Assembly: GCA_028685755.1 (NCBI GenBank)
Contig: JAQUDJ010000014.1
Location: forward strand, 1-55,556
Length of the DNA: 55,556 nucleotides
Direction of reading: 5' to 3'
Source of the DNA: Eubacteriales bacterium
Lineage (GTDB): Bacteria > Bacillota > Clostridia > Saccharofermentanales > UBA5734
Part shown: positions 1-55,556 of the stretch, piece by piece
Numbering within the stretch: position 1 is the first letter of the stretch
Layout of the letters: each line of letters starts with the position of its first letter
Notes under the pieces: model-generated
What the model was told of the DNA's origin: nothing
What the model saw: the letters and a program-made list of their open reading frames with translations, nothing else
Databases searched by the model: none
Translations under genes and position numbers: made by a program

Positions 1-542
1 CAGAAAAAGGGTACCGTTTTCGCAACAATGAATTTGATAAAATTTTGCCAGTCGATTTGGGTGACGGCTTGCGCCACACGGACCGGATGACCAGCAACAT
101 GACTGTCAATCAGTAAGTCCGATATGCGATGAGCCGCCATAAACATCGGTCCGAAGGTGAGGTTCATGATCGTACTGATCATAAAAGCCTTCCAAATAGT
201 TGCCCAAATGCCTGCGGATTCAGGCAAGGCTGGTAAGAATCCAGCTTGGATTGCACCAGCCACACCCGAAGAATAGAGCGTGAACATCAGCGTGACCAAG
301 ACCCCAATAAAGCCCCAAACGATGGCTTTTGCGAATGTGCCTTTTTTGATTTGCCACTTACCAATTGATATGCGATTGGCAAGGAGCTCACCCATAGAGG
401 CGAGAAATGCAAACTTGCCAAACCCCATGAGCATCGGCTGATTTGCGGTTGCCAGCATGAATGCGGCTTTTGTTTCTGGAATGATCAACAACGCGGTAAA
501 GCAGATGAGCAGTAAGCCCCAGACAAAGTCTCCTGTTTTCAT
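1..542 (-). CDS. Multi-pass membrane protein, 3' end outside window
   Basis: The start ATG overlaps the stop of the phosphotransbutyrylase gene as ATGA, so the two are probably translationally coupled. About 180 residues are visible and the frame is open to the window edge. The protein begins MKTGDFVWGLLLICFTALL and has hydrophobic segments at about residues 7-22, 38-50, 72-90 and 120-138. Between them lie short charged loops, and a Trp-rich amphipathic stretch (IDWQNFIKFIV) follows near the visible end. The pattern recalls the bacterial Mpv17/PMP22-like membrane proteins of Clostridia, but I am not sure of the family. Position at the end of a ptb-buk operon suggests co-expression with acyl-phosphate metabolism; its role is unknown. 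Confidence 0.7.
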   Translation of the reverse strand, partial: MKTGDFVWGLLLICFTALLIIPETKAAFMLATANQPMLMGFGKFAFLASMGELLANRISIGKWQIKKGTFAKAIVWGFIGVLVTLMFTLYSSGVAGAIQAGFLPALPESAGIWATIWKAFMISTIMNLTFGPMFMAAHRISDLLIDSHVAGHPVRVAQAVTQIDWQNFIKFIVAKTVPFF

Positions 543-1471
543 TGACCAGCCTCTTCGTGCTTGACAAGACGAGCTTGATTTGCCAAATAGCAGGCAAAAA
601 CAATCGAATTGTACTTGATCGTCGCGTCATCGGCGCGGGAGACCAAAATTACGGGCGCACTAGCACCAAGGATGACCCCTGCCATATTGATGTTGGCATA
701 ATGCATCATCGATTTACTCCAGATATTCCCGGATTCAACCGATGGAAAAACAAAAACATCGGTCTTGCCCGCAATATTGCTGGTAATGCCTTTGTGTTTG
801 GCTGCATTGGCGCTGACGGCGACATCCAGGGAAACAGGGCCTTCAATGGTGCCTTTGAAATCAGGGTCATCGGTAAAAAACTTAGCGATTTCAGCAGCTT
901 CGGTTGTAATTGGCATTTTGGCATTCACGATTTCGTTTGCTGCGAGAATTCCAATATAAGGATGTGCTATCCCCATCAATTGGAGTCCCCCAATCGCATT
1001 TCTGATAATATCTTTTTTCTCCTCGACGGTCGGTAAAATGTGCAAGCCAGTGTCAGTTGCAAAAAGTATTTTGTTGTCGCGGGGGATTTCATATGCGCCT
1101 AAATGGCTCAATAAGCGCCCAGTTCGCAGGCCGTATTCGGCATTCAAAACGGCCCGCAAATAATGGGACGAATTGACCAAGCCTTTTAGCAGAACCTGCG
1201 CATGACCATCGCGAATCTGCATGACAGCCTTTTGGCACGCTAATGCGTCATCTTGTTCATGGACGATTTGGATATTGCTAGGCATCTTAAGTTTTTCCAT
1301 AAGTGGGCGAATTTTTGCTTCATCACCGACAAGAATGCAAGAGGCGATTTTCTGATCCATTGCATATTTAACACTGAGTAACACTTCTTCGTCTTGCGCC
1401 ACCGCAACACTGATGACAGTTGGGTTATTACTGACGAGTGCTGCTTCCATCTGCGAAAAGTACTTGATCAT
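539..1471 (-). CDS. ptb: Phosphate butyryltransferase-like enzyme (Ptb)
   Basis: A 310-residue cytosolic protein of the phosphate acetyl/butyryltransferase family, which moves an acyl group from CoA to phosphate, for example butyryl-CoA plus Pi giving butyryl phosphate. Family landmarks visible are LLKGLVNSSHYLRAVL near residue 95, the ATDTGLHILPT stretch near 140, an EGPVSLDVAVS segment near 210 and a SVESGNIWSKSMMHYA segment near 248. Length is normal for Ptb (about 300) and shorter than full Pta. The start has a good GGAGCAGGTC site. It lies 34 nt after the butyrate kinase gene and overlaps the next membrane gene. Acyl specificity (butyryl, isobutyryl or other) cannot be read from the sequence. 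Confidence 0.88.
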   Translation of the reverse strand: MIKYFSQMEAALVSNNPTVISVAVAQDEEVLLSVKYAMDQKIASCILVGDEAKIRPLMEKLKMPSNIQIVHEQDDALACQKAVMQIRDGHAQVLLKGLVNSSHYLRAVLNAEYGLRTGRLLSHLGAYEIPRDNKILFATDTGLHILPTVEEKKDIIRNAIGGLQLMGIAHPYIGILAANEIVNAKMPITTEAAEIAKFFTDDPDFKGTIEGPVSLDVAVSANAAKHKGITSNIAGKTDVFVFPSVESGNIWSKSMMHYANINMAGVILGASAPVILVSRADDATIKYNSIVFACYLANQARLVKHEEAGQ

Positions 1472-1505
1472 GACCTGCTCCTTCAGTTTTTGGTGTTTAT
1501 ATTGC

Positions 1506-2567
1506 TTAATAAATTTTCGCTGCTTCTTGGCCTGCTAATACACGCAACGTCCCAGCAGCGAGGGAGTCCATTTCTGCTTCACCCGGGTAGACCACAACGG
1601 GGGCGATAAATTTGACTCGTTGGATGATGAGGTCGACGATGAGTTTGGAATAGGCTAGACCACCGGTAAGTACGATTTGGTCAACATCGCCTGATAAGAC
1701 AGCCGCCATCCCACCAATCGCTTTAGCGGTTTGATACGCCATCGCTTTGAGCACGAGATCGGCTTGTGCATCACCCGATTTGGCCAGGTCTTCAGCTTGG
1801 CGTGCATCCCGAGTGCCTAAATAGGCATACATCCCGCCCTCGCCTGAAATCATTTTGTACATTGCTTTGGCCGTATATTTGCCTGAATAACAGAGTTTGG
1901 CTAATGCTAAGGTGGGCAAACCACCGGTTCGATCCGGTGAAAATGGGCCTTCTTCTTGCGCGTTATTGACGTCAATCATTTTACCCTTTAAATGCGGTGT
2001 GACAGATACGCCCGTGCCCAAATGGGCTACAACTAGATTGATATCTTCATAACGCTTGCCAAGGTCATGAGCTGCTCGATGTGCCACAGCTTTGCTATTT
2101 AAGGCATGTGACATGCTGACTCGGGGGAGTTCTGGCAGACCCGATAACCGTGCTTCAGGCGCCATTTCATCTACGGACACAGGATCCACAATGTAAGCTT
2201 GGACATTAGCCAAGCGAGCAATCGAGTCTGCCAAAATCGCTCCGAGGTTCGATGCATGTTCGCCTCTTTGTGAAGCCTTTAAATCAGCTAACATCACGTC
2301 GTTAACTAAATATGTGCCACCAGCAATCGGCTTGAGTAATCCACCGCGACCGACGACAGCGTTGATTGAATCAAGTGAGATGTTCGCAGTTACAAGCTCA
2401 TCCAAAATCAATTTCTTGCGATAGTCAAACTGCGCGATGATGTTCGCATAAGCCTTGAGGGCGTCACCTTGGTGCTCGATTGTTTGGCGTAGAATCGCTA
2501 CGGATTCATCAAAAATGGCAATCTTAGTCGATGTGGCACCAGGGTTAATCGCGAGTATTCTAAACAT
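1506..2567 (-). CDS. buk: Butyrate kinase
   Basis: A 353-residue ASKHA-fold acyl kinase, which converts butyryl phosphate plus ADP to butyrate plus ATP. The N-terminus [18 protein letters not shown] carries the phosphate-1 loop of the family. Further landmarks are GRGGLLKP near residue 93, [16 protein letters not shown] near 150, a [10 protein letters not shown] segment near 200, and GGLAYSKLI near 300. The length matches typical Buk. The ATG sits inside the last codons of the upstream BKACE remnant (overlap of 8 nt), with AAGGGTGG as ribosome binding site, so the old operon order is kept. Together with ptb it forms an ATP-yielding acyl-CoA to acid step. No crotonase, hydroxybutyryl-CoA dehydrogenase or butyryl-CoA dehydrogenase gene is in view. 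Confidence 0.93.
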
Positions 2568-2935
2568 TCAAACCACCCTTATTCGTTAATCCAAGCATTT
2601 CGCGCGTTTCTGCCGGGGTTGCTACTTGCTTATTCAATTCGGTAATGAGTCTGTTGGCGCGATCGACAAATTGGACATTGGAAGTCGCTAGCACCCCTTT
2701 AGCATAGAGGATATTGTCCTCCATGCCCACTCGGACATGTCCACCCATGGCAAGTGCTGTATAGAGAATCGGCAAGCCCTTCTTTTGGAAAATGGCAACC
2801 GGCACGATTTCGCTTTTGAAATAGCCAGCTTGACTGCTAACAGCTGCACGCTGCTGGCTCTGGGCGGCAAATGCATCTTGTTCTTTCCGAGTTATTTGCC
2901 AACGGTAGGCAATATTTTCTGCCGTAATCCCCGTT
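2560..2935 (-). pseudogene. Fused remnants: internal thiolase fragment plus BKACE C-terminus
   Basis: The reading frame contains two unrelated enzyme pieces. From about 2935 to 2783 it reads [19 protein letters not shown] and [20 protein letters not shown], the middle of a thiolase (acetyl-CoA acetyltransferase), then [12 protein letters not shown]. It then passes in frame to [21 protein letters not shown] and a tail with [12 protein letters not shown]. That is the C-terminus of the beta-keto acid cleavage enzyme family (3-keto-5-aminohexanoate cleavage enzyme type). Both active-site cysteines of thiolase and the whole N-terminal BKACE barrel are missing, so no working enzyme is made. The frame runs on upstream only as antisense of the PucR fragment and begins with TTG. 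The stop overlaps the buk start, so the remnant still leads into buk. It looks like a large deletion within an ancestral thiolase...BKACE-buk-ptb operon. Confidence 0.72.
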
Positions 2936-3469
2936 TTGAATATCGCGATCATTTGGTTGTACTCATTCCCCTTGATTCGCCAATCGCTGAGAAAATGGAT
3001 ACGCTCAAACAGCTCGCGCACGATCAGCAAGTGAAAAATCGGGGTGAGTTCCCCCTTTTCAAACTGGCATTCCCTGAAAAGTGCATTTCAACAAGCGACT
3101 ATTGCACTCGCCTTCAATCCAAATGAGCTCGCTGAGCTCGATTCCAAAAGTGCGATGAATTATATGGTTTCGGAAGTGGCAGCCATAATCAAAGGTAGCG
3201 AAATAACCCATCCCGCACTCAATCGTCTACTAAATTACGACAGCCTACACTCGACACAGTTTTATAAAACATTGTACGAATTCTTAAAAAACGAACGTAA
3301 TCTCGTCAAGACGGCTGCCGATCTCTTTATTCATCGCAATTCGATGGTCTACCGAATTGACCGCATCAAAGAAATTGTTGATGCGGATTTTGATGATCCC
3401 AAGGTCCGATTTCATATCTTGCTTTCATATCTGTGCGAAGAAGCAGGAAAAACCACTACCAACGGGTAA
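2936..3469 (+). pseudogene. PucR/CdaR-family regulator remnant, frameshifted
   Basis: Only the C-terminal half of a PucR/CdaR-type transcription regulator remains. The first frame (about 2936-3038) reads [15 protein letters not shown] and then [10 protein letters not shown], the end of the GGDEF-like middle domain. The second frame carries the continuation [18 protein letters not shown] and the PucR helix-turn-helix, with FLKNERNLVKTAADLF and HRNSMVYRIDRIKEIV. The two frames join if one A is removed from the A5 run at 3034-3038. The N-terminal sensory region is absent, because the sequence to the left belongs to the thiolase remnant on the other strand. It was probably the divergent regulator of the thiolase/BKACE/buk/ptb operon. 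A C-terminal protein from an internal start near 3044 is possible but would lack a sensor. Confidence 0.75.
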
Positions 3470-3482
3470 ATTCCGTCAATGA

Positions 3483-4658
3483 TCAGATCAAATGGTAGCG
3501 CCGGCCAATTTCCATGAAAGCATTCACCGAGTTTTCAATCATAGTGTCTGGCACCGCAAAACAAAGTCTAAAAAAGCCCGGGAAGCCGAACCCACTTCCA
3601 GGTACGACTAGGATGCGCGCTTCAACACATGATGCAACAAATTCAAAGTCATCTTTGATTGGGCAACGCACAAAGAAATAGAGTCCGCCGGCAGGCTTTT
3701 GTACATCAAAGCCAGCCGCACTCAAAATATCATAAATTCGATTTCTGCGAGATTCATATCGTCCAATGTTGACTTTAGCGTCGATGGAATGCAACACAAC
3801 GCGTTGAAAAAGAGCCGGTGCATTAATGAAACCCAACATCCGATTACATTGACCAACGGCCACAACCATCGCATCAAAATCTTCGCAGCGTGGGCTGATG
3901 CAAAGATAACCAATGCGTTCACCCGGTAAAGACATCGTTTTACTCCAGCTGGTGCAAACAATGCTATGCTCGATAAATTTCAAGGTGCTCGGGGTCGTCT
4001 GCCCATCATAGGCCAAGTCCGAATAAGGCTCGTCTGACACCACATATATCGTTTGGCCAGAATTGCGCAAGGCTTGATCGATTTGAGCCAAGATGGCTTC
4101 GGAATAAATCACCCCGGATGGGTTGTTTGGCGAATTGATGATCAATGCTTTGGTGCGTGGTGTAATCGCATGGACGATATTTTCAATAACCGGTAGCAAC
4201 GTATCCGGATCACTTTGCACGATAACAGGTTTGCCACCGTGATTTTGGACATAATTTAAATAATCGACAAAATACGGCGCGAGGATAATGACCTCATCGT
4301 TGGGATCTAAAATTGTTTTTAAAATGACATTCATCGCACCTGCCGCCCCAACAGTCATGCAGACCGAGTCCGCTTTGACAGTGAGTCCGCTCTTGAGCGC
4401 TTGCTTTTCGGCTATAAGGGCGCGGACTTCAGGATATCCTGGGTTACTCATATACGCGTGCAAGCCATTTGGCTCACCTGCGGTGAGATTCCGAATCGCT
4501 TCGAGTACTTCTTGTGGGGGCTCTAAATCAGGGTTGCCGAGACTAAAATCGTAAACCTGATCTGCCCCAAATTGCTTGCGTAAACGAATCCCCTCTTCAA
4601 ACATTTTTCGAATGACAGATCCGCCTTGGATATTTTTTTTCATCGAATTCGAAATCAT
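3483..4658 (-). CDS. PLP-dependent class I/II aminotransferase
   Basis: A 391-residue fold-type I aminotransferase of the aspartate-aminotransferase superfamily, cytosolic. Visible marks are SLGNPDLEPP near residue 40, HAYMSNPGYPEVR near 73, INSPNNPSGVIYSEA near 175, VSDEPYSDLAYDG near 206 and the PLP-lysine segment CTSWSKTMSLPGERIGYL near 238. The ATG at 4658 is preferred over the TTG two codons upstream, because AAAGGA lies 9 nt before the ATG. Substrate is unknown; closest in style to clostridial 'aspartate or aromatic' aminotransferases. It is alone on its strand, with a TATAAT -10 hexamer upstream at 4691-4696. Confidence 0.88.
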   Translation of the reverse strand: MISNSMKKNIQGGSVIRKMFEEGIRLRKQFGADQVYDFSLGNPDLEPPQEVLEAIRNLTAGEPNGLHAYMSNPGYPEVRALIAEKQALKSGLTVKADSVCMTVGAAGAMNVILKTILDPNDEVIILAPYFVDYLNYVQNHGGKPVIVQSDPDTLLPVIENIVHAITPRTKALIINSPNNPSGVIYSEAILAQIDQALRNSGQTIYVVSDEPYSDLAYDGQTTPSTLKFIEHSIVCTSWSKTMSLPGERIGYLCISPRCEDFDAMVVAVGQCNRMLGFINAPALFQRVVLHSIDAKVNIGRYESRRNRIYDILSAAGFDVQKPAGGLYFFVRCPIKDDFEFVASCVEARILVVPGSGFGFPGFFRLCFAVPDTMIENSVNAFMEIGRRYHLI

Positions 4659-4690
4659 GGCCAAGCATCCTTTGTTGATAATTTGATCGC

Positions 4691-4716
4691 ATTATAGTCA
4701 ATGAATCAATATATTG
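4691..4716 (-). promoter_or_regulatory. Putative promoter and small palindrome of the aminotransferase
   Basis: On the minus strand a perfect TATAAT -10 hexamer (4691-4696) lies 32 nt before the start ATG. A 10-bp perfect palindrome CAATATATTG (4707-4716) sits about where the spacer would be. No good -35 hexamer is seen, so an activator or an extended contact may be needed. Confidence 0.35.
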
Positions 4717-4783
4717 GTTATATCAGAAATAGCGCGATTCCTCTAGTCGGAACGGCTACTCAGCGAGTCTCCGGTTTTCATTC

Positions 4784-5698
4784 CTAGAATTTCAACATAA
4801 CAATTAAAATTGTCATAATCACCAAACTTGTAATAACAGTGAGTGATGTTAACAAGCTCGCTAAGGCCTCATCATCGCCAATTTTGCGAGTGAAAATCGG
4901 GGTCATCACCGACAGTGGCGAAAAGAGAATAACGATTAATATATGGCGAACTTCTACCGAAAAAGGTAAAAAGTAAAAAAATAGCACAGCTAAAACGGTC
5001 GATCCTGAAAAGCGCAGAAACAGCACAGAACTTACCGTTTTTATAGCTTTGCGATCTAATCTGATTTCTAAAAATAAGCCAATCATCAGCATCGCCATAA
5101 ATGAATTAGCCACACCAATCGGCGTGATAAATGTAATGGCTTCCGTGGGAATTTTAATTTTGAATACTGCAAGTCCTAGCATGACGATGTAAGTGACAAA
5201 TGGTTTTGATTGCGCAAGGGTGTTGACTGTCTTGCGCAAATTTTCAGCTTTTTCCCGATGGAGGAAGCGGGACGTAACCGCATACGATCCGCCGGTCACC
5301 ATTGCTGCATTTCCAATATCAAATAAGCCAACGATACCTGCCCCGAAAGGACCAATGATCGTCTGAATGAAAGGCATTGCAAAGGTTCCAATATTATAGC
5401 CGGACGTGCTAAGCATGAGTAATCCACGGCCACGTGTCGCATGTCGCCTTGAAAACAGGCTGGCCCACAATAGCATCACAAAGTTGCAAGCGACTCCTAA
5501 AAATATAATCGAAAAATATGACAAATTTAAATCGAGTGCCGATAAGTTGATGACGATCGCAGCTGGAAACGTGATATTCATCACAATAAATGTTATTGCC
5601 CGCTGATCTTCCGACTTTAATAAACCTTTTTTCTTGAACAAATAGGTCAGAAGAATAATGAAGAAATAGGACAGGGCCTTAAGTAGTGTGAGCATCAT
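4784..5698 (-). CDS. AEC-family (auxin efflux carrier type) transporter
   Basis: A 304-residue polytopic membrane protein with about ten hydrophobic segments arranged as two five-helix halves, as in the AEC family of organic acid and malate permeases. Recognisable pieces are SYFFIILLTYLFKKKGLLK near residue 10, FPAAIVINLSA near 45, TSGYNIGTFAMPFIQT near 100, GNAAMVTGGSYAVTS near 132, and FSPLSVMTPIF near 260. The start ATG shares one base with the TAA of the YczE gene, so the two are coupled. Substrate is not predictable; AEC members move malate, lactate or other organic anions. Confidence 0.85.
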   Translation of the reverse strand: MMLTLLKALSYFFIILLTYLFKKKGLLKSEDQRAITFIVMNITFPAAIVINLSALDLNLSYFSIIFLGVACNFVMLLWASLFSRRHATRGRGLLMLSTSGYNIGTFAMPFIQTIIGPFGAGIVGLFDIGNAAMVTGGSYAVTSRFLHREKAENLRKTVNTLAQSKPFVTYIVMLGLAVFKIKIPTEAITFITPIGVANSFMAMLMIGLFLEIRLDRKAIKTVSSVLFLRFSGSTVLAVLFFYFLPFSVEVRHILIVILFSPLSVMTPIFTRKIGDDEALASLLTSLTVITSLVIMTILIVMLKF

Positions 5699-6354
5699 TA
5701 ATCAATACGCATCAATAGTCGCAATTTTTGAAGCGTCACTTGAACGGTTTCTTGCTCGATCGTAGCAGGATCAAATTTTAACAATGAAAAAACGAACTGA
5801 ATGCTGATGCCAACTCCAAAAGCAGAGATGACCGTACCTAAACCAACCGGACCACCGAGCAACCAACCGAGCAAGACTGTGGTTCCTTCAACTATGACCC
5901 GGCTAACGCCTACAGGCAAATGAGTCTTCCGGCGCAAAACAATCATCAACGAGTCGCGAGGACCGGCGCCAAAGCCTGATTTGATGTAAAAATAGGAACC
6001 AAAGGCGATTGCAATCAGCCCAAGTGCCATAAATAACACACCATAGAAAAACCCGTGAATCAAAGGAATGAGCTTCATAGCAACGATCAGGTCAATAAAT
6101 GCGCCGATCAATACCATGTTAGCAATTGTGCCAAAACCGAGTTTCTCACCTGATGTTGCGACGCCGATCAAAATGAGTAAGCCAACAAGGATCGATATCG
6201 ATCCAAACGATATCCCCAACATCTCACTAAGCCCTTTGTGTAAAACATCCCAAGGTGCATAACCAATATTGGCCTGCATGGTCATCACGATCCCAATTGC
6301 AAAAATGAAAAGTCCAAATACAAGTGTGAGTAGTCGAATGAGGTATTTTTTCAA
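5698..6354 (-). CDS. YczE/YitT-type integral membrane protein
   Basis: A 218-residue protein with about five transmembrane segments and the family marks GYAPWDVLHKGLSEMLGISFG (residues 31-51) and GAGPRDSLMIVLRR near 132. Its function is not known; members are found in Bacillota, some next to MarR/GntR regulators. The frame starts with TTG at 6354, giving MKKYLIRLLTL, with AGGGG 9 nt upstream; no in-frame ATG gives a better N-terminus. It is transcribed just before the AEC transporter and overlaps it by one base, so the pair may act together. Confidence 0.8.
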   Translation of the reverse strand: MKKYLIRLLTLVFGLFIFAIGIVMTMQANIGYAPWDVLHKGLSEMLGISFGSISILVGLLILIGVATSGEKLGFGTIANMVLIGAFIDLIVAMKLIPLIHGFFYGVLFMALGLIAIAFGSYFYIKSGFGAGPRDSLMIVLRRKTHLPVGVSRVIVEGTTVLLGWLLGGPVGLGTVISAFGVGISIQFVFSLLKFDPATIEQETVQVTLQKLRLLMRID

Positions 6355-6481
6355 AGAACGCTTCCCCTATCTTGTCGATCGTAAATTGTCGTCATTAGTA
6401 TACCGCAAGTGAGCTTTCTTCGATTGATTTAAATTAACCGCCGCCATATAAACCTCTCGGTAAGGTAGTCGGGCTATTTCG

Positions 6482-6820
6482 TCATCTTGCGCATTTCTTG
6501 GGGCAATTCTTAGCGCGGCAGGAACCGCTGTTGATCTCATATTCGCCGCCCTCAATGCGCAAGTGTTTACCTAACACAAGGGATTCTGCAATTTTGTGGC
6601 GAGCGTCTTGATAAATACGTTGCACAGTCGTGCGGGCAATTCTCATTTGAACCGAGCACTCTTCTTGGGTCAGTTCTTCAAGATCGATTAAGCGAATTGT
6701 CTCGTATTCATCAACGGTCATATTGATATAATCGTTTAAGTTAATGGGCCGGTTTGATGGGCCATATTCGGTATTCGCGGGCAAGCAGCAGACACGTCTC
6801 CATTTGGTCGGTCTCGGCAT
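6482..6820 (-). CDS. DUF134-family helix-turn-helix protein
   Basis: A 112-residue protein beginning MPRPTKWRRVCCLP, the signature of DUF134 proteins. It carries a sigma-like helix-turn-helix (DEYETIRLIDLEELTQEECS then TTVQRIYQDARHKIAES, residues 36-75) and ends in a basic cysteine tail (SCRAKNCPKKCAR), a possible metal site. The ATG at 6820 has GGAGGG upstream; an upstream TTG in frame overlaps that site and is rejected. It is divergent from a NifX/NifB-type protein. That pairing is common for DUF134 genes and suggests a small redox or metal-linked regulatory unit. DNA binding is inferred from the fold, and its target may be the palindrome between the two genes. Confidence 0.88.
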   Translation of the reverse strand: MPRPTKWRRVCCLPANTEYGPSNRPINLNDYINMTVDEYETIRLIDLEELTQEECSVQMRIARTTVQRIYQDARHKIAESLVLGKHLRIEGGEYEINSGSCRAKNCPKKCAR

Positions 6821-6870
6821 CGTGTTTCCCTCCAATTTAATTGTCTAAAAGAATGATTAAGTTAATCTTG

Positions 6871-6900
6871 TGCTATAATCGGCATATGTCAATTATAGCA
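6871..6900. promoter_or_regulatory. 30-bp near-palindrome with mirrored -10 hexamers
   Basis: Arms TGCTATAAT (6871-6879) and ATTATAGCA (6892-6900) are perfect complements, and the centre CATATG is also symmetric; 13 of 15 half-positions match. The left arm holds a plus-strand TATAAT (6874-6879) for the NifX-type gene. The right arm holds a minus-strand TATAAT (6892-6897) for the DUF134 gene. It may be an operator, a symmetric bidirectional promoter, or both. Confidence 0.55.
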
Positions 6901-6944
6901 TTATCCTGTTGAAATTATGACTGAATCTTTGGAGGTTACCCCGA

Positions 6945-7307
6945 ATGAAAATTGCATTGCCCTCAAAACAAGATCGCATTGATGACCATTTTGGTCATTG
7001 TGAATACTTTACTGTCTTTACGGTCGATCTGGCTACAAAAAAAATTGTTAGCCAAGATACGGTTCAATCGCCGGTTGGCTGTGGTTGCAAGTCTGACATA
7101 GCAGAAACACTTTCCAATATCGGTGTGACTTTGATGTTGGCAGGCAATATGGGCGACGGGGCAGTCAATGTTCTGCGTCGGTCCGGTATTGATGTTTTAC
7201 GGGGTTGTTCAGGCGATTTGCTGGCAGTCGCAACCAAATGGCTCGATGGAACGCTCGCTGATTCCGGTGATTCTTGCCACGAGCACGAGCACGGTTGCCA
7301 TTCCTAA
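6945..7307 (+). CDS. NifX/NifB C-terminal-type (dinitrogenase iron-molybdenum cofactor family) protein
   Basis: A 120-residue single-domain member of the dinitrogenase Fe-Mo cofactor biosynthesis family. In this family small proteins bind metal clusters or act in redox sensing, and most have no link to nitrogen fixation. Marks are KIALPSKQDRIDDHFGHCEYF at residues 2-22, a VGCGCKSDIAETL segment near 46, and a GCSGDLLAVATKWLDG segment near 90. A His/Cys-rich tail follows (CHEHEHGCHS), a likely metal-binding end. GGAGG lies well spaced before ATG. It is divergent from the DUF134 gene and followed by a weak hairpin. No nif structural genes are nearby. Confidence 0.87.
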   Translation: MKIALPSKQDRIDDHFGHCEYFTVFTVDLATKKIVSQDTVQSPVGCGCKSDIAETLSNIGVTLMLAGNMGDGAVNVLRRSGIDVLRGCSGDLLAVATKWLDGTLADSGDSCHEHEHGCHS

Positions 7308-7333
7308 TCGAATAATCATATTTTCAACTTCTT

Positions 7334-7353
7334 TATGCCCATTTTAGGGCATA
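7334..7353 (+). terminator. Weak hairpin after the NifX-type gene
   Basis: TATGCCC (7334-7340) and GGGCATA (7347-7353) form a 7-bp stem with a six-base loop, 27 nt after the stop codon. The following GAGGTTCTTT is only slightly T-rich, so termination may be partial. Confidence 0.45.
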
Positions 7354-7360
7354 GAGGTTC

Positions 7361-7389
7361 TTTGCTATATCCAATTTTCACGTTATGAT
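7361..7389 (+). promoter_or_regulatory. Putative metF promoter
   Basis: TATGAT (7384-7389) fits a -10 hexamer, with TTTGCT (7361-7366) at a 17-bp spacing as a poor -35. It would give a short leader of about 25 nt. No S-box or other riboswitch fold is seen before metF. Confidence 0.35.
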
Positions 7390-7419
7390 AGGTGCAGCAT
7401 AACTCGAAAGTGAGTATTC

Positions 7420-8292
7420 ATGAAGACTGCAGATTTATTTCGCGAGAAAACCGTTTTTTCATTTGAAGTTTTTCCGCCGAAAAAGACGATACCCTTAGAA
7501 TCAATTTTCTTAACACTCGGAGAACTTCAGGAATTAACCCCTGATTTCATAAGTGTCACTTATAGCGCCAGTGGCAATGCCAATAAAGAGGCTACCGTTG
7601 CGATTGCGTCCAAGCTCAAAAATCAACTCAAAGTTGAATCGGTTGCGCATTTGACGAGCATTCAACAGTCAAAAGACGATGTACTTGTTCTGTTAAAAGA
7701 GCTCAAAGAAAACAATGTTGAAAATATTCTAGCTTTGCTCGGCGATCCAGTTGAAGGTTCGGAGCCCAAGCATGATTTCAAGCAAGCCAGTGACCTCGTG
7801 TCATTTATTCGGCAGCATGCGGATTTTAACGTCATCGCCGCCTGTTATCCAGAAGGGCATCCCAAAGCACCCGACCTCGATACCGATATCCGTCACTTAA
7901 AAACAAAAGTCGACAGCGGGGCTAGCCAACTGATTACCCAACTGTTTTATGACAATGATCTCTTTTATACCTTTCGCGAAAAAACAGCCAAAGTCGGGAT
8001 AAATGTCCCGATCCAGGCAGGTATTATGCCGATTATGAGTCGCGGACAGATTGAACGAATTGCTTCAATGGGCCGCGTGACCCTGCCGCCCAAGCTTTTG
8101 AAGATGATTGATCATTATGGAGATCATCCCGTAGCAATGCGTGATGCGGGGATTGCTTTTGCAATTGAGCAAATTGTCGACCTGCTTGCACACGGTGTTG
8201 ATGGCATTCATCTATATACGATGAACAATACCTATATTGCTCGCCGCATCAATGAAGCCGTGCGCAGTTTGATTCGTACCGGCAGTTATTAA
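7420..8292 (+). CDS. metF: Methylenetetrahydrofolate reductase
   Basis: A 290-residue FAD-binding TIM-barrel enzyme that reduces 5,10-methylene-tetrahydrofolate to 5-methyl-tetrahydrofolate for methionine or one-carbon metabolism. The N-terminal FSFEVFPPKKT (residues 13-23) contains the family glutamate. Further marks are FISVTYSASGN near 46, AHLTS near 83, NILALLGDP near 107, and a QLITQLFYDNDLF segment near 170. GVDGIHLYTMNN comes near the C-terminus. The length is typical of bacterial MetF. It is a lone gene between its own promoter and a convergent CobW-type gene. The lack of neighbouring acetogenesis or met genes leaves its electron donor open. Confidence 0.93.
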   Translation: MKTADLFREKTVFSFEVFPPKKTIPLESIFLTLGELQELTPDFISVTYSASGNANKEATVAIASKLKNQLKVESVAHLTSIQQSKDDVLVLLKELKENNVENILALLGDPVEGSEPKHDFKQASDLVSFIRQHADFNVIAACYPEGHPKAPDLDTDIRHLKTKVDSGASQLITQLFYDNDLFYTFREKTAKVGINVPIQAGIMPIMSRGQIERIASMGRVTLPPKLLKMIDHYGDHPVAMRDAGIAFAIEQIVDLLAHGVDGIHLYTMNNTYIARRINEAVRSLIRTGSY

Positions 8293-8303
8293 TCGAAGCC
8301 CAT

Positions 8304-9290
8304 TTACATTTCGAGACGGCAATATCCGGGGATAAATCGTTCAATTTGTGTCGAGAGATGAGAAATACTCTCGAGGCCTTGGGATGTTAGGCAAACGAGT
8401 TGGTTGTTCTTGGCATTCCACGACTCTGCCCCGGCATGTGGATCGAGCTCGGCTGCAGCAATCAGAGAAGGATCGATAGCCGGTCGTGCATCGTATCGAT
8501 TCATTTGCAGTTGATCATTCACTTGATCGATTTTGAAGGTTTGATTATTGAGTTGAATAAGTCCTTTGATCCGAAAAAAGTGACTGCCTAAGGCGGTCAA
8601 GAATTCACGTAGAACTTGTTCTTCTGGCTCATGTAGAAAATGTAAGATCAGATTCTTGTTGCGGGTTGTGATCTTATTTGTCGATTCTTCATCTTCGATT
8701 GGGAAGATCTCGAAAGCGAGATGCTGTGAGTTGATGAAGCCATAGCTGGTTTCTATCACGGCCGCTAGGGGGTTCATTTGGCCAATTGTATTCCGAATGA
8801 TCTTAACTTGAGCAGGCTCAACCAAATCTAATTTATTCAAGATAATCAGATGGCTGTGGCGGATTTGGCGTTCAACCGCTAACATTTTGGGCAGGACTTT
8901 GGGGAAAAATAAACAGTCGATCAAGCAGATCGTGCCGTTAAAATTAAAACTGTTTGGTTTTGTCCGCAATCGAACCACGTCGAGGATTTTTCCCATGTCA
9001 GATGGGTCTGCTAACCCCGAACTTTCAATGAAAATTTGATCTAATTCCAAGTCCACTAAGTGCACGAGGCCATCGATAAACGAGTCTTTCAGACAACTAC
9101 AAAAGATCGACCCATTGCTGAGCTCGACCATTTCTAACCCATCATGTTGAATCTGCAAGCCATCAAAATTGATTTTGCCGAAGTCGTTGACTAATACACC
9201 CGTTCGCACGGTAGTCATCTCTAAGCGCCGCTTGAGAAATGTCGTTTTGCCGGATCCTAAAAATCCTGTAATCAAGTAAATTGCTGTCAT
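8304..9290 (-). CDS. CobW/COG0523-family G3E GTPase
   Basis: A 328-residue G3E-class P-loop GTPase; the family includes metal chaperones and cofactor-insertion factors. It has Walker A ITGFLGSGKTTFLKRRL at residues 7-23, a switch segment VNDFGKINFDG near 34, ESSGLADPS near 89 and the guanine-specificity motif LNKLDLV near 150. A C-terminal CobW domain follows to about 320. The classical CxCC metal site between the G1 and G3 motifs reads FCSCLKDSF here, so the third cysteine is missing and metal binding may differ. Only a weak ribosome binding site precedes the ATG. It stands alone, convergent with metF, and its client is unknown. Confidence 0.85.
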   Translation of the reverse strand: MTAIYLITGFLGSGKTTFLKRRLEMTTVRTGVLVNDFGKINFDGLQIQHDGLEMVELSNGSIFCSCLKDSFIDGLVHLVDLELDQIFIESSGLADPSDMGKILDVVRLRTKPNSFNFNGTICLIDCLFFPKVLPKMLAVERQIRHSHLIILNKLDLVEPAQVKIIRNTIGQMNPLAAVIETSYGFINSQHLAFEIFPIEDEESTNKITTRNKNLILHFLHEPEEQVLREFLTALGSHFFRIKGLIQLNNQTFKIDQVNDQLQMNRYDARPAIDPSLIAAAELDPHAGAESWNAKNNQLVCLTSQGLESISHLSTQIERFIPGYCRLEM

Positions 9291-9350
9291 ATTATCAAAT
9301 CTTAATCGAGCAAATTAAATTAGACTATGTTTATCTATTGATTATTTGTA

Positions 9351-10172
9351 CTATTTCGTGATTCTTGCAGTAAATTGTTCAAGTTCTTCACGACGATCAG
9401 GTGTAAAGGGAATCGTCCACGTTTTATCGCCATTGATCGACACAGTCAGATGGATTTGACCATAGTCATGATCATCGATCACCGTGCAATTAATCAATTG
9501 GGTGATCGGCGTGATGTTGATGGTTGCCCCGTAGACTGGCTCTTCAACCCATTGCTTTCGGTCATTAATGACCCATACAAGTTCAGTTTCAGTCAAAATG
9601 AGCAAGCTTGTTTCAGCAATGATATGTTTTTCATAAATAATTTCTGGCTGTAAAATGAGTTCGAGCAATCGACCACTTTCGCGCAAAATCTGTCGTGCAT
9701 AATTTGCAAATTTGAGATCGATATCGGCTAATGCCCGCAGGCGTTGCCACTCAGTGTGACCATCTTTAGCGACCGTCCCCTTAGTTCTCAAGCTCGTGAC
9801 AATCGGTTCAAACAAATCCGCACACGCTGCGTTGTAATCGATTTTGATTTCATCTACGGCGGTGCAAATGGTGAAGCTATAGGCTAGCAAGAGTTCTTCT
9901 AAGTGAACGGTTAGTACGTCATCAGGCCGACATAAAAAAGTGGATCGATCGGCGCAGATGATAACCAGTCGGTCTTTTGTCAGGCAAATTAATTTCTCAT
10001 CACTCAAGCTTCTATCGCTGTCCTGACGCGGGTTGTATAGCATGTATGGCGCTTCTTCTGTGCGAAAGTATAGATGAAATGCGGCTACGAACTGCTCTGG
10101 GATATGATCCGGATCGACAACTGGAATTGCCCAAGACTGAGTACTCTTGAGAGCTGAAATTTCGGGTGCCAT
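9351..10172 (-). CDS. Protein of unknown function with two similar beta-rich halves
   Basis: A 273-residue soluble protein without signal peptide or membrane segment. I do not recognise its family. Two segments look alike: LICLTKDRLVIICADRSTFL near residue 62 and LLILTETELVWVINDRKQW near 195. Each is followed by a beta-rich stretch and a helical tail, as in PH-like domains, so a duplicated PH-like fold is possible. The ATG at 10172 is chosen because AAAGGAG lies 7 nt upstream; a longer frame begins nine codons earlier without a site. It is divergent from the small membrane protein at 10293, with mirrored promoters in between. Confidence 0.7.
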   Translation of the reverse strand: MAPEISALKSTQSWAIPVVDPDHIPEQFVAAFHLYFRTEEAPYMLYNPRQDSDRSLSDEKLICLTKDRLVIICADRSTFLCRPDDVLTVHLEELLLAYSFTICTAVDEIKIDYNAACADLFEPIVTSLRTKGTVAKDGHTEWQRLRALADIDLKFANYARQILRESGRLLELILQPEIIYEKHIIAETSLLILTETELVWVINDRKQWVEEPVYGATINITPITQLINCTVIDDHDYGQIHLTVSINGDKTWTIPFTPDRREELEQFTARITK

Positions 10173-10229
10173 ATGCGTCACTCCTTTCAAGCGAAACAAG
10201 TATCACCTGTTTTCAGTATACGCCGCTGG

Positions 10230-10260
10230 TTATTTATAATTCGATATATGTTATAAATAA
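10230..10260. promoter_or_regulatory. Palindromic divergent promoter region
   Basis: Perfect 10-bp arms TTATTTATAA (10230-10239) and TTATAAATAA (10251-10260) flank an 11-base spacer. A plus-strand TATAAT (10235-10240) points to the small membrane gene. A minus-strand TATAAC (10250-10255) points to the unknown gene. The layout resembles the palindrome at 6871-6900. Confidence 0.45.
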
Positions 10261-10292
10261 AGCATATTCAATTAAATATCGGAGGATTTCAT

Positions 10293-10532
10293 ATGAGTAA
10301 TGATCAAACACCTTTGACCGTCGGGCAATTTCTATTGATGTTGTTTTTAACAGGTATCCCCGTTGTTGGATTTATACTCTTGCTCGTCTGGGCCTTCGGC
10401 AGCAACTCCAATGAAAACAAAAAGAACTACGCCCGCGCTACATTGCTATTGAGTTTGATCGGTATAGTTTTGGCAGGAATATTCAGCTCGATGCTGGTAG
10501 GTTTGATGGGTGCTATTTATAGTGCGATGTAG
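10293..10532 (+). CDS. Small membrane protein, two transmembrane segments
   Basis: A 79-residue protein with two hydrophobic segments (about residues 12-33 and 46-72) separated by a polar loop SNSNENKKNYARA. This places both ends on the same side of the membrane. It has a strong GGAGG site before ATG, and the residue pattern and promoter look genuine. It resembles the many short 'GIPVVGFILLLVWAF' type membrane proteins of Bacillota with no assigned function. Its 3' end overlaps the antitoxin gene on the other strand by 20 bp. Confidence 0.75.
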   Translation: MSNDQTPLTVGQFLLMLFLTGIPVVGFILLLVWAFGSNSNENKKNYARATLLLSLIGIVLAGIFSSMLVGLMGAIYSAM

Positions 10533-10944
10533 GGGCTAACACGAAGAGCTCCTTTGCTACATTTTCTGGACGCTGTGAAAGAATCGCAAATACATAGGGC
10601 AAATGATGTTTTCTGTTTGGTGCAGCATGCCAATATGCAAAATCTTGATAATAATCATCAGCATATTCAACAGCTTCACGTGCTAGATCTTTTAGAACTT
10701 GCTCTTGTGTCTTCGCGTTTGTCATCAAACCTAGTACATCACATACACCAGTTATTGATCCATCGCTTTCTTGTTGGATAACGATAACCATTTTTTCTAT
10801 TGAAAGAATTTCTTTCAGTAATTCGAGATTCATGGCTACAACATAGTCTCGTGAACGCTTAATAATCCGAGGCTTTTCGTGAACAACACTATCAATAAAT
10901 TCGCTAAAATCTTTACGAACTTCAGTTGCATTAAGTGTCAGCAT
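10513..10944 (-). CDS. Phd/YefM-type antitoxin-like protein without visible toxin
   Basis: A 143-residue protein. The N-terminus (LNATEVRKDFSEFIDSVV, then PRIIKRSRDYVVAMN) matches the DNA-binding Phd/YefM antitoxin fold. After about residue 50 comes a longer part with DGSITGVCDVLGL and an EQVLKDLAREAVEYADDYYQD helix, as in the larger clostridial relatives. APNRKHHLPYVFAIL ends the recognisable part. Such genes are normally followed by a HicA-like toxin gene, but here the downstream DNA is a convergent membrane gene, so the antitoxin is an orphan. The last residues are coded by a 13-bp direct repeat and beyond, which suggests a cut and rejoined 3' end. A TGTACA-centred operator lies upstream. 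Confidence 0.75.
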   Translation of the reverse strand: MLTLNATEVRKDFSEFIDSVVHEKPRIIKRSRDYVVAMNLELLKEILSIEKMVIVIQQESDGSITGVCDVLGLMTNAKTQEQVLKDLAREAVEYADDYYQDFAYWHAAPNRKHHLPYVFAILSQRPENVAKELFVLAPTSHYK

Positions 10945-10982
10945 AAGCTCACCCCCTGTAGCTACAATACTAACACGAAGAG
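10536..10982. repeat. 13-bp direct repeat flanking the antitoxin gene
   Basis: CTAACACGAAGAG occurs at 10536-10548 and again at 10970-10982, in the same orientation, bracketing the antitoxin gene almost exactly. It could mark the ends of an insertion or the scar of a deletion that removed the partner toxin. Confidence 0.5.
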
Positions 10983-11003
10983 TACGTTTTGTACATAACG
11001 TAC
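10982..11003. promoter_or_regulatory. Palindromic operator with TGTACA core
   Basis: Arms GTACGTT (10982-10988) and AACGTAC (10997-11003) surround a TGTACA core (10990-10995). The 22-bp element is symmetric except for one base pair. A TGTACA core is the known recognition hexamer of YefM-type antitoxins, so this is probably the autorepression site of the antitoxin gene. It lies about 38 bp upstream of the start ATG. Confidence 0.6.
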
Positions 11004-11028
11004 GGAATTATTTTTCCAGTTTTGATCA

Positions 11029-12324
11029 TCACTCCACCAAACAGCAGCCGCCAATTGGCCGAATCGCTAACACATGGCAGGACCTTGCCCCCAAAACAGC
11101 TTCCATTTTCTGTTTGAATTCCATAACATCCGCTGCTGGGACAAAGGCTTGAATGGTCCCGGCAAACCCACCGCCATGGACGCGCCATGCGCCACCAATT
11201 GGGGCAAGGTATTTTTCACACAGTGCCAGTACGAGTTGAACGGATTGTTCTTTTGTTGCGCCGGTAGCAAAGATGTTTTGTAGATAGCTTGCTGATGATC
11301 GACCCGATTCGAGGATCAATTGCTTGAATTGGTCGATTTTTTTGTGGCGTAAGGCCTCTGCTTGATTAGCGACCCGACGGTCTTCAGCAAAAAAGTGCAT
11401 AGCTCGCAAGACAGCGCGATCGCCGGTTTTGACACGGATCGTGGCCATTTGAGCCATGAAATCCGCTTCGGCGACTTGACGCAAGTATTGCCGACCAAAA
11501 TGTGCTGCTACGGCGCCCATTTCGCGGGTGATTGCGGCATATTCATCGGTTAAATCTTCGTGGTCAGCACCGCTGTCGATGATGCATAGGGCTAAACCGG
11601 AAGCAGCAAAGTCGAATTGCACAGGTTCAACGACGGGGGCTAGCGGATCGCCAAAGTCGATCGCGATGATCCCACCGACGGACGATGCCATTTGATCCAT
11701 CAGACCACACGGCTTGCCGTAATAAACGTTTTCAGCGTATTGGCCAATTTGGGCGATTTCGACGGCGGTTAATTGCTGATTAGCAAAGAAGGTGTTCACG
11801 ATCGTTCCGACGAGGACTTCAAAGGCTGCGGACGAAGATAGGCCAGAGCCTTTTAGCACATTTGAGGACGTGTAGGCGTCAAAACCTCCAACTGAAAACC
11901 CGAGCTGATGGATGCGCGCGATCACGCCGCGGATCAAAGATGCCGAGGTATTCTTCTCGGCTTCTGAAATGGCTAGATCGCTGATGTCGATGACATCCAT
12001 CGGGAAACCTTCGGAGAGGATGCGAACAATCGAAGTGCCATTGGGACGGGCCACGGAAATGATATCTAGATTGACACTGCCGGCGAGGACGTGGCCATGT
12101 TGGTGGTCGGTGTGGTTGCCACCAATCTCGGTGCGACCGGGTGCGGAAAAAAGTGCAACTTGATCATTTTCGGTCGGGAAATTGACTTGAAATGCCTCAA
12201 GCAAATTTAATAGCCGATCGGCATACAAAGGTGCGGCAGATTGCGGACATCCGTACACGGCAGTAATCCGTTCGTTTAGTGCACCGGATAAAATCTGATT
12301 GCTAAGTTGCTTTAGGTTCGCCAT
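11029..12324 (-). CDS. galK: Galactokinase
   Basis: A 431-residue GHMP-family kinase that phosphorylates alpha-D-galactose at C1 with ATP, the first committed Leloir step. Visible are the galactokinase signature APGRTEIGGNHTDHQHGHVL near residue 61, the ATP-binding KGSGLSSSAAFEVLVG near 158, GKPCGLMDQMASS near 205, and HGGGFAGTIQAFV near 390. The protein is longer than E. coli GalK (382) because of extra N-terminal residues, as in clostridial homologues. GAGGAAT precedes the ATG. It is the last gene of the leftward AKR-galT-galE-galK operon, 48 nt after galE. A galM gene is found with the ara genes. Confidence 0.95.
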   Translation of the reverse strand: MANLKQLSNQILSGALNERITAVYGCPQSAAPLYADRLLNLLEAFQVNFPTENDQVALFSAPGRTEIGGNHTDHQHGHVLAGSVNLDIISVARPNGTSIVRILSEGFPMDVIDISDLAISEAEKNTSASLIRGVIARIHQLGFSVGGFDAYTSSNVLKGSGLSSSAAFEVLVGTIVNTFFANQQLTAVEIAQIGQYAENVYYGKPCGLMDQMASSVGGIIAIDFGDPLAPVVEPVQFDFAASGLALCIIDSGADHEDLTDEYAAITREMGAVAAHFGRQYLRQVAEADFMAQMATIRVKTGDRAVLRAMHFFAEDRRVANQAEALRHKKIDQFKQLILESGRSSASYLQNIFATGATKEQSVQLVLALCEKYLAPIGGAWRVHGGGFAGTIQAFVPAADVMEFKQKMEAVLGARSCHVLAIRPIGGCCLVE

Positions 12325-12372
12325 TTTAAATTCCTCGAAATATTATTTTGCAGTTTGGCCCTTTGATTCATG

Positions 12373-13398
12373 TTAGTCAGCTTTGATTCCAAAGCCATTA
12401 GGATTCTGGCTTTGCCAGCGCCAGGTATCTTGGCACATCGTTGCCAAGTCGCGTTGGGCAGACCAATTGAGGAGTGTTTTTGCCTTGGCTGGATCTGCAT
12501 AACTGACTGCGACATCACCCGGGCGGCGTGGATCGATTTTGTACGGGATCGGTCGGCCACTTGCTGTTTCGAACGCTTTAACCATTTCCAGAACACTGTA
12601 GCCACGGCCGGTTCCGAGGTTAATCGCTTCTGAACCTATGTGTTCATTCGCATAAGTCAGCGCACGACAATGCCCAAGTGCGAGATCGACAACGTGGATG
12701 TAGTCGCGGACACCCGTGCCATCTATTGTAGGGTAGTCATTGCCGTAGACATGTAAGACATCGCGACGCCCAACCGCAACTTGTGAAATAAAGGGCATTA
12801 AATTGTTCGGGATACCGTTGGGGTCTTCACCAATCAGGCCGGATTCATGAGCACCTATCGGATTGAAGTAGCGCAGTAGGACAACTGACCAATTCGGATT
12901 GGCGATCTGAATATCCCGCAAGATTTGTTCATTCATTAGCTTGGTCCAACCGTAGGGATTGGTGCACCAGATCGGAAAATCCTCAGTCAAGGGGACGCGA
13001 TCTGGCAGGCCATAAACGGTGGCAGACGAGCTGAATACGAGCTGTTTCACGTTGAATTCAGCCATCACTTCACACAGTGAGAAGGTGCTGTCAAGATTAT
13101 TCCGATAATAGCGCAAGGGCTGGGCGACCGATTCGCCGACGGCTTTTAGGCCGGCGAAATGAATGACTGCATCAATCGTGTGCATCCGAAAAACAGACCG
13201 CAAAGCGTCGGTGTCGCAGAGGTCAATTTTGTAAAAGTCGATCATTTTGCCGGTAATCCGGCGAACTCGGTTGAGGGACTCATCGCTTGCGTTGACGAGG
13301 TTATCAACAACAACAACCTGGTACCCTTCATTTAATAGCTCAACACATGTGTGGCTGCCGATATAGCCGGCACCGCCGGTGACGAGAATCGTTTTCAT
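12373..13398 (-). CDS. galE: UDP-glucose 4-epimerase
   Basis: A 341-residue SDR-family NAD-dependent enzyme that interconverts UDP-galactose and UDP-glucose. The ATG at 13398 starts [20 protein letters not shown], carrying the Rossmann GxxGxxG at once, and has GGAGG upstream. A further 29 in-frame codons upstream are not used. The catalytic serine/threonine segment is FSSSATVYG near 125 and the Tyr-Lys pair is in NPYGWTKL near 150. The start overlaps the galT stop as ATGA, showing translational coupling. Length and motifs are those of an ordinary GalE. Confidence 0.95.
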
Positions 13399-14852
13399 AA
13401 GGTTCCTCCACGTGATATTCCGGTTGAACTTAAGAAGCGGTTTAAAGCCATTTGGCCTGGATCGTCTAATTTGAAAACGCCACAATGCACAAGTCCTGTT
13501 GTGAAAATCTGGCCAACTTCATTTTGCACGTTCTCGTTCAATTCGCCAAGTTCTTTGAGCAAACGACCAGGTAAGATAGCCAGTCCCATGACCTCAATCA
13601 GGCCGATGTTTTCTTTTTTGATGGGATGAATCTCTGGATGTGGATGGAAAATGCCAAGTGGCAGTTCCTCAGTCGTCCGGTTATTACGCAAAACTAAATC
13701 GAGCTCATACTGCCCGTATCGATTCTGTCGCGCAATTGGGGTGATCGTGTTGTGGGGCTCGATCTGTCCGTCGATTTGGGAATAGGCAAGCACGTCAACA
13801 GTTGGATCGGAATAATCGCGCCAAGCTTTTAAAATCTGATCCGCCAAGTCGACCAAGGCATCGATCGATTGGCTGGTCAGGCGCAGCGATGTCAGTGGCC
13901 AATGAAGATGGCTGATCACGACCTCCGGGTAGGCTGGGTGTTCGTAGTAGCCACGAATCGTCGCCGTATCCATCGGGAATTTTGCACGACCACCTTGAAA
14001 GTGGTTATGGTTGAGGATCGAACCACCAACGATTGGTAAATCGGCATTGGAGCCACAGAAATAATGTGGAAACTGGCGAACAAAGTCGAGGATTGCTTCG
14101 AAGGTCCAACGATGAATGGTCATTGGTTCGTGGCGTTCGCCGAGGACGATGCAATGTTCGTTGTAATAGACATACGGCGAATATTGCAAAAACCAATGCT
14201 CGCCAGCTAGTTTGAGTGGCACAAGTCGCAACGTTTGGCGGGCAGGGAAATTGAGCCGGCCAGCATAACCAACGTTTTCTGGGCAAAGGAGGCAGGTTGG
14301 ATAACTGCTTTGCGGCAGTAATTTCTCCAAGGCGATTTGTTTGGGATCTTTTTCGGGTTTGGTGAGATTGATCGTGATTTCAATTTCACCAAACGCTGTT
14401 GCTGTTTGCCAGGAAATATTGCGGGCAATTTCAGCGGTTCGGATATAGTTGGAAGCGATCGACAATTGATAAAAGTAGGACGTTGCCTGATCAGGTGATT
14501 GCTGATAGAGTTGGCTGAATTTTTCAGCGACGGTCGAGGGTTTGGGCATCAGGCAACCCATGATCCGGGTGTCGAACAAGGCGCGTTGTGGGAAAACTGT
14601 GCCATCAATCAAGCCGCGCTGAATCGCTGTTTCGACGATCGTATCGAGAATTCCGGTCGCCGTTTCGAGCTTTTCATCAAGTAGCGCGAGGGGAAGTTCG
14701 CCGTGAAAGGGTTGCTCTACTTGAAATAGATCAAGCAGGGCGTTGCGTGCCTCAAAACGATCTAAAGGCTGAATGAGCTCGCGTTCAACTGCAAAATTAA
14801 ATAAGCGTTCGATTTGTATATCTAGCGGAAAGGACATTTCATGCTTTTCCAT
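13395..14852 (-). CDS. galT: UDP-glucose-hexose-1-phosphate uridylyltransferase, Bacillota type
   Basis: A 485-residue GalT of the class found in Bacillota, which exchanges UMP between UDP-glucose and galactose 1-phosphate. Marks are [19 protein letters not shown] near residue 188, [18 protein letters not shown] near 230, and the catalytic HxH segment [13 protein letters not shown] near 282. The ATG at 14852 ([11 protein letters not shown]) lies one base after the stop of the aldo/keto reductase, TGATATG. An in-frame start further upstream would lie within that gene, and another ATG is five codons downstream. The stop overlaps the galE start. Confidence 0.93.
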
Positions 14853-14853
14853 A

Positions 14854-15849
14854 TCAACCGAGAATTTGCTCAATAGTGGCGAGTTCATCAGCATGGAAGG
14901 ATAAATTTTTCAGCGCTGCGACGTTTTCAATAATTTGCTCTGGACGACTTGCGCCAATCAAGGCTGAAGTGACACGGGGATCACGCAGTACCCATGCAAG
15001 GGCAAATTGCGCTAGGGTTTGGCCACGAGCCGCTGCGAGTTCGTTCAGCTTCTGGATCCGTGCGAGTTTTTCGGTCGTCAGTGCGTCGGCAGTTAAATAA
15101 CGACTATTACTCGCGATGCGAGAATCTGCCGGAATACTTTGTTGGTATTTGCCTGTGAGCAGACCTTGTGCGAGGGGTGAAAAGGCAATAATGCCAACTC
15201 CGGTTTCCCCAACTAGATCAATCAAGCCTTCCGTTTCGATCCAGCGATTTAGCATCGAATACGATGGCTGGTGAATCGCGCAAGGCGTGCCCAAACGGTG
15301 GAGAATTGCAAGTGCGGCACGCATTTCATGCGGGTGATAGTTAGACAAACCAATATAAAGCGCTTTTCCTTGGCGCACAATTAGATCCAAAGCGGCCATC
15401 GTTTCTTCTAAAGGTGTGTCTAAATCCGGGCGATGGTGATAGAAAATATCAACGTAGTCGAGTCCCATCCGGCCAAGACTCTGGTCAAGGCTAGCAACAA
15501 GATATTTTTTGCTCCCCCAGTTGCCATATGGACCGGGCCACATATCGTATCCAGCCTTAGTCGAAATCAAGAGTTCATCGCGGTATGGTTTAAAATCGAG
15601 GGAGAAAATTTGGCCAAATGAAGTTTCTGCGCCACCGTAAGGTGGTCCATAGTTATTAGCCAAATCAAAATGAGTGATCCCAAGATCAAAAGCTTGGCGT
15701 AGCAAAGCACGCTGCCGATCAAGGGGTGTTGTCTCACCAAAATTGTGCCAGAGACCTAACGTCAGAGCGGGCAATAGTAGGCCACTTTTGCCACTGCGAC
15801 GATATTGCATGGATTGGTAACGATCAGGATGTGCCAAATAGTCGTCCAT
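14854..15849 (-). CDS. Aldo/keto reductase, YghZ/Gpr type
   Basis: A 331-residue NADPH-dependent TIM-barrel aldo/keto reductase. The catalytic tetrad can be placed: Asp in THFDLANNYGPPYGGAE near residue 53, with Tyr in the same stretch, Lys in LLISTKAGYDMW near 92, and His in VDIFYHHRPD near 132. The NADP-binding loop lies near the C-terminus (LIGASRPEQIIENV). It resembles the YghZ (L-glyceraldehyde 3-phosphate reductase) branch. The ATG at 15849 is preceded by TTGGAGG; an upstream in-frame TTG overlaps that site. It is the first gene of the galactose operon, so it may reduce an aldehyde or the open-chain sugar. Confidence 0.9.
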   Translation of the reverse strand: MDDYLAHPDRYQSMQYRRSGKSGLLLPALTLGLWHNFGETTPLDRQRALLRQAFDLGITHFDLANNYGPPYGGAETSFGQIFSLDFKPYRDELLISTKAGYDMWPGPYGNWGSKKYLVASLDQSLGRMGLDYVDIFYHHRPDLDTPLEETMAALDLIVRQGKALYIGLSNYHPHEMRAALAILHRLGTPCAIHQPSYSMLNRWIETEGLIDLVGETGVGIIAFSPLAQGLLTGKYQQSIPADSRIASNSRYLTADALTTEKLARIQKLNELAAARGQTLAQFALAWVLRDPRVTSALIGASRPEQIIENVAALKNLSFHADELATIEQILG

Positions 15850-15867
15850 CAGGACCTCCAAGGTCAA

Positions 15868-15933
15868 CTTCGTGCTTCACGAAGGAATCGCAGACTCGCG
15901 CATCTGCTGATCGAGCGGTATACTCCCAGTATA
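15868..15933 (-). promoter_or_regulatory. Divergent promoter region of the galactose operon and AraC gene
   Basis: TATACT-CCC-AGTATA (15919-15933) is a perfect inverted repeat. Read leftward it supplies a TATACT -10 for the galactose operon; read rightward it supplies a TATACT -10 (15919-15924) for the AraC gene. A second inverted repeat, CTTCGTG-CTT-CACGAAG (15868-15884), lies in the leader of the aldo/keto reductase, just before its ribosome binding site. It could be an operator or a leader hairpin. Confidence 0.4.
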
Positions 15934-16005
15934 GGTAATTCGCTTCCGCAAGACCTATCTTTTTTTCGGAATATCTAATACTATATTTTGATTTTGGAGA
16001 CGAAT

Positions 16006-16887
16006 ATGTCGAAAGTTTATAAGTTTCGCGATTTGCCTGAAGATTTTCCATTTGCGATCAAATTCGCAGAAATGGAACCTTATTACTGCATGGATCACAC
16101 CTTTCACTGGCATAATTACTTGGAAATCTCCTATGTCAAACAAGGTATTGGTCGATACTATATTGGGAATACTGTCTACGATATTGCACCAGGCGATATC
16201 ATCGTGATCAATAATATCGAGCCCCACTATATGGAAGTCTTGCCCCCAGAGCCGATGATTCAACCGGTCGTCATGTTCGACCCCCGCTTAGTCTCTTCCG
16301 GGGCGTCGCGCCTAAGTGCCGACGAGCAGTCCCTCGAACCATTTTTTGCCCGCGGCTCAAATTTCAGCAACAAAATCAAATGCAATACGGATATTGGTAA
16401 AAATATTTTTACATTGTTGACAGAAATTGAAATGGAATATCGGCAGAAAAATTATGGGTATGAATTGATGATCAAATCCAAATTGCTTAATATCTTCACC
16501 TACCTGATTCGGAATTATCAAGACGAAGGCAAATCAACCGGCAGTCAAGCCCAAAAAAATCGCCGTTTAGATCAGTTGCAAATCGTTTTTGAATACATTG
16601 ATAAACAATTTGCCGAAAATATCACGCTAGATGCCCTCGCATCACTTGTCTTCATGACGCCCAGTTATTTCTGCACCTTTTTCAAAAATTCTACGGGATT
16701 TACACCAACCCAATTTATTCACAAAGTTCGCATCTCTAAATCAATTGAAATGTTGAAAAAGAGTTCCTTCGGAATTTTTGAGATCGCCTATGCATGTGGG
16801 TTTAATAATCTAGCCAATTTTAATCGTACCTTTAAGCGAACAACAGGCCAGACACCGAGTGCGATTCGATCGCAACTCAACGTCTAA
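16006..16887 (+). CDS. AraC-family regulator with N-terminal cupin
   Basis: A 293-residue transcription regulator. A cupin-like sugar-binding domain comes first (FHWHNYLEISYVKQGIGRYY near residue 42, YDIAPGDIIVINNIEPHY near 65). Two C-terminal helix-turn-helix motifs follow from about 185: ITLDALASLVFMTPSYFC, and IFEIAYACGFNNLANFNRTF with the usual KRTTGQTPSAIR ending. The start is the ATG with TTGGAGACGAAT before it; an upstream TTG is rejected. It is divergent from the galactose operon, so it is the likely activator of that operon. Its 3' end overlaps the LacI gene on the other strand by 11 bp. Confidence 0.88.
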   Translation: MSKVYKFRDLPEDFPFAIKFAEMEPYYCMDHTFHWHNYLEISYVKQGIGRYYIGNTVYDIAPGDIIVINNIEPHYMEVLPPEPMIQPVVMFDPRLVSSGASRLSADEQSLEPFFARGSNFSNKIKCNTDIGKNIFTLLTEIEMEYRQKNYGYELMIKSKLLNIFTYLIRNYQDEGKSTGSQAQKNRRLDQLQIVFEYIDKQFAENITLDALASLVFMTPSYFCTFFKNSTGFTPTQFIHKVRISKSIEMLKKSSFGIFEIAYACGFNNLANFNRTFKRTTGQTPSAIRSQLNV

Positions 16888-17887
16888 TAATTGTGTCACC
16901 TGCGGCAAGTGTTGTATTGATCACAACCTGTTCTAAAACTTCCTGGCCTTGCATCCTACGCAACAAAATATCGACCGCGGTCGTTGACATTTGACCTTTA
17001 TAGGTGCTGATTGAAGTGAGTTGAAAGGGTAAATTAAGTCGCGATTGAATGTGGTCAAAGCCGATAATCGAGCAATCACCGGGTACGATTTTTCCTCGGT
17101 GCTGCAGACAACTCCAGGCTTCCCAAGCGAGCATATCGCTAAAGGCGAAAATCGCTGAATATGGCTGTCCTGCTGCATCAAGTTGCGCCAAAACGGCTTC
17201 GCAACCATTTGCAACAACCGGCACTTCTCGGATGAGCTTCTCGTTTACGACGAGTCCCGCATCTGCAAAAGCCCGCAGATACCCTGCACGGCGCTCACGT
17301 GCACTTGATATATACAACGCGCCATGGAGCAACAAAATATCGCGATGACCAGCTGCAAGCAAAGCCTGTGTGGCCTGAAAGCCACCCAATTCATCATTGC
17401 AGATCACATAACTGAAGCGATCGTCGCGGCGGCCAATGAGCACAAAGTCCAATCCGCTTTTTTGGAGGTAATCTAAATTCGCAGTCGTTTTCTGTGCGGG
17501 GCAAATAATGATCCCGTCGACATTTTTGTTCAGCGCTGTTTGGATCGCCTCAAGCTCAAGTGTTTCGTCTTCCATCGTATTTAACAGAATGGTCGTATAA
17601 CCATCTTCGCGCGCACGGATTTCAATTTCTTTCATTAAAATCGCAAAATGGGGATTCGAGATATCCCCAAAGATCACAGCGATTGTTTTGGTCACACCGA
17701 GGCGCAACGAAATGGCCAAAGCATTATTGACATAACCTAGGTCATGCGCAAGCTTTTTGATCTTCTCGCGCGTTTCCACGCCAATATCATCTTTATCGCG
17801 CAAAGCTCGAGAAATCGTGTTGATGCTGTAGCCCGTTTGACGAGCTAGATCCTTCAACGTGATGCTCTTTTTGTCACGAGTAGCCAT
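16877..17887 (-). CDS. LacI-family regulator (beside glycyl-radical enzyme operon)
   Basis: A 336-residue repressor. The N-terminal helix-turn-helix reads LKDLARQTGYSINTISRALR (about residues 11-30) with the hinge region after it. A periplasmic-binding-like effector domain follows (IAVIFGDISNPHFAILM near 63, GIIICPAQ near 120, SIIGFDHIQSRLNLPFQLTSI near 280). The ATG at 17887 has GAAGGTGAG upstream; 13 further in-frame codons upstream are not used. It is divergent from the glycyl-radical operon, and a LacI-type operator core lies between them at 17999-18022, so it probably controls that operon and itself. Its recognition helix resembles that of the third LacI protein at 30746. Confidence 0.9.
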   Translation of the reverse strand: MATRDKKSITLKDLARQTGYSINTISRALRDKDDIGVETREKIKKLAHDLGYVNNALAISLRLGVTKTIAVIFGDISNPHFAILMKEIEIRAREDGYTTILLNTMEDETLELEAIQTALNKNVDGIIICPAQKTTANLDYLQKSGLDFVLIGRRDDRFSYVICNDELGGFQATQALLAAGHRDILLLHGALYISSARERRAGYLRAFADAGLVVNEKLIREVPVVANGCEAVLAQLDAAGQPYSAIFAFSDMLAWEAWSCLQHRGKIVPGDCSIIGFDHIQSRLNLPFQLTSISTYKGQMSTTAVDILLRRMQGQEVLEQVVINTTLAAGDTIIRR

Positions 17888-17998
17888 AAGTCTCACCTTC
17901 AATTCTTGCGCGGATGATGCCTGCATTCATTCTACCGCATCCAGCGACAGCACTATACAGCCCAAACGGTCATTGACAGGAAATACGCAACAAATTAC

Positions 17999-18041
17999 AA
18001 TAGCATTATCGTTAATGTTAAGGTTAATGTCACGATTTATA
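17999..18041. promoter_or_regulatory. LacI-type operator and putative promoter of the glycyl-radical operon
   Basis: CATTATCGTTAA (18004-18015) has the half-symmetric TTA-T-CG-T-TAA core centred on CG, typical of LacI-family sites. The same 12 bases occur at 30669-30680. GTTAATGT is repeated at 18011-18018 and 18023-18030. A TATAAA hexamer follows at 18036-18041 and may be the -10, so the operator would cover the -35 region. Confidence 0.5.
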
Positions 18042-18081
18042 AAAGACATCGGGCAATTGAGCATAGGATGATCATGCGTTC

Positions 18082-18933
18082 ATGAATGAAAAAGGGATCG
18101 TCTTTGATATCAAGGAATTAGCCGTTTTTGATGGACCTGGCCTACGAGTTACGGTATTTTTCAAAGGCTGTCCTTTGCGCTGTCAATGGTGTCACAATCC
18201 GGAAGGGATCAGCTTTAAACCGCAGTTGATGGCCAGTCCGAACGGTTGCCTGCATTGCGGCAAATGTGATGCTGTTTGCCCCTCGCTTAATCACTGCACA
18301 GCTTGCGGCAAATGTGTCACGGTTTGCCCGCGCGGTCTGCGCCGCGTGGCTGGCACAACGTATACGGCCGAGGTACTCGCCGAAAAACTACTGCGCAACG
18401 CTGACTACCTCAAAGCCAACGACGGTGGGTTTACTTTTTCCGGCGGCGAACCGACGGCGCAACCTGCCTTTCTCCTTGCCCTCTTGAAATGGTTGCGTGG
18501 CAATCACCGCGCAATCGAAACGAGCGGGTATTGCAATCCGAGCATCTTCAAGCAAATCCTTGCAGAAGTTGAACTCGTGATGATGGATTTGAAAGCGATC
18601 GACACCGAAATTCATCGAAAATACACGGGTGTCGACAACGATTTGATTTTAGAAAATTTGCAGCAGCTCAAAGCTAGCGGTGTTCCTTTTATCATCCGCA
18701 TTCCAGTCATTCCGGGCGTCAATGACCATCCTGACAATATGGCCCAAACAGCAGTTTTGTTGACTGATTGCCCTTCTCTGATACGAGTTGAGCTTTTGCC
18801 CTATCACGTGACTGCAGGCGCAAAATACAGCATGGTCGGCCTGGACTATAAGCCAAATTTCGATGTTATAGCAGAACCGAACCTGAGCACCCACGAATTT
18901 GAAAAAAGAGGTGTCATTTGCCAGGTCATCTAA
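18082..18933 (+). CDS. Glycyl-radical enzyme activating protein (radical SAM)
   Basis: A 283-residue activase that uses S-adenosylmethionine and a 4Fe-4S cluster to abstract hydrogen from the glycyl residue of its partner enzyme. The radical-SAM cysteines are Cys30, Cys34 and Cys37 in FKGCPLRCQWCHNP. Two ferredoxin-type clusters follow, with Cys56-59-62-66 and Cys72-75-78-82, as in activases of glycerol/choline-type enzymes but not PFL-AE. GGEPTAQPAF near 116 and VMMDLKAID near 157 are further family marks. The ATG at 18082 has only a distant AGGA. The partner gene starts 26 nt downstream, so the two form an operon. Confidence 0.93.
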   Translation: MNEKGIVFDIKELAVFDGPGLRVTVFFKGCPLRCQWCHNPEGISFKPQLMASPNGCLHCGKCDAVCPSLNHCTACGKCVTVCPRGLRRVAGTTYTAEVLAEKLLRNADYLKANDGGFTFSGGEPTAQPAFLLALLKWLRGNHRAIETSGYCNPSIFKQILAEVELVMMDLKAIDTEIHRKYTGVDNDLILENLQQLKASGVPFIIRIPVIPGVNDHPDNMAQTAVLLTDCPSLIRVELLPYHVTAGAKYSMVGLDYKPNFDVIAEPNLSTHEFEKRGVICQVI

Positions 18934-18959
18934 AGGCTTTGCCTTGAAGGAGTTGCGTT

Positions 18960-21029
18960 ATGAACCGTTTCATTGAAGATCAATTGACCTATTTTATCAC
19001 CGACAAAAAGCATCATCAGTTCCGAACGGTGGATTTAGACCCACAACAAGTGGCAACTGAATTTGCAGCAGCAAGTTTAGATGATCTCACGCGGGCGGCC
19101 AGGCGATTCGCCTTCGTGTTGGATCAGGAAATCCCTGTCGTCTTAGCAAACGATAAAATTGCGATCTTGCGAACGGTGAAGCACATTCCCGAAATATTCA
19201 CAATTGCAGAGTGGGCAGCAATCAAAAAATCTTACACCGTCCATGAGCAGGGCAAAGTCTGTAATATCAACCCAGACTACGCCAAGCTTTTAGCAGTTGG
19301 CACCGAAATCAAGCGCCAAGAAATCCAGACCCAACTTAGTCTTTTTCAAAATGACCCTGAAAAATCGCATTATTTGCTAACGTTACTGGTTGTGTTGGAT
19401 GCCTTGGAAAACTTTGCCGATAAGTATCGAGCTGAAGCAATTCGTGTTGGCAACCTATCCGTGGCTGCCGTATTTGAACGCATCCCACGCGCAAGACCGC
19501 AAACTTTTCAGGAAGCCCTGCAATTTCTGCGGTTGCTGCATTTCGGCTTGTGGAGTAGCTTCAATTATCACAATACCTTGGGGCGCTTTGACCAATATAT
19601 GTATGCCTATTTCCAACACGATCTTGATACAGGCATATTAAATCGCGAAACAGCCCTTGAATTACTTGAAGCATTTTTTATCAGCTGCAATAAAGACAGT
19701 GATTTGTATCCCGGTATGCAACAGGGTGACAATGGCCAGAGTCTGGTCCTCGGCGGCCTAAATCCCGATGGCACCCAAAGCTACAACGATTTGTCTGATC
19801 TTTGTCTGCAAGCGAGTTTAGAACTCAAGCTGATTGATCCCAAAATCAACTTGCGTGTCAACAAAAAGACCCCGGTCGCCTTGTACGACAAAGGTTCTGA
19901 GCTCACACGCCAAGGTCTTGGATTCCCGCAATACTCAAATGACGACATCGTCATACAGGCGTTGAAAAACTGGGGCTATGCGGATCAAGATGCACATAAT
20001 TATGTCGTCGCCGCCTGCTGGGAGTTTATCGTGCCCGGGACCGGGATGGACATCCCCAATATTAACGCGCTGTCCTTCACCCACGTCATTGACCACGCGA
20101 TCCGCCAAACTGAAAGCTGGACAACATTTGACGACTTGATGGCCACCGTGCAAGACAATATTAAAAGCGAAGCAAGACGTCTGATGGCCTCAACCACCAA
20201 CATCTATATGGAACCCGCTCCGCTGATGAGCCTGATGATGGACGGCTGTGTCGAGCAAGTCCGTGACATTTCCCGCGGCGGTCGCTATAACAATTATGGT
20301 TTCCATGGCACAGGTCTTTCGACTGCTGTCGATTCGCTAGCTGTGATCCAAAAATACCTGTTTGAAGAAAAGCGTTTCACAAAAGATGAGCTGATCACGA
20401 TGCTAGATCGTAACTTTGAGGGGCAGGACGAGCTGCTCTCGGTTTTGCGCTATCAAAGCCCTAAAATGGGCAATGATGACGATCAAGTAGACGACTTAGC
20501 TGTCAAACTGCTGAACTGGTTTGCCGATTCTTTAGAAGGACATACAAATGATCGCGGCGGGATTTATCGCGCGGGGACGGGTTCTGCGATGTATTACATT
20601 TGGCATGCGCAGGATGAACCAGCTACACCAGACGGCCGCAAAAGAGGCGAACCCCTCGCCTGCAATTATTCGCCTAGTCTTTTTAGCCGGACGAGTGGGC
20701 CGATCTCGATCATCAAATCCTTTACCAAGCCAGATCTGACGCGCGTTGCTAATGGCGGCCCACTGACCATCGAACTTCATGACACGATGTTCCGAAATAG
20801 CGATAGTGTCCACAAAGTCGGGCAATATGTGAAAAGCTTCATCGATATGGGTGGCCACCAGATGCAGATCAACGCCGTCAATCGCGAAAAAATGATCGCG
20901 GCCAAAGCTGACCCCGATCATTATCGCAATTTAATCGTCCGTGTCTGGGGCTGGAGTGGTTACTTCGTTGAGCTCGACGAAGTCTATCAGGATCATATCA
21001 TCGAGCGCATGGAGTTGAATTTAGGTTAG
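18960..21029 (+). CDS. Glycyl-radical enzyme of unknown substrate
   Basis: A 689-residue member of the pyruvate formate-lyase superfamily, shorter than PFL (about 760) and than the diol dehydratases (about 790). The thiyl cysteine is Cys353 in VVAACWEFIVPG; its Cys-x-Glu spacing matches the dehydratase/lyase group rather than the Cys-Cys of PFL. The radical loop near the C-terminus is RVWGWSGYFVELDEVYQDHI, with Gly664, where most relatives have R-V-x-G-Y. It follows its activase and has GGAGTTGCGTT before ATG. The stop overlaps the convergent xylB stop by 3 bp. The substrate cannot be assigned; a dehydratase or C-C/C-N lyase acting on a sugar-derived metabolite is an inference from context and the Cys-x-Glu motif. 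Confidence 0.9.
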   Translation: MNRFIEDQLTYFITDKKHHQFRTVDLDPQQVATEFAAASLDDLTRAARRFAFVLDQEIPVVLANDKIAILRTVKHIPEIFTIAEWAAIKKSYTVHEQGKVCNINPDYAKLLAVGTEIKRQEIQTQLSLFQNDPEKSHYLLTLLVVLDALENFADKYRAEAIRVGNLSVAAVFERIPRARPQTFQEALQFLRLLHFGLWSSFNYHNTLGRFDQYMYAYFQHDLDTGILNRETALELLEAFFISCNKDSDLYPGMQQGDNGQSLVLGGLNPDGTQSYNDLSDLCLQASLELKLIDPKINLRVNKKTPVALYDKGSELTRQGLGFPQYSNDDIVIQALKNWGYADQDAHNYVVAACWEFIVPGTGMDIPNINALSFTHVIDHAIRQTESWTTFDDLMATVQDNIKSEARRLMASTTNIYMEPAPLMSLMMDGCVEQVRDISRGGRYNNYGFHGTGLSTAVDSLAVIQKYLFEEKRFTKDELITMLDRNFEGQDELLSVLRYQSPKMGNDDDQVDDLAVKLLNWFADSLEGHTNDRGGIYRAGTGSAMYYIWHAQDEPATPDGRKRGEPLACNYSPSLFSRTSGPISIIKSFTKPDLTRVANGGPLTIELHDTMFRNSDSVHKVGQYVKSFIDMGGHQMQINAVNREKMIAAKADPDHYRNLIVRVWGWSGYFVELDEVYQDHIIERMELNLG

Positions 21030-22540
21030 ATCCACTTCAAAGCATCGTACAACTTGCAATATGTCGCATATGCTTGCTCATAGCGAGCCACATGGGCGGC
21101 AATTGGCTGGGTTTCACTTTCTGGTTTGATCAATAAAACGGTCGCTTCTAAGGATGGCCAGACGCCTACCGCAACACCAGCAACTAAGGCTGCGCCGAAT
21201 GAACCACCTTCTGCACTGCCATACACGGTACGGACTGGCATATTGAAGACGTCGGCAAAGATTTGGCGCCAGAGGTCACTGGCTGCTCCACCACCGGCCA
21301 AAACGACTTCACCAGAAGCCATTAGATCACCGTTTTCGCTTTTAATCAATTCATAGACTTGGCGCATTGAAAAGGCGACCCCTTCCAGTACGGCACGGGC
21401 GAAATGGCCCATTTCGTGTTGTGAGGTCAATCCGACAAAACCACCGCGCGCATTCGAATCATTGATCGGGCAACGTTCGCCATTAAGATAAGGCATGAAA
21501 ATCAAGCCGTCTGAACCAGCAGCGACAGCCGCTGCTTCGTCGTCGAGCAGTTTGAATGCGCTGACGCCTTGCTCTTTGCCAACGGCGCTTTCGTAGCGGC
21601 CTAAGGCATTGCGGAACCAGTGGTAGGAACCGGCTGCGGCCAACGTAACGCCCATTGCGGTAAAGGTGTCTGGGGCATTGCCACGAAACACTTGGAGGCT
21701 GCCCTGTGGATTATCCATGAATCGGGGCAAACCCATCGCCACAACCCCGGATGTGCCGAGTGTAACAGCTACGCGACCGGGTTTGATCAGGCCAAGACCC
21801 GTCGTGGAAATGACGGCATCGCCACCCCCACCGACGACCGGAATACCCTGCGGTAACGAGGTTTCAGTGGCAGCTTCTAGCGTGACCTGGCCAGTGATTG
21901 CCCCCGATTCAACAACTTCCGGAAAAAGCGAGCGTTTAAGACCAGCTTTGGCGATCAGGGAATCTGACCAGACATTGTTCGCGACATCATAAAAGCCAAA
22001 GCCTGACGCATCGGAAACATCGGTACAGAGCGCGCCTGACAAGCGAAATCGAATGTAGTCTTTCGGATTGATCACTAGGACTGTCTTTGCATAATTATCC
22101 GGCTCAATAGCTTTGAGCCAGGCAATTTTGCCGCCCGTGTAACCGGTCAGCATCTGATTATTCGTCAGCTTGAGCAGTTCCGTTAGACCACCAGCGGCCT
22201 CGGTGATCGCCTCGCACTGCGGGCCGGTCCGCTGGTCATTCCAGAGGATCGCCCGCCGCACGACACGATTTGAGGAGTCGAGAGCAACCATGCCATGCAT
22301 TTGGCCTGAGAGACCAATTGCTGCAATCTGAAAGTCGCCTAATGTCTGCATCATTGCCTTGAGCGCTTTGACCGTTGCGGTCCACCAATCCGAAGGATCT
22401 TGTTCCGTCCAGCCGGTTTGTGGCTGATAAAGTGGATAGCTTTCAACGATCGAGCTGAGGATCTGGCCGGTTTGGTCTAGTGCGAGTACTTTTACACCAC
22501 TCGTCCCGACATCAATGCCCACGATACACGTGTTGTTCAT
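21026..22540 (-). CDS. xylB: Xylulokinase
   Basis: A 504-residue FGGY-family sugar kinase that phosphorylates D-xylulose to xylulose 5-phosphate. Marks are the phosphate loop GIDVGTSGVKVLALDQTG at residues 8-25, LSGQMHGMVALD near 77, ILWNDQRT near 98, GGGGDAVISTTGLGLIKPG near 236, YLNGERCP near 333, and VVLAGGGAASDLWRQIFAD near 415. Length and motifs are those of XylB. AAAGGA lies before ATG. It follows xylA by 64 nt in the same direction and shares its promoter. The 3' end meets the glycyl-radical enzyme gene. Confidence 0.94.
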   Translation of the reverse strand: MNNTCIVGIDVGTSGVKVLALDQTGQILSSIVESYPLYQPQTGWTEQDPSDWWTATVKALKAMMQTLGDFQIAAIGLSGQMHGMVALDSSNRVVRRAILWNDQRTGPQCEAITEAAGGLTELLKLTNNQMLTGYTGGKIAWLKAIEPDNYAKTVLVINPKDYIRFRLSGALCTDVSDASGFGFYDVANNVWSDSLIAKAGLKRSLFPEVVESGAITGQVTLEAATETSLPQGIPVVGGGGDAVISTTGLGLIKPGRVAVTLGTSGVVAMGLPRFMDNPQGSLQVFRGNAPDTFTAMGVTLAAAGSYHWFRNALGRYESAVGKEQGVSAFKLLDDEAAAVAAGSDGLIFMPYLNGERCPINDSNARGGFVGLTSQHEMGHFARAVLEGVAFSMRQVYELIKSENGDLMASGEVVLAGGGAASDLWRQIFADVFNMPVRTVYGSAEGGSFGAALVAGVAVGVWPSLEATVLLIKPESETQPIAAHVARYEQAYATYCKLYDALKWI

Positions 22541-22604
22541 TTTATGGCGTCCTTTCGGTTTTCGGATTTGCCTGAACAGATTTACATATAAGAAATAGCT
22601 TCAA

Positions 22605-23918
22605 TTAGCCAAACATCACCGTATTCAAAATTGCTTCGAGATTTTCTTGACGACCAGAACCGACTTTGACATCACCTTTGGCTAAGGCAATTTTCTCAAG
22701 ATCGGCCATCGTCACTTGATTTTTCAAGATTTTCTGGCCGAGTTCATTGTTCCAGCTACTGTAGCGTTCATTGACAAATTCATCGAGACGCCCGTCGTCA
22801 ATGAGCTTTTGCGCAAGTTTCAAACCGAGGGCAAAGGCATCCATCCCTGCAATGTAGCTGTAGAAAATATCTTCGAGGCTGTTCGAGGCGCGGCGAGCTT
22901 TTGCATCAAAGTTCAGTCCACCATTTGTGAAGCCGCCTGCTTTTAGCACTTCAACCATACATAGTGTCGCATCATAAACATTGGTTGGAAATTGATCGGT
23001 GTCCCAGCCGAGGAGCATGTCGCCCTGATTGGCATCAATCGAGCCAAAGAAACCGGTATCACGGGCTAAACGAATTTCATGGTGGAAGGTATGGCCTGCT
23101 AGGGTCGCATGATTAGCTTCGATGTTCAGTTTAAAATCTTTGTCGAGGCCATAATGGCGCAGGAAACCGATAACGGTTGCCGAGTCAAAATCGTATTGGT
23201 GTTTAGTTGGTTCCTTCGGTTTCGGTTCGACATAGAAATCGCCGGTAAAACCAATACTGCGACCATAATCGACGGCCAAACGCATGAGACGTGCTAGGTT
23301 GTCCAGTTCAAAGCCCATTTTGGTGTTGAGGAGGGTTTCATAGCCTTCACGGCCACCCCAGAACACATAGCCTCTGCCACCGAGTTTGACGGTGATTTCG
23401 AGTGCTTTTTTTATTTGTGCCGCAGCAAAGGTGAAGACGTCAACTTCAGGTGACGTACCGGCACCGCCGGCATAGCGTGGGTTCGAGAAACAGTTCGCGG
23501 TGCCCCACAGGAGCTTCTTGCCGGTTTTTTTCTGCAAATCGAGAAGCAAGTCACTGATAATATCAAGTCGGGCGTTGGATTCTGCTAACGTCTCAGCTTC
23601 CGGGGCAATATCACGATCATGGAAACAATAATAATCAATGCTTAATTTGTCCATGAGTTCAAATGAGGCAAGGGCTTTGTTTTTGGCGCTTTCCATCGGG
23701 TCATCTGAACCATATTTTTTATCTACCGTGCCTGGGCCAAACATATCGGCGCCTCCGGACACCATCGTGTGCCAGTATGACATCGCAAATTTCAAGTGAT
23801 CTTTCATTGCCTTTCCGGCGACGAGTTCATTTGCTTGATAATACTTAAAAGCGAGTGCATTTTTGGATTGCGGGCCTTCGTAAGCAATTTTGGAGATTCC
23901 GGGATAAAATTCTGACAT
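22605..23918 (-). CDS. xylA: Xylose isomerase
   Basis: A 437-residue class II xylose isomerase, converting D-xylose to D-xylulose in the cytosol with divalent metals. Marks are [12 protein letters not shown] near residue 99 (catalytic His), [15 protein letters not shown] near 141, [11 protein letters not shown] near 185, [18 protein letters not shown] near 230 with metal ligands, and [15 protein letters not shown] near 268. The ATG at 23918 has GAGAGGTGATC upstream; 17 earlier in-frame codons overlap the leader and are not used. It is the first gene of xylAB, with a good promoter and an operator-like palindrome in the leader. Confidence 0.95.
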
Positions 23919-23953
23919 GGCGATCACCTCTCTGTAATGGTTTCGATTATTGG

Positions 23954-23973
23954 AGTCGTGCTCGAGCACGACT
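23954..23973. promoter_or_regulatory. 20-bp perfect palindrome, probable xyl operator
   Basis: AGTCGTGCTCGAGCACGACT is perfectly self-complementary and centred on CG, as LacI-family operators are. It starts 12 bp downstream of the xylA -10 hexamer, so a bound repressor would block early elongation. The adjacent LacI-type gene (24046-25083) is the natural candidate regulator. Confidence 0.65.
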
Positions 23974-23984
23974 TTGCTAAATTC

Positions 23985-24013
23985 ATCATAACGCCGTGAT
24001 TTCGAAAAATCAA
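23985..24013 (-). promoter_or_regulatory. xylA promoter
   Basis: On the minus strand, TTGATT (24008-24013) and TATGAT (23985-23990) stand 17 bp apart, a good sigma-A-type promoter for xylAB. It lies downstream of the LacI gene's stop codon. Confidence 0.6.
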
Positions 24014-24045
24014 GCTTTGGTAACTAAAAACACTTTTAAGGGTTT

Positions 24046-25083
24046 TTAAGGGTTAATTAAGTGTTCGCGGATGAGAATTTCACTGTGGGTAATGGTCTGT
24101 TCGGGAGGCAAACGACCGTCAAGCAAATAGTCAAAAAGGTATTGGATCGGTTTGTAGCCCTGTTCATAAGGCTGTTGGTCAACCGTCGCAGTTATGACCC
24201 CTTGTTCCAGATAATCGCGTTCAGTTTGGGTTAAGTCGTTGCTGATGACGATGATCTTGCCTTGGAGCTGGCATTCCGCGATCGCTCGGCCAGCGCCTGC
24301 GACACCGCCAGCAGTCAAATAGATCGCGCCGAGATCCGGATGAATGGCTAAGGCTTGTGCCGTGATCGTATAAGAGCGATCTTCATCGTCGAGGGTTTCT
24401 AAGACATCGACGATCGAAATAGCAGGACAATTCTGGCGAATGATTTGGTTAAAACCGGTTATCCGTTGATTGTGACCTAGAACTTGTACGGAACCGGTTA
24501 GGATCAGAACTTTGAGCGGATCGTTTTTGGCAAGCAAGCGCAAGACACCGGCGGCTGTTGCGCCACTGTGCCAATAATCCGTACCGACATAGCAGAGCCG
24601 TTTTCCAGCTGCGATATCGGTATTGAATGTGACAACAGGAATTCCTCTTGCCGCGATCTCATCAAGCAATGCTGAAATGGCTGGGTGATTGATCGGTACG
24701 AACGCGAGTCCATTGATATTTTGGGCGAGAAGATCGCGAATTTGGGCGATCTGGGTGTCGACGTCAAAGCCTTTCATCGTTTGTATCGATAGCGTCAGAC
24801 CAAAATCTTCATATTCTTGAGCGGCGGCATTTAGCCCGCGGACGACTTCAAGAAAAAAATCGTTGCCTATTGACGGCATTTGGACCCCAATTTTGAGGGG
24901 TGACTTGCGAATACTGAGCATTTTACCCGCGCGATTTGAGCGGTAGCCTAAATCTGCGGCAACTTGAAGAATCCGAGCCTTCAGTTGTGAATCAATCCCA
25001 TAACGATCATTGAGGGCTCGATCAACAGTCCCGCGCGAGACACCTGCAATTTCGGCTATTTTTTTAATAGATACGCCTGTCAT
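24046..25083 (-). CDS. LacI-family regulator with sugar-binding-protein domain (xyl region)
   Basis: A 345-residue regulator. The helix-turn-helix is IKKIAEIAGVSRGTVDRALN at about residues 5-24, an unusual VDRALN in place of VSRALN. The effector domain is of the ribose/xylose-binding type (KIGVQMPSIGNDFFLEVVRGL near 62, NINGLAFVPINHPAIS near 120, YVGTDYWHSGATAAGVL near 162). The ATG at 25083 is chosen because a TATAAT -10 lies directly against the longer start at 25122, which would therefore be outside the transcript. It precedes xylAB in the same direction and is divergent from the PfkB kinase gene; it is probably the xylose repressor or a regulator of the kinase. Confidence 0.87.
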   Translation of the reverse strand: MTGVSIKKIAEIAGVSRGTVDRALNDRYGIDSQLKARILQVAADLGYRSNRAGKMLSIRKSPLKIGVQMPSIGNDFFLEVVRGLNAAAQEYEDFGLTLSIQTMKGFDVDTQIAQIRDLLAQNINGLAFVPINHPAISALLDEIAARGIPVVTFNTDIAAGKRLCYVGTDYWHSGATAAGVLRLLAKNDPLKVLILTGSVQVLGHNQRITGFNQIIRQNCPAISIVDVLETLDDEDRSYTITAQALAIHPDLGAIYLTAGGVAGAGRAIAECQLQGKIIVISNDLTQTERDYLEQGVITATVDQQPYEQGYKPIQYLFDYLLDGRLPPEQTITHSEILIREHLINP

Positions 25084-25123
25084 AAAAGAAATCCATTCTA
25101 TTTTTGATGCGACACTGCTCATT

Positions 25124-25208
25124 ATTATAGGCTATTCCGTCTGAAGATAGTGATAAGAATCCCACAACGCTGACTCAAATGAGGCTATGTGCCTTACAAT
25201 GAGGCTAT
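25124..25208. promoter_or_regulatory. Divergent promoters with three AGGCTAT repeats
   Basis: A minus-strand TATAAT (25124-25129) serves the LacI gene, and a plus-strand TACAAT (25195-25200) probably serves the PfkB kinase gene. AGGCTAT occurs at 25129-25135, 25182-25188 and 25202-25208. The last two belong to an 11-bp direct repeat AATGAGGCTAT with a 20-bp period, so both would face the same side of the helix. Confidence 0.4.
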
Positions 25209-25234
25209 CGGTATTTTGCAGTAAAGGTTGCGTG

Positions 25235-26272
25235 ATGGTTTTGGAACGAACAGGGATTGCTTTAGGTGGAAACCTTATTCTTGATTATTACAAAGAAATC
25301 GATTCCTACCCAACTCATTCGACACTATCAACCATTCGCCGGATCAACCGAGAACCCGGCGGGCTTGCTAGTAATTGTGCGTTGGCGTTGAGCCATATCG
25401 ATCCCAAGTTGCCCTTAGTCGTCATTGGACGACTCGGTGCAGATGAAGCCGGCGAATTTATACGGGAAAAGCTCATGGGGCATTCTAATATTGATTTAAG
25501 TCATCTTGTCATTCAAGGTAGCACGTCCTTTACGGATGCGATGATTGATCTCGCACACAAGACACGCACGTATTTCCAATTTCGCGGGGCGAACGCTGAT
25601 CTGTGTGCTGCCGATTTTGATTTAGAGCGATTAAGCGTAAAATTCCTCCATGTTGGCTATATCTTACTGCTAGATCAACTTGATGCACCGGATCCTGAAT
25701 TTGGCACCCAGATGGCGCGACTGCTTCAGGCCGCCCAAGCTAAAGGCATTCGAACATCAATTGATATCGTCAGCGAAGCGTCCGACCGTTTTATTCACCT
25801 TGTCCCTCCAGCTTTGCGCTATTCAGATTATGTAATCATCAATGAATACGAAGCTGCGATGACGACTGGATTACCCGTCCGTGATTTTGCGGGAAATTTT
25901 CGCTCTGATTTAGCGTTGGATATTTGTCGGGCGTTGTTTGCGATGGGAGTTTCGACTTGGGTCATTCTACATAGTCGCGAAGGGGCTGTCGGAATGTCGG
26001 CCACAGGCGAACAGGTGGTGTTGCCTTCACTTGATCTGCCAACTGCTCAAATTGTTAGCACCATCGGGGCTGGCGATGCATTTTTATCTGGTTGTCTTTA
26101 TGGTGCTTATCAAGGCCGGAGCTTGCAGGATGCAATGAAAATCGGCATTGCGGCCTCAACGGCTTCATTGACACACTTCAATTCAACGGAAGGAATCTTG
26201 GCAGCCGATGAATTGCGCTCGCTTTATGATTCAATGCCAAAGGAAATGTGGCCAGCACTTGAGCTCAATTAA
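25235..26272 (+). CDS. PfkB-family carbohydrate kinase
   Basis: A 345-residue ribokinase/PfkB-type kinase. It has GIALGGNLILDYYKEIDSYP at the N-terminus, the PfkB signature 1 region VVIGRLGADEAGEFI near residue 65, and the ATP/anion-hole motif STIGAGDAFLSGCLYGAYQG near 275 with the catalytic Asp. Sugar specificity is not readable; fructose, ribose, 2-keto-3-deoxy sugars and nucleosides are all used in the family. The start at 25235 has AAAGG upstream; an ATG at 25187 in frame would add 16 residues but overlaps the promoter repeats. It is divergent from the LacI gene and closed by a strong terminator. Confidence 0.85.
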   Translation: MVLERTGIALGGNLILDYYKEIDSYPTHSTLSTIRRINREPGGLASNCALALSHIDPKLPLVVIGRLGADEAGEFIREKLMGHSNIDLSHLVIQGSTSFTDAMIDLAHKTRTYFQFRGANADLCAADFDLERLSVKFLHVGYILLLDQLDAPDPEFGTQMARLLQAAQAKGIRTSIDIVSEASDRFIHLVPPALRYSDYVIINEYEAAMTTGLPVRDFAGNFRSDLALDICRALFAMGVSTWVILHSREGAVGMSATGEQVVLPSLDLPTAQIVSTIGAGDAFLSGCLYGAYQGRSLQDAMKIGIAASTASLTHFNSTEGILAADELRSLYDSMPKEMWPALELN

Positions 26273-26326
26273 CCACTGCATATCGAAGACACTGTCTTAA
26301 GCACAGACAAATGTTAGATGCAATTT

Positions 26327-26361
26327 AAAAGTGGGAGCATTTTAATGTGCTCCCACTTTTT
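26327..26361. terminator. Bidirectional rho-independent terminator
   Basis: A 13-bp perfect stem, AAAAGTGGGAGCA (26327-26339) with TGCTCCCACTTTT (26348-26360), and an 8-base loop. It has a T tract on both strands. It lies between the convergent PfkB kinase gene and the end of the mgl operon and can stop both. Confidence 0.88.
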
Positions 26362-26394
26362 GATGTATTCCGAGCTTCAAAGTAACTCAATCGA

Positions 26395-26577
26395 TTAGGC
26401 GTACATTCCCAAAATAAAGAAAACAAATAACAAAATTGCTAACCCACCAATGATCATATCCATGGTTTTGAGCTTGATGTTGATTTTGTTATAAAGTCCA
26501 AATCGCTTATCGAAAAGCGAGCCGGAAGATTTGATCGGTTGGGTCGGGGTTGATAGATCGATTTCAGGTTCAGTCAT
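26395..26577 (-). CDS. Small single-pass membrane protein at the end of the mgl operon
   Basis: A 60-residue protein from the ATG at 26577, which has AAAGGA at good spacing; an ATG three codons upstream is also possible. A polar N-terminus (TEPEIDLSTPTQPIKS) leads to SLFDKRFGLYNKINIKLKTM and one C-terminal transmembrane helix DMIIGGLAILLFVFFILGMY. It lies 31 nt after the permease gene in the same direction. I think similar small proteins accompany sugar permease genes in other Clostridia, which would make it a candidate transporter accessory subunit. No function is known to me. Confidence 0.65.
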   Translation of the reverse strand: MTEPEIDLSTPTQPIKSSGSLFDKRFGLYNKINIKLKTMDMIIGGLAILLFVFFILGMYA

Positions 26578-26608
26578 GTCGCTCATATCCTTTTCTGGTT
26601 GCACGTGA

Positions 26609-27694
26609 TTACTTCTTGGCGATGTATTTGCGGACGTCAATCGCAACTGCAATGATAATGATCAAACCGCGAATGATGTACTGGAAATAGGCATTAACGC
26701 CTAAAAACGCGAGAATGAAGTTGATTGTGATTAGTAATAAGATACCGACGACGACCCCTGGGATATTGCCGACGCCTCCGGTGAAGGATACACCACCAAT
26801 AACGCAGGCTGAAATTGCATCAAGTTCATAGTTCGTCCCCGTGCTGGAGTTGCAAGACTGGATCCGAGCGGTTTCGAGGAATGAACCGATTCCGTAGAGG
26901 ACGCCGGCCATGGCAAAGACGCCGATGATAGTCTTTTTGACGTTGACACCGGAAACGGCTGCGGCTTCAAGGTTACCACCGACCGCAAACATATTCTTAC
27001 CTAAGACGGTTTTGGTCCAGATAATGTGCATGACAAATGCTGTCAAAGCAAAATAGAAGACGAGCATCGGGATCTGGAAAGGTCCGAATGAAACAAATTT
27101 GAAAAGTGCGATATCAATAAATCGTTGGTCAAATGTTGACAAGGACATCGATGAGCCAGACGGTTGCCCCTCAACGTAGAGACTTGAAACACCATAGGTG
27201 ATCAGCGATGTACCCAAGGTTATGATGAAGGCATGCATCTCGAGAACCGCCACACCAAAGCCATTGATCACAGAAACTAATACTGAGATCGCAATGCTCA
27301 AAATAAGCGCAATGATCGGCAGAAGCCACCAACCAGCACCTTGAAAAATGGCCATTTCGGAAAGTTGCGGATAATAGCGTGTGCCGTACGTGAAGGCTTG
27401 GACAAGTGATGCAACAACAACGCTACTCAAGCCTAAAATACGACCAATAGCCAAGTCAGTACCGGCCAAAACGATGATCCCGGCGCAACCCAAGGCTAAA
27501 ATACCTTTTGTTGATGCTTGCGTGATAATGCTAATGATGTTTTCAACTCGTAGGAAAGGTGTTTTGGTGGGGTCGAGCCAGGTCGTAACTGAAACAAATA
27601 CAATTATCGCGCCGAGAATAATGTACAGTGCATAGTTTAGAATAAAATCCCGGAATTGTTCACTGCTAAAACGGTTTGCAATTTTCTTTTCCAT
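26609..27694 (-). CDS. mglC: Galactose/methyl-galactoside-type ABC transporter permease
   Basis: A 361-residue permease of the BPD_transp_2 family with about ten membrane segments. Family marks are GILALGCAGIIVLAGTDLAIG near residue 68, a VINGFGVAVLEMHAFIITLGT segment near 140, KTVLGKNMFAVGGNLEAA near 230 and an ISACVIGGVSFTGGVGN segment near 295. It forms the channel for the MglA ATPase and the MglB lipoprotein. The sugar (galactose, glucose or related) is inferred from MglB. It starts 12 nt after mglA ends. Confidence 0.92.
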   Translation of the reverse strand: MEKKIANRFSSEQFRDFILNYALYIILGAIIVFVSVTTWLDPTKTPFLRVENIISIITQASTKGILALGCAGIIVLAGTDLAIGRILGLSSVVVASLVQAFTYGTRYYPQLSEMAIFQGAGWWLLPIIALILSIAISVLVSVINGFGVAVLEMHAFIITLGTSLITYGVSSLYVEGQPSGSSMSLSTFDQRFIDIALFKFVSFGPFQIPMLVFYFALTAFVMHIIWTKTVLGKNMFAVGGNLEAAAVSGVNVKKTIIGVFAMAGVLYGIGSFLETARIQSCNSSTGTNYELDAISACVIGGVSFTGGVGNIPGVVVGILLLITINFILAFLGVNAYFQYIIRGLIIIIAVAIDVRKYIAKK

Positions 27695-27706
27695 ATCAAT
27701 TCCTCA

Positions 27707-29227
27707 TCAAACGTATTTGGCGGAGAGGTGCATGATCAATTCCTGAACATTGGGCTTTGCCAGATCATTTTTCTCCAGAATACCACTCATGTGACCATTA
27801 CTCATGACTAGAATACGATCGCAAATCCCGACAAGTTCTGGCATTTCGCTCGAAACCATGATGACCCCTTTGCCGTTTCCGGCCAGATCCAAGATCAATT
27901 GATAGATTTCATATTTAGCGCCAACGTCAATACCTCGAGTCGGTTCGTCCATCAACAACACTTCCGGCTTGGTTAACAGCCAGCGTCCGATGATCACTTT
28001 CTGCTGATTGCCACCTGATAAGTACTTGATTTTAGTTTTCTGGCCTGGGGTTTTAACCGACATGGATTTGATAACCCACGCGGTATCTTCCATCATTTTA
28101 TGATTGGAAAGCAGACCAAATTTTAAGTAACTCCGGATATTGGTCAGGGTTGAGTTGAAGATCAGGTTCATTAATGGGAACAAACCCGTTGCTCGTCGCT
28201 CTTCGGTGATCATCGCGAAGCCATTTTTGATGGCTGCTTTGGGAGATCCATTATCAATTAATTTACCACGAAGTGAAATGGTTCCGGATCCCAAGGATTC
28301 GACACCAAAGATCGTCTGCAATAATTCAGTGCGGCGAGAACCAACCAGTCCAGCAACGCCTAACACTTCACCTTGTCTGAGCTCAAAGCTGACGTTTTTA
28401 CAGGTCGGCTCATATTTACCGGTCAAATCTTTGACTTCCATCAGGACGTCGCCCGGGGTATTGGTTTTGGGTGGGAAACGATGGGACATATCACGGTTAA
28501 CCATCAGATTAACTATTTCGTCAATGCTGATGCTGTCACTTGGGCACGTGTGAATCCACTGACCGTCGCGCATGATCGTGACGTCAGCCGATATCTTTTT
28601 AATTTCATCTAGTTTGTGGGAGATGTAGACAATTCCAACACCCCGATCGCAAAGTTTGCGAATGATGCGGAACAAATGTTCCACCTCTTCATCCGTTAGG
28701 GATGAAGTTGGTTCGTCAAGGACAAGGATCTTAGCATTGTGAGAAACGGTCTTAGCAATTTCAACCATTTGACGTTTGGAGACAGAGAGTTTGCCAATTT
28801 GAATTTTAGGGTTGACATCGATTTCGAGTTCTTTAAAAACAGACATGGTATCTTGGTACATTTTTTTGTGGTCGATTAAGCCGTTGCGAGTCGGGAATCG
28901 ACCAAGCCAGATGTTTTCCATAACATTTCGGCGCAGGACCTGATTGAGTTCCTGGTGAACCATGGCAACACCATTGTCCAAAGCATTGCGTGGATTGTTG
29001 AAGTTAATTTCTTCACCTTCCATGCGAATGATGCCGGAATCCTTACGGTAAATACCAAACAGACATTTCATCAAAGTGCTTTTGCCGGCGCCGTTTTCGC
29101 CCATCAGAGCATGGACCGTGCCTTTGCGGAGTTTCAGCTGAGCATTGTCTAAAGCTTTAACACCGGGAAAGCTCTTTTCGATGTTGATCATTTCCAGCAA
29201 ATAATTTTCGTTGTCCGTATTGATCAC
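27707..29227 (-). CDS. mglA: Galactose/methyl-galactoside-type ABC transporter ATP-binding protein
   Basis: A 506-residue double ATPase of the sugar ABC type. The first domain has Walker A GENGAGKSTLMKCLFGI near residue 43, the LSVSKRQMVEIAK signature and Walker B ILVLDEPTSSLT. The second has a degenerate Walker A (GLVGSRRTELLQTIFG), LSGGNQQKVIIGRWL and VLLMDEPTRGIDVG. The start is probably the GTG at 29227 (M-INTDNENYLLEM), because homologues have only a few residues before YxLEM and the frame further up starts with TTG in the hairpin-side spacer. An ATG 11 codons downstream is an alternative. It lies between mglB and mglC. Confidence 0.9.
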   Translation of the reverse strand: MINTDNENYLLEMINIEKSFPGVKALDNAQLKLRKGTVHALMGENGAGKSTLMKCLFGIYRKDSGIIRMEGEEINFNNPRNALDNGVAMVHQELNQVLRRNVMENIWLGRFPTRNGLIDHKKMYQDTMSVFKELEIDVNPKIQIGKLSVSKRQMVEIAKTVSHNAKILVLDEPTSSLTDEEVEHLFRIIRKLCDRGVGIVYISHKLDEIKKISADVTIMRDGQWIHTCPSDSISIDEIVNLMVNRDMSHRFPPKTNTPGDVLMEVKDLTGKYEPTCKNVSFELRQGEVLGVAGLVGSRRTELLQTIFGVESLGSGTISLRGKLIDNGSPKAAIKNGFAMITEERRATGLFPLMNLIFNSTLTNIRSYLKFGLLSNHKMMEDTAWVIKSMSVKTPGQKTKIKYLSGGNQQKVIIGRWLLTKPEVLLMDEPTRGIDVGAKYEIYQLILDLAGNGKGVIMVSSEMPELVGICDRILVMSNGHMSGILEKNDLAKPNVQELIMHLSAKYV

Positions 29228-29339
29228 CACTTCCACTGTTATTGACTTGAAAGATCCAGTCAAAGCCCGCAATTGATTCGAGCTGTGACTGGACAGTGTC
29301 AAGTTATCCTACAAAATACTTGTGCTGATTATAGTGAAG

Positions 29340-29373
29340 CTGGGGCACTTAAATCGGGATTTAAGTGCCCCAG
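29340..29373 (-). other. Intercistronic hairpin between mglB and mglA
   Basis: A 16-bp perfect inverted repeat, CTGGGGCACTTAAATC (29340-29355) with its complement at 29358-29373, starts 27 nt after the mglB stop. There is no clear T run on the minus-strand side, so it looks more like a 3'-stabilising or attenuating hairpin than a full terminator. That would give more MglB than MglA/C. Confidence 0.7.
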
Positions 29374-29399
29374 CTCACTGGGTTTAAATGTGATTCTGT

Positions 29400-30479
29400 T
29401 TATTGGATCTTGGCATAAGGGATACGGACAGAGTATCCATCAGCAGCCATCTCGTAAGATGTGCCATCGAGCCAGCCTTTGTCCAATGCACCATTGACGG
29501 CGATCGTGACAACAGCTTTACCCATTGCATCGCCATCTTGTTTGACTGTACCGGCCATTTTGCCAGCAGAAATAGCTGCAGCAGCTTCGTCGGTTGCGTC
29601 AACGCCGTAAACTGGGATGTAGTTTTTAGCTTTGTCGCCGGAATTGAAGCTGACTTGATTGAGGGCAGCGATAACACCGATTGCCATACCGTCATTATTG
29701 GTGAAGATGGCTTCAACTTTGCTACCGACGCTGGCCCATGCAGCGGTCATTGTGTCTTGTGCTTTTGCAGTGTCCCAATCGCAGACATAGATGTCTGAGC
29801 TGGCGAGTTCCATTTTGACGCCTTTGGCGACAGCAGTATCGATGGAGTATTTGGTACGAGCGATTGCTTCAATGTTGTCGGCTTGACCTTTGAACATCAG
29901 GTATTGGCAGACGCCGTCACCATTTTTGTCCCAAGCAGCGTTGGCTGCCCATTGTTCAGCAAAAATTTCACCCTGCATGACGCCAGCTTCTTCAGGTTTG
30001 GTGCCGATGAAAAGGCTTTTGGCAGCTGGTACGAGGGTTTTAGAATCGGTTGGTTCTTTGTTATAGAAGAGGACCGGTACGCCTTTGGCGGCGGCTTTGT
30101 CGATCAAGGCTTGAGCAGCACCATCGGTGGCTAGGTTGATGATCAAAAGATCAATCCCTTTGGCGAGCAGTGTATCGCACTGGTCGTTCTGGGTGGTCTG
30201 GTTGTCGTTGGCATCTTGCATATCAAGATTAACGGTGACACCTTGTGCATCGCCAACTTCTTTGGCATATTTTTCGATAGCTAAGCGGACGGTTGATCCA
30301 TAGGCGTCACTGAATTTCCAAACGAGAACACCGATGTTTACGGTTTTGCTTTCAGCGGCTGCTGCGGTGGTTGCAGCTGCCTGTGTTTCTGCTGCGCCAG
30401 CGGTGGTTGCGGCGGCGCCGCAGCCGGTGAGAGCAAGGGCCATTGTGAGGATCAAGATTAGAGCAAGGATTCTCTTCAT
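29400..30479 (-). CDS. mglB: Galactose/glucose-type substrate-binding lipoprotein
   Basis: A 359-residue extracellular lipoprotein. A signal peptide MKRILALILILTMALALTGC ends in a lipobox (LTGC), followed by an Ala/Thr-rich linker to about residue 45. The mature part has MglB marks: NLDMQDANDNQTTQNDQCD near 83, VPVLFYNKEP near 132, and the calcium loop DKNGDGVCQ near 183, which matches the DLNKDGQIQ site of E. coli MglB. FTNNDGMAIGVIAALNQV near 258 and VYGVDATDEAAAAI near 285 complete it. This argues for D-galactose/D-glucose as ligand. GGAGGAAG precedes ATG. It is the first gene of the operon. Confidence 0.93.
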   Translation of the reverse strand: MKRILALILILTMALALTGCGAAATTAGAAETQAAATTAAAAESKTVNIGVLVWKFSDAYGSTVRLAIEKYAKEVGDAQGVTVNLDMQDANDNQTTQNDQCDTLLAKGIDLLIINLATDGAAQALIDKAAAKGVPVLFYNKEPTDSKTLVPAAKSLFIGTKPEEAGVMQGEIFAEQWAANAAWDKNGDGVCQYLMFKGQADNIEAIARTKYSIDTAVAKGVKMELASSDIYVCDWDTAKAQDTMTAAWASVGSKVEAIFTNNDGMAIGVIAALNQVSFNSGDKAKNYIPVYGVDATDEAAAAISAGKMAGTVKQDGDAMGKAVVTIAVNGALDKGWLDGTSYEMAADGYSVRIPYAKIQ

Positions 30480-30506
30480 TTTTTCTTCCTCCGACTTTTA
30501 TTTTAA

Positions 30507-30568
30507 TGTTGTTTAACAACACAACATCCAAGGTTATGACGCTGCATGTTGTGATATAGTCATGCAGC
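30507..30568 (-). promoter_or_regulatory. Palindromes in the mglB leader region
   Basis: TGTTGTTTAACAACA (30507-30521) is a 15-base perfect inverted repeat about 10 nt upstream of the mglB ribosome binding site. GCTGCATG (30541-30548) and CATGCAGC (30561-30568) form an 8-bp stem with a 12-base loop. They could be operators or leader hairpins; the mglB start site was not located with confidence. Confidence 0.4.
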
Positions 30569-30663
30569 TGAGATACAAGTCCTTCTAAATTCAGTAAAAC
30601 TTGAACGAAAACCAATTAGTTGTTGATAATGTATAGAAACTTATTGCATTTATCTTCACTTAT

Positions 30664-30687
30664 TGTAACATTATCGTTAACATTACA
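30664..30687. promoter_or_regulatory. LacI-type operator upstream of the mgl-divergent regulator
   Basis: The 24-bp site has the form TGTAA-nn-TTA-n-CG-n-TAA-nn-TTACA, with 18 of 24 positions symmetric and a central CG. It includes CATTATCGTTAA (30669-30680), identical to bases 18004-18015 before the glycyl-radical operon. It is 59 bp upstream of the LacI start at 30746 and probably its own autoregulatory site. Confidence 0.62.
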
Positions 30688-30745
30688 AAAGAAATATATC
30701 ATTCCTCTAGAATCAAGTCAACAGCATAAAACAGGTGGTTTGCAA

Positions 30746-31783
30746 ATGAGTGCGACGTTAAAAGATATAGCTTTACAACTTGGCATCTCAGTCAACACGG
30801 TGTCCCGTGCATTGCGTGACATGCAAGACATCAGTGCCGAGACGAAACAAGCCGTACGCGATGCAGCGGAAAGTCTCGGCTATCGTAAAAACATGGCGGC
30901 TAGCCGGCTGCGCACAAACCGGTCACACATCATCGGTTTAGTTGTATCGGACATTAGTAACCCCCTGTCCGCGAGTTTTGCCATTGGCGCCGAGAAAATT
31001 TGCAAGGAGTCTGGCTTCACAATCATGATGGGTAGTTCAAATGTCAGTTCCGATGTCGAAACGGATATCGTAGCGAGTATGCTCGAACACGGAATCGACG
31101 GTTTTTTACTGGTGCCAAGTCGCGAACATGACAAAGCCCTTCAATTAATCCAGCAAGCTCATGTTCCTTTTGTCATTCTCGGTCAAGAATTCCCCGATGT
31201 CCCGGCAAATGTCGTTAAAAGCAATGACTTCGAAGGTGCGGCTCGAGTTGCAAAGTACCTCTATGGGCTTGGACATCGTCACTTTATTTGTTTGGATGTA
31301 CCTGGCTATTTTTTAAAACAGTCACAGCGATGCGAAGGATTTCAGTCTGCTTTAATCAATTACGATCTTGACGATGACGCGCTGACTATATTTTCCTGCG
31401 ACGGCACCCGCAGCGATGCCTATTTAGTCATGCGATCAAAGTTGGAAGTATTGTTGAAGGTTGGCCAACTTACTGCAACGGCCATCTTCTGCACCAGTGA
31501 TTTTGTAGCATTTGGCGCTTGCCAAGCGCTGCACGATTTGGGATTAAAAATTCCAGAAGATATTTCTATAGCAGGTTATGACAACAATGATTTTGCCGGA
31601 ATGATCAACCCACCACTCACAACGGTTGATATTCGCAAAGAGAACATGGGCGAACGCGGTGCGAAGCTTTTATTAGAGCTTATTGCCAAAAGTCATATGA
31701 ACCAGCGGTCACATCCCGGTGTTTTGACTTTTACACCTGAATTAATCATTCGACAATCGACTGCAAGACCACGTCATGATTGA
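30746..31783 (+). CDS. LacI/GalR-family regulator beside the mgl operon
   Basis: A 345-residue repressor. The helix-turn-helix is LKDIALQLGISVNTVSRALR (residues 4-23) with an LGYRKNMAASRLR hinge. The effector domain carries IGLVVSDISNPLSASFAIGA near 63, GIDGFLLVPSREHDKA near 118, and SIAGYDNNDFAGMINPPLTTV near 275. The ATG at 30746 has AGGTGG upstream and matches the usual LacI N-terminus; 42 further in-frame codons upstream cover the operator and are not used. It is divergent from mglB and is the likely sugar-responsive regulator of that transporter. Its recognition segment VNTVSRALRD is close to that of the LacI protein at 16877, in line with their shared operator core. Confidence 0.9.
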   Translation: MSATLKDIALQLGISVNTVSRALRDMQDISAETKQAVRDAAESLGYRKNMAASRLRTNRSHIIGLVVSDISNPLSASFAIGAEKICKESGFTIMMGSSNVSSDVETDIVASMLEHGIDGFLLVPSREHDKALQLIQQAHVPFVILGQEFPDVPANVVKSNDFEGAARVAKYLYGLGHRHFICLDVPGYFLKQSQRCEGFQSALINYDLDDDALTIFSCDGTRSDAYLVMRSKLEVLLKVGQLTATAIFCTSDFVAFGACQALHDLGLKIPEDISIAGYDNNDFAGMINPPLTTVDIRKENMGERGAKLLLELIAKSHMNQRSHPGVLTFTPELIIRQSTARPRHD

Positions 31784-31787
31784 TTTT

Positions 31788-31814
31788 GCAGGGCATGCCA
31801 GACATACCTGCCCT
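31788..31814 (+). terminator. Weak hairpin after the mgl regulator gene
   Basis: AGGGCA (31790-31795) can pair with TGCCCT (31809-31814), followed by CCTTTGCTTCCTTTTG. The stem is short and the tail is only moderately T-rich, so this is a weak or partial terminator. Confidence 0.35.
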
Positions 31815-31837
31815 CCTTTGCTTCCTTTTGTTGCTAT

Positions 31838-33058
31838 CTAAATGACAGGTTTTCCGAGTGCTGCAGTTTCAAGATAGGCTTTGTTTCTGAGCGTTGAAAG
31901 TGGCGCCCCACTGATTAGCAGTCGATAAAAAACGAGTGTTTCACAGATTATCGGGTCATGAGGCTCTAGTTGTGAAAGGAACACGATTGCTTTGGTTGCG
32001 GACTGTTCGGACTGATCTTGGTTGGTTTCGCGCAAGTAACGGAAGATTGCCGCAGCAATGCCTATACAGATATTTACCGGGGTAATACCCATTTCGCTAC
32101 AAAGTCGAGCTGCGCCCACCAGGCGATCATCCGGTGCGAGTTTGCGCGCGGGATCACCACCAACGCGTTCGCATGTATCACCGAGTGCTGCATTGCCAAA
32201 CCGATTGATAAGGTCCTGAATATGTAAAATAATCGGCTCGCAGTCGACATGAAACTGTTTTGCCAACGCGCGGGCACCTTCGTGCATGGCATTTTGGACG
32301 ATCAAGAGTGTATCTGCGTCGATAATCGATTCTTGAATGTAAGTTCGCCCTGCATAGTCCCCGAGATAGGCGCAAATCGCGTGGCCCATATTATGAATGA
32401 ACAACTTGCGCTTGATGTAAAAATCAAAGGGGCTATAAGGAATCATGTTCGTTATTTCCGGTATTTCGCCTTTAAAGGCGGCTCGGTCGACGGGCAAGAA
32501 ATTGTATGCCTCGACACAAACACGAAGCGGTTCGCCCGCTAACAGGTCCGGTGTTTGCACAGGGATCATCCGGCCAACCGATGCTTCAACTAAACCAAAA
32601 TTTTGATCAACCCAAGCGACTTCTGATGGGGCGAGTTCAGACTTGATTAATTGCATTAAGTAGCGATCGGCATGCATCAAATTCTCACAAATGATCAAGT
32701 TGAGCGGTCTGCCTGATCCTGATGTGGATATGCGCTGCCTGATTCCGGCGATAAGATTCGGTACAATCTGCGGTAGAACATTGACGCCGACAGCGGTCGC
32801 TAATAGATCGGCCTCAGCAATAGCCTGCGCGACGCTTGAAGTTTCTCGTCCATGAATCACATCAACGGGGGCGATTCGGTAGTCCTGAAAGCCCTGATTT
32901 GAAACAACTCGCACGGGGTACGCGCGATCATGCTGGAGCTGGGCAACGACCGTATCGACGACATCGATAAACGTCACAGCAAATTGAGATTGAGAAAAAA
33001 GCACCCCGATAAAGCCTCGCCCAATTCGACCCGCACCAAAAATGACCGCTTTTTTCAT
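31838..33058 (-). CDS. Mannitol-1-phosphate 5-dehydrogenase-like polyol-phosphate dehydrogenase
   Basis: A 406-residue NAD-dependent long-chain dehydrogenase of the mannitol dehydrogenase family. It begins MKKAVIFGAGRIGRGFIGVL with the Rossmann GxGxxG, and has a LIICENLMHADRYL segment near residue 125 and a FYIKRKLFIHNMGHAICAYLG segment near 208, which holds the catalytic Lys...His pattern. The ATG at 33058 has AAAGGATAAACC upstream; 61 in-frame codons upstream lie over the end of the kinase gene and are rejected. It closes the isomerase-aldolase-kinase operon 13 nt after the kinase. The absence of mannitol PTS genes suggests the substrate is a different hexitol or pentitol phosphate. Confidence 0.85.
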   Translation of the reverse strand: MKKAVIFGAGRIGRGFIGVLFSQSQFAVTFIDVVDTVVAQLQHDRAYPVRVVSNQGFQDYRIAPVDVIHGRETSSVAQAIAEADLLATAVGVNVLPQIVPNLIAGIRQRISTSGSGRPLNLIICENLMHADRYLMQLIKSELAPSEVAWVDQNFGLVEASVGRMIPVQTPDLLAGEPLRVCVEAYNFLPVDRAAFKGEIPEITNMIPYSPFDFYIKRKLFIHNMGHAICAYLGDYAGRTYIQESIIDADTLLIVQNAMHEGARALAKQFHVDCEPIILHIQDLINRFGNAALGDTCERVGGDPARKLAPDDRLVGAARLCSEMGITPVNICIGIAAAIFRYLRETNQDQSEQSATKAIVFLSQLEPHDPIICETLVFYRLLISGAPLSTLRNKAYLETAALGKPVI

Positions 33059-33071
33059 GAGGTTTATCCTT

Positions 33072-34589
33072 TCACTGAAAGTGCTGATCCGTATCGCGGA
33101 GTGCGCGAAGGGCTGGATATAGTTTTTTGTACTGGACAAATCGCTTTTGATAATACTGATGAAGGATTGGGTCTGGATAGTACGTTTTTTCGGTATGTAC
33201 GAGCTGCTTGACGGCTTCTGCAAGACTCGGGTATAGCCCACAAGCCGTTCCCGCTAAGATTGCGACACCCAGTGTGCCAGCCTCCGGCACTGCTAACGTT
33301 GTCACTGGAATGCCCATCATCGTCGCCTTGAGCTGCAGAAAAGCGGCGGATTTTGCCAACCCACCAACAGCACGCAGTTCGTTGATTGCAATGCCGGCCT
33401 CGGCTAGCCGTTCAACATTAACCATAATCTCAAAGGTGATACCCTCGAGGATCCCTTTCATGATGTCCTCTGGTTTTGTGTTGATGGTCAGACCGATGAT
33501 TGCGCCCACTGCCGCGTGGTCCATATACGGGGTTGCAGCGCCAGCAAAATGGGGCACAACCAGCACCGACGCCGGTGTAGGTGAAGCGCTTTCAATCAAT
33601 AATTCGTAGGCGTTGCGGTTTTGTTTTAGTGCTGCCGCTTTGAAGGAATCGCCAAAAGTGTCTCGATACCATTTCAATACGCTGCCACTCGTAAAACTAA
33701 ACGCATATGTCACAAAGAGGTCCGGAATTACGTGGGGGACAGACGCATAATAATTGGCAGCCATTGCTTTAGTCAGAATTGGCTTGCTAAAAGCGGGCGT
33801 AATACACTCAGTTGTACCGAGATCATCAACAGCCAGCCCCGGCTGGGTGACTCCCGCGCCAAGGGCAGCACAGGCTTGATCATGGCCACCTGCGACGAGG
33901 ACAACGTCTTGCGATAAGCCAAATAGATGAGCGTATCTTAAGGAGATCTTGCCGATGACTGTGCCTGATTGGACGGGTTGTGCAAATTTGTCGACCGCGA
34001 TCCCAACCGCGTCGAGGATTTCGACAGACCACTGCTTTTTCGTAATATCAAAGGCCATTGTCCGCGTCGCTAGCGAATAATCTGTCGCAGGTTCCGCCCC
34101 AAGTTTAAATAAAATGAAATCGGCGAACAGGAGAAATTTCCAAGTATCCGCAAAGATTTGCGGTTGATTTTTTTTGAGCCACAGTATCTTACACAGGCTA
34201 TACATCGGATCAATTGCTGTGCCCGTAATCGATAAGATTTTTTGATCGCCGAAGCGTTCTTTGAGCGCCTCGGCTTCTAGTGCGCCTCGACTGTCGATGT
34301 AAATCATGCTGTTGCAGAGGACTCGGCCGTTCCGATCAATTGCTACCGTTGCTTCGCCAAAGGACGAAACGCCGATAGCACGAATGCGGGAGCAAAATTT
34401 TGCTTGGATGGCTTCTGACATCACTTGGACGACAGCATTCCAAATTTGCTCTGGATCAAGAACCTGCCAGCCGGGTCGTTCGGAAATGAGGGCATATTCT
34501 CGATACGCTTCGGATAGGACACGTCCGTTCTCATCAATGATAGTTGCTTTGCAACCGGACGTGCCGATATCTAATCCGAGCAAACACAT
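33072..34589 (-). CDS. FGGY-family sugar kinase
   Basis: A 505-residue ketose/polyol kinase. The phosphate loop LLGLDIGTSGCKATIIDENG is at residues 3-22, and ATP-site marks are VLVAGGHDQACAALGAGV near 240, VVPHFAGAATPYMDHAA near 335, and LRAVGGLAKSAAFLQLKA near 400. It looks like the xylulokinase branch but lacks the LSGQMHG substrate motif of XylB; it has GVSSFGEATVAID instead, so it probably acts on a different ketose. The ATG at 34589 has AAGGAG upstream. The gene lies 17 nt after the aldolase and 13 nt before the dehydrogenase. Confidence 0.88.
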   Translation of the reverse strand: MCLLGLDIGTSGCKATIIDENGRVLSEAYREYALISERPGWQVLDPEQIWNAVVQVMSEAIQAKFCSRIRAIGVSSFGEATVAIDRNGRVLCNSMIYIDSRGALEAEALKERFGDQKILSITGTAIDPMYSLCKILWLKKNQPQIFADTWKFLLFADFILFKLGAEPATDYSLATRTMAFDITKKQWSVEILDAVGIAVDKFAQPVQSGTVIGKISLRYAHLFGLSQDVVLVAGGHDQACAALGAGVTQPGLAVDDLGTTECITPAFSKPILTKAMAANYYASVPHVIPDLFVTYAFSFTSGSVLKWYRDTFGDSFKAAALKQNRNAYELLIESASPTPASVLVVPHFAGAATPYMDHAAVGAIIGLTINTKPEDIMKGILEGITFEIMVNVERLAEAGIAINELRAVGGLAKSAAFLQLKATMMGIPVTTLAVPEAGTLGVAILAGTACGLYPSLAEAVKQLVHTEKTYYPDPILHQYYQKRFVQYKKLYPALRALRDTDQHFQ

Positions 34590-34606
34590 GGCAAATTCTC
34601 CTTTTT

Positions 34607-35611
34607 TTAGCGATACCAAATGCGCAAATGTGCATAGACGATAGATTTCATCACATCAAAAACGACAGTTTGGCGATAGGTGGTCGTGAAATAATCGATC
34701 GACGCTTTACTTTCACTATCGACTGAATCACCGAGATAATTTTCGGCTTTGAGCGCCTGAATCAGCTGGTTTCCGGCAACTTGGCTCGCATGCATGACCA
34801 TTTCCTTGAATAACACGGGGGACGAATCGCGTTCGAGCATTGTCCAGAGATTCACTTTACAGACGCCGTCATCGATGAGTCCAGCGAGTTGATCGCCGGG
34901 GACCGACGAGGCCCCATGCAAAACCAACCGTGTGCCAATTCGCGCTTGAATCGCCTGGGCATAATCACCATGGTATTTTTTGTCCATCCCAACCGCACGG
35001 TGTTCGGTGCCGAGATTGGCGACGATTAGGTCTGCGCCGGTGCCGTCAAGATAGTCCTGGGCTTTCTGCGCGCTCGTTAGCACACTGGTGATTCGCCCGG
35101 ACTCATCGGCAATTTCATCGCATGCACCTTCGATAACAATTTCGTCACCATGTTGCTCAACAAAAGCCCGAGTCAGGCGAATGTTTTCAGCAAAGGGCGC
35201 CCGAGAGGCATCGTACATAATCGAGGAAAATTCGCGCATATCCCAGTTGAGCAAGTCTTGGTCATCATCAAATTGCGTGTGATCAAGATGAATCATGATC
35301 CGCAGTTTTTCATAAGGTGAACCGGGCTCTGCCAGGACGCGAAGATCGGCCATAAAGAGCTTGAGTCCAATATCCCAACGGCGCGTGTGGGTGTAGAAAA
35401 TTGATTGGCTGCGATCGTGGTATTGGTTGGTTATCGCGATGATGATCGGTAAATCGACGATGCCTAAAGATGCGCCATATTCGCGCGTAGCCTCAAGAAT
35501 TGCCTCCGTTGTCGTGAGATTTTCCGTGCAAAAACACGGCAAAACCCAATGCTTTTCGCGAGCTTCTTGATATATTCCAAGGACATCTTGACGGTGAGTA
35601 ATAATCGGCAT
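34607..35611 (-). CDS. Class II (zinc) ketose-bisphosphate aldolase-like protein
   Basis: A 334-residue TIM-barrel aldolase of the FBA/TagBP class II family, which splits ketose phosphates to DHAP and an aldehyde. Zinc and catalytic marks are RIMIHLDHTQFDDD near residue 105 (HLDHT for the usual HLDHG), IEGACDEIAD near 163, NLGTEHRAVG near 203, LVLHGASSVPGDQL near 233 and CKVNLWT near 255. The GASS in place of GGSG and an N-terminus with LPCFCTENLTT show a divergent branch, so the substrate is probably not fructose 1,6-bisphosphate. It lies 53 nt after the isomerase gene. Confidence 0.85.
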   Translation of the reverse strand: MPIITHRQDVLGIYQEAREKHWVLPCFCTENLTTTEAILEATREYGASLGIVDLPIIIAITNQYHDRSQSIFYTHTRRWDIGLKLFMADLRVLAEPGSPYEKLRIMIHLDHTQFDDDQDLLNWDMREFSSIMYDASRAPFAENIRLTRAFVEQHGDEIVIEGACDEIADESGRITSVLTSAQKAQDYLDGTGADLIVANLGTEHRAVGMDKKYHGDYAQAIQARIGTRLVLHGASSVPGDQLAGLIDDGVCKVNLWTMLERDSSPVLFKEMVMHASQVAGNQLIQALKAENYLGDSVDSESKASIDYFTTTYRQTVVFDVMKSIVYAHLRIWYR

Positions 35612-35664
35612 AATTGCCTCCAGTATTCACATCGCAGCTCGCTCTGCTACTCAACCATCTGAAG

Positions 35665-37071
35665 TTAGTCGAGTTCTGTCAGGTCATATTTTAGATAATA
35701 TTTGATCGCTTCATCGAGAATATGTTTCATATGGCCCACCCCAATTGTCGTGTGATGGCGAAATCCATTGCGTCCGAGTTTAAGCAATTTGTCTTGGAGC
35801 TTATCGATCCGAGCTACGCCTCCACATCCAAAAAAACCATCTTGTAACGGGTCGTCTGTCATTTCACCCTCACCGACATAGAAGGTTAGTTTGCCATCTT
35901 CTGTTTTACAGTTGGCATAAGTCATTGGGAAGGCTTTGATCCGGCCCTCATTGGTGCCCCAACCACGATCCGGCACATGTTTTGAGAACATTTTGTGATC
36001 TGTTATCGTGCCGCGTGCAGCCATCAGCGTTTCAGCAATTGGGCCGCAATGGAATAAGACCACTTTATCGGGATCATTGCCGTAATTGTTGTTCCAATCG
36101 ACGCAGGCAGCCGGGGTTTCTGAGGCAAGTACCATCGCACGCATACTAATCGCTGAACTCAGGTCAATTTCACAGGATGCCGCAATGCCGCGATCGTTCA
36201 ATTCGCTTAAAAGTACGCAAGGTGCGATCCCAAAATAGGTCTGGAGCTCTTCCCAGCAACGCAATGTTAACGCGTCCAATTGATATTCCTCGCGGTATTC
36301 ATCGAGGACTACACCAAGTTTAGCGATCGAAAGCGTCCGCTGATCCGGCACTTTGGAAAAGTCGGTATATGATTTCAGTTGGCGAATCTTTGTCTGGACA
36401 GCAAGGTCGTCGTCCTTCTTTTCGCCCATGCGATGAATTACCATCGATAAATCGAAGGTTTCCACAGTGATCCCGTACTTTTGCAAGGTGATTTCGTCAA
36501 AACGCACGGTTTTGAAAGCCGTGGTCCGTGCGCCAAAGCAGCCAATGGTCACGCGTTTCATCCCTTTGACGACGCGACAGACTGCCGCAAAGTCTTGGAG
36601 ATTCTGGCGGAAGGCTTCAGATCGGGGATGCACAACATGAGGGGCGAATACCGTAAAAGGAATGCCATATTGGTGAAAAACATCTTCAATACTGAATTTG
36701 CCACAATAGGCGTCATGGCGGTTGCCAAAGGTCATTTTGTCGAGTTCATCGGGGTAGGCTTGAATGAGAATCGGCACACCAGCATCTTGCAAGGCCATCA
36801 CGGCCCCGTTTTCATCGCTAAAATTGGGCATGCAGAGAATGACGCCATCATATTCGCCTTCATGCGACTTGAGCCATGTAGCATATTTTCGGCCGTCTTC
36901 GCGGGTTTCAACACCACCAAAGGCGGTCGCGTTTTCATCCATCATCAGAAAGTTGATGTTGTTTTCGGCGACAACCTCACTCATATCGATGCGAGCGCCA
37001 GCGATCAAGGTTTCCGGCATAAAGCCGCGGTTACCAAAATACAGTGCAAAGGTCATTTTTCGCTTTTCCAT
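35665..37071 (-). CDS. L-fucose/L-arabinose isomerase-superfamily protein
   Basis: A 468-residue protein of the fucose/arabinose isomerase fold, which converts an aldose to a ketose with a divalent metal. Visible are a GVILCMPNFSDENGAVMALQD stretch near residue 76, VTIGCFGARTTAFKTVRFDE near 173 and a SELNDRGIAASCEIDLSSAIS stretch near 282, where the Glu/Asp metal ligands lie. FHCGPIA and HHTTIGVGHM fall in the C-terminal domain. It is shorter than FucI (about 590) and not AraA, which is encoded separately at 39412. GGAAGGAGTTTT precedes ATG. It is the first gene of the operon and is divergent from the PocR-AraC gene. Confidence 0.82.
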   Translation of the reverse strand: MEKRKMTFALYFGNRGFMPETLIAGARIDMSEVVAENNINFLMMDENATAFGGVETREDGRKYATWLKSHEGEYDGVILCMPNFSDENGAVMALQDAGVPILIQAYPDELDKMTFGNRHDAYCGKFSIEDVFHQYGIPFTVFAPHVVHPRSEAFRQNLQDFAAVCRVVKGMKRVTIGCFGARTTAFKTVRFDEITLQKYGITVETFDLSMVIHRMGEKKDDDLAVQTKIRQLKSYTDFSKVPDQRTLSIAKLGVVLDEYREEYQLDALTLRCWEELQTYFGIAPCVLLSELNDRGIAASCEIDLSSAISMRAMVLASETPAACVDWNNNYGNDPDKVVLFHCGPIAETLMAARGTITDHKMFSKHVPDRGWGTNEGRIKAFPMTYANCKTEDGKLTFYVGEGEMTDDPLQDGFFGCGGVARIDKLQDKLLKLGRNGFRHHTTIGVGHMKHILDEAIKYYLKYDLTELD

Positions 37072-37257
37072 GTTTCAAAACTCCTTCCACGGTCGAGGTC
37101 AAACGCTATTGGTCTTGTGTTGTTAATAAAGCCTAATCTTATCGTAGTCCTGACGTCATCTTGGCGATAGGGAATTCAGTCAGCATATATGTAAATTCGT
37201 CCGGATTTTTTGTACAATTCAGCTAGTGCTTACAAAGTTATTGAAAGGATTATTCAG

Positions 37258-38094
37258 ATGTCGTTGTACGTCGCTCAGGAACCCCTTCTTCAGCTTTTAC
37301 GCGATTTTCACACCCTTACCGGCATCCGAATCGTTGTCTTTGACGATCTGTTTCAAGAAATTTTGACCTATCCGACCCACCATTGCGAATTATGTACTTT
37401 AGTCCGACAAATTCCTGCCCATTTGGCAGAATGTTGCCAAAGTGACAGCCATTCATTTGACGAATGTAAGCAACGAGGCAAGCTCGTCATTTATCGATGC
37501 CATGCTGGTCTGATCGAGGCAACTGCACCGATCAAATCGAATGGTGTCATTATCGGCTATATGATGTTTGGTCAAATCACCGATAATCGCCATCAATTAA
37601 TCGATTCTGTCATTGAGCGTTTGCAGGTTCCTGCCGATCAAGTTAACGCCTGGCAAGATGCTGCCCGCAAAGTCAAAATGAAACACTTACCCCAAATCCA
37701 AGCGGCAGCAAAAATCGCAGAAGCCTGTACGTTTTATGTTTTGCAAAAAGAATTGGTGTCGCTAAAGCACGACAGGTTGATTGATAAAATCAATCAATAC
37801 CTTGATGACAACCTCAGCCAAGAGCTTGATATTCATGCGTTGGCGAGCCTTTTTCACATTAGTCGCACAAAATTATACGACATAACACACAAGCAATTGG
37901 GGCTTGGTGTTGGCGAGTTGATTCGCCGAAAACGACTTGAAAAAGCTAAGGTGTTACTGGCAGAATCACCAATCAAAATCATCACTATCGCTGAAATGAT
38001 CGGATTTAAAGACTACACCTATTTTTCCAAGGTGTTTAAAAAAGAATACCATTTGACGCCTTCTGAATATCGGTTGAAATACCAGTCAATCTGA
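37258..38094 (+). CDS. AraC-family regulator with PocR sensory domain
   Basis: A 278-residue regulator. The PocR-type ligand domain (about residues 8-150) has FHTLTGIRIVVFDD, the CELC plus ECCQSD cysteine pattern and a VIYRCHAGLIEATAPIKSNG segment; in PocR proteins these bind small diols or related metabolites, in some cases with metal. The AraC helix-turn-helix pair follows (LDIHALASLFHISRTKLYDI and IITIAEMIGFKDYTYFSKVF). The ATG at 37258 has GAAAGGATT upstream; 16 earlier in-frame codons cover the promoter. It is divergent from the isomerase-aldolase-kinase-dehydrogenase operon and is its probable activator. Confidence 0.9.
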   Translation: MSLYVAQEPLLQLLRDFHTLTGIRIVVFDDLFQEILTYPTHHCELCTLVRQIPAHLAECCQSDSHSFDECKQRGKLVIYRCHAGLIEATAPIKSNGVIIGYMMFGQITDNRHQLIDSVIERLQVPADQVNAWQDAARKVKMKHLPQIQAAAKIAEACTFYVLQKELVSLKHDRLIDKINQYLDDNLSQELDIHALASLFHISRTKLYDITHKQLGLGVGELIRRKRLEKAKVLLAESPIKIITIAEMIGFKDYTYFSKVFKKEYHLTPSEYRLKYQSI

Positions 38095-38125
38095 ATTGAC
38101 ACGGCCTCAGCACGCCCCTATGATA

Positions 38126-38141
38126 ACTTGTATGAACAAGT
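38126..38141. promoter_or_regulatory. AraR-type operator before araR
   Basis: ACTTGTATGAACAAGT is a 16-bp near-palindrome that fits the ATTTGTACGTACAAAT-like consensus of AraR at 12 of 16 positions. It is 33 bp upstream of the araR ATG, consistent with autoregulation. Confidence 0.68.
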
Positions 38142-38173
38142 AATAGGTACAAGCGACGACTAAGGGTGGCGCG

Positions 38174-39271
38174 ATGTTTGAGCAGACGAACGAGAATAAA
38201 TTAGAAGAACCTAAATATGAAATGGTCAAGCAGCATGTGATGCAGCTGTTAAAGCAAGACATCATTCGGTTTGGCGAGAAATTACCATCCGAACATGAGT
38301 TGATGAGTCAGTTCAATGTCAGCCGGAACACGATTCGTCAGGCGTTTTCTGAATTGACGAGTCTCGGTTTGATTTACAAAGAGCAAGGCAAGGGGACTTA
38401 TAGTAAATTCGTGCCCAAAAGCCGCAACTCCAAGAAAATTGTCGCCGTGATCACAACCTATATTTCGGATTATATTTTCCCAGACATCATATTTGGCATC
38501 GAAGAAGTGCTGTCCGGCGAAGGCTACTCCATGCTTTTATCCAATACCAATAATAATAAGGATAAAGAAACGCAATTCTTAAACAATATTATCGAACATG
38601 ATGTCGCAGGTTTGATCATTGAACCGACACGCAGCGCATTAGCCAATATTAATCAGCCCATTTTTGACGAACTCATTCGAAAAGGCGTCAAAATTGTCTT
38701 TATCAATGCCACTTATGACGATGTTCCGGCGTCAAGCGTGCTTTTAGATGACGAACGAGGCGGATTTCTTGCGGCAGAACATCTAATTCGCCTTGGTCAC
38801 ACCCGAATTGCCGGGATTTTTAAAAAAGACGACATCCAAGGGCTTAAGCGCCGCAAAGGCTTTGTCGCGGCGATGAAGCAGTACAAATTACCGATTGAAA
38901 TCAACCAGATTGTCGAATACGAAACGACCAATGAACATATCCATCCATACATTTTGGCTAAAACTTTACTGAGTCAGCCTGATCGACCGACTGCTTTTGT
39001 TTGTTACAACGATAATGTCGCGGCAATCGTGGTTCAAGCCATTCGAGACCGCGGGCTTTCGATTCCTGAATCGGTTGCTGTCGTCGGTTTTGACGACTCA
39101 AAACGATCGATTGATGGGTCGATCAAACTCACATCTGTGATACATCCCAAAATCGAAATGGGGCGCCGCGCTGCCTCGTTTATGATCGAAATGCTCGATA
39201 ATCAACTCGATGATCTCCAATTTGTTTATCGCCCTGAACTGATCATCCGTGAGTCGACAGGGGTAACCTAA
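38174..39271 (+). CDS. araR: Arabinose-responsive repressor AraR (GntR/LacI hybrid)
   Basis: A 365-residue regulator with an N-terminal GntR winged helix (LPSEHELMSQFNVSRNTIRQ, residues 37-56, then EQGKGTYSKF) and a C-terminal LacI-type effector domain. The latter has VAVITTYISDYIFPDIIFGI near 97, GLIIEPTRSAL near 150 and a VAVVGFDDSKRSIDGSIKLTS stretch near 303. This domain order is diagnostic of AraR. GGGTGG lies before ATG. It stands just ahead of araA in the same direction, with matching operators before both genes. Confidence 0.93.
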   Translation: MFEQTNENKLEEPKYEMVKQHVMQLLKQDIIRFGEKLPSEHELMSQFNVSRNTIRQAFSELTSLGLIYKEQGKGTYSKFVPKSRNSKKIVAVITTYISDYIFPDIIFGIEEVLSGEGYSMLLSNTNNNKDKETQFLNNIIEHDVAGLIIEPTRSALANINQPIFDELIRKGVKIVFINATYDDVPASSVLLDDERGGFLAAEHLIRLGHTRIAGIFKKDDIQGLKRRKGFVAAMKQYKLPIEINQIVEYETTNEHIHPYILAKTLLSQPDRPTAFVCYNDNVAAIVVQAIRDRGLSIPESVAVVGFDDSKRSIDGSIKLTSVIHPKIEMGRRAASFMIEMLDNQLDDLQFVYRPELIIRESTGVT

Positions 39272-39319
39272 ATATTTTCGGACATTTCGAAATAAAGATG
39301 ATTGCTTTGCGCAGTTTTT

Positions 39320-39335
39320 ACTTGTACCATCAAGT
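39320..39335. promoter_or_regulatory. AraR-type operator before araA
   Basis: ACTTGTACCATCAAGT is a 16-bp imperfect palindrome with the same ACTTGTA...CAAGT arms as the site at 38126-38141. A further half-site-like TTGTATGA follows. It is about 77 bp upstream of the araA ATG. Confidence 0.62.
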
Positions 39336-39411
39336 TGTATGAAATAGTAGTCACCGTCAACATGCCTGGCACGTAAACGTGATATTTAAAAATAAGTGGA
39401 GGAATTTTTTC

Positions 39412-40890
39412 ATGACAGCACTCAAACAGTATTCCTTTTGGTTGATCGTCGGCAGTCAGGATCTCTACGGGCCGGAAACTTTGCAAACAGTCGACGAGCA
39501 TGCCCAAATTATCGTCGATGGCTTGAATGCCGATTCAGCCATTCCTTGCACCCTCGTATTCAAACCGGTCGTGCGCAATTCCAGCGAAATTTTTAGCACG
39601 ATTCAAGCCGCTAACCAAGATCCAAGCTGCGCGGGGATTATCACGTGGATGCATACCTTCTCGCCATCAAAAATGTGGATTCGTGGCTTGAAGGCTTTAC
39701 AGAAACCTCTCCTGCACATCAATACTCAGTTCGATCGCGAAATCCCATGGCAGACGATCGACATGAACTATATGAATCTCAACCAATCCGCCCACGGGGA
39801 CCGCGAACATGGCTTTATCTTGGCCAGGATGCGTTTGCCGCAAAAAGCGCTCGCCGGCTATTGGCAGGATATCAAATTTCGCTCACGGATGGCGACCTGG
39901 ATGCGCGCTGCAGTGGGCGCATTTGAAAGCCGCCAGTTACGCGTGTTGCGCATCAGTGACAACATGCGCGAAGTCGCCGTCACTGAGGGCGACAAAGTCG
40001 AAGCGCATATGCAGTTTGGTTGGTCCGTCGATCACTATGGCGTTCAAGACATTATCAAGCTCGTCGACCAGGTAACAGAGGCGGAAATCGACGCCCAAAT
40101 GGCTGAATATTCAGCCCATTACGAATTAGCTACTGATAATCTGGAAGCCGTTCGTTATCAGGCCCAAGAAGAAGTTGCACTTAAAAAATTCCTTGAAGAC
40201 GGCAAATTTGGCGCTTTCCACACGAATTTCCAAGATCTACAAGGGCTCAAACAATTGCCAGGACTGGCAAGCCAAGACCTAATGCGTTTAGGTTACGGGT
40301 TTGGTGGCGAAGGTGACTGGAAAACAGCAGCTATGGTACGCATCCTCAAGCTAATGTCAGCTGACCTCGCTGGTGGCACCTCTTTTATGGAAGATTATGT
40401 TTACCATATGGAAGAAGGCAACGGTCTGAATATGGGCGCTCACATGCTCGAAATCTGCCCCTCGATTGCCTCAGAGAAAGCCCAGATCAAAGTCATGCCA
40501 CTTGGCATTGGCGATCGCGAACCACCGGCCCGCCTGACCTTCAAAACCGCCACGGGCCCTGCTATCTTGGCTTCACTCATCGATATGGGCGACCGTTTCC
40601 GCTTGATCGTCAATGAAGTTGACTGTCGCAAGCAGGAATATGATATGCCCAACTTACCAGTTGCCGTTGTTCTATGGAAGCCACTGCCCGATCTTGAAAC
40701 CTCAGCCGAAGCTTGGATGTATGCCGGTGGCGCCCATCACTCCGCACTTTCATATACCGTCACGGCCGATATGATGCGCGATTGGGCTGAGATCATGGGT
40801 ATCGAGTTCATTCATATTGGCGCGCACACCAAAATCCCCGAATTGCGCCAAGAATTGATCTGGAACGATATCGTTTGGAAACATAAATAA
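39412..40890 (+). CDS. araA: L-arabinose isomerase
   Basis: A 492-residue enzyme converting L-arabinose to L-ribulose with a divalent metal. It begins [20 protein letters not shown] and has [14 protein letters not shown] near residue 81, a [20 protein letters not shown] segment near 100 and [14 protein letters not shown] near 123. [20 protein letters not shown] near 302 and [12 protein letters not shown] near 328 carry the catalytic glutamates. The ATG at 39412 has GTGGAGGAA upstream; an ATG 11 codons earlier is not used. Normal length for AraA. First structural gene of the ara operon. Confidence 0.96.
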
Positions 40891-40909
40891 ATTAAAAAAG
40901 GGGCTGGCC

Positions 40910-42517
40910 ATGAAGACTGATATCGCATCGATTCGCCAGGCAATTGAGGCCGGCAAAACTGCGCTAGGCATTGAATTGGGATCGACCCGGATCAAAGCGG
41001 TTCTGATTAATGAAGATTACTCGCCAATCGCCTCCGGTGGTCACGACTGGGAAAATAGCCTAGTTGACCAGATCTGGACGTACAGCTTAGATGACGTCTG
41101 GGCCGGAGTCCAAGCAAGCTACCGAAATCTTGCAGCTCAAGTTAGCGAGCGTTACGGTGTGACGCTTAGAACCATCGGAGCCATCGGCTTTAGTGGAATG
41201 ATGCATGGCTATGTTGTTTTTGACAAAGATGATCACTTGTTGACTCCTTTCCGTACGTGGCGCAACACGATAACCGGGCAGGCATCTGAAGCGTTAACAA
41301 AACAGTTCAACTACCCGATCCCACAACGTTGGAGTATTGCTCACCTCTATCAGGCCATTCTCAATCGCGAAGCACACCGTGACCAGATTGACTTTATGAC
41401 AACGATTGCCGGTTATGTCCATTGGCAATTAACTGGTCGTAAAGTACTTGGGGTTGGCGAAGCATCAGGCGTTTTTCCGATTGATCTGAATACTCGTAAA
41501 TTTGACACGGCTTTCATTAGTCAGTTTGATCAACTCGTTGCCGATCAAAATCTAGGGTGGAAATTAGGTACAATTTTGCCGGATGTGCTCGCAGCTGGCG
41601 AACAAGCAGGATCACTCACAACTGCCGGGGCTCTTTTGCTGGATCCGAGCGGTCAATTACAAGCCGGCATCCCCTTTTGCCCACCTGAAGGTGACGCGGG
41701 GACCGGAATGGTCGCGACGAACAGCATCGCGGTCAGAACAGGCAATGTTTCGGCTGGGACGTCAGTTTTTGCCATGATCGTGCTCGAAAAGGCACTTTCT
41801 CGTGCATACAGCGAAATCGATTTGGTCACAACACCCGCTGGCGACTTGGTTGCAATGGCACATTCTAACAACTGCACATCGGATTATGATGCTTGGATTA
41901 ATTTGTTTGGTGATGCCGCTAATGCTTTGGGCGCGCCAGTCTCCAAGGCAAAACTCTATGATACCCTCTTAAATCTCGCACTTGAAGGCGATCCAGATTG
42001 TGGCGGATTGCTCGCTTATGGCTATGTTTCTGGCGAACATATGACCCACTTTGAGGAAGGCCGCCCGCTATTTGTTCGTTCGTCACAAAGCCATTTCAGC
42101 TTAGCCAATTTCATGCGGGTCAATTTGTTCACTGCGCTAGGAGCCTTGCGAACCGGTCTCGATATCTTGTTTGATCAAGAAGGTGTCTTGGTTGATGAAA
42201 TTAAAGGCCATGGTGGATTTTTCAAAACGAAAGGGGTCGGACAAAAAATCATGGCCGCCGCGACGCACACCCCCATATCCGTTTTGGAGACAGCCGGTGA
42301 AGGCGGGGCGTGGGGTATCGCGATTCTCGCAGCCTATTGCGTGAATGATCATAACAGGCGTAGCCTAAGTGCATTTTTAAAGGATCAGGTTTTCATTGGG
42401 CAAAATAGTGAAATTGTTTTGCCCGATCCACAAGATGTCGCTGGATTTAATGTTTTTTTCAAACGCTATCATGCGGGCTTGGCCATCGAAAAGGCAGCTG
42501 TAAATCATTTGAGGTAG
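40910..42517 (+). CDS. araB: L-ribulokinase-like FGGY kinase (Bacillota AraB replacement)
   Basis: A 535-residue FGGY-family kinase. An N-terminal extension ([15 protein letters not shown]) precedes the phosphate loop [20 protein letters not shown] near residue 20. Further marks are [15 protein letters not shown] near 96, [10 protein letters not shown] near 115, a [18 protein letters not shown] segment near 180, [12 protein letters not shown] near 262, [13 protein letters not shown] near 282, and [20 protein letters not shown] near 430. This differs from E. coli-type AraB and resembles the FGGY kinase found in the ara operons of several Bacillota. The context between araA and araD makes L-ribulose the probable substrate. 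It lies 19 nt after araA. Confidence 0.86.
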
Positions 42518-42521
42518 AGCT

Positions 42522-43226
42522 ATGAATTTAGAACAGTTGATCGAAGAAGTCCTACAAGCGAATTTGGCGTTGCCACGCTACAATTTGGTGACGTTTACGT
42601 GGGGTAATGTGAGCGGCATTGACCGTGAACTCGGTCTAGTTGTGATCAAACCGAGTGGCGTACCCTATGATGAACTCGAGTCACGGCATATGGTCGTCCT
42701 CGACCTTGAAGGCCATGTCAAACAAGGTCAGTACCGGCCAAGTAGTGATACAGCGACCCATTTAGCTCTCTATCGCCGTTATACGGGGATCTCCGGGATC
42801 GTCCATACCCATTCGCGGTGGGCAACAACATGGGCACAAGCCTGTCTCGATCTCCCTGCCTTTGGGACGACACATGCAGACTACTTCTACGGTGATGTGC
42901 CCTGCACGCGTCACCTGACCCATGCCGAAATCAATGGTGAGTATGAATTAAATACCGGAAAAGTCATCATCGAAACGTTTGAAGGTCGCAAAATTGATCC
43001 CGTTGCCGTGCCCGGCGTTCTCGTGGCAAGCCACGGCCCCTTCACATGGGGCACAAGCGCGTCAGATGCCGTGCACAATGCTGTCGTCCTCGAAGAATGC
43101 TCGATGATGGCCTTGAACGCCCGCTTGCTCAATCAATCCCTGCCCTCCGTTGATCAAAACCTACTCGATAAGCACTATCTGCGCAAACATGGTAAACACG
43201 CTTACTACGGGCAGCGCAAAGCCTGA
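42522..43226 (+). CDS. araD: L-ribulose-5-phosphate 4-epimerase
   Basis: A 234-residue class II aldolase/epimerase of the AraD family, converting L-ribulose 5-phosphate to D-xylulose 5-phosphate. Marks are [20 protein letters not shown] near residue 26, [17 protein letters not shown] near 68, zinc ligands in [13 protein letters not shown] near 94, [18 protein letters not shown] near 113, and [19 protein letters not shown] near 170 with the third His. GAGGT precedes ATG, 4 nt after the araB stop. Normal length. Confidence 0.95.
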
Positions 43227-43276
43227 ATCGGCGAATGGATGTCTCGCACCAATGCCCGTTGAAAGGATGATTTCCT

Positions 43277-44329
43277 ATGAGTGTTCATGTTAAGTCTTTT
43301 GGACAAACCAAGCACGGCGAAGCAGTTGATCTCATCACACTCGAAAGTCGCACGGGGATGAGCTGCAATTTAATGTCCTATGGCGCAACGATCCAATCCC
43401 TTTTGGTGCCTAGCACCACTGGTGAGCGGGTTGATGTTGTTTTAGGTTATGAAACACTAGCGGAATATGAAAAGCCGACGAATCCTTTTCATGGGGCAAC
43501 CGTCGGTCGTAATGCGAATCGAATTGCCAAGGCAAGGATTGAGCTTAATGGCAACGTATATCCGTTAGCCGCCACTGAAGGCCGCAACAACTTGCATAGT
43601 ATGCCTAATGGCCTTGATAAGGTGGTTTGGTCCTACGAAATTATCGACCCTGGTGATACACCTGTTGTCAAATTCCATTATGTCAGCCCCGATGGCGAGT
43701 CGGGATTCCCCGGTCGCATGCCTTGTGATGTGATCTATCAATTGACTGCTGATCACGCATTGTCGATCTCCTACAATGCCGTTTCTGATCACGATACAGT
43801 GATCAACCTGACTAACCACGCCTACTTCAATTTAAAAGGGGCAGGCAAGGGCACCATCCTCGATCACACCTTAGAAATTGCTGCGGACTTTTACACACCA
43901 ATTGATCAAGAACTTCTGCCGGACGGTCGACTTGAGCCGGTCATCGACACGCCGTTTGACTTTGATAAAGCGAAGCCTATGGGGCAAGCTATCACCGCGA
44001 CTGATCAACAGCTGACTTACGGTACGGGTTACGACCATAATTATGTGATTCGTGGTGCCAATGGCGAGCTTAGATTTTGCGCCCGAGCTGTTGAGCCCGT
44101 GTCAGGTCTGACAATGACTGTCGAAACCACATCACCTGGAGTGCAGATTTATACCGGCAATCACTTGAATGAAAGTGGTAAGGGTGGCTATTATGCTGCA
44201 AACGACGCCTTTTGCTTAGAAACCCAGTATTATCCGAATTCCTTGCTACACGCGCACTTCCCTTCTCCCATTTTTCCGGCTGGCGTCCATTTCCGCCATC
44301 AGACAGTCTATCGGTTTGGTCGATTTTAA
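43277..44329 (+). CDS. galM: Aldose 1-epimerase (mutarotase)
   Basis: A 350-residue beta-sandwich mutarotase that equilibrates alpha and beta anomers of aldoses. The catalytic residues can be seen: His in EGRNNLHSMPNG near residue 106, His in VINLTNHAYFNLKG near 180, and Glu in FCLETQYYPNSLLHA near 315. PTNPFHGATVGRNANRI near 74 is a further mark. It has AAAGGATG before ATG and lies 50 nt after araD in the same direction, so it may serve arabinose here and galactose in the Leloir pathway, which lacks its own galM. A terminator follows. Confidence 0.93.
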   Translation: MSVHVKSFGQTKHGEAVDLITLESRTGMSCNLMSYGATIQSLLVPSTTGERVDVVLGYETLAEYEKPTNPFHGATVGRNANRIAKARIELNGNVYPLAATEGRNNLHSMPNGLDKVVWSYEIIDPGDTPVVKFHYVSPDGESGFPGRMPCDVIYQLTADHALSISYNAVSDHDTVINLTNHAYFNLKGAGKGTILDHTLEIAADFYTPIDQELLPDGRLEPVIDTPFDFDKAKPMGQAITATDQQLTYGTGYDHNYVIRGANGELRFCARAVEPVSGLTMTVETTSPGVQIYTGNHLNESGKGGYYAANDAFCLETQYYPNSLLHAHFPSPIFPAGVHFRHQTVYRFGRF

Positions 44330-44387
44330 GCCTAGCGCTTAAAGATCTGACTCCTTCGATATAAGCCTTTTCTCCTCAAAACAAAAG

Positions 44388-44419
44388 ACCGCTCGAGCTG
44401 AAGTGCCAAGCGGTTTTTT
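44388..44419. terminator. Rho-independent terminator after galM
   Basis: ACCGCT (44388-44393) pairs with AGCGGT (44409-44414), followed by a run of six T on the plus strand. On the minus strand the stem is followed by CTTTTGTTTTG, so it can also end the convergent 3D-domain gene. Confidence 0.72.
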
Positions 44420-44465
44420 GTATGCGTCAATTTGCGGGTTTCAATTTGTTTGTGCTTATCGCTAA

Positions 44466-45074
44466 TTATTGAATGATTCGGACTCTGGTTGTGTGGCGTC
44501 CAATGGCAGGAAATTCATCAGCATGATCGACGTAAACATCAATGCGATTATTTTGGATCGCGCTGCCACAGTCTTCGGCAATACGATAACCAATTCCTTC
44601 TATATAGACCTTGGTGCCGAATGGAATAATGTCGGGATCAACTGCGATGGTTCGACCAGCTTCTACCTGTGTGCCGGTCTTGGTGATCCCGCGGCCGTCC
44701 ATGCCGCGTTCATTCTTGGTGTAATAGGAAATCTCAAATTCAAGCCATTCATAATCGGGTTTGATTTCCATCAGGTTCAGTGTTGGTTGTGATGCGTGAA
44801 CAGATTCATCTGCTCTTTTGTCATTTTGCCCGAAATCGAGTTCGGTGCTGATTTCATTGTCAAGTTCTTGGCCTTCACGGCTGAGCGTCGACTCGAAATC
44901 AAAGGTTGGGGCTTCAAAGGTCATCTGCAGGTCTTGTTGGTTAGCGGTATAAGTTAATTGAGCCATATTCGGTTGTGCGGTTTTTTTCGTAGCCTGATCA
45001 TATGCCGTGTTCATTCCCAATCCCTGGAGGGTTAAGGTGGCGGCAAGGACCAAAGCCGATACGATTCTATAAAT
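44466..45074 (-). CDS. Secreted 3D-domain protein
   Basis: About 200 residues. The C-terminal part is a 3D domain (named for three aspartates), as in the YabE/MltA-like cell-wall proteins: YYTKNERGMDGRGITKTGTQ, then TIAVDPDIIPFGTKVYIEG, then YRIAEDCGSAIQNNRIDVYV with the Asp residues. A low-complexity acidic linker lies before it. The start is uncertain. A TTG at 45053 lacks a ribosome binding site. An ATT at 45074 has GAGGT 9 nt upstream and gives a better signal peptide (YRIVSALVLAATLTLQG), and a stop lies in frame just before that. I used the ATT. A role in peptidoglycan turnover is inferred from the family. Confidence 0.78.
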   Translation of the reverse strand: MYRIVSALVLAATLTLQGLGMNTAYDQATKKTAQPNMAQLTYTANQQDLQMTFEAPTFDFESTLSREGQELDNEISTELDFGQNDKRADESVHASQPTLNLMEIKPDYEWLEFEISYYTKNERGMDGRGITKTGTQVEAGRTIAVDPDIIPFGTKVYIEGIGYRIAEDCGSAIQNNRIDVYVDHADEFPAIGRHTTRVRIIQ

Positions 45075-45206
45075 AAATTGTGTACCTCATTACTTTAATT
45101 TTCGCATCTTCTGTCATGTTAAACGTCAATAAAGAATGAACGTGGCAAGTTTACCGATAGTTTTGCGGTTTCGTCAACGTTTTTTCGACCTTTTCGATGA
45201 AATAAA

Positions 45207-45291
45207 CAAACATTTGTACGATTGATCAGCGCATTTTTTGAACATTGTCAACAAATTTGCCCTATAATAGCGAAATATAGCAAACATTTGT
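45207..45291. promoter_or_regulatory. zwf promoter between two identical palindromic sites
   Basis: The 310-base gap between the 3D-domain gene and zwf holds a TATAAT at 45263-45268 with TGAACA-like bases 18 bp upstream. CAAACATTTGT occurs at 45207-45217 and 45281-45291, exactly 74 bp apart, one on each side of the promoter. Each copy has ACAAA...TTTGT type symmetry. The rest of the gap is A/T-rich leader with no other feature that I can see. Confidence 0.5.
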
Positions 45292-45384
45292 TCCTTTATG
45301 AATCTAGCAATTTTCAACAAAATGTTACAATGTTACAGCTAGCGCTCACCGATTTATGCGAAGATGCTGGTACAGGAGGCTACT

Positions 45385-46911
45385 ATGGATATCAATACAA
45401 ACACCGTCCGCGTCAGTGAACCGACTATTATGGTCATCTTTGGCGGGACCGGGGACTTGACCCATCGCAAGTTAATTCCCGCCCTTTATAATTTGGCTTT
45501 TGACCAATTAATGCCCGAACATTTCGCAATCGTTGCAGTTGGTCGCCGAGCAAAATCTTCTGAAGAATACCGTGAGGAACTATACACCTCATTAAATAAA
45601 TATTCCCGCAATAAATTGGACGACGCCCAATGGTTGCGGATTCGTGACATTATTCACTACTACCAACTAGACTTCACCGAAACAGCTGGCTATGAACAAT
45701 TAGGTACTTACCTCGCTGAATTGGATGGTCTATATCACACGCAGGGTAATCGGATTTTCTATTTGGCAGTCGCGCCAGAGTATTTTGAAACAATTGTTGG
45801 CGGGTTAGGGGCGAGTGGCCAATCGGTTTGCCGCCGTGGCTCTGACGGCCATTGTGCTAATTGGCAGCGCCTTGTCATTGAAAAGCCTTTCGGCAAGGAT
45901 TTAAGCACCGCGAAGCATTTGAACGATGCTTTGCACACCGTTTTTGATGAGTCTGACATCTATCGTATCGATCATTACCTTGGTAAAGATATGATCCAAA
46001 ATATCATGGTACTGCGTTTTTGCAATGTGGTATTTGAATCGCTTTGGAGTAGCCAGTATATCGACAATATTCAGATATCCCTCAGTGAAAAACTCGGGGT
46101 TGGTTCACGAGGTGGTTATTACGATCATTCCGGGGCGATCCGCGACATGGTGCAGAATCATTTGTTGCAAATTTTGTCGCTTGTCGCGATGGAACCGCCT
46201 GTCAGCCTGAGTACCGATGCCATCCGCCAAGAAAAGCTCAAAGTCATCCAAGCCCTTGAGCCTTTCACAGCTGATACCTTGCGTGAAAATGTTGTCTTTG
46301 GGCAATATGGAGCCGGTGTAGTCGGTGCCGAGCAGGTCCCTGCTTATCGTGACGAATCTGGGGTCCCGGACAACTCCAATACCGAAACCTTCGTCGCAAT
46401 GCGCCTGTGCGTCAACAACTTCCGTTGGGCCGGCACACCGTTTTATATCCGCACAGGCAAACGATTACAGGAAAGTGCCGCCGAAATAGTCATTCAATTC
46501 AAATCGTTGCCCAATATTCTGTATTTTGCCGGTGAACAGGCGCGCCAGGAGCCCAATCTCCTAGTTATCCGCATTCAGCCTAATGTCGGTGTTTATTTTC
46601 AGCTCAATACCAAGGATTTCAGCACGCAGAAAGAAATCGTGCCGGTCAAGGTCGAGACGAGTCACTTAAGCCCGAATCAAGGCAACACCCCTGAGGCTTA
46701 TGAACGTTTGATTTATGACATCATGCGAGGCGATGCGACTTTGTTTGCCTGGTGGAACGAGGTCGAAGCGTCTTGGAAGTTTGCTGACCAAATCATCGCG
46801 TACCGCGAAAGTCAGCGGCAAAAATTCCCGAATTACATCGCGGGATCCGCCGGTCCAGTCAAAGCGATCGAACTTCTCGCACGAGAAAGCCGCGAGTGGT
46901 GGACAATTTAA
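45385..46911 (+). CDS. zwf: Glucose-6-phosphate 1-dehydrogenase
   Basis: A 508-residue NADP-dependent enzyme, the first step of the oxidative pentose phosphate pathway. Marks are VIFGGTGDLTHRKLIPALYN near residue 17 (NADP site), RLVIEKPFGKDL near 162, and the active-site RIDHYLGKDMIQNI near 193. A further stretch, FYIRTGKRLQESAAEIVIQF, lies near 353. The ATG at 45385 has AGGAGG upstream; an ATG seven codons earlier is not used. Normal length. The gene stands alone with its own promoter. Confidence 0.95.
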   Translation: MDINTNTVRVSEPTIMVIFGGTGDLTHRKLIPALYNLAFDQLMPEHFAIVAVGRRAKSSEEYREELYTSLNKYSRNKLDDAQWLRIRDIIHYYQLDFTETAGYEQLGTYLAELDGLYHTQGNRIFYLAVAPEYFETIVGGLGASGQSVCRRGSDGHCANWQRLVIEKPFGKDLSTAKHLNDALHTVFDESDIYRIDHYLGKDMIQNIMVLRFCNVVFESLWSSQYIDNIQISLSEKLGVGSRGGYYDHSGAIRDMVQNHLLQILSLVAMEPPVSLSTDAIRQEKLKVIQALEPFTADTLRENVVFGQYGAGVVGAEQVPAYRDESGVPDNSNTETFVAMRLCVNNFRWAGTPFYIRTGKRLQESAAEIVIQFKSLPNILYFAGEQARQEPNLLVIRIQPNVGVYFQLNTKDFSTQKEIVPVKVETSHLSPNQGNTPEAYERLIYDIMRGDATLFAWWNEVEASWKFADQIIAYRESQRQKFPNYIAGSAGPVKAIELLARESREWWTI

Positions 46912-46932
46912 GAAAAGCTGAGACTTTGACAA

Positions 46933-47607
46933 TCAGCCTTGGAAATCGCCGTTATAGCTTACGAGCACAACGTTGCGAATACCTGCTAAGGCTGCCACTT
47001 CGTTGACTAATTCAGTCGAGTTGTTTTTCAATCGGACCTCTACCGTTAGTTCAATGCCATTACCGGCTGTAACGCTTTTCGATTTGATGATCTGGCGGTT
47101 GGTGCGCGCATTGACCGCTGTCATCGCGCGGTTTTCAGCCTCGTCATCGATGCAGCTTAGGACCAAAATGTAGGGGACTTCATTCGGTTTGCGACTGATA
47201 AAAATCAGGAGAATGAGTCCAATAAATACAGAGCCAAAAATGGCGAGGGGGATCAAACCGGCACCAAGCACAATCCCGCCAGCGATCGCCCAAAACAAAA
47301 AGGCGATATCCATCGGTTCTTTGATCGCAGTTCGAAACCGGACGATCGATAAAGCACCGACCATACCTAAGGATAAAATAACGTTTGAGGTTACGGCAAG
47401 AATGACTAACGACGTGATCATGGTCAGTGCCATCAAGCTGACGCCAAAACTCTGCGAATACATTACGCCACGGTAGGTTTTACGATAAACCGTGAGAATG
47501 AAGGCGCCGAGTAGAAACGACAGACCGAGGGCAATGATCATGTCCACTGCTGAGAAGGTTGTGGCTTTTTCGAGAAAGCTGTTTTTGAAAATGTCCGAAA
47601 AATTCAT
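46933..47607 (-). CDS. DUF4956 membrane protein
   Basis: A 224-residue protein with three or four membrane segments in the first 135 residues: a MIIALGLSFLLGAFILTVYRK stretch near 24, LMALTMITSLVILAV near 57, and AIAGGIVLGAGLIPLAIFGSV near 110. The SMVGALSIVRFRTAIKEPMD-like segment (GMVGALSIVRFRTAIKEP near 82) is the DUF4956 hallmark. A cytosolic ferredoxin-like tail follows. These proteins occur next to VTC polyphosphate polymerases and may act with them; the function is unknown. AAGGAG precedes ATG, 11 nt after the VTC gene. Confidence 0.87.
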   Translation of the reverse strand: MNFSDIFKNSFLEKATTFSAVDMIIALGLSFLLGAFILTVYRKTYRGVMYSQSFGVSLMALTMITSLVILAVTSNVILSLGMVGALSIVRFRTAIKEPMDIAFLFWAIAGGIVLGAGLIPLAIFGSVFIGLILLIFISRKPNEVPYILVLSCIDDEAENRAMTAVNARTNRQIIKSKSVTAGNGIELTVEVRLKNNSTELVNEVAALAGIRNVVLVSYNGDFQG

Positions 47608-47618
47608 GGGTTTTCTCC

Positions 47619-48302
47619 TTAATAAAATATTCGACTAGCTGCATATTTAGACATAGCACCGACTTGGCGTTCACCAAGTTGGATAATATCGCGGACGATA
47701 TCGGGTAGATAAGCGTCGTATTTGACCTCGAGCACGGTCAATCCTTGCAAATCCGTCAAGACGAGCGGTTGGTTTTGATCAAAAAAAGCTAACGAATGCA
47801 AACCGGAGCGGATTTCACTATCAAGGGTGATCCGGACATTGCCTGGGCCATAGATAAATGCCTCACGTTGATATTCGACAATCGTTTTAGGGCGCAGGAG
47901 GTGGCCTTGCATCTTAGCTCCTAGATCCTGTAAAACAGGGCGTTGATCGGATAACAACCAATTTGTGTCACCAGCGATTATGCGCATTGTCTCTTCGCGG
48001 CTGACCCTAGTCGATTGTTTGCCACATAGATTACGTAATTTAATCTTTTTTTCGAGTCGAATCCATTCACAGTTGTCGCCATAGAAGCGCAATCTAAATT
48101 TTTCGCGTTCACTGAGACCGTCAATTTTTTCGTTCAAGGCGGCATCGCGGTAATTGTCAAAGTACAGGCTGCGTACGCGATATCGGCCATCTGGTCCGGC
48201 ATGGCTATCACGAGGAATCACTGCAGCTAAGCGACTGCTCAGTGCCATGACGTCTGCACGATTGATGAGGTGTTTGAGTTCATGGCGCCAGGGTGTTGCC
48301 AT
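47619..48302 (-). CDS. VTC-domain polyphosphate polymerase-like protein
   Basis: A 227-residue protein made of a single VTC (CYTH-like tunnel) domain, related to the catalytic domain of yeast Vtc4, which makes polyphosphate from ATP. Tunnel residues are visible in the order RHELKHLIN near residue 5, YRVRSLYFDNYRD near 41, REKFRLRFYGDN near 65, RLEKKIKLRN near 82, a STRVSREE segment near 97, EYQREAF near 142, RITLDSEIR near 156 and LEVKYDAYLP near 188. It lies between the DUF4405 and DUF4956 genes and has no membrane segment of its own. Activity is inferred from family and conserved basic residues. Confidence 0.87.
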   Translation of the reverse strand: MATPWRHELKHLINRADVMALSSRLAAVIPRDSHAGPDGRYRVRSLYFDNYRDAALNEKIDGLSEREKFRLRFYGDNCEWIRLEKKIKLRNLCGKQSTRVSREETMRIIAGDTNWLLSDQRPVLQDLGAKMQGHLLRPKTIVEYQREAFIYGPGNVRITLDSEIRSGLHSLAFFDQNQPLVLTDLQGLTVLEVKYDAYLPDIVRDIIQLGERQVGAMSKYAASRIFY

Positions 48303-48365
48303 CGTTGTGATCTTCCCTTCATGTCCGTTTGTGCTAAAAAAATTACTTGTGATGAAAAGCTGTGA

Positions 48366-49253
48366 TCAATTGGCTGCTTCTGGGTATTCGGAGTAGTACT
48401 GTGCGGTATATTGCTCGACCTGTGGATCACCTTTGCCACACCGCGGGGCGGACAGTAGGCAATGCTTGTGACAGGCTGTGCAAGTGAAGTTTGAAAGGTA
48501 TTGGGTTAATGTCGGGACTGCAGCAGCTGAATTGTCGACTATGGAAGATTCTGTGGTGGTCTGTGCTGAACTCGCCGGCAACGAGTCGATAACCGCTGTG
48601 CCCTGATCAATATCATCAAGGGTCGAATCTGTTGTGGCTTGCGAACTTGAGGTCGAATTATTAAGCATGGTCGAATTTTGAATGGCAAGATCTTGATCTT
48701 GTGTGGCAAGGAGCACCTCAATGGCCGATGTTTGGATCACTGAATAGGCGGCACCTAAGGCAAAAAGACCAAGGGTAGCGCGTACGACAACCGTGCGCAC
48801 AGGCTGGAGATGTGGGTCGCGAATGAGGGTGCGGATGACCCGTTTGATCCAATCGGCATGCAGCAAGACGTGGATGATGACAATCAGCAACGTGGCCCAA
48901 CTCGAAAAACTATGAATAGCGGTCCAGGCTGAGTAGTTGGCTGCAGCAAGCGGTGTGAAGAGGAATTGGGATATGAGTACGCCACTCAAGAGCGTCAAGG
49001 TCATACTGATCGCCATCATACTGTTGATCATAAAATTGATTCTGGCTTGCCAGCTGATTTTTGAAAAGAAGCCTTTTCCTACAGCGGCGATCCACTGTCG
49101 GTTGATCGCGAGATGCGCGACCAACGCGCCGCCGATGATGACACCAAGCCATTCGTGGGCAAATACACCACTGATTAGTGGCTGCATCAAAATGATCATC
49201 ACGGCCGCTAGGATGACATCAATAATTAATTTGCGTTTCATTTTGGGATTCAT
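48366..49253 (-). CDS. DUF4405-type membrane protein with Cys/His-rich tail
   Basis: A 295-residue protein. Residues 1-170 hold four or five membrane helices with conserved His residues (HEWLGVIIGGALVAHLAINRQW near 33, WTAIHSFSSWATLLIVIIHV near 112), a pattern typical of DUF4405/cytochrome-b-like quinone or heme membrane proteins. A Ser/Thr-rich linker (about 190-245) follows. The C-terminus has C-x2-C-H-x-H-C-x6-C at Cys258-Cys272, which includes a CxxCH. This tail could bind heme or a metal. The ribosome binding site GGAGG lies inside the stem of the upstream terminator. First gene of the operon with the VTC and DUF4956 genes. Confidence 0.82.
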   Translation of the reverse strand: MNPKMKRKLIIDVILAAVMIILMQPLISGVFAHEWLGVIIGGALVAHLAINRQWIAAVGKGFFSKISWQARINFMINSMMAISMTLTLLSGVLISQFLFTPLAAANYSAWTAIHSFSSWATLLIVIIHVLLHADWIKRVIRTLIRDPHLQPVRTVVVRATLGLFALGAAYSVIQTSAIEVLLATQDQDLAIQNSTMLNNSTSSSQATTDSTLDDIDQGTAVIDSLPASSAQTTTESSIVDNSAAAVPTLTQYLSNFTCTACHKHCLLSAPRCGKGDPQVEQYTAQYYSEYPEAAN

Positions 49254-49261
49254 ATTAAAAA

Positions 49262-49317
49262 ACCTCCGGTTGTTGGGCTCAAAGTCGTTTTGTACTCTGA
49301 GAATAACAACCGAAGGT
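49262..49317 (-). terminator. Terminator hairpin overlapping the DUF4405 ribosome binding site
   Basis: On the minus strand a 13-position stem (49305-49317 with 49262-49274, one mismatch) encloses a 30-base loop and is followed by TTTTTT, which fits a rho-independent terminator for the htrA/two-component operon. The 3' arm contains the GGAGG that serves the DUF4405 ATG at 49253, so transcripts reading through would hide that site in the stem. Confidence 0.75.
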
Positions 49318-49362
49318 GATGAATTTGTGAAGGTCGAGCGATAATCTATTGAATTCTAATAA

Positions 49363-50883
49363 TTATTTTCGAACGGGTAATTCGAACCAGAATGTCGCAC
49401 CATGACCAGGCAAGGAGTCAACACCATAACGAGCGTGATGCAATTCAAGAATTTGTTTGACGATTGAGAGGCCAAGACCCGTACCGACAACTGCGCGACG
49501 ATGAGACTTGTCAGATTTGTAATAGCGGTCCCAGATATGTTTGAGTTCTTCAGGCGCAATTCCTTCGCCACTATCAATCACCGCCATGCGAACCCACCCA
49601 TCGGTCACCGATTGGCGCACAAGCACACGGTGATCGGCGCCAGTATAGTGAACGGCATTTGTCAGCAAATTGTACATGACTTGCTCAATTCGCGCTGCAT
49701 CGCCACTAATCGTAACTTTTTCGGTGGCCTCAAAATCTACATGATAGCCTTCAGCTTCGGTCAATTTGCCGACGCGGTCAACAATATCACCAACTGCAGC
49801 TGTCAAATCATAGTCTGCTACTTTCAAATGTTGGGTCCCCGATTGGAGCTTGGATAAGTCTAAGATGTGATTGACCAAATTAGCCAGGCGATTTGATTCA
49901 TCAATGATCACTTGGACATTTTCTGGATTATTTTCGCCAGGTAAATCGCGCATAACTTCAGCATATCCACGAATCATCGTCAAAGGTGTCCGGAGATCGT
50001 GTGAAATATTCGCGATTAATTCCCGGCGCAAGGACTCGACGCGGCTGAGTTCGGTGGCTGTTTCGTTGAGCGTTTCGGCAAGTTCTTCAACTTCTTTGTA
50101 GCCAGACGCTTCAAAACGGACCTGATAGTCGCCAGCAGCCATTTCTTTCGAACGTTTGTTGATCCGGATTATTGGCCGTGATATCTGACGCGAGAGAACC
50201 CAGGCGAGAATCATCGAAAGTAGTGTCAAAATGACTGTGACATAAATGAGTTGGACCCGTAATGTCTGAACCGTCGCAGTCACTGGCGAGAGCATCGTGT
50301 TGATCAGAATGACTGCCGATGTGCCGTCCGATAGCACAACCTGGCGCGAGTAAATAATCGATTGCTTCAACCCATCTCCTGGCAGAGGGACTGCCCCGGC
50401 AAATTTTCGATCGTCGTACCGATCGTCATTAAATTCCGAGCGGTCATAAAGTTCGAGATATTCACCACCGGAAGCGACAGTTTTGTCATACAACTCATAA
50501 AGATCGTCGATCGCTAAATGATTGATTAGACTAGTCGGTCCGATTTCGAACGAAGCTAAATCGCCACCAGAAACGGTGAAAATCCGAATACTGAGGTCGC
50601 CCTGTTGAGCAATGCGTGTAATCAGTGTCTCGAGTTCATCGTGATTGATATTGGCGGCGATAACCGATGCGGTTCGCTTGATTTCGCTCGTCTTGATCCC
50701 GCGATAAAAACGGTCTAAGAAAACGGTTTGAAACATCCAGAGCAACCCAACGAGAACCAGCGAGAATGTTAAAAATGAAACGAAAAGTGACACACCAATT
50801 GTGGGACGCTTGGCTTTGGGTTTAACTTTCTGAAGCGATTTCTGTTTGGATTGAAAATCTGTCGTTGATTCAGTACTAATCAT
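49363..50883 (-). CDS. Membrane sensor histidine kinase
   Basis: A 506-residue kinase, two membrane segments (about 30-53 and 208-230) flanking an extracellular sensor of about 150 residues. A HAMP domain follows (SRQISRPIIRINKRSKEMAA near 233), then HisKA with the phospho-His in LIANISHDLRTPLTMIRGYA near 287, and an HATPase with NLLTNAVHY near 396, DSGEGIAPEELKHIWDRYY near 435, and GTGLGLSIVKQIL near 466. The ATG at 50883 has AAGGATC upstream; an earlier TTG in frame overlaps the regulator gene. It is paired with the response regulator 13 nt upstream and with htrA. Confidence 0.93.
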   Translation of the reverse strand: MISTESTTDFQSKQKSLQKVKPKAKRPTIGVSLFVSFLTFSLVLVGLLWMFQTVFLDRFYRGIKTSEIKRTASVIAANINHDELETLITRIAQQGDLSIRIFTVSGGDLASFEIGPTSLINHLAIDDLYELYDKTVASGGEYLELYDRSEFNDDRYDDRKFAGAVPLPGDGLKQSIIYSRQVVLSDGTSAVILINTMLSPVTATVQTLRVQLIYVTVILTLLSMILAWVLSRQISRPIIRINKRSKEMAAGDYQVRFEASGYKEVEELAETLNETATELSRVESLRRELIANISHDLRTPLTMIRGYAEVMRDLPGENNPENVQVIIDESNRLANLVNHILDLSKLQSGTQHLKVADYDLTAAVGDIVDRVGKLTEAEGYHVDFEATEKVTISGDAARIEQVMYNLLTNAVHYTGADHRVLVRQSVTDGWVRMAVIDSGEGIAPEELKHIWDRYYKSDKSHRRAVVGTGLGLSIVKQILELHHARYGVDSLPGHGATFWFELPVRK

Positions 50884-50896
50884 CACGTTGCGATCC

Positions 50897-51574
50897 TTAA
50901 GCTTCAAAGCGATAGCCTAAGCCACGCAACGTGACAATAAACTTGCGGTATTCGCCGAGACTGTTTCGCAAAAGTTTGATATGCGTGTCTAGTGTCCGGT
51001 CATCACCAAAAAAGTCGTATCCCCAAACTTCGGTGATCAATTTTTCACGTGTCAGTGCAATCCCCTTGTTGCGAACTAGATAAAATAATAATTCATATTC
51101 TTTCGGTGAGAGATCGAGCGTCACGCCATCAGCGGATACGACTCGGCCTGTAAAATCAATATGCAAGCCCTCGTATTGCAGCACATCGTGAGTCTTCTCG
51201 GTGGCAGCAGGTTTTTGGTTGCGACGGATCAGCACACCAATCCGCATCATGACTTCTTTCGGCGAAAAGGGCTTGACGACGTAGTCCTCAATGCCCAATT
51301 CAAAACCGTGAATTTTGTCATATTCTTCGCCCCGTGCCGAAAGCATGAGAACGGGGATTTTTTTAAATTTAAAAATCTCGCGGCAGGCCGAAAATCCATC
51401 GAGTTCGGGCATCATCACATCCATGATAATGGCGTCAAAATCTTCTTGTTTGCAAATCTGCACCGCAGCCATGCCGTCTTGTGCTTCGACGATCTCGTAG
51501 CCTTCAAATGCTGCATATTTTCTGAGCATTAGGCGAATTTTTTCTTCATCATCGACTAAAAGTAGACGGCTCAT
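50897..51574 (-). CDS. OmpR/PhoB-family response regulator
   Basis: A 225-residue regulator. The receiver domain has LLLVDDEEKIR at the N-terminus, phospho-acceptor Asp in DAIIMDVMMPELDG near residue 53, and KPFSPKEV near 104 with the conserved Lys. A winged-helix DNA-binding domain follows (LTLDLSPKEYELLFYLVRN-like start near 143, VWGYDFFGDDRTLDTHIKLL near 185 and a final GLGYRFEA). The ATG at 51574 has GGAGGTGACCTG upstream. It lies 27 nt after htrA and 13 nt before its kinase, forming a three-gene operon that probably responds to envelope stress. Confidence 0.95.
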   Translation of the reverse strand: MSRLLLVDDEEKIRLMLRKYAAFEGYEIVEAQDGMAAVQICKQEDFDAIIMDVMMPELDGFSACREIFKFKKIPVLMLSARGEEYDKIHGFELGIEDYVVKPFSPKEVMMRIGVLIRRNQKPAATEKTHDVLQYEGLHIDFTGRVVSADGVTLDLSPKEYELLFYLVRNKGIALTREKLITEVWGYDFFGDDRTLDTHIKLLRNSLGEYRKFIVTLRGLGYRFEA

Positions 51575-51601
51575 CAGGTCACCTCCGCGGCTTCTCAATT
51601 A

Positions 51602-52777
51602 TTATACTTGTGGCTGTGTTTCCTGCAAAGCGATTTCAAGGGTGAGCAGTTGACCATCGCGCGTGATTGAAAAGCGAAGCGTCGATGTTACCGTCTGATC
51701 TTTAAGCAAATTGCGCACATCTTCTGACGAAGCGATCGTTTGGTCATCGATTGTTACGATGCGATCCCCACTTTGTAATCCCCCGCGTGCGGCATTCCCT
51801 GCTTCATCGACTTTGAGGATATAGACACCCATTTCGGTTACACGATACATTTGAACAAGTTCTTCAGAGTTAATGTCGAGCAAGGTCACCCCGAGTTTGA
51901 CCCGACCTTGGACTGCGCCATAACGCTCCAAATCATTGATGATCGTTTTGACATCATTGACTGGAATCGCAAAGCCTAGGCCTTCGACACCGGTGCCCGA
52001 TGATTTTGCGACGACGAGGCCAATGAGCTTGCCGGATTCATCAAACAAACCGCCTCCTGAATTGCCGGGGTTAATTGCCGCGTTGGTCTGTAAGAGATTC
52101 ATCGTTACATTGTCGAGGCTGATTTCGCGATCTAAGGCACTGATGATGCCATCGGTCACAGTCCCGCCCAGCTCACCGAGCGGATTACCTATGGCTACGG
52201 CGAGATCGCCGACTTGCAATTGATCTGAGTCACCTAATTGGGCGGTTGGCAGTCCTGTCGCAGCAATTTTGATCAAAGCGACGTCCGTGACGCTGTCAGT
52301 TCCGAGCAGCGTCGCTTCAAACGTCTGACCATCTTTGAGCCGGACTGTCATTTTTGAAGCGCCTTCGATGACATGATTGTTCGTCATGATCAAGCCATCC
52401 GACCCGATAATGACGCCACTGCCAGCCCCTTCAGCAATGTATTCTGATGAGCGCAGTCCGCTAACTTTCACCTCTGTGCGAATTTCGACGACAGCTGGCG
52501 AGGCCAGTTGGGCGATTTCCGCCACGCTAAGTGCTGTACCTGCTGGGTTGTTCACAAGGGACTGGGCCGCGACGGCATTGCCATTTTCGGAATAAATGCC
52601 CGATTGGTCTGTAGCCGCAGTGGCCGAGGTGACGGACAGATCTGAAGCTTGCCCAACTGCTTGAACTGCGGTCGAGGCAGGGAAATATTGGGACGCTACA
52701 TAGCCACCGCCAAAACCTAAAGCACCTGATACCACAATGGTCGCTGATGCAAAGACTGCTAAACTTCGATTAAACAT
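51602..52777 (-). CDS. HtrA/DegP-type membrane-anchored serine protease
   Basis: A 391-residue protease. An N-terminal helix (LAVFASATIVVSGALGFGGG, residues 5-24) anchors it outside the cell membrane. The trypsin-like domain has His in MTNNHVIEG near 142, Asp in DVALIKI near 175 and Ser in NPGNSGGGLFDE near 250, so the triad is complete. One PDZ domain follows (GVYILKVDEAGNAARGGLQS near 330). It degrades misfolded exported proteins. First gene of the operon with a two-component system. A leader hairpin (CCGGAT 52806-52811 with ATCCGG 52820-52825) lies upstream of its ribosome binding site. Confidence 0.94.
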   Translation of the reverse strand: MFNRSLAVFASATIVVSGALGFGGGYVASQYFPASTAVQAVGQASDLSVTSATAATDQSGIYSENGNAVAAQSLVNNPAGTALSVAEIAQLASPAVVEIRTEVKVSGLRSSEYIAEGAGSGVIIGSDGLIMTNNHVIEGASKMTVRLKDGQTFEATLLGTDSVTDVALIKIAATGLPTAQLGDSDQLQVGDLAVAIGNPLGELGGTVTDGIISALDREISLDNVTMNLLQTNAAINPGNSGGGLFDESGKLIGLVVAKSSGTGVEGLGFAIPVNDVKTIINDLERYGAVQGRVKLGVTLLDINSEELVQMYRVTEMGVYILKVDEAGNAARGGLQSGDRIVTIDDQTIASSEDVRNLLKDQTVTSTLRFSITRDGQLLTLEIALQETQPQV

Positions 52778-52893
52778 AGAACTGACCTCCTGAAAGACTG
52801 ACCAACCGGATGTCAGATGATCCGGCAGTTTTTGTTCGTTACATCAATCAGATTAGTCTTCAATTGTGATGAAATTCTGAAGTTTAACTGAAA

Positions 52894-52921
52894 AGCAGCC
52901 GATTTTTTTAAATCAGCTGCT
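52894..52921 (-). terminator. Terminator after the uracil-DNA glycosylase gene
   Basis: On the minus strand AGCAGC, GATTT and their complements form a stem of 11 or more pairs closed by A/T bases (52894-52921). TTTTC follows. It lies 5 nt after the stop codon. Confidence 0.75.
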
Positions 52922-52925
52922 CATT

Positions 52926-53549
52926 TTACTTCCGTGCGGTTGGCATCTCAGGTTGGACAATCAGCGGGGGTAAGATCGCAAGTTCTTCGAGTTTGGCGCG
53001 CACGAGTCCAATATCTTCCCACAGGCGCACTCTTTCGCGGTTGTTGCGCAGAATGTAGGCCGGATGAAAGGTGGGTAAAATCAAGTAGCCATTCTTTTCG
53101 ATCCATTGGCCACGGATTTTGGTAATGCCTTCCGTGCCACCAGTGAAATACTTATAAGCCGTGGCACCGAGGAGAACAATCACTTTGGGTTTGACAAGGT
53201 TGAATTGTTTGGCCAAAAGCGGGCGACATGCTTTGGCCTCGTCTTCAGTCGGTACGCGATTCTCAGGTGGACGGCACTTGACGATATTGCCGATGTGATA
53301 GGTTTTTTCATCAAGGCCGTAAGCCTTCAGCAATAAATCAAGTAGGCGACCAGCTTGACCGACAAACGGTTCACCCCGCGCGTCTTCTTCGGCACCGGGA
53401 CCTTCGCCGATAATCATCAGAGGTGCATGGCAGGCGCCACGCCAGATGACGGCTTGATTGCGGGTCGTTCCGAGTGCACATTGGCGGCAACTTTGGCATG
53501 TATCAACAAATTGTTGCCAGTTTGACGGCAACATCTCACGATCGGTCAT
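52926..53549 (-). CDS. Family 4 uracil-DNA glycosylase
   Basis: A 207-residue iron-sulfur uracil-DNA glycosylase, which removes uracil from DNA. Cysteines for the 4Fe-4S cluster are seen in DTCQSCRQCALG near residue 18 and in IVKCRPPENR near 88 with a further Cys near 104. Active-site motif 1 is GEGPGAEEDARGEPFVGQAG near 48 and the second motif is LPTFHPAYILRN near 158. Length and order fit family 4 (Thermus/Archaeoglobus type). It lies 17 nt after the PhoR-type kinase gene, so it may be co-transcribed with it. Confidence 0.93.
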   Translation of the reverse strand: MTDREMLPSNWQQFVDTCQSCRQCALGTTRNQAVIWRGACHAPLMIIGEGPGAEEDARGEPFVGQAGRLLDLLLKAYGLDEKTYHIGNIVKCRPPENRVPTEDEAKACRPLLAKQFNLVKPKVIVLLGATAYKYFTGGTEGITKIRGQWIEKNGYLILPTFHPAYILRNNRERVRLWEDIGLVRAKLEELAILPPLIVQPEMPTARK

Positions 53550-53566
53550 GTTGAATACTCCTTTGG

Positions 53567-55318
53567 TCAGATCATCAGATCGACGATAAACGTCGAGCCC
53601 TGTCCTATTTTACTCTCAACACGGGCTGATCCGCCATAGAGTTGGGCGATATGTTTGACGATCGAGAGCCCCAATCCAGTGCCACCAAGTTCACGAGAGC
53701 GGCTTGTGTCGACGCGATAAAAGCGTTCAAAAATCCGTTCGGCGTGTTCTGGGGCGATCCCTGGGCCATTATCACTCACGCGCAACTCGACTCGATTCGG
53801 TGCAAGGCGGACGGCGTGAATCGCAACTCTGCCGCCTTCGCGGTTATATTTGATCGCATTATCGATCAGATTGATGAGAACTTGTTTCATGCGGAATGGA
53901 CTGGCCGAAACCATCAGGATCTCATCGCCGGCTTCTGGCACAATACTCACGTTGCGAGTACTGGCGGTTTCATCTAAAAGTACAGCCACATCATCGATCA
54001 GTGCATTTAAATTGAAACTCGTCTTTTCTTTGTCTTCGCGCAAATCTTCGATCTCCGAGAGCACCAAAATGTCGCTGATCAATTGATGTAATCGTTCAGC
54101 CTCGACGTCGATGATATCAAGGAAACGGCGGGCGACATCTGGCTTATCGATCGCACCGTGGCGCAATGTCTCAATGAAGCCGCGGATTGATGTCAAGGGG
54201 GTTCGTAATTCGTGTGTGACATTCGCAACAAACTCGCTGCGCAGACGCTGTAATTGGCGTGCTTGGCTGACATCAAGGAATGTCAAAATGGCACTTTCTG
54301 TTCCAGAATAATGGATCGGCGAAGCCGTAACATTGAAGATGAGCGAACCACGCACGGTCGAGATGGTCATTTCGCCACTGACCGCAGTTGTTGCATGCAA
54401 ACAATCGCTCACTAAAGTCTCAGTCCCCGAATGATGGGTAATCAGAATCAGGGGGAATTGGGCTTGTTCAGGGTCAAGATGGCGATCAAACAAATCTTGC
54501 GCCGTCTTATTGAGAAATACGACATCACCCGAGCGAGCAACAACAATTAAAGGCACGACAAGCGAATTTAAAATCACATCCAGCCGCGCATTGCGATCTT
54601 CAAGATCACTGACCGTCGCTTGCAAGTGTCCTGCCATCGCATTGAATGCATCAGAGAGATCTGACAATTCGCTTTTTTCAGCCAGTAATGAGCCAACACG
54701 AATTTTGTAATCACCCTGTTTGACCTGTATCGCCGCATTTTTGAGCTCGACAAGTGGTCGCGTAATCATTCGCAATGAGAAGTAACCAAGGATAATCAAC
54801 GCGACCAACGCCAGCGAAAACACCGCGGCTAGTGTGACTAGGAGCCGAATGTAGCCTTGCATTTGATTGGCATTAGAGATTGATGTGCGGATCACAAGCT
54901 CGAGTTTTGGTGAATAGAGCGCGAGATAAGCCATGTTGAGCCCGAGTGTATTACTCTTGCGGATCGAAATTCCTGTTTCGAAATTGCCGAGTGCTTGTTG
55001 GATTTCCGGGCGATAGAGATGATTTTCCATCGTCGCGGCATCCGTTTCGCTATCATAAGCGACTTGGCCATCGGGACGAACGAGCGTGACGCGAATGGTT
55101 TCGTCACCTCGGCTAAAAATTTCAATCGCTGATTGAGCGGCTTGTTCATATGAAGTAGCGGCGATCAGTCGTTGTTCAATGACGCCTGCAGCATTTGTTA
55201 AATATTCTTCATTGACTTGATCATGGTAAGTTTCGATGATCAAAAAAGCAGCGATTCCTGATGCGGCTATCGCTAAAATAACAATTGTTAGGATTAAGCC
55301 ATAAATGCGTCTAAGCAT
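53567..55318 (-). CDS. PhoR-type sensor histidine kinase with PAS domain
   Basis: A 583-residue kinase. Two membrane segments (about 6-28 and 160-183) flank an extracellular sensor. HAMP follows (MITRPLVELKNAAIQVKQG near 188), then PAS (LDVILNSLVVPLIVVARSG near 250), HisKA with His in FVANVTHELRTPLTSIRGF near 368, and HATPase with NLIDNAIKYNREGG near 478, DNGPGIAPEHAERIFERFYR near 510, and GTGLGLSIVKHIA near 545. Gene order response regulator, kinase matches phoP-phoR of Bacillota. A role in phosphate sensing is inferred from architecture only; no pst genes are in view. Confidence 0.9.
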   Translation of the reverse strand: MLRRIYGLILTIVILAIAASGIAAFLIIETYHDQVNEEYLTNAAGVIEQRLIAATSYEQAAQSAIEIFSRGDETIRVTLVRPDGQVAYDSETDAATMENHLYRPEIQQALGNFETGISIRKSNTLGLNMAYLALYSPKLELVIRTSISNANQMQGYIRLLVTLAAVFSLALVALIILGYFSLRMITRPLVELKNAAIQVKQGDYKIRVGSLLAEKSELSDLSDAFNAMAGHLQATVSDLEDRNARLDVILNSLVVPLIVVARSGDVVFLNKTAQDLFDRHLDPEQAQFPLILITHHSGTETLVSDCLHATTAVSGEMTISTVRGSLIFNVTASPIHYSGTESAILTFLDVSQARQLQRLRSEFVANVTHELRTPLTSIRGFIETLRHGAIDKPDVARRFLDIIDVEAERLHQLISDILVLSEIEDLREDKEKTSFNLNALIDDVAVLLDETASTRNVSIVPEAGDEILMVSASPFRMKQVLINLIDNAIKYNREGGRVAIHAVRLAPNRVELRVSDNGPGIAPEHAERIFERFYRVDTSRSRELGGTGLGLSIVKHIAQLYGGSARVESKIGQGSTFIVDLMI

Positions 55319-55328
55319 GCCTTATTGA

Positions 55329-55556
55329 TCAATCCTCACAGAATCGGTAGCCGCGACCGCGAACCGTCTCGATCAGCAACGGGTTAGCGTCATCCGCTTC
55401 GATTTTTCGGCGTAACTGGCGAATATGAACATCGACTGTTCGTGTTTCTCCGGAATATTCATAGCCCCAGACAAAATTGAGGAGATCGTCGCGGCTATAT
55501 GCGACCCCACGGTGTAGCATGAGAAACTTGAGTAATTCGTATTCACGATGGGTCAG
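55329..55556 (-). CDS. PhoP/PhoB-type response regulator, 5' end outside window
   Basis: Only the C-terminal winged-helix domain is in the window (about 75 residues): LTHREYELLKFLMLHRGV, then RDDLLNFVWGYEYSGETRTV, DVHIRQLRRKIEA and the end VRGRGYRFCED. It belongs to the OmpR/PhoB family. The stop is 10 nt before the start of the PhoR-type kinase gene, so the pair is an operon. The receiver domain and start lie beyond the window edge. Confidence 0.92.
   Translation of the reverse strand: MTHREYELLKFLMLHRGVAYSRDDLLNFVWGYEYSGETRTVDVHIRQLRRKIEADDANPLLIETVRGRGYRFCED

Follow-up and report, generated by a model that had tools for sequence, protein, structure and literature searches.

What reaction does a glycyl-radical enzyme (GRE) carry out when its gene stands among sugar genes in a bacterium of the Eubacteriales? 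The question is raised by a stretch of 55,556 nucleotides, here called the window, in which the genes of a GRE, an oxygen-sensitive radical enzyme, and of its activase lie beside galKET and xylBA (Table 1). We give roughly even chances to the answer that the operon encodes a glycyl-radical C-O eliminase (dehydratase) with its dedicated activase, and that the substrate is an L-arabinose-type aldose or the first direct derivative of one. The family, the fold, the conserved residues, the operator and the gene context are computed, while the radical chemistry, the dehydration, the substrate and the product are what we infer.

Table 1. Features of the GRE locus and of the operator-sharing transporter locus (positions in the window).
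Feature	Position	Strand	Basis or remark
LacI-family regulator, family c5	16877..17926	-	divergent; homologue in 28/83 related loci
Sigma-70-like promoter TTGACA-17-TACAAT of the activase-GRE operon	17973..18001	+	consensus match only, 11/12
LacI-type operator AGCATTATCGTTAATGTT	18002..18019	.	directly after the -10 box; homologous operator upstream of relatives' activase/GRE
GRE-activating enzyme, radical SAM	18082..18933	+	283 aa; ORF, Pfam, NCBIfam
GRE, uncharacterised clade	18960..21029	+	689 aa; ORF, Pfam, profiles, tree, AlphaFold
Cys353-Trp354-Glu355, predicted thiyl-radical Cys and catalytic Glu	20016..20024 (Cys353 20016-20018, Glu355 20022-20024)	+	aligned with glycerol dehydratase (GDH) Cys433/Glu435; invariant
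Gly664, predicted glycyl-radical residue, within RVWGWSGYFVEL	20949..20951	+	aligned with GDH Gly763; invariant
CUT2 sugar ABC transporter operon, operator-sharing	26395..30479	-	ORFs, profiles
CUT2 permease	26609-27694	-	ORF, profile
CUT2 ATPase	27707-29302	-	ORF, profile
MglB-like binding protein	29400-30479	-	ORF; MglB model 252 bits, below the 420 cut-off
Second operator AACATTATCGTTAACATT	30667..30684	.	flanked by the transporter operon and a further lacI gene

The first-pass annotation had described a GRE/activase pair with a 689-residue GRE, Cys353-Trp-Glu355 and an RVWGW loop at Gly664, and all of this was found. The superfamily features are present (a C-terminal Gly loop, a barrel Cys loop, a dedicated radical-SAM activase and the GRE barrel fold), and Pfam matches the enzyme to PFL-like (329 bits) and Gly_radical (57 bits). 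The activase matches the Radical_SAM and 4Fe-4S domains of Pfam and, at 269 bits, lies above the cut-off of 174 for TIGR02494; among the NCBIfam profiles it reaches no activase equivalog cut-off. Besides the CxxxCxxC radical-SAM motif (CPLRCQWC) it carries two ferredoxin-type 4Fe-4S motifs (CxxCxxCxxxC), as had been claimed. Two such motifs are found in 46/76 activases of relatives and none in 26/76, so the ferredoxin domain is not constant across the GRE family. An activase gene is near the GRE gene in 75/82 loci, at position -1 in 61 of them.

Four segments, AACWEF, RVWGWSGYFVEL, YHNTxGRFDQY and DSxLYxGMQQGDNGQS, vary little or not at all among 82 homologues, and the GRE motifs are thus not due to chance. 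Cys353, Trp354, Glu355, Trp663, Gly664 and Trp665 are identical in 37/37 alignment rows, in keeping with the Cys-x-Glu, eliminase-type active site proposed in the first pass. Aligned with GDH, the enzyme retains Cys-x-Glu and the Gly, yet the remaining pocket positions are recast and are themselves invariant. The pocket of glycerol and 1,2-propanediol dehydratases is absent: Asn102 replaces GDH His164, Tyr203-His204 replaces His281-Ser282 (GDH numbering) and Lys295 replaces a Ser/Asn. His164 is the general-acid histidine of the known dehydratases, and with Asn in its place another residue must serve or the chemistry differs.

In the tree, the GRE and ~80 relatives (50-68% identity; Clostridia, Spirochaetes, Bacteroidota, Verrucomicrobiota) form a single clade with support of 100/100 and a long stem. 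Many members come from gut, rumen, termite gut and digesters. The sister group is an L013-type GRE (support 98/95), an uncertain placement given the length of both branches. With the NCBIfam equivalogs the GRE scores 73-307 bits, whereas their cut-offs lie at about 990-1150, and none is reached. This holds for HypD (NF043068, 306 vs 1100 bits; separate 100/100 clades), for CutC (TIGR04394, 242 vs 1050; separate clade), for the HpfG/HpsG sulfopropanediol dehydratases and the indoleacetate and hydroxyphenylacetate decarboxylases (NF048009, NF048011, NF033718, NF033715; 264, 233, 213 and 171 bits, cut-offs 1000-1150), and for PflD/YbiW (NF007437, 307 vs 1109). PflD pairs with L008 and YbiW with L012, both pairs being supported and outside the GRE clade. 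Isethionate lyase, benzylsuccinate synthase, HplG and other proline-derivative GREs were compared outside the tree, by folds and single PDB sequences only. Placement within a characterised cluster had been set beforehand as the refuting test for the claim of a poorly described branch; the GRE lies outside every characterised cluster testable here, and the claim stands. This branch is widespread in anaerobic bacteria, yet unstudied: we found no paper on the family, which is weak evidence of absence since the search covered openly licensed papers only.

A shared operator ties the operon to sugar import. As the first pass had claimed, an operator is common to the GRE operon and the mgl region; by chance, 0.04 would be expected in the window. 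The window's genome has only two good ACATTAACGTTAATGT sites, one before the GRE operon, where it also overlaps a divergent promoter-like site for lacI, and one before the sugar ABC transporter 12 kb away. The claim that no transporter gene accompanies the GRE therefore has to be withdrawn, given this operator-sharing CUT2 operon and the CUT2 or sugar-porter genes in 49/83 related loci. Operators of the ACATTAACGTTAATGT type precede the activase/GRE operon across phyla. An exact-pattern search of 29 genomes returned 20 sites, 19 of them at GRE loci by coordinates (reversed control 0), and the only site remote from these loci is found immediately before a GH127-family gene. The operator precedes GH127-family genes in L084, L131 and, with 1 mismatch, L029; this sharing with arabinofuranoside genes holds in relatives, whereas in the window the operator precedes the transporter instead. 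A third site at 33415 was rejected, being off-centre within a kinase gene and at a mismatch level (2) where the pattern control gave a similar result. GTTAATGTTAAGGTTAATG, a pattern with three repeats around the operator, was likewise set aside: it occurs only once in the window, and the palindrome ACATTAACGTTAATGT is the right unit.

The neighbourhoods of relatives point to the kind of sugar. GH127, the beta-L-arabinofuranosidase family, was observed 8 times near the GRE (0.60 expected) and GH51 10 times (0.58 expected); any of GH51, GH127 or AraA occurs in 23/83 GRE loci vs 1/59 control loci, and aldose mutarotase and sugar porters in 16 and 24 of the 83 loci with 0 in controls, all counts ignoring the kinship of loci. 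A GH127 gene lies inside the GRE operon of L137, and in L087 and L092 araA and araB-type kinase genes run divergently to the GRE. Since relatives sit with, and share an operator with, genes for release and import of L-arabinose-type plant sugars, the GRE probably dehydrates such a sugar. The sugar context proposed in the first pass is kept, but what is conserved among relatives is a set of L-arabinose-type genes (GH51, GH127, aldose mutarotase, sugar porters), not xylose genes. XylA is near 0/83 relatives, and adjacency to xylAB is peculiar to the window. A link to the galactose operon (GH36 near 5 loci and GH2 near 3 only) is kept as a minor possibility. An arabinose-specific marker is absent from 60/83 loci, some of which have GH36, GH2, GH78, GH106 or sets of FucI-like isomerase, kinase and class II aldolase, so that the sugar could be D-galactose-type or could vary between subclades. 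Further points against an arabinose substrate are that the GRE pair of the window has galKET and xylBA as neighbours and that the window has its own complete araABD set with a separate AraR-like regulator. Gene context is unable to fix the substrate, regiochemistry or product of the GRE.

In the mechanism that we propose, the activase would place a radical on Gly664, which would hand it to Cys353. On a polyhydroxylated substrate, the thiyl radical of Cys353 would take a C-H hydrogen adjacent to a hydroxyl. Glu355 would serve as the base for this hydroxyl, the C-O bond beside it would break and the hydrogen would be returned, giving a deoxy product. The substrate would most likely be an imported free L-arabinose-type aldose, perhaps also homomorphous D-galactose, or alternatively a first direct derivative such as a pentitol; an unphosphorylated substrate is favoured over a sugar phosphate, and one of sugar size over a small diol. 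What the window and the Bacteroidota loci have in common is an importer with the GRE/activase pair, and neither a kinase nor an isomerase belongs to this shared unit. A LacI-family repressor at ACATTAACGTTAATGT-type operators would switch on enzyme and importer together. More tentative is the narrower idea that free L-arabinose (or a homomorphous aldose) is itself dehydrated by the GRE through radical chemistry, which would give anaerobes a pentose route independent of AraA. AraA above its cut-off is missing from 25/49 GRE-bearing genomes tested, and this group includes two isolates with arabinofuranosidase genes, Parabacteroides chinchillae and Massiliimalia massiliensis.

Other readings of the sugar context differ in what reaches the enzyme. 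An aldo-keto reductase could make a pentitol from the pentose, which pentitol the GRE would dehydrate to a 2-deoxypentose, followed by an FGGY kinase and by DeoC, yielding acetaldehyde and a triose phosphate; pentitol dehydration would parallel the action of glycerol dehydratase on glycerol. In the L039 operon, Zn-ADH, FGGY kinase, DeoC, aldo-keto reductase, activase and GRE follow one another, and L045 has a similar arrangement. A DeoC gene further occurs close to the GRE in L034 and in the unrelated L138, and a reductase of the L-glyceraldehyde-3-phosphate reductase subfamily is nearby in the window. We nevertheless consider this route unlikely, as DeoC is in only 4/83 loci and the reductase in 7/83, and DeoC of the window's genome sits on another contig. 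In Bacteroidota operons, mutarotase, porter and arabinosidase occur without a reductase, kinase or DeoC, which points to an aldose. Still more doubtful is a small-diol dehydratase, in which a pentose would pass through a ketose-1-phosphate to DHAP and glycolaldehyde, the latter giving, on reduction, ethylene glycol from which the GRE would make acetaldehyde. Conversion of fucose or rhamnose to 1,2-propanediol and propanal is a parallel pathway, the fold is close to the diol dehydratases, and FucI/SftI-like isomerase, class II aldolase and FGGY kinase are each in 9/83 loci. The isomerase/aldolase set is missing from most loci, Bacteroidota operons included, the diol-pocket positions are all changed and the changes invariant, and the genome has no microcompartment, as the first pass had noted (PF00936 has no match genome-wide).

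It seems improbable that the GRE is a PflD/YbiW-like sugar-phosphate lyase with a phosphorylated sugar or anhydro-sugar as substrate, which it would open or dehydrate. PflD is the closest solved structure, with near-ties behind it, and opening of 1,5-anhydro-hexitol 6-phosphates has been reported for PflD and YbiW (PMC12441222); against this stand their own supported pairs in the tree, a segment after FFISCN that is ~5 residues shorter in the GRE and differently conserved, and GRE operons in which neither a PTS nor a kinase is constant. The generic PFL-like annotation could instead mean a divergent pyruvate formate-lyase-type enzyme whose sugar role we misread, which we regard as very improbable: the site reads Ala352-Cys353-Trp-Glu, with Glu355 and no Cys-Cys, TIGR01255 gives 73 bits where its cut-off asks for 994, and the genome has a separate PFL-type relative (G000:C1:47792-48346, 26% identity). 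PFL activity itself was rejected because of the motif and the profile score.

Several GRE clades, once characterised, gave new anaerobic reactions (choline, hydroxyproline, sulfonates, anhydro-sugars). The present clade spans several anaerobe phyla with an invariant recast active site, and its arabinofuranosidases, mutarotase, importer and private operator make the context specific enough for a short substrate list. Radical dehydration of a sugar by the GRE would be a reaction not yet known; with a common plant pentose as substrate, it would add a new branch to fibre fermentation and might supply deoxy sugars.

Compared with known systems, the AlphaFold model is a full GRE barrel (pLDDT 91, pTM 0.91) with near-tied Z scores to PflD (39.5 and 39.0), glycerol dehydratase (38.9) and propanediol dehydratase (38.4). 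PflD and YbiW of E. coli (1,5-anhydromannitol-6-phosphate and 1,5-anhydroglucitol-6-phosphate lyases) share the fold (PflD rmsd 2.6 over 673 aligned residues), Cys-x-Glu and, as we would predict for the GRE, sugar-type substrates with C-O cleavage. They differ in identity (~25-28%), clade, length (765 and 810 residues vs 689), the His164-equivalent His (Asn in the GRE), an Asn where the GRE has Lys295, and their PTS or phosphate context. The B12-independent glycerol dehydratase of C. butyricum and 1,2-propanediol dehydratase of R. inulinivorans also share fold and Cys-x-Glu, but not the pocket residues, and the GRE belongs to a sugar-importer regulon without a microcompartment. HypD, the trans-4-hydroxy-L-proline dehydratase, is the top phmmer match among PDB chains (262 bits) and has Cys-x-Glu, whereas the context of the GRE is sugar, not proline. 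The uncharacterised L013-type GRE (G022:C21, 735 aa) shares Lys at 295 and the GW loop (RVCGWNAYFV) but has GCYEPC for AACWEF, His for Asn102 and no recognisable sugar hydrolase on its 7.4-kb contig.

The window encodes an activase and, 26 bases downstream, a 689-residue glycyl-radical enzyme (GRE) with a ribosome-binding-like GGAG ahead of its start. The first-pass annotation had described this pair, and its open reading frames are indeed present, with Pfam domains that agree. Both GRE motifs that it singled out, Cys353-Trp-Glu355 and Arg-Val-Trp-Gly664-Trp, were seen, as were two ferredoxin-type motifs where it had placed two ferredoxin clusters in the activase. The ferredoxin domain is variable within the family, since 46 of 76 relatives' activases carry two such motifs and 26 carry none.

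Features of the GRE operon and of sugar-related genes in the window
Feature	Position	Description
Aldo-keto reductase	14857-15867	L-glyceraldehyde-3-phosphate reductase subfamily
Promoter-like TTGACA-17-TACAAT		Ahead of activase
Operator AGCATTATCGTTAATGTT	18003	Immediately 3' of the TACAAT box, ahead of activase
Activase	18082-18933	Pfam Radical_SAM and 4Fe-4S domains
GRE, 689 residues	18960-21029	Pfam PFL-like and Gly_radical
Importer operon	26395-30479	MglB-like binding protein, ATPase, permease
Second operator	30668	Between importer operon and another lacI gene
Sugar operon	31838-37071	FucI/SftI-like isomerase, class II aldolase-like protein, FGGY kinase, mannitol-dehydrogenase-like protein
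Arabinose set	38174-44329	Complete araR-araA-araB-type kinase-araD-galM; own AraR-like regulator (GntR + sugar-binding)

The protein is a member of the GRE superfamily that probably works like the Cys-x-Glu eliminases, and it lies outside each characterised GRE family tested. No NCBIfam equivalog reached its cut-off: HypD scored 306 bits (cut-off 1100), PFL2-type PRK09983 307 (1109), CutC 242 (1050), HpfG 264 (1000), HpsG 233 (1000), indoleacetate decarboxylase 213 (1100), 4-hydroxyphenylacetate decarboxylase 171 (1150) and PFL 73 (994), and the broad model TIGR01774 also fell short (362 bits vs 678). In a maximum-likelihood tree of 20 members with PflD, YbiW, PflB, glycerol dehydratase, HypD, CutC and unnamed GREs, the members form one clade that excludes every characterised row (support 100/100; stem length 1.93 changes per site); for isethionate lyase, benzylsuccinate synthase, HplG and others the comparison was by fold or by the score of a single sequence only. 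Sister to the clade in this tree is an uncharacterised, long-branched 735-aa GRE with GCYEPC and RVCGWNAYFV (L013, G022:C21:5089-7296, also read as L136), which shares Lys at position 295 and is possibly the sister of the family. Our search of the open-licence literature turned up no paper on this clade, and there is a fair chance that it performs a new reaction.

A single scan, covering 84,980 genomes of bacteria and archaea, yielded 80 loci that match over almost the whole length at 50-68% identity, from Lachnospiraceae and other Clostridia, Spirochaetia/Treponema, Bacteroidales, Verrucomicrobiota and Opitutales. Three more members lie inside the window's order (genomes G012, G020 and G047), and four same-genus genomes searched for the GRE gave PFL-type matches only, at about 26%. 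The signatures AACWEF, RVWGWSGYFVEL, YHNTxGRFDQY, DSxLYxGMQQGDNGQS and IDPKiNxRV are kept across 82 members, and none of C353, W354, E355, W663, G664, W665, N102, Y203, H204 and K295 varies in any of the 37 rows of the family alignment. At L066:7965-10190 the ORF finder called no intact GRE frame over a tblastn match and kept an antisense ORF instead; activase and operators are present there, and the uncalled frame is possibly an ORF-calling artefact only. Single clostridial genomes (G147, G157, G177, G183, G187, G204) hold many GREs, up to about 15-20 first-look candidates, a large share of them short (650-780 aa) and uncharacterised. The GREs of loci L017 and L019 carry GCSQ in the active-site loop, with Gln replacing the catalytic Glu of eliminases. 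GRE space beyond the named families is much larger and unexplored.

The two operators in the table are the only good sites in the window's whole genome. A common operator for the GRE operon and the mgl region had been proposed; it is confirmed, and the place of the second site beside the MglB-like/ATPase/permease operon makes the importer the partner. Relatives in several phyla carry ACATTAACGTTAATGT, intact or nearly so, 5' of the activase or the GRE. When 29 genomes were searched for the exact pattern, 20 sites were found, vs 0 for the reversed control; by their coordinates, 19 of these are at the GRE locus, and the lone remote site (L131, in the genome of L076) lies about 20 bases 5' of a GH127-family gene. 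In L084 and, at one mismatch, in L029 the operator is likewise followed by such genes, a GH127-like gene lies inside the GRE operon of L137, and in L089 the operator separates activase-GRE from a divergent lacI, behind which come GH51 and GH127 genes.

Across 48 genomes (123 GH127 and 124 GH51-type genes in total), GRE loci hold 8 GH127 genes vs 0.60 expected by chance and 10 GH51-type genes vs 0.58. Any of GH51, GH127 or AraA occurs in 23/83 non-independent GRE loci vs 1/59 control stretches from the same genomes, most of which begin at a contig end; aldose mutarotase (16/83), sugar porter (24/83) and LacI of the same family (28/83) were absent from the controls. In L087 and L092, araA and an araB-type kinase gene diverge from the operon. 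AraA over the cut-off, or essentially full-length over it, is found in 24 of 49 GRE-bearing genomes by the table of places (23 by the search's own tally), with 25 lacking AraA over the cut-off. The complete ara set shows that the window organism also has the classical L-arabinose route.

Some neighbourhoods hold further genes. FucI/SftI-like isomerase, FGGY kinase and class II aldolase lie beside the GRE in L022, L028, L038, L042, L044 and, in part, L052; homologues of the window's own isomerase and kinase adjoin it in several relatives (L022, L028, L038), as do aldolases of the same broad family as its aldolase-like protein. A set of Zn-ADH, FGGY kinase, DeoC and AKR marks L039, L045 and partly L034, with DeoC alone in L138; homologues of the window's aldo-keto reductase occur in these three DeoC-bearing loci (L034, L039, L045). 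Small ureidoglycolate-lyase/DUF4867-like cupin proteins recur beside activase and GRE (L025:6628-7119, L030:6647-7135, L033:10073-10690, L076). Common to the window and the Bacteroidota loci are importer, activase and GRE only.

Most likely, the GRE carries out radical dehydration of an imported sugar; substrate, product and radical formation are all inferred. A radical on Gly664 would make Cys353 a thiyl, which would abstract hydrogen beside a hydroxyl of the sugar; with Glu355 as base the adjacent hydroxyl would be lost and the hydrogen given back. An aldose is favoured, though not firmly, by the operons with mutarotase and porter: the mutarotase would provide the correct anomer, and a lactone-type product would suit the downstream SMP-30/gluconolactonase-like genes of L034, L039 and L045. 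A pentitol would instead yield a 2-deoxypentose, which would suit DeoC.

PflD and YbiW provide precedent for GREs acting on sugar-type substrates (PMC12441222). The AlphaFold model from the family alignment (pLDDT 91, pTM 0.91) has as its top solved-structure match PflD of E. coli (Z 39.5, rmsd 2.6, 673 residues), in near-tie with PflD of S. dysgalactiae with 1,5-anhydromannitol-6-phosphate (39.0), glycerol dehydratase (38.9), propanediol dehydratase (38.4) and CutC (37.9). By sequence alignment, Cys433, Glu435 and Gly763 of the B12-independent glycerol dehydratase of C. butyricum correspond to Cys353, Glu355 and Gly664, whereas its His164 is replaced by Asn102 and its His281-Ser282 by Tyr203-His204. 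At the position after the barrel Pro, where most compared enzymes have Ser or Asn, this GRE has Lys295, and the glycine loop RVAGYSA becomes RVWGWSG. The replaced positions are presumably those of the pocket, as published for glycerol dehydratase, our model being ligand-free. We read these alignments as suggesting that, relative to the known eliminases, the radical machinery and the glutamate have been retained and the substrate pocket remade.

Follow-up and report, generated by a model that had tools for sequence, protein, structure and literature searches.

The start of the DUF4405 gene in the window, the stretch of 55,556 nucleotides of Eubacteriales DNA analysed here, lies inside a hairpin that directly follows a gene cluster encoding an HtrA-like protease, a response regulator and a histidine kinase. 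The whole feature spans 49317-49251 on the minus strand. In the reading that we consider best, and to which we give about an even chance of being right, this hairpin both terminates the htrA/response regulator/kinase operon and silences read-through RNA, with an embedded promoter, as in T4 gene e. Polymerases arriving from the kinase gene would mostly halt at the T tract; any read-through RNA that leaked past it would have its Shine-Dalgarno (SD) sequence locked and its AUG partly paired, leaving DUF4405 untranslated; and DUF4405 would be expressed from a promoter of its own, with the -10 box between the arms, giving an mRNA that begins in the loop, lacks the left arm and presents a freer ribosome binding site (RBS). 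This reading builds on the sequence, the predicted structure, the rank of the hairpin in a sample of its genome and a covarying arrangement that recurs elsewhere in the order. The features are listed in Table 1.

Table 1. Features of the DUF4405 locus and of the hairpin at the start of the gene (positions in the window).
Feature	Position	Strand	Description and basis
HtrA-like serine protease	51602..52777	-	within htrA/response regulator/kinase cluster
Response regulator	50897..51598	-	within htrA/response regulator/kinase cluster
Histidine kinase, upstream gene	49363..50907	-	profile match; stop 49365-49363
Focal hairpin	49262..49317	-	outer 13-bp stem, 3x3 internal loop, inner 8-bp stem; fold
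Outer stem arms	49317-49305 / 49274-49262	-	ACCTTCGGTTGTT / AACAACCGGAGGT, 13 bp including one G-U
Candidate extended -10	49300..49308	-	TGT-TATTCT (TGTTATTCT); left-arm +11; 4/6, poor -35
Inner stem arms	49301-49294 / 49285-49278	-	CTCAGAGT / ACTTTGAG, 8 bp
Apical loop	49293-49286	-	8 nt, ACAAAACG
GGAGG SD of DUF4405 gene	49263..49267	-	inside 3' arm; sequence
T6 tract	49257..49262	-	presumed terminator tail, part of SD-to-ATG spacer; sequence
DUF4405 start codon ATG	49253-49251	-	start agrees with two orthologues
DUF4405 gene	48366..49253	-	295 aa, probable membrane cytochrome; PF14358, E 1.9e-7; orthologues
VTC-domain gene, downstream of DUF4405	47619..48302	-	PF09359
DUF4956 gene, downstream of VTC gene	46933..47607	-	PF16316

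From 5' to 3' the element reads ACCTTCGGTTGTT-ATT-CTCAGAGT-ACAAAACG-ACTTTGAG-CCC-AACAACCGGAGGT-TTTTTAAT-ATG, and its left arm begins 45 nt after the kinase stop. The T tract, of modest length, is followed by AAT before the start codon, across which the fold allows ATTCAT to pair with ATGAAT. The minimum free energy is -30.5 kcal/mol (z -6.16), and none of 200 shuffled sequences was equally stable. The predicted probability of being unpaired at 37 °C is 0.0006 for the SD and 0.28 for the AUG. An earlier note on this DNA had placed the GGAGG of the DUF4405 gene in the 3' arm with the T tract as the spacer to the ATG, and the coordinates agree with it; its "30-base loop" is present as a region (49304-49275) but is not open, since it contains the 8-bp inner stem and the 8-nt loop. 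Its further proposals, that terminator and translation start form one element and that read-through RNA would be silent for DUF4405, are both supported by prediction, from the fold, the cost of 12.3 kcal/mol for opening the SD and the low probability that the SD is unpaired.

The focal site has the sequence hallmarks of an intrinsic terminator, namely a stable stem with a T-rich tract directly 3' of it, located after a gene. Its terminator score (d-score) is positive, 26.8 by the formula used here. The hairpin is absent from the list returned by an automated terminator scan of the window, presumably because that scan permits loops of 3-8 nt only. We infer that transcription terminates at the T tract and that the upstream cluster is a single operon. 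Two other uses of the same sequence were considered and rejected: read on the plus strand, the hairpin (-28 kcal/mol, z -3.46) has GATGAATTTG 3' of it and no T tract, and the two TTG-started frames that could carry a leader peptide through it (49309 and 49282, with a TGA overlapping the ATG) have no SD that is visible by eye.

In a sample of the same genome consisting of the window and 220 kb of contig C35, the SD opening cost of DUF4405 ranked first among 190 SD-bearing starts (mean 3.4, sd 2.5 kcal/mol), and the focal hairpin, at -27.3 kcal/mol in this comparison, was the most stable of those at 1119 TTTTT sites on both strands. Given these two ranks and the positive d-score, the terminator-like and the RBS-burying qualities of the hairpin are both exceptional in the genome sample.

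The focal ATG is correct, as two DUF4405 orthologues begin with MNPKLKKK at the same residue. A purified DUF4405 protein was reported to bind heme B, and the family has been assigned to membrane electron transfer (PMC11334425). Four DUF4405 relatives share a Cys/His motif, TCTACxxHCxLSAPxCG, after the membrane part, which lies at the C-terminus of the focal protein; it is probably not a c-type heme site, judging from the loss of the CxxCH reading in two of the four. In one relative (L014, G006), a VTC-like gene follows the kinase gene directly with no DUF4405 gene between them (by eye).

Hairpins that bury an SD were then surveyed in 188 genomes of the order. The pattern ACCTYC-N18-48-GGAGGTTTTT-N0-8-ATG was found in 24 of them, and its reversed control in none. 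When the 24 sites, the focal one included, were folded, 14 had at least 8 outer pairs and 16 reached -12 kcal/mol; eight lack an ORF of 80 aa downstream. Five sites precede a GH3 gene (PF01915 for L092, the one tested), and the gene upstream of these differs, being a DEAD helicase in two loci of genus g10 and an FtsX-type permease in three of genus g30 (Pfam for one each), so that the hairpin goes with GH3. A GH3 gene was detected in 100 of the 188 genomes. Thirty GH3 loci were taken and 29 scored (L124, whose match starts at a contig end, was left out; the start of L132 is unsure), and the SD cost was at least 8 kcal/mol in 20 of the 29 leaders.

Twenty-eight GH3 leaders carry a GGAGG, and 25 of these form a hairpin on it. 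A -10 hexamer matching at least 5/6 lies between the arms in 22 of the 25 hairpins and is lacking in three, against a mean of 5.4 and a maximum of 10 with shuffled loops; the figure of 22/25 counts related sequences, because the GH3 cases all fall in one family (f2, other than the focal one) and two genera (g10, g30). Counted from the first C in the left arm, this box sits at 11-13 nt in 21 of the 22, and the -35 boxes are poor, as at the focal site. Of nine ungapped pairs, eight or more are formed in 18 of the 28 leaders (shuffled upstream sequences: mean 4.0, maximum 8). At stem pairs 5 to 8, G-C, A-T and T-A substitute for one another in a compensatory manner, and further in, beginning with pair 9, pairing in the same register falls to 7-11 of 18. 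A TARAAT box is conserved between covarying arms in the leaders L105-L134. TAGAAT persists at this place in L108, L111, L119 and L120, four leaders in which the stem is missing or a different one is found, as expected for a promoter. Some g30 leaders also have TTGACA and TTTATAAACG-like blocks upstream.

When TANAAT was required between CCTCC and GGAGGTTT, 27 sites were found in 27 of the 188 genomes and 4 with the reversed pattern; a scrambled-box control gave 6 sites (reversed: 3), and four of the six contain TATAAT or TAAAAT anyway. Twenty-two of the 27 sites precede an ORF of at least 80 aa, which is a GH3 gene in 12 cases. If RNA begins 7 nt downstream of the -10, the predicted median SD cost over the 27 sites falls from 11.1 to 3.5 kcal/mol, and 16 of the 17 sites with a cost of at least 8 would drop to 5 or less. 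Outside GH3, a good -10 (at least 5/6) lies between the arms in six of 21 hairpins on an SD, a set from which 13 sites with ORFs below 80 aa had been dropped and beside which 13 further genes have no hairpin on the SD; the focal box scores 4/6.

One of the other hairpins stands before a gene for a thioredoxin-like membrane protein in G006 (L102/L059, contig C95), with TGATATACT between its arms and TGTGACTTGTATCACA upstream, the centre of which was counted by hand to lie roughly 41 nt upstream of the expected start. We take TGTGACTTGTATCACA to resemble a CRP/FNR palindrome, placed as in a class II CRP/FNR site. Three PNPase genes (L099 and L101 of g30, and L038; Pfam for L099, the others by eye) have GGAGGTTTTT in a hairpin, and L099 and L101 have ACCTCCTTAT upstream in common, perhaps for autoregulation. 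Finally, the RBS of a phosphoribosyltransferase gene (L084, PyrR-like by eye) lies in a hairpin arm, perhaps of a pyr attenuator.

These results argue that, for the order-wide class, a promoter within the loop is likely. At the focal site itself we regard it as about even. The suggestion of the earlier note that a promoter in the loop frees the RBS has good support from analogous hairpins elsewhere in the order; in the focal sequence such a promoter is weakly marked, with a 4/6 -10 preceded by TGN and a poor -35. The candidate TATTCT, an extended -10 of moderate quality, lies at left-arm position +11, within the range of the GH3 boxes, and TGNTANNNT is expected 0.0027 times in three positions, a figure obtained after the GH3 pattern had been seen. 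At least five other promoter candidates of the region outscore this box, and these are themselves at background level (top score 6.35, against a background with median 6.0 and 95th percentile 6.85). From TGTTATTCT, a start is predicted near 49293, which would shed the left arm. An overlapping box, TTCACA-17-TGTTAT, has the second-best score, at background level; its -10 ends at 49303 and it would start RNA near 49296, likewise in the loop and to the same effect. The best-scoring promoter of the region, TTGAGC-17-TTTAAT in the 3' arm, was rejected, as its start would fall inside the coding region. For RNAs starting at 49296-49287, if they are made, the predicted SD cost is 4.8 instead of 12.3 kcal/mol and the SD is 22% unpaired. 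Two marks of a gene e-type arrangement, an SD buried in the long RNA and freed in the loop-started RNA, are found in the predictions; for the third, a promoter in the region of the 5' arm, the focal site offers the weak candidate box. The TANAAT-between-arms pattern has no match in the focal genome, and the focal left arm, with CCTTC, falls outside that pattern.

Within the genus, DUF4405 occurs in three of five genomes, the focal one included. It lies directly behind the same kinase in G003, and in G001 the same adjacency is inferred because two contig ends carry the same hairpin. A hairpin follows the kinase stop by about 40-45 nt in all three; it has 16 bp in G003 and, by eye, no fewer in G001. 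In both relatives, about 125-140 nt separate it from a separate RBS of DUF4405, and the SD costs are 5.6 (G003) and 6.7 kcal/mol (G001) versus 12.3 at the focal site. On the inner cores of these hairpins the d-score is 3.4 for G001, which passes, and -33.5 for G003, which by this formula does not clearly qualify as a terminator. Judged by eye, the hairpin of G004 has decayed and a different gene is present there, and G002 shows neither. Among more distant relatives, a contig scan gave 11 DUF4405 loci, of which eight leaders were viewed (L070, L072 and L074 were left out), three of the eight appearing to duplicate the G001, G003 and G016 records; six were scored, with SD costs of 2.8-6.7 kcal/mol, the start of L069 being unsure. 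The comparison of the hairpin in relatives that had been proposed earlier thus did not bear out the overlap, which is not kept in two same-genus genomes with DUF4405. As the hairpin is placed alike in G001 and G003 and the RBS is separate, insulation of DUF4405 from the kinase operon may recur in the genus and the RBS overlap does not; as far as these sequences indicate, the overlap at DUF4405 is found solely in the focal species.

The same comparison lends itself to a simpler account, which we consider possible though doubtful: an ordinary terminator and an ordinary RBS came to overlap by compaction in this species, perhaps because a spacer like that of the relatives (about 125-140 nt) was lost, lowering expression without regulating it, and DUF4405 either has its promoter somewhere else or is scarcely expressed. 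The hairpin at a similar distance from the kinase with a separate RBS in G001 and G003 agrees with this account, as do a focal promoter that does not rise above background and the frequency of GGAGGTTTTT..ATG in the family, where 19 of 23 genomes have it. However, the predicted lock of 12.3 kcal/mol should nearly abolish translation of any transcript started upstream, so that an intact DUF4405 gene needs an escape. A 13-bp stem that includes GGAGG would also be a large coincidence, and the arrangement recurs in the order.

That the hairpin is an RNA switch, as the earlier note had offered as an alternative to the promoter, is unlikely. An upstream promoter (e.g., TTACCC-16-TAGAAT ending at 49353) or read-through would feed an attenuator whose stem is opened by a ligand, a protein, an sRNA or temperature. 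There is precedent close by, as at one of the five GGAGGTTTTT..ATG sites of the focal genome, on contig C50 (G000:C50:143640-144240, L078), a c-di-GMP-I-GGC riboswitch (64.6 bits) is followed by a similarly built hairpin that buries the SD, then by T6; the same kind of hairpin follows a riboswitch of this family (61.4 bits) in G001:C408 (L081). Both have the RBS GGGAGG in a hairpin arm, T6 or T7 and then the ATG, before genes that resemble those of secreted proteins. A GGAGGTTTTT..ATG site in G007 also lies behind a TPP riboswitch (56.3 bits). Moreover, both riboswitch dual expression platforms (PMC2258182) and a leader-peptide SD within a terminator, that of rplJL (PMC4538822), have been described.

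At the focal site, however, Rfam models gave no family match up to E 1 in 48200-49600, nor at gathering scores in the window, so that a known riboswitch was rejected, no described aptamer being found upstream, and a mere 45 nt separate the kinase stop from the stem. The best upstream complements to the left and right arms are average, being equalled in 32% and 68% of random segments, so that neither an antiterminator nor the competing complement of an attenuator stands out from chance. The SD is predicted to be unpaired at 0.06% at 37 °C and at 1.3% at 70 °C, closed throughout, and the hairpin is therefore no RNA thermometer. Ribosomes finishing the kinase would halt 45 nt upstream of the stem and so would leave it closed. 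Nor is the overlap conserved in the two same-genus relatives. Nothing was thus found in support of a ligand, antiterminator or temperature switch.

Strength alone does not prove a terminator in this genome, as strong T-tailed hairpins are often found within ORFs in the sample. Among 11 T5-tailed hairpins at -20 kcal/mol or better, six are intergenic, four of which follow a gene on the same strand by no more than 150 nt, and five are inside ORFs; among 106 at -10 kcal/mol or better, 17 are intergenic (a simple purpose-made ORF caller was used for this division). Yet that the focal hairpin, itself a prediction, acts in the cell as neither a terminator nor a lock on translation is very improbable given its z of -6.16, its first rank among the 1119 T5-tailed sites and its intergenic position directly after the end of the operon.

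Returning to the reading of a terminator and read-through silencer with an embedded promoter, we extend it, at even chances, to many chromosomal genes of the order (probably Clostridia): a "read-through lock" in which one element of about 50 bp would serve as upstream terminator, read-through silencer and downstream promoter, with the -10 between its arms and the RBS in the 3' arm, kept by GH3 with compensatory changes despite differing upstream genes, with DUF4405, the thioredoxin gene with its CRP/FNR-like box and others having their own versions. If this is true, the element is a compact natural insulator, through which a gene obeys its own promoter and is deaf to read-through at the RNA and the protein level; it would caution against equating co-transcription with co-expression, and the lock would be readily testable in reporters.

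Among known systems, the dual expression platforms of riboswitches (Barrick and Breaker) place the RBS in the 3' portion of a gene-adjacent terminator hairpin (PMC2258182) and share this with the focal element, which differs in having no known aptamer. In the Bacillus subtilis rplJL leader, the SD of the leader peptide lies in the 3' part of the terminator and is free only if an antiterminator forms, under the control of L10(L12)4 (PMC4538822); at the focal site, no such antiterminator or leader peptide was found. In view of these two systems, the overlap of terminator and RBS as such is already known. For a chromosomal RBS lock with the promoter inside the terminator, we found no record in the open-access literature as judged by titles and the beginnings of abstracts. 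The transposase leaders of IS200 and IS10 block read-through RNA, and in IS200 mRNA structure reportedly suppresses transposase expression; repression by mRNA structure is the likeness, and the difference is that these are mobile elements.

The closest parallel is in T4. For gene e, long transcripts fold and lysozyme synthesis is reduced 100-fold, and late promoters near the 5' strand of the stem give well-translated RNAs; likewise in soc, 49 and I-TevI, the RBS is hidden in long upstream transcripts and mRNAs without the 5' strand are well translated (PMC3014915). T4 differs in relying on late promoters and timing, and the account of gene e used here names no terminator (PMC3014915), whereas a T tract follows the focal stem, which stands behind a chromosomal operon, and the promoter there is a candidate. 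T4 lysozyme shows that the principle works, and the covarying chromosomal cases would make it a general device.
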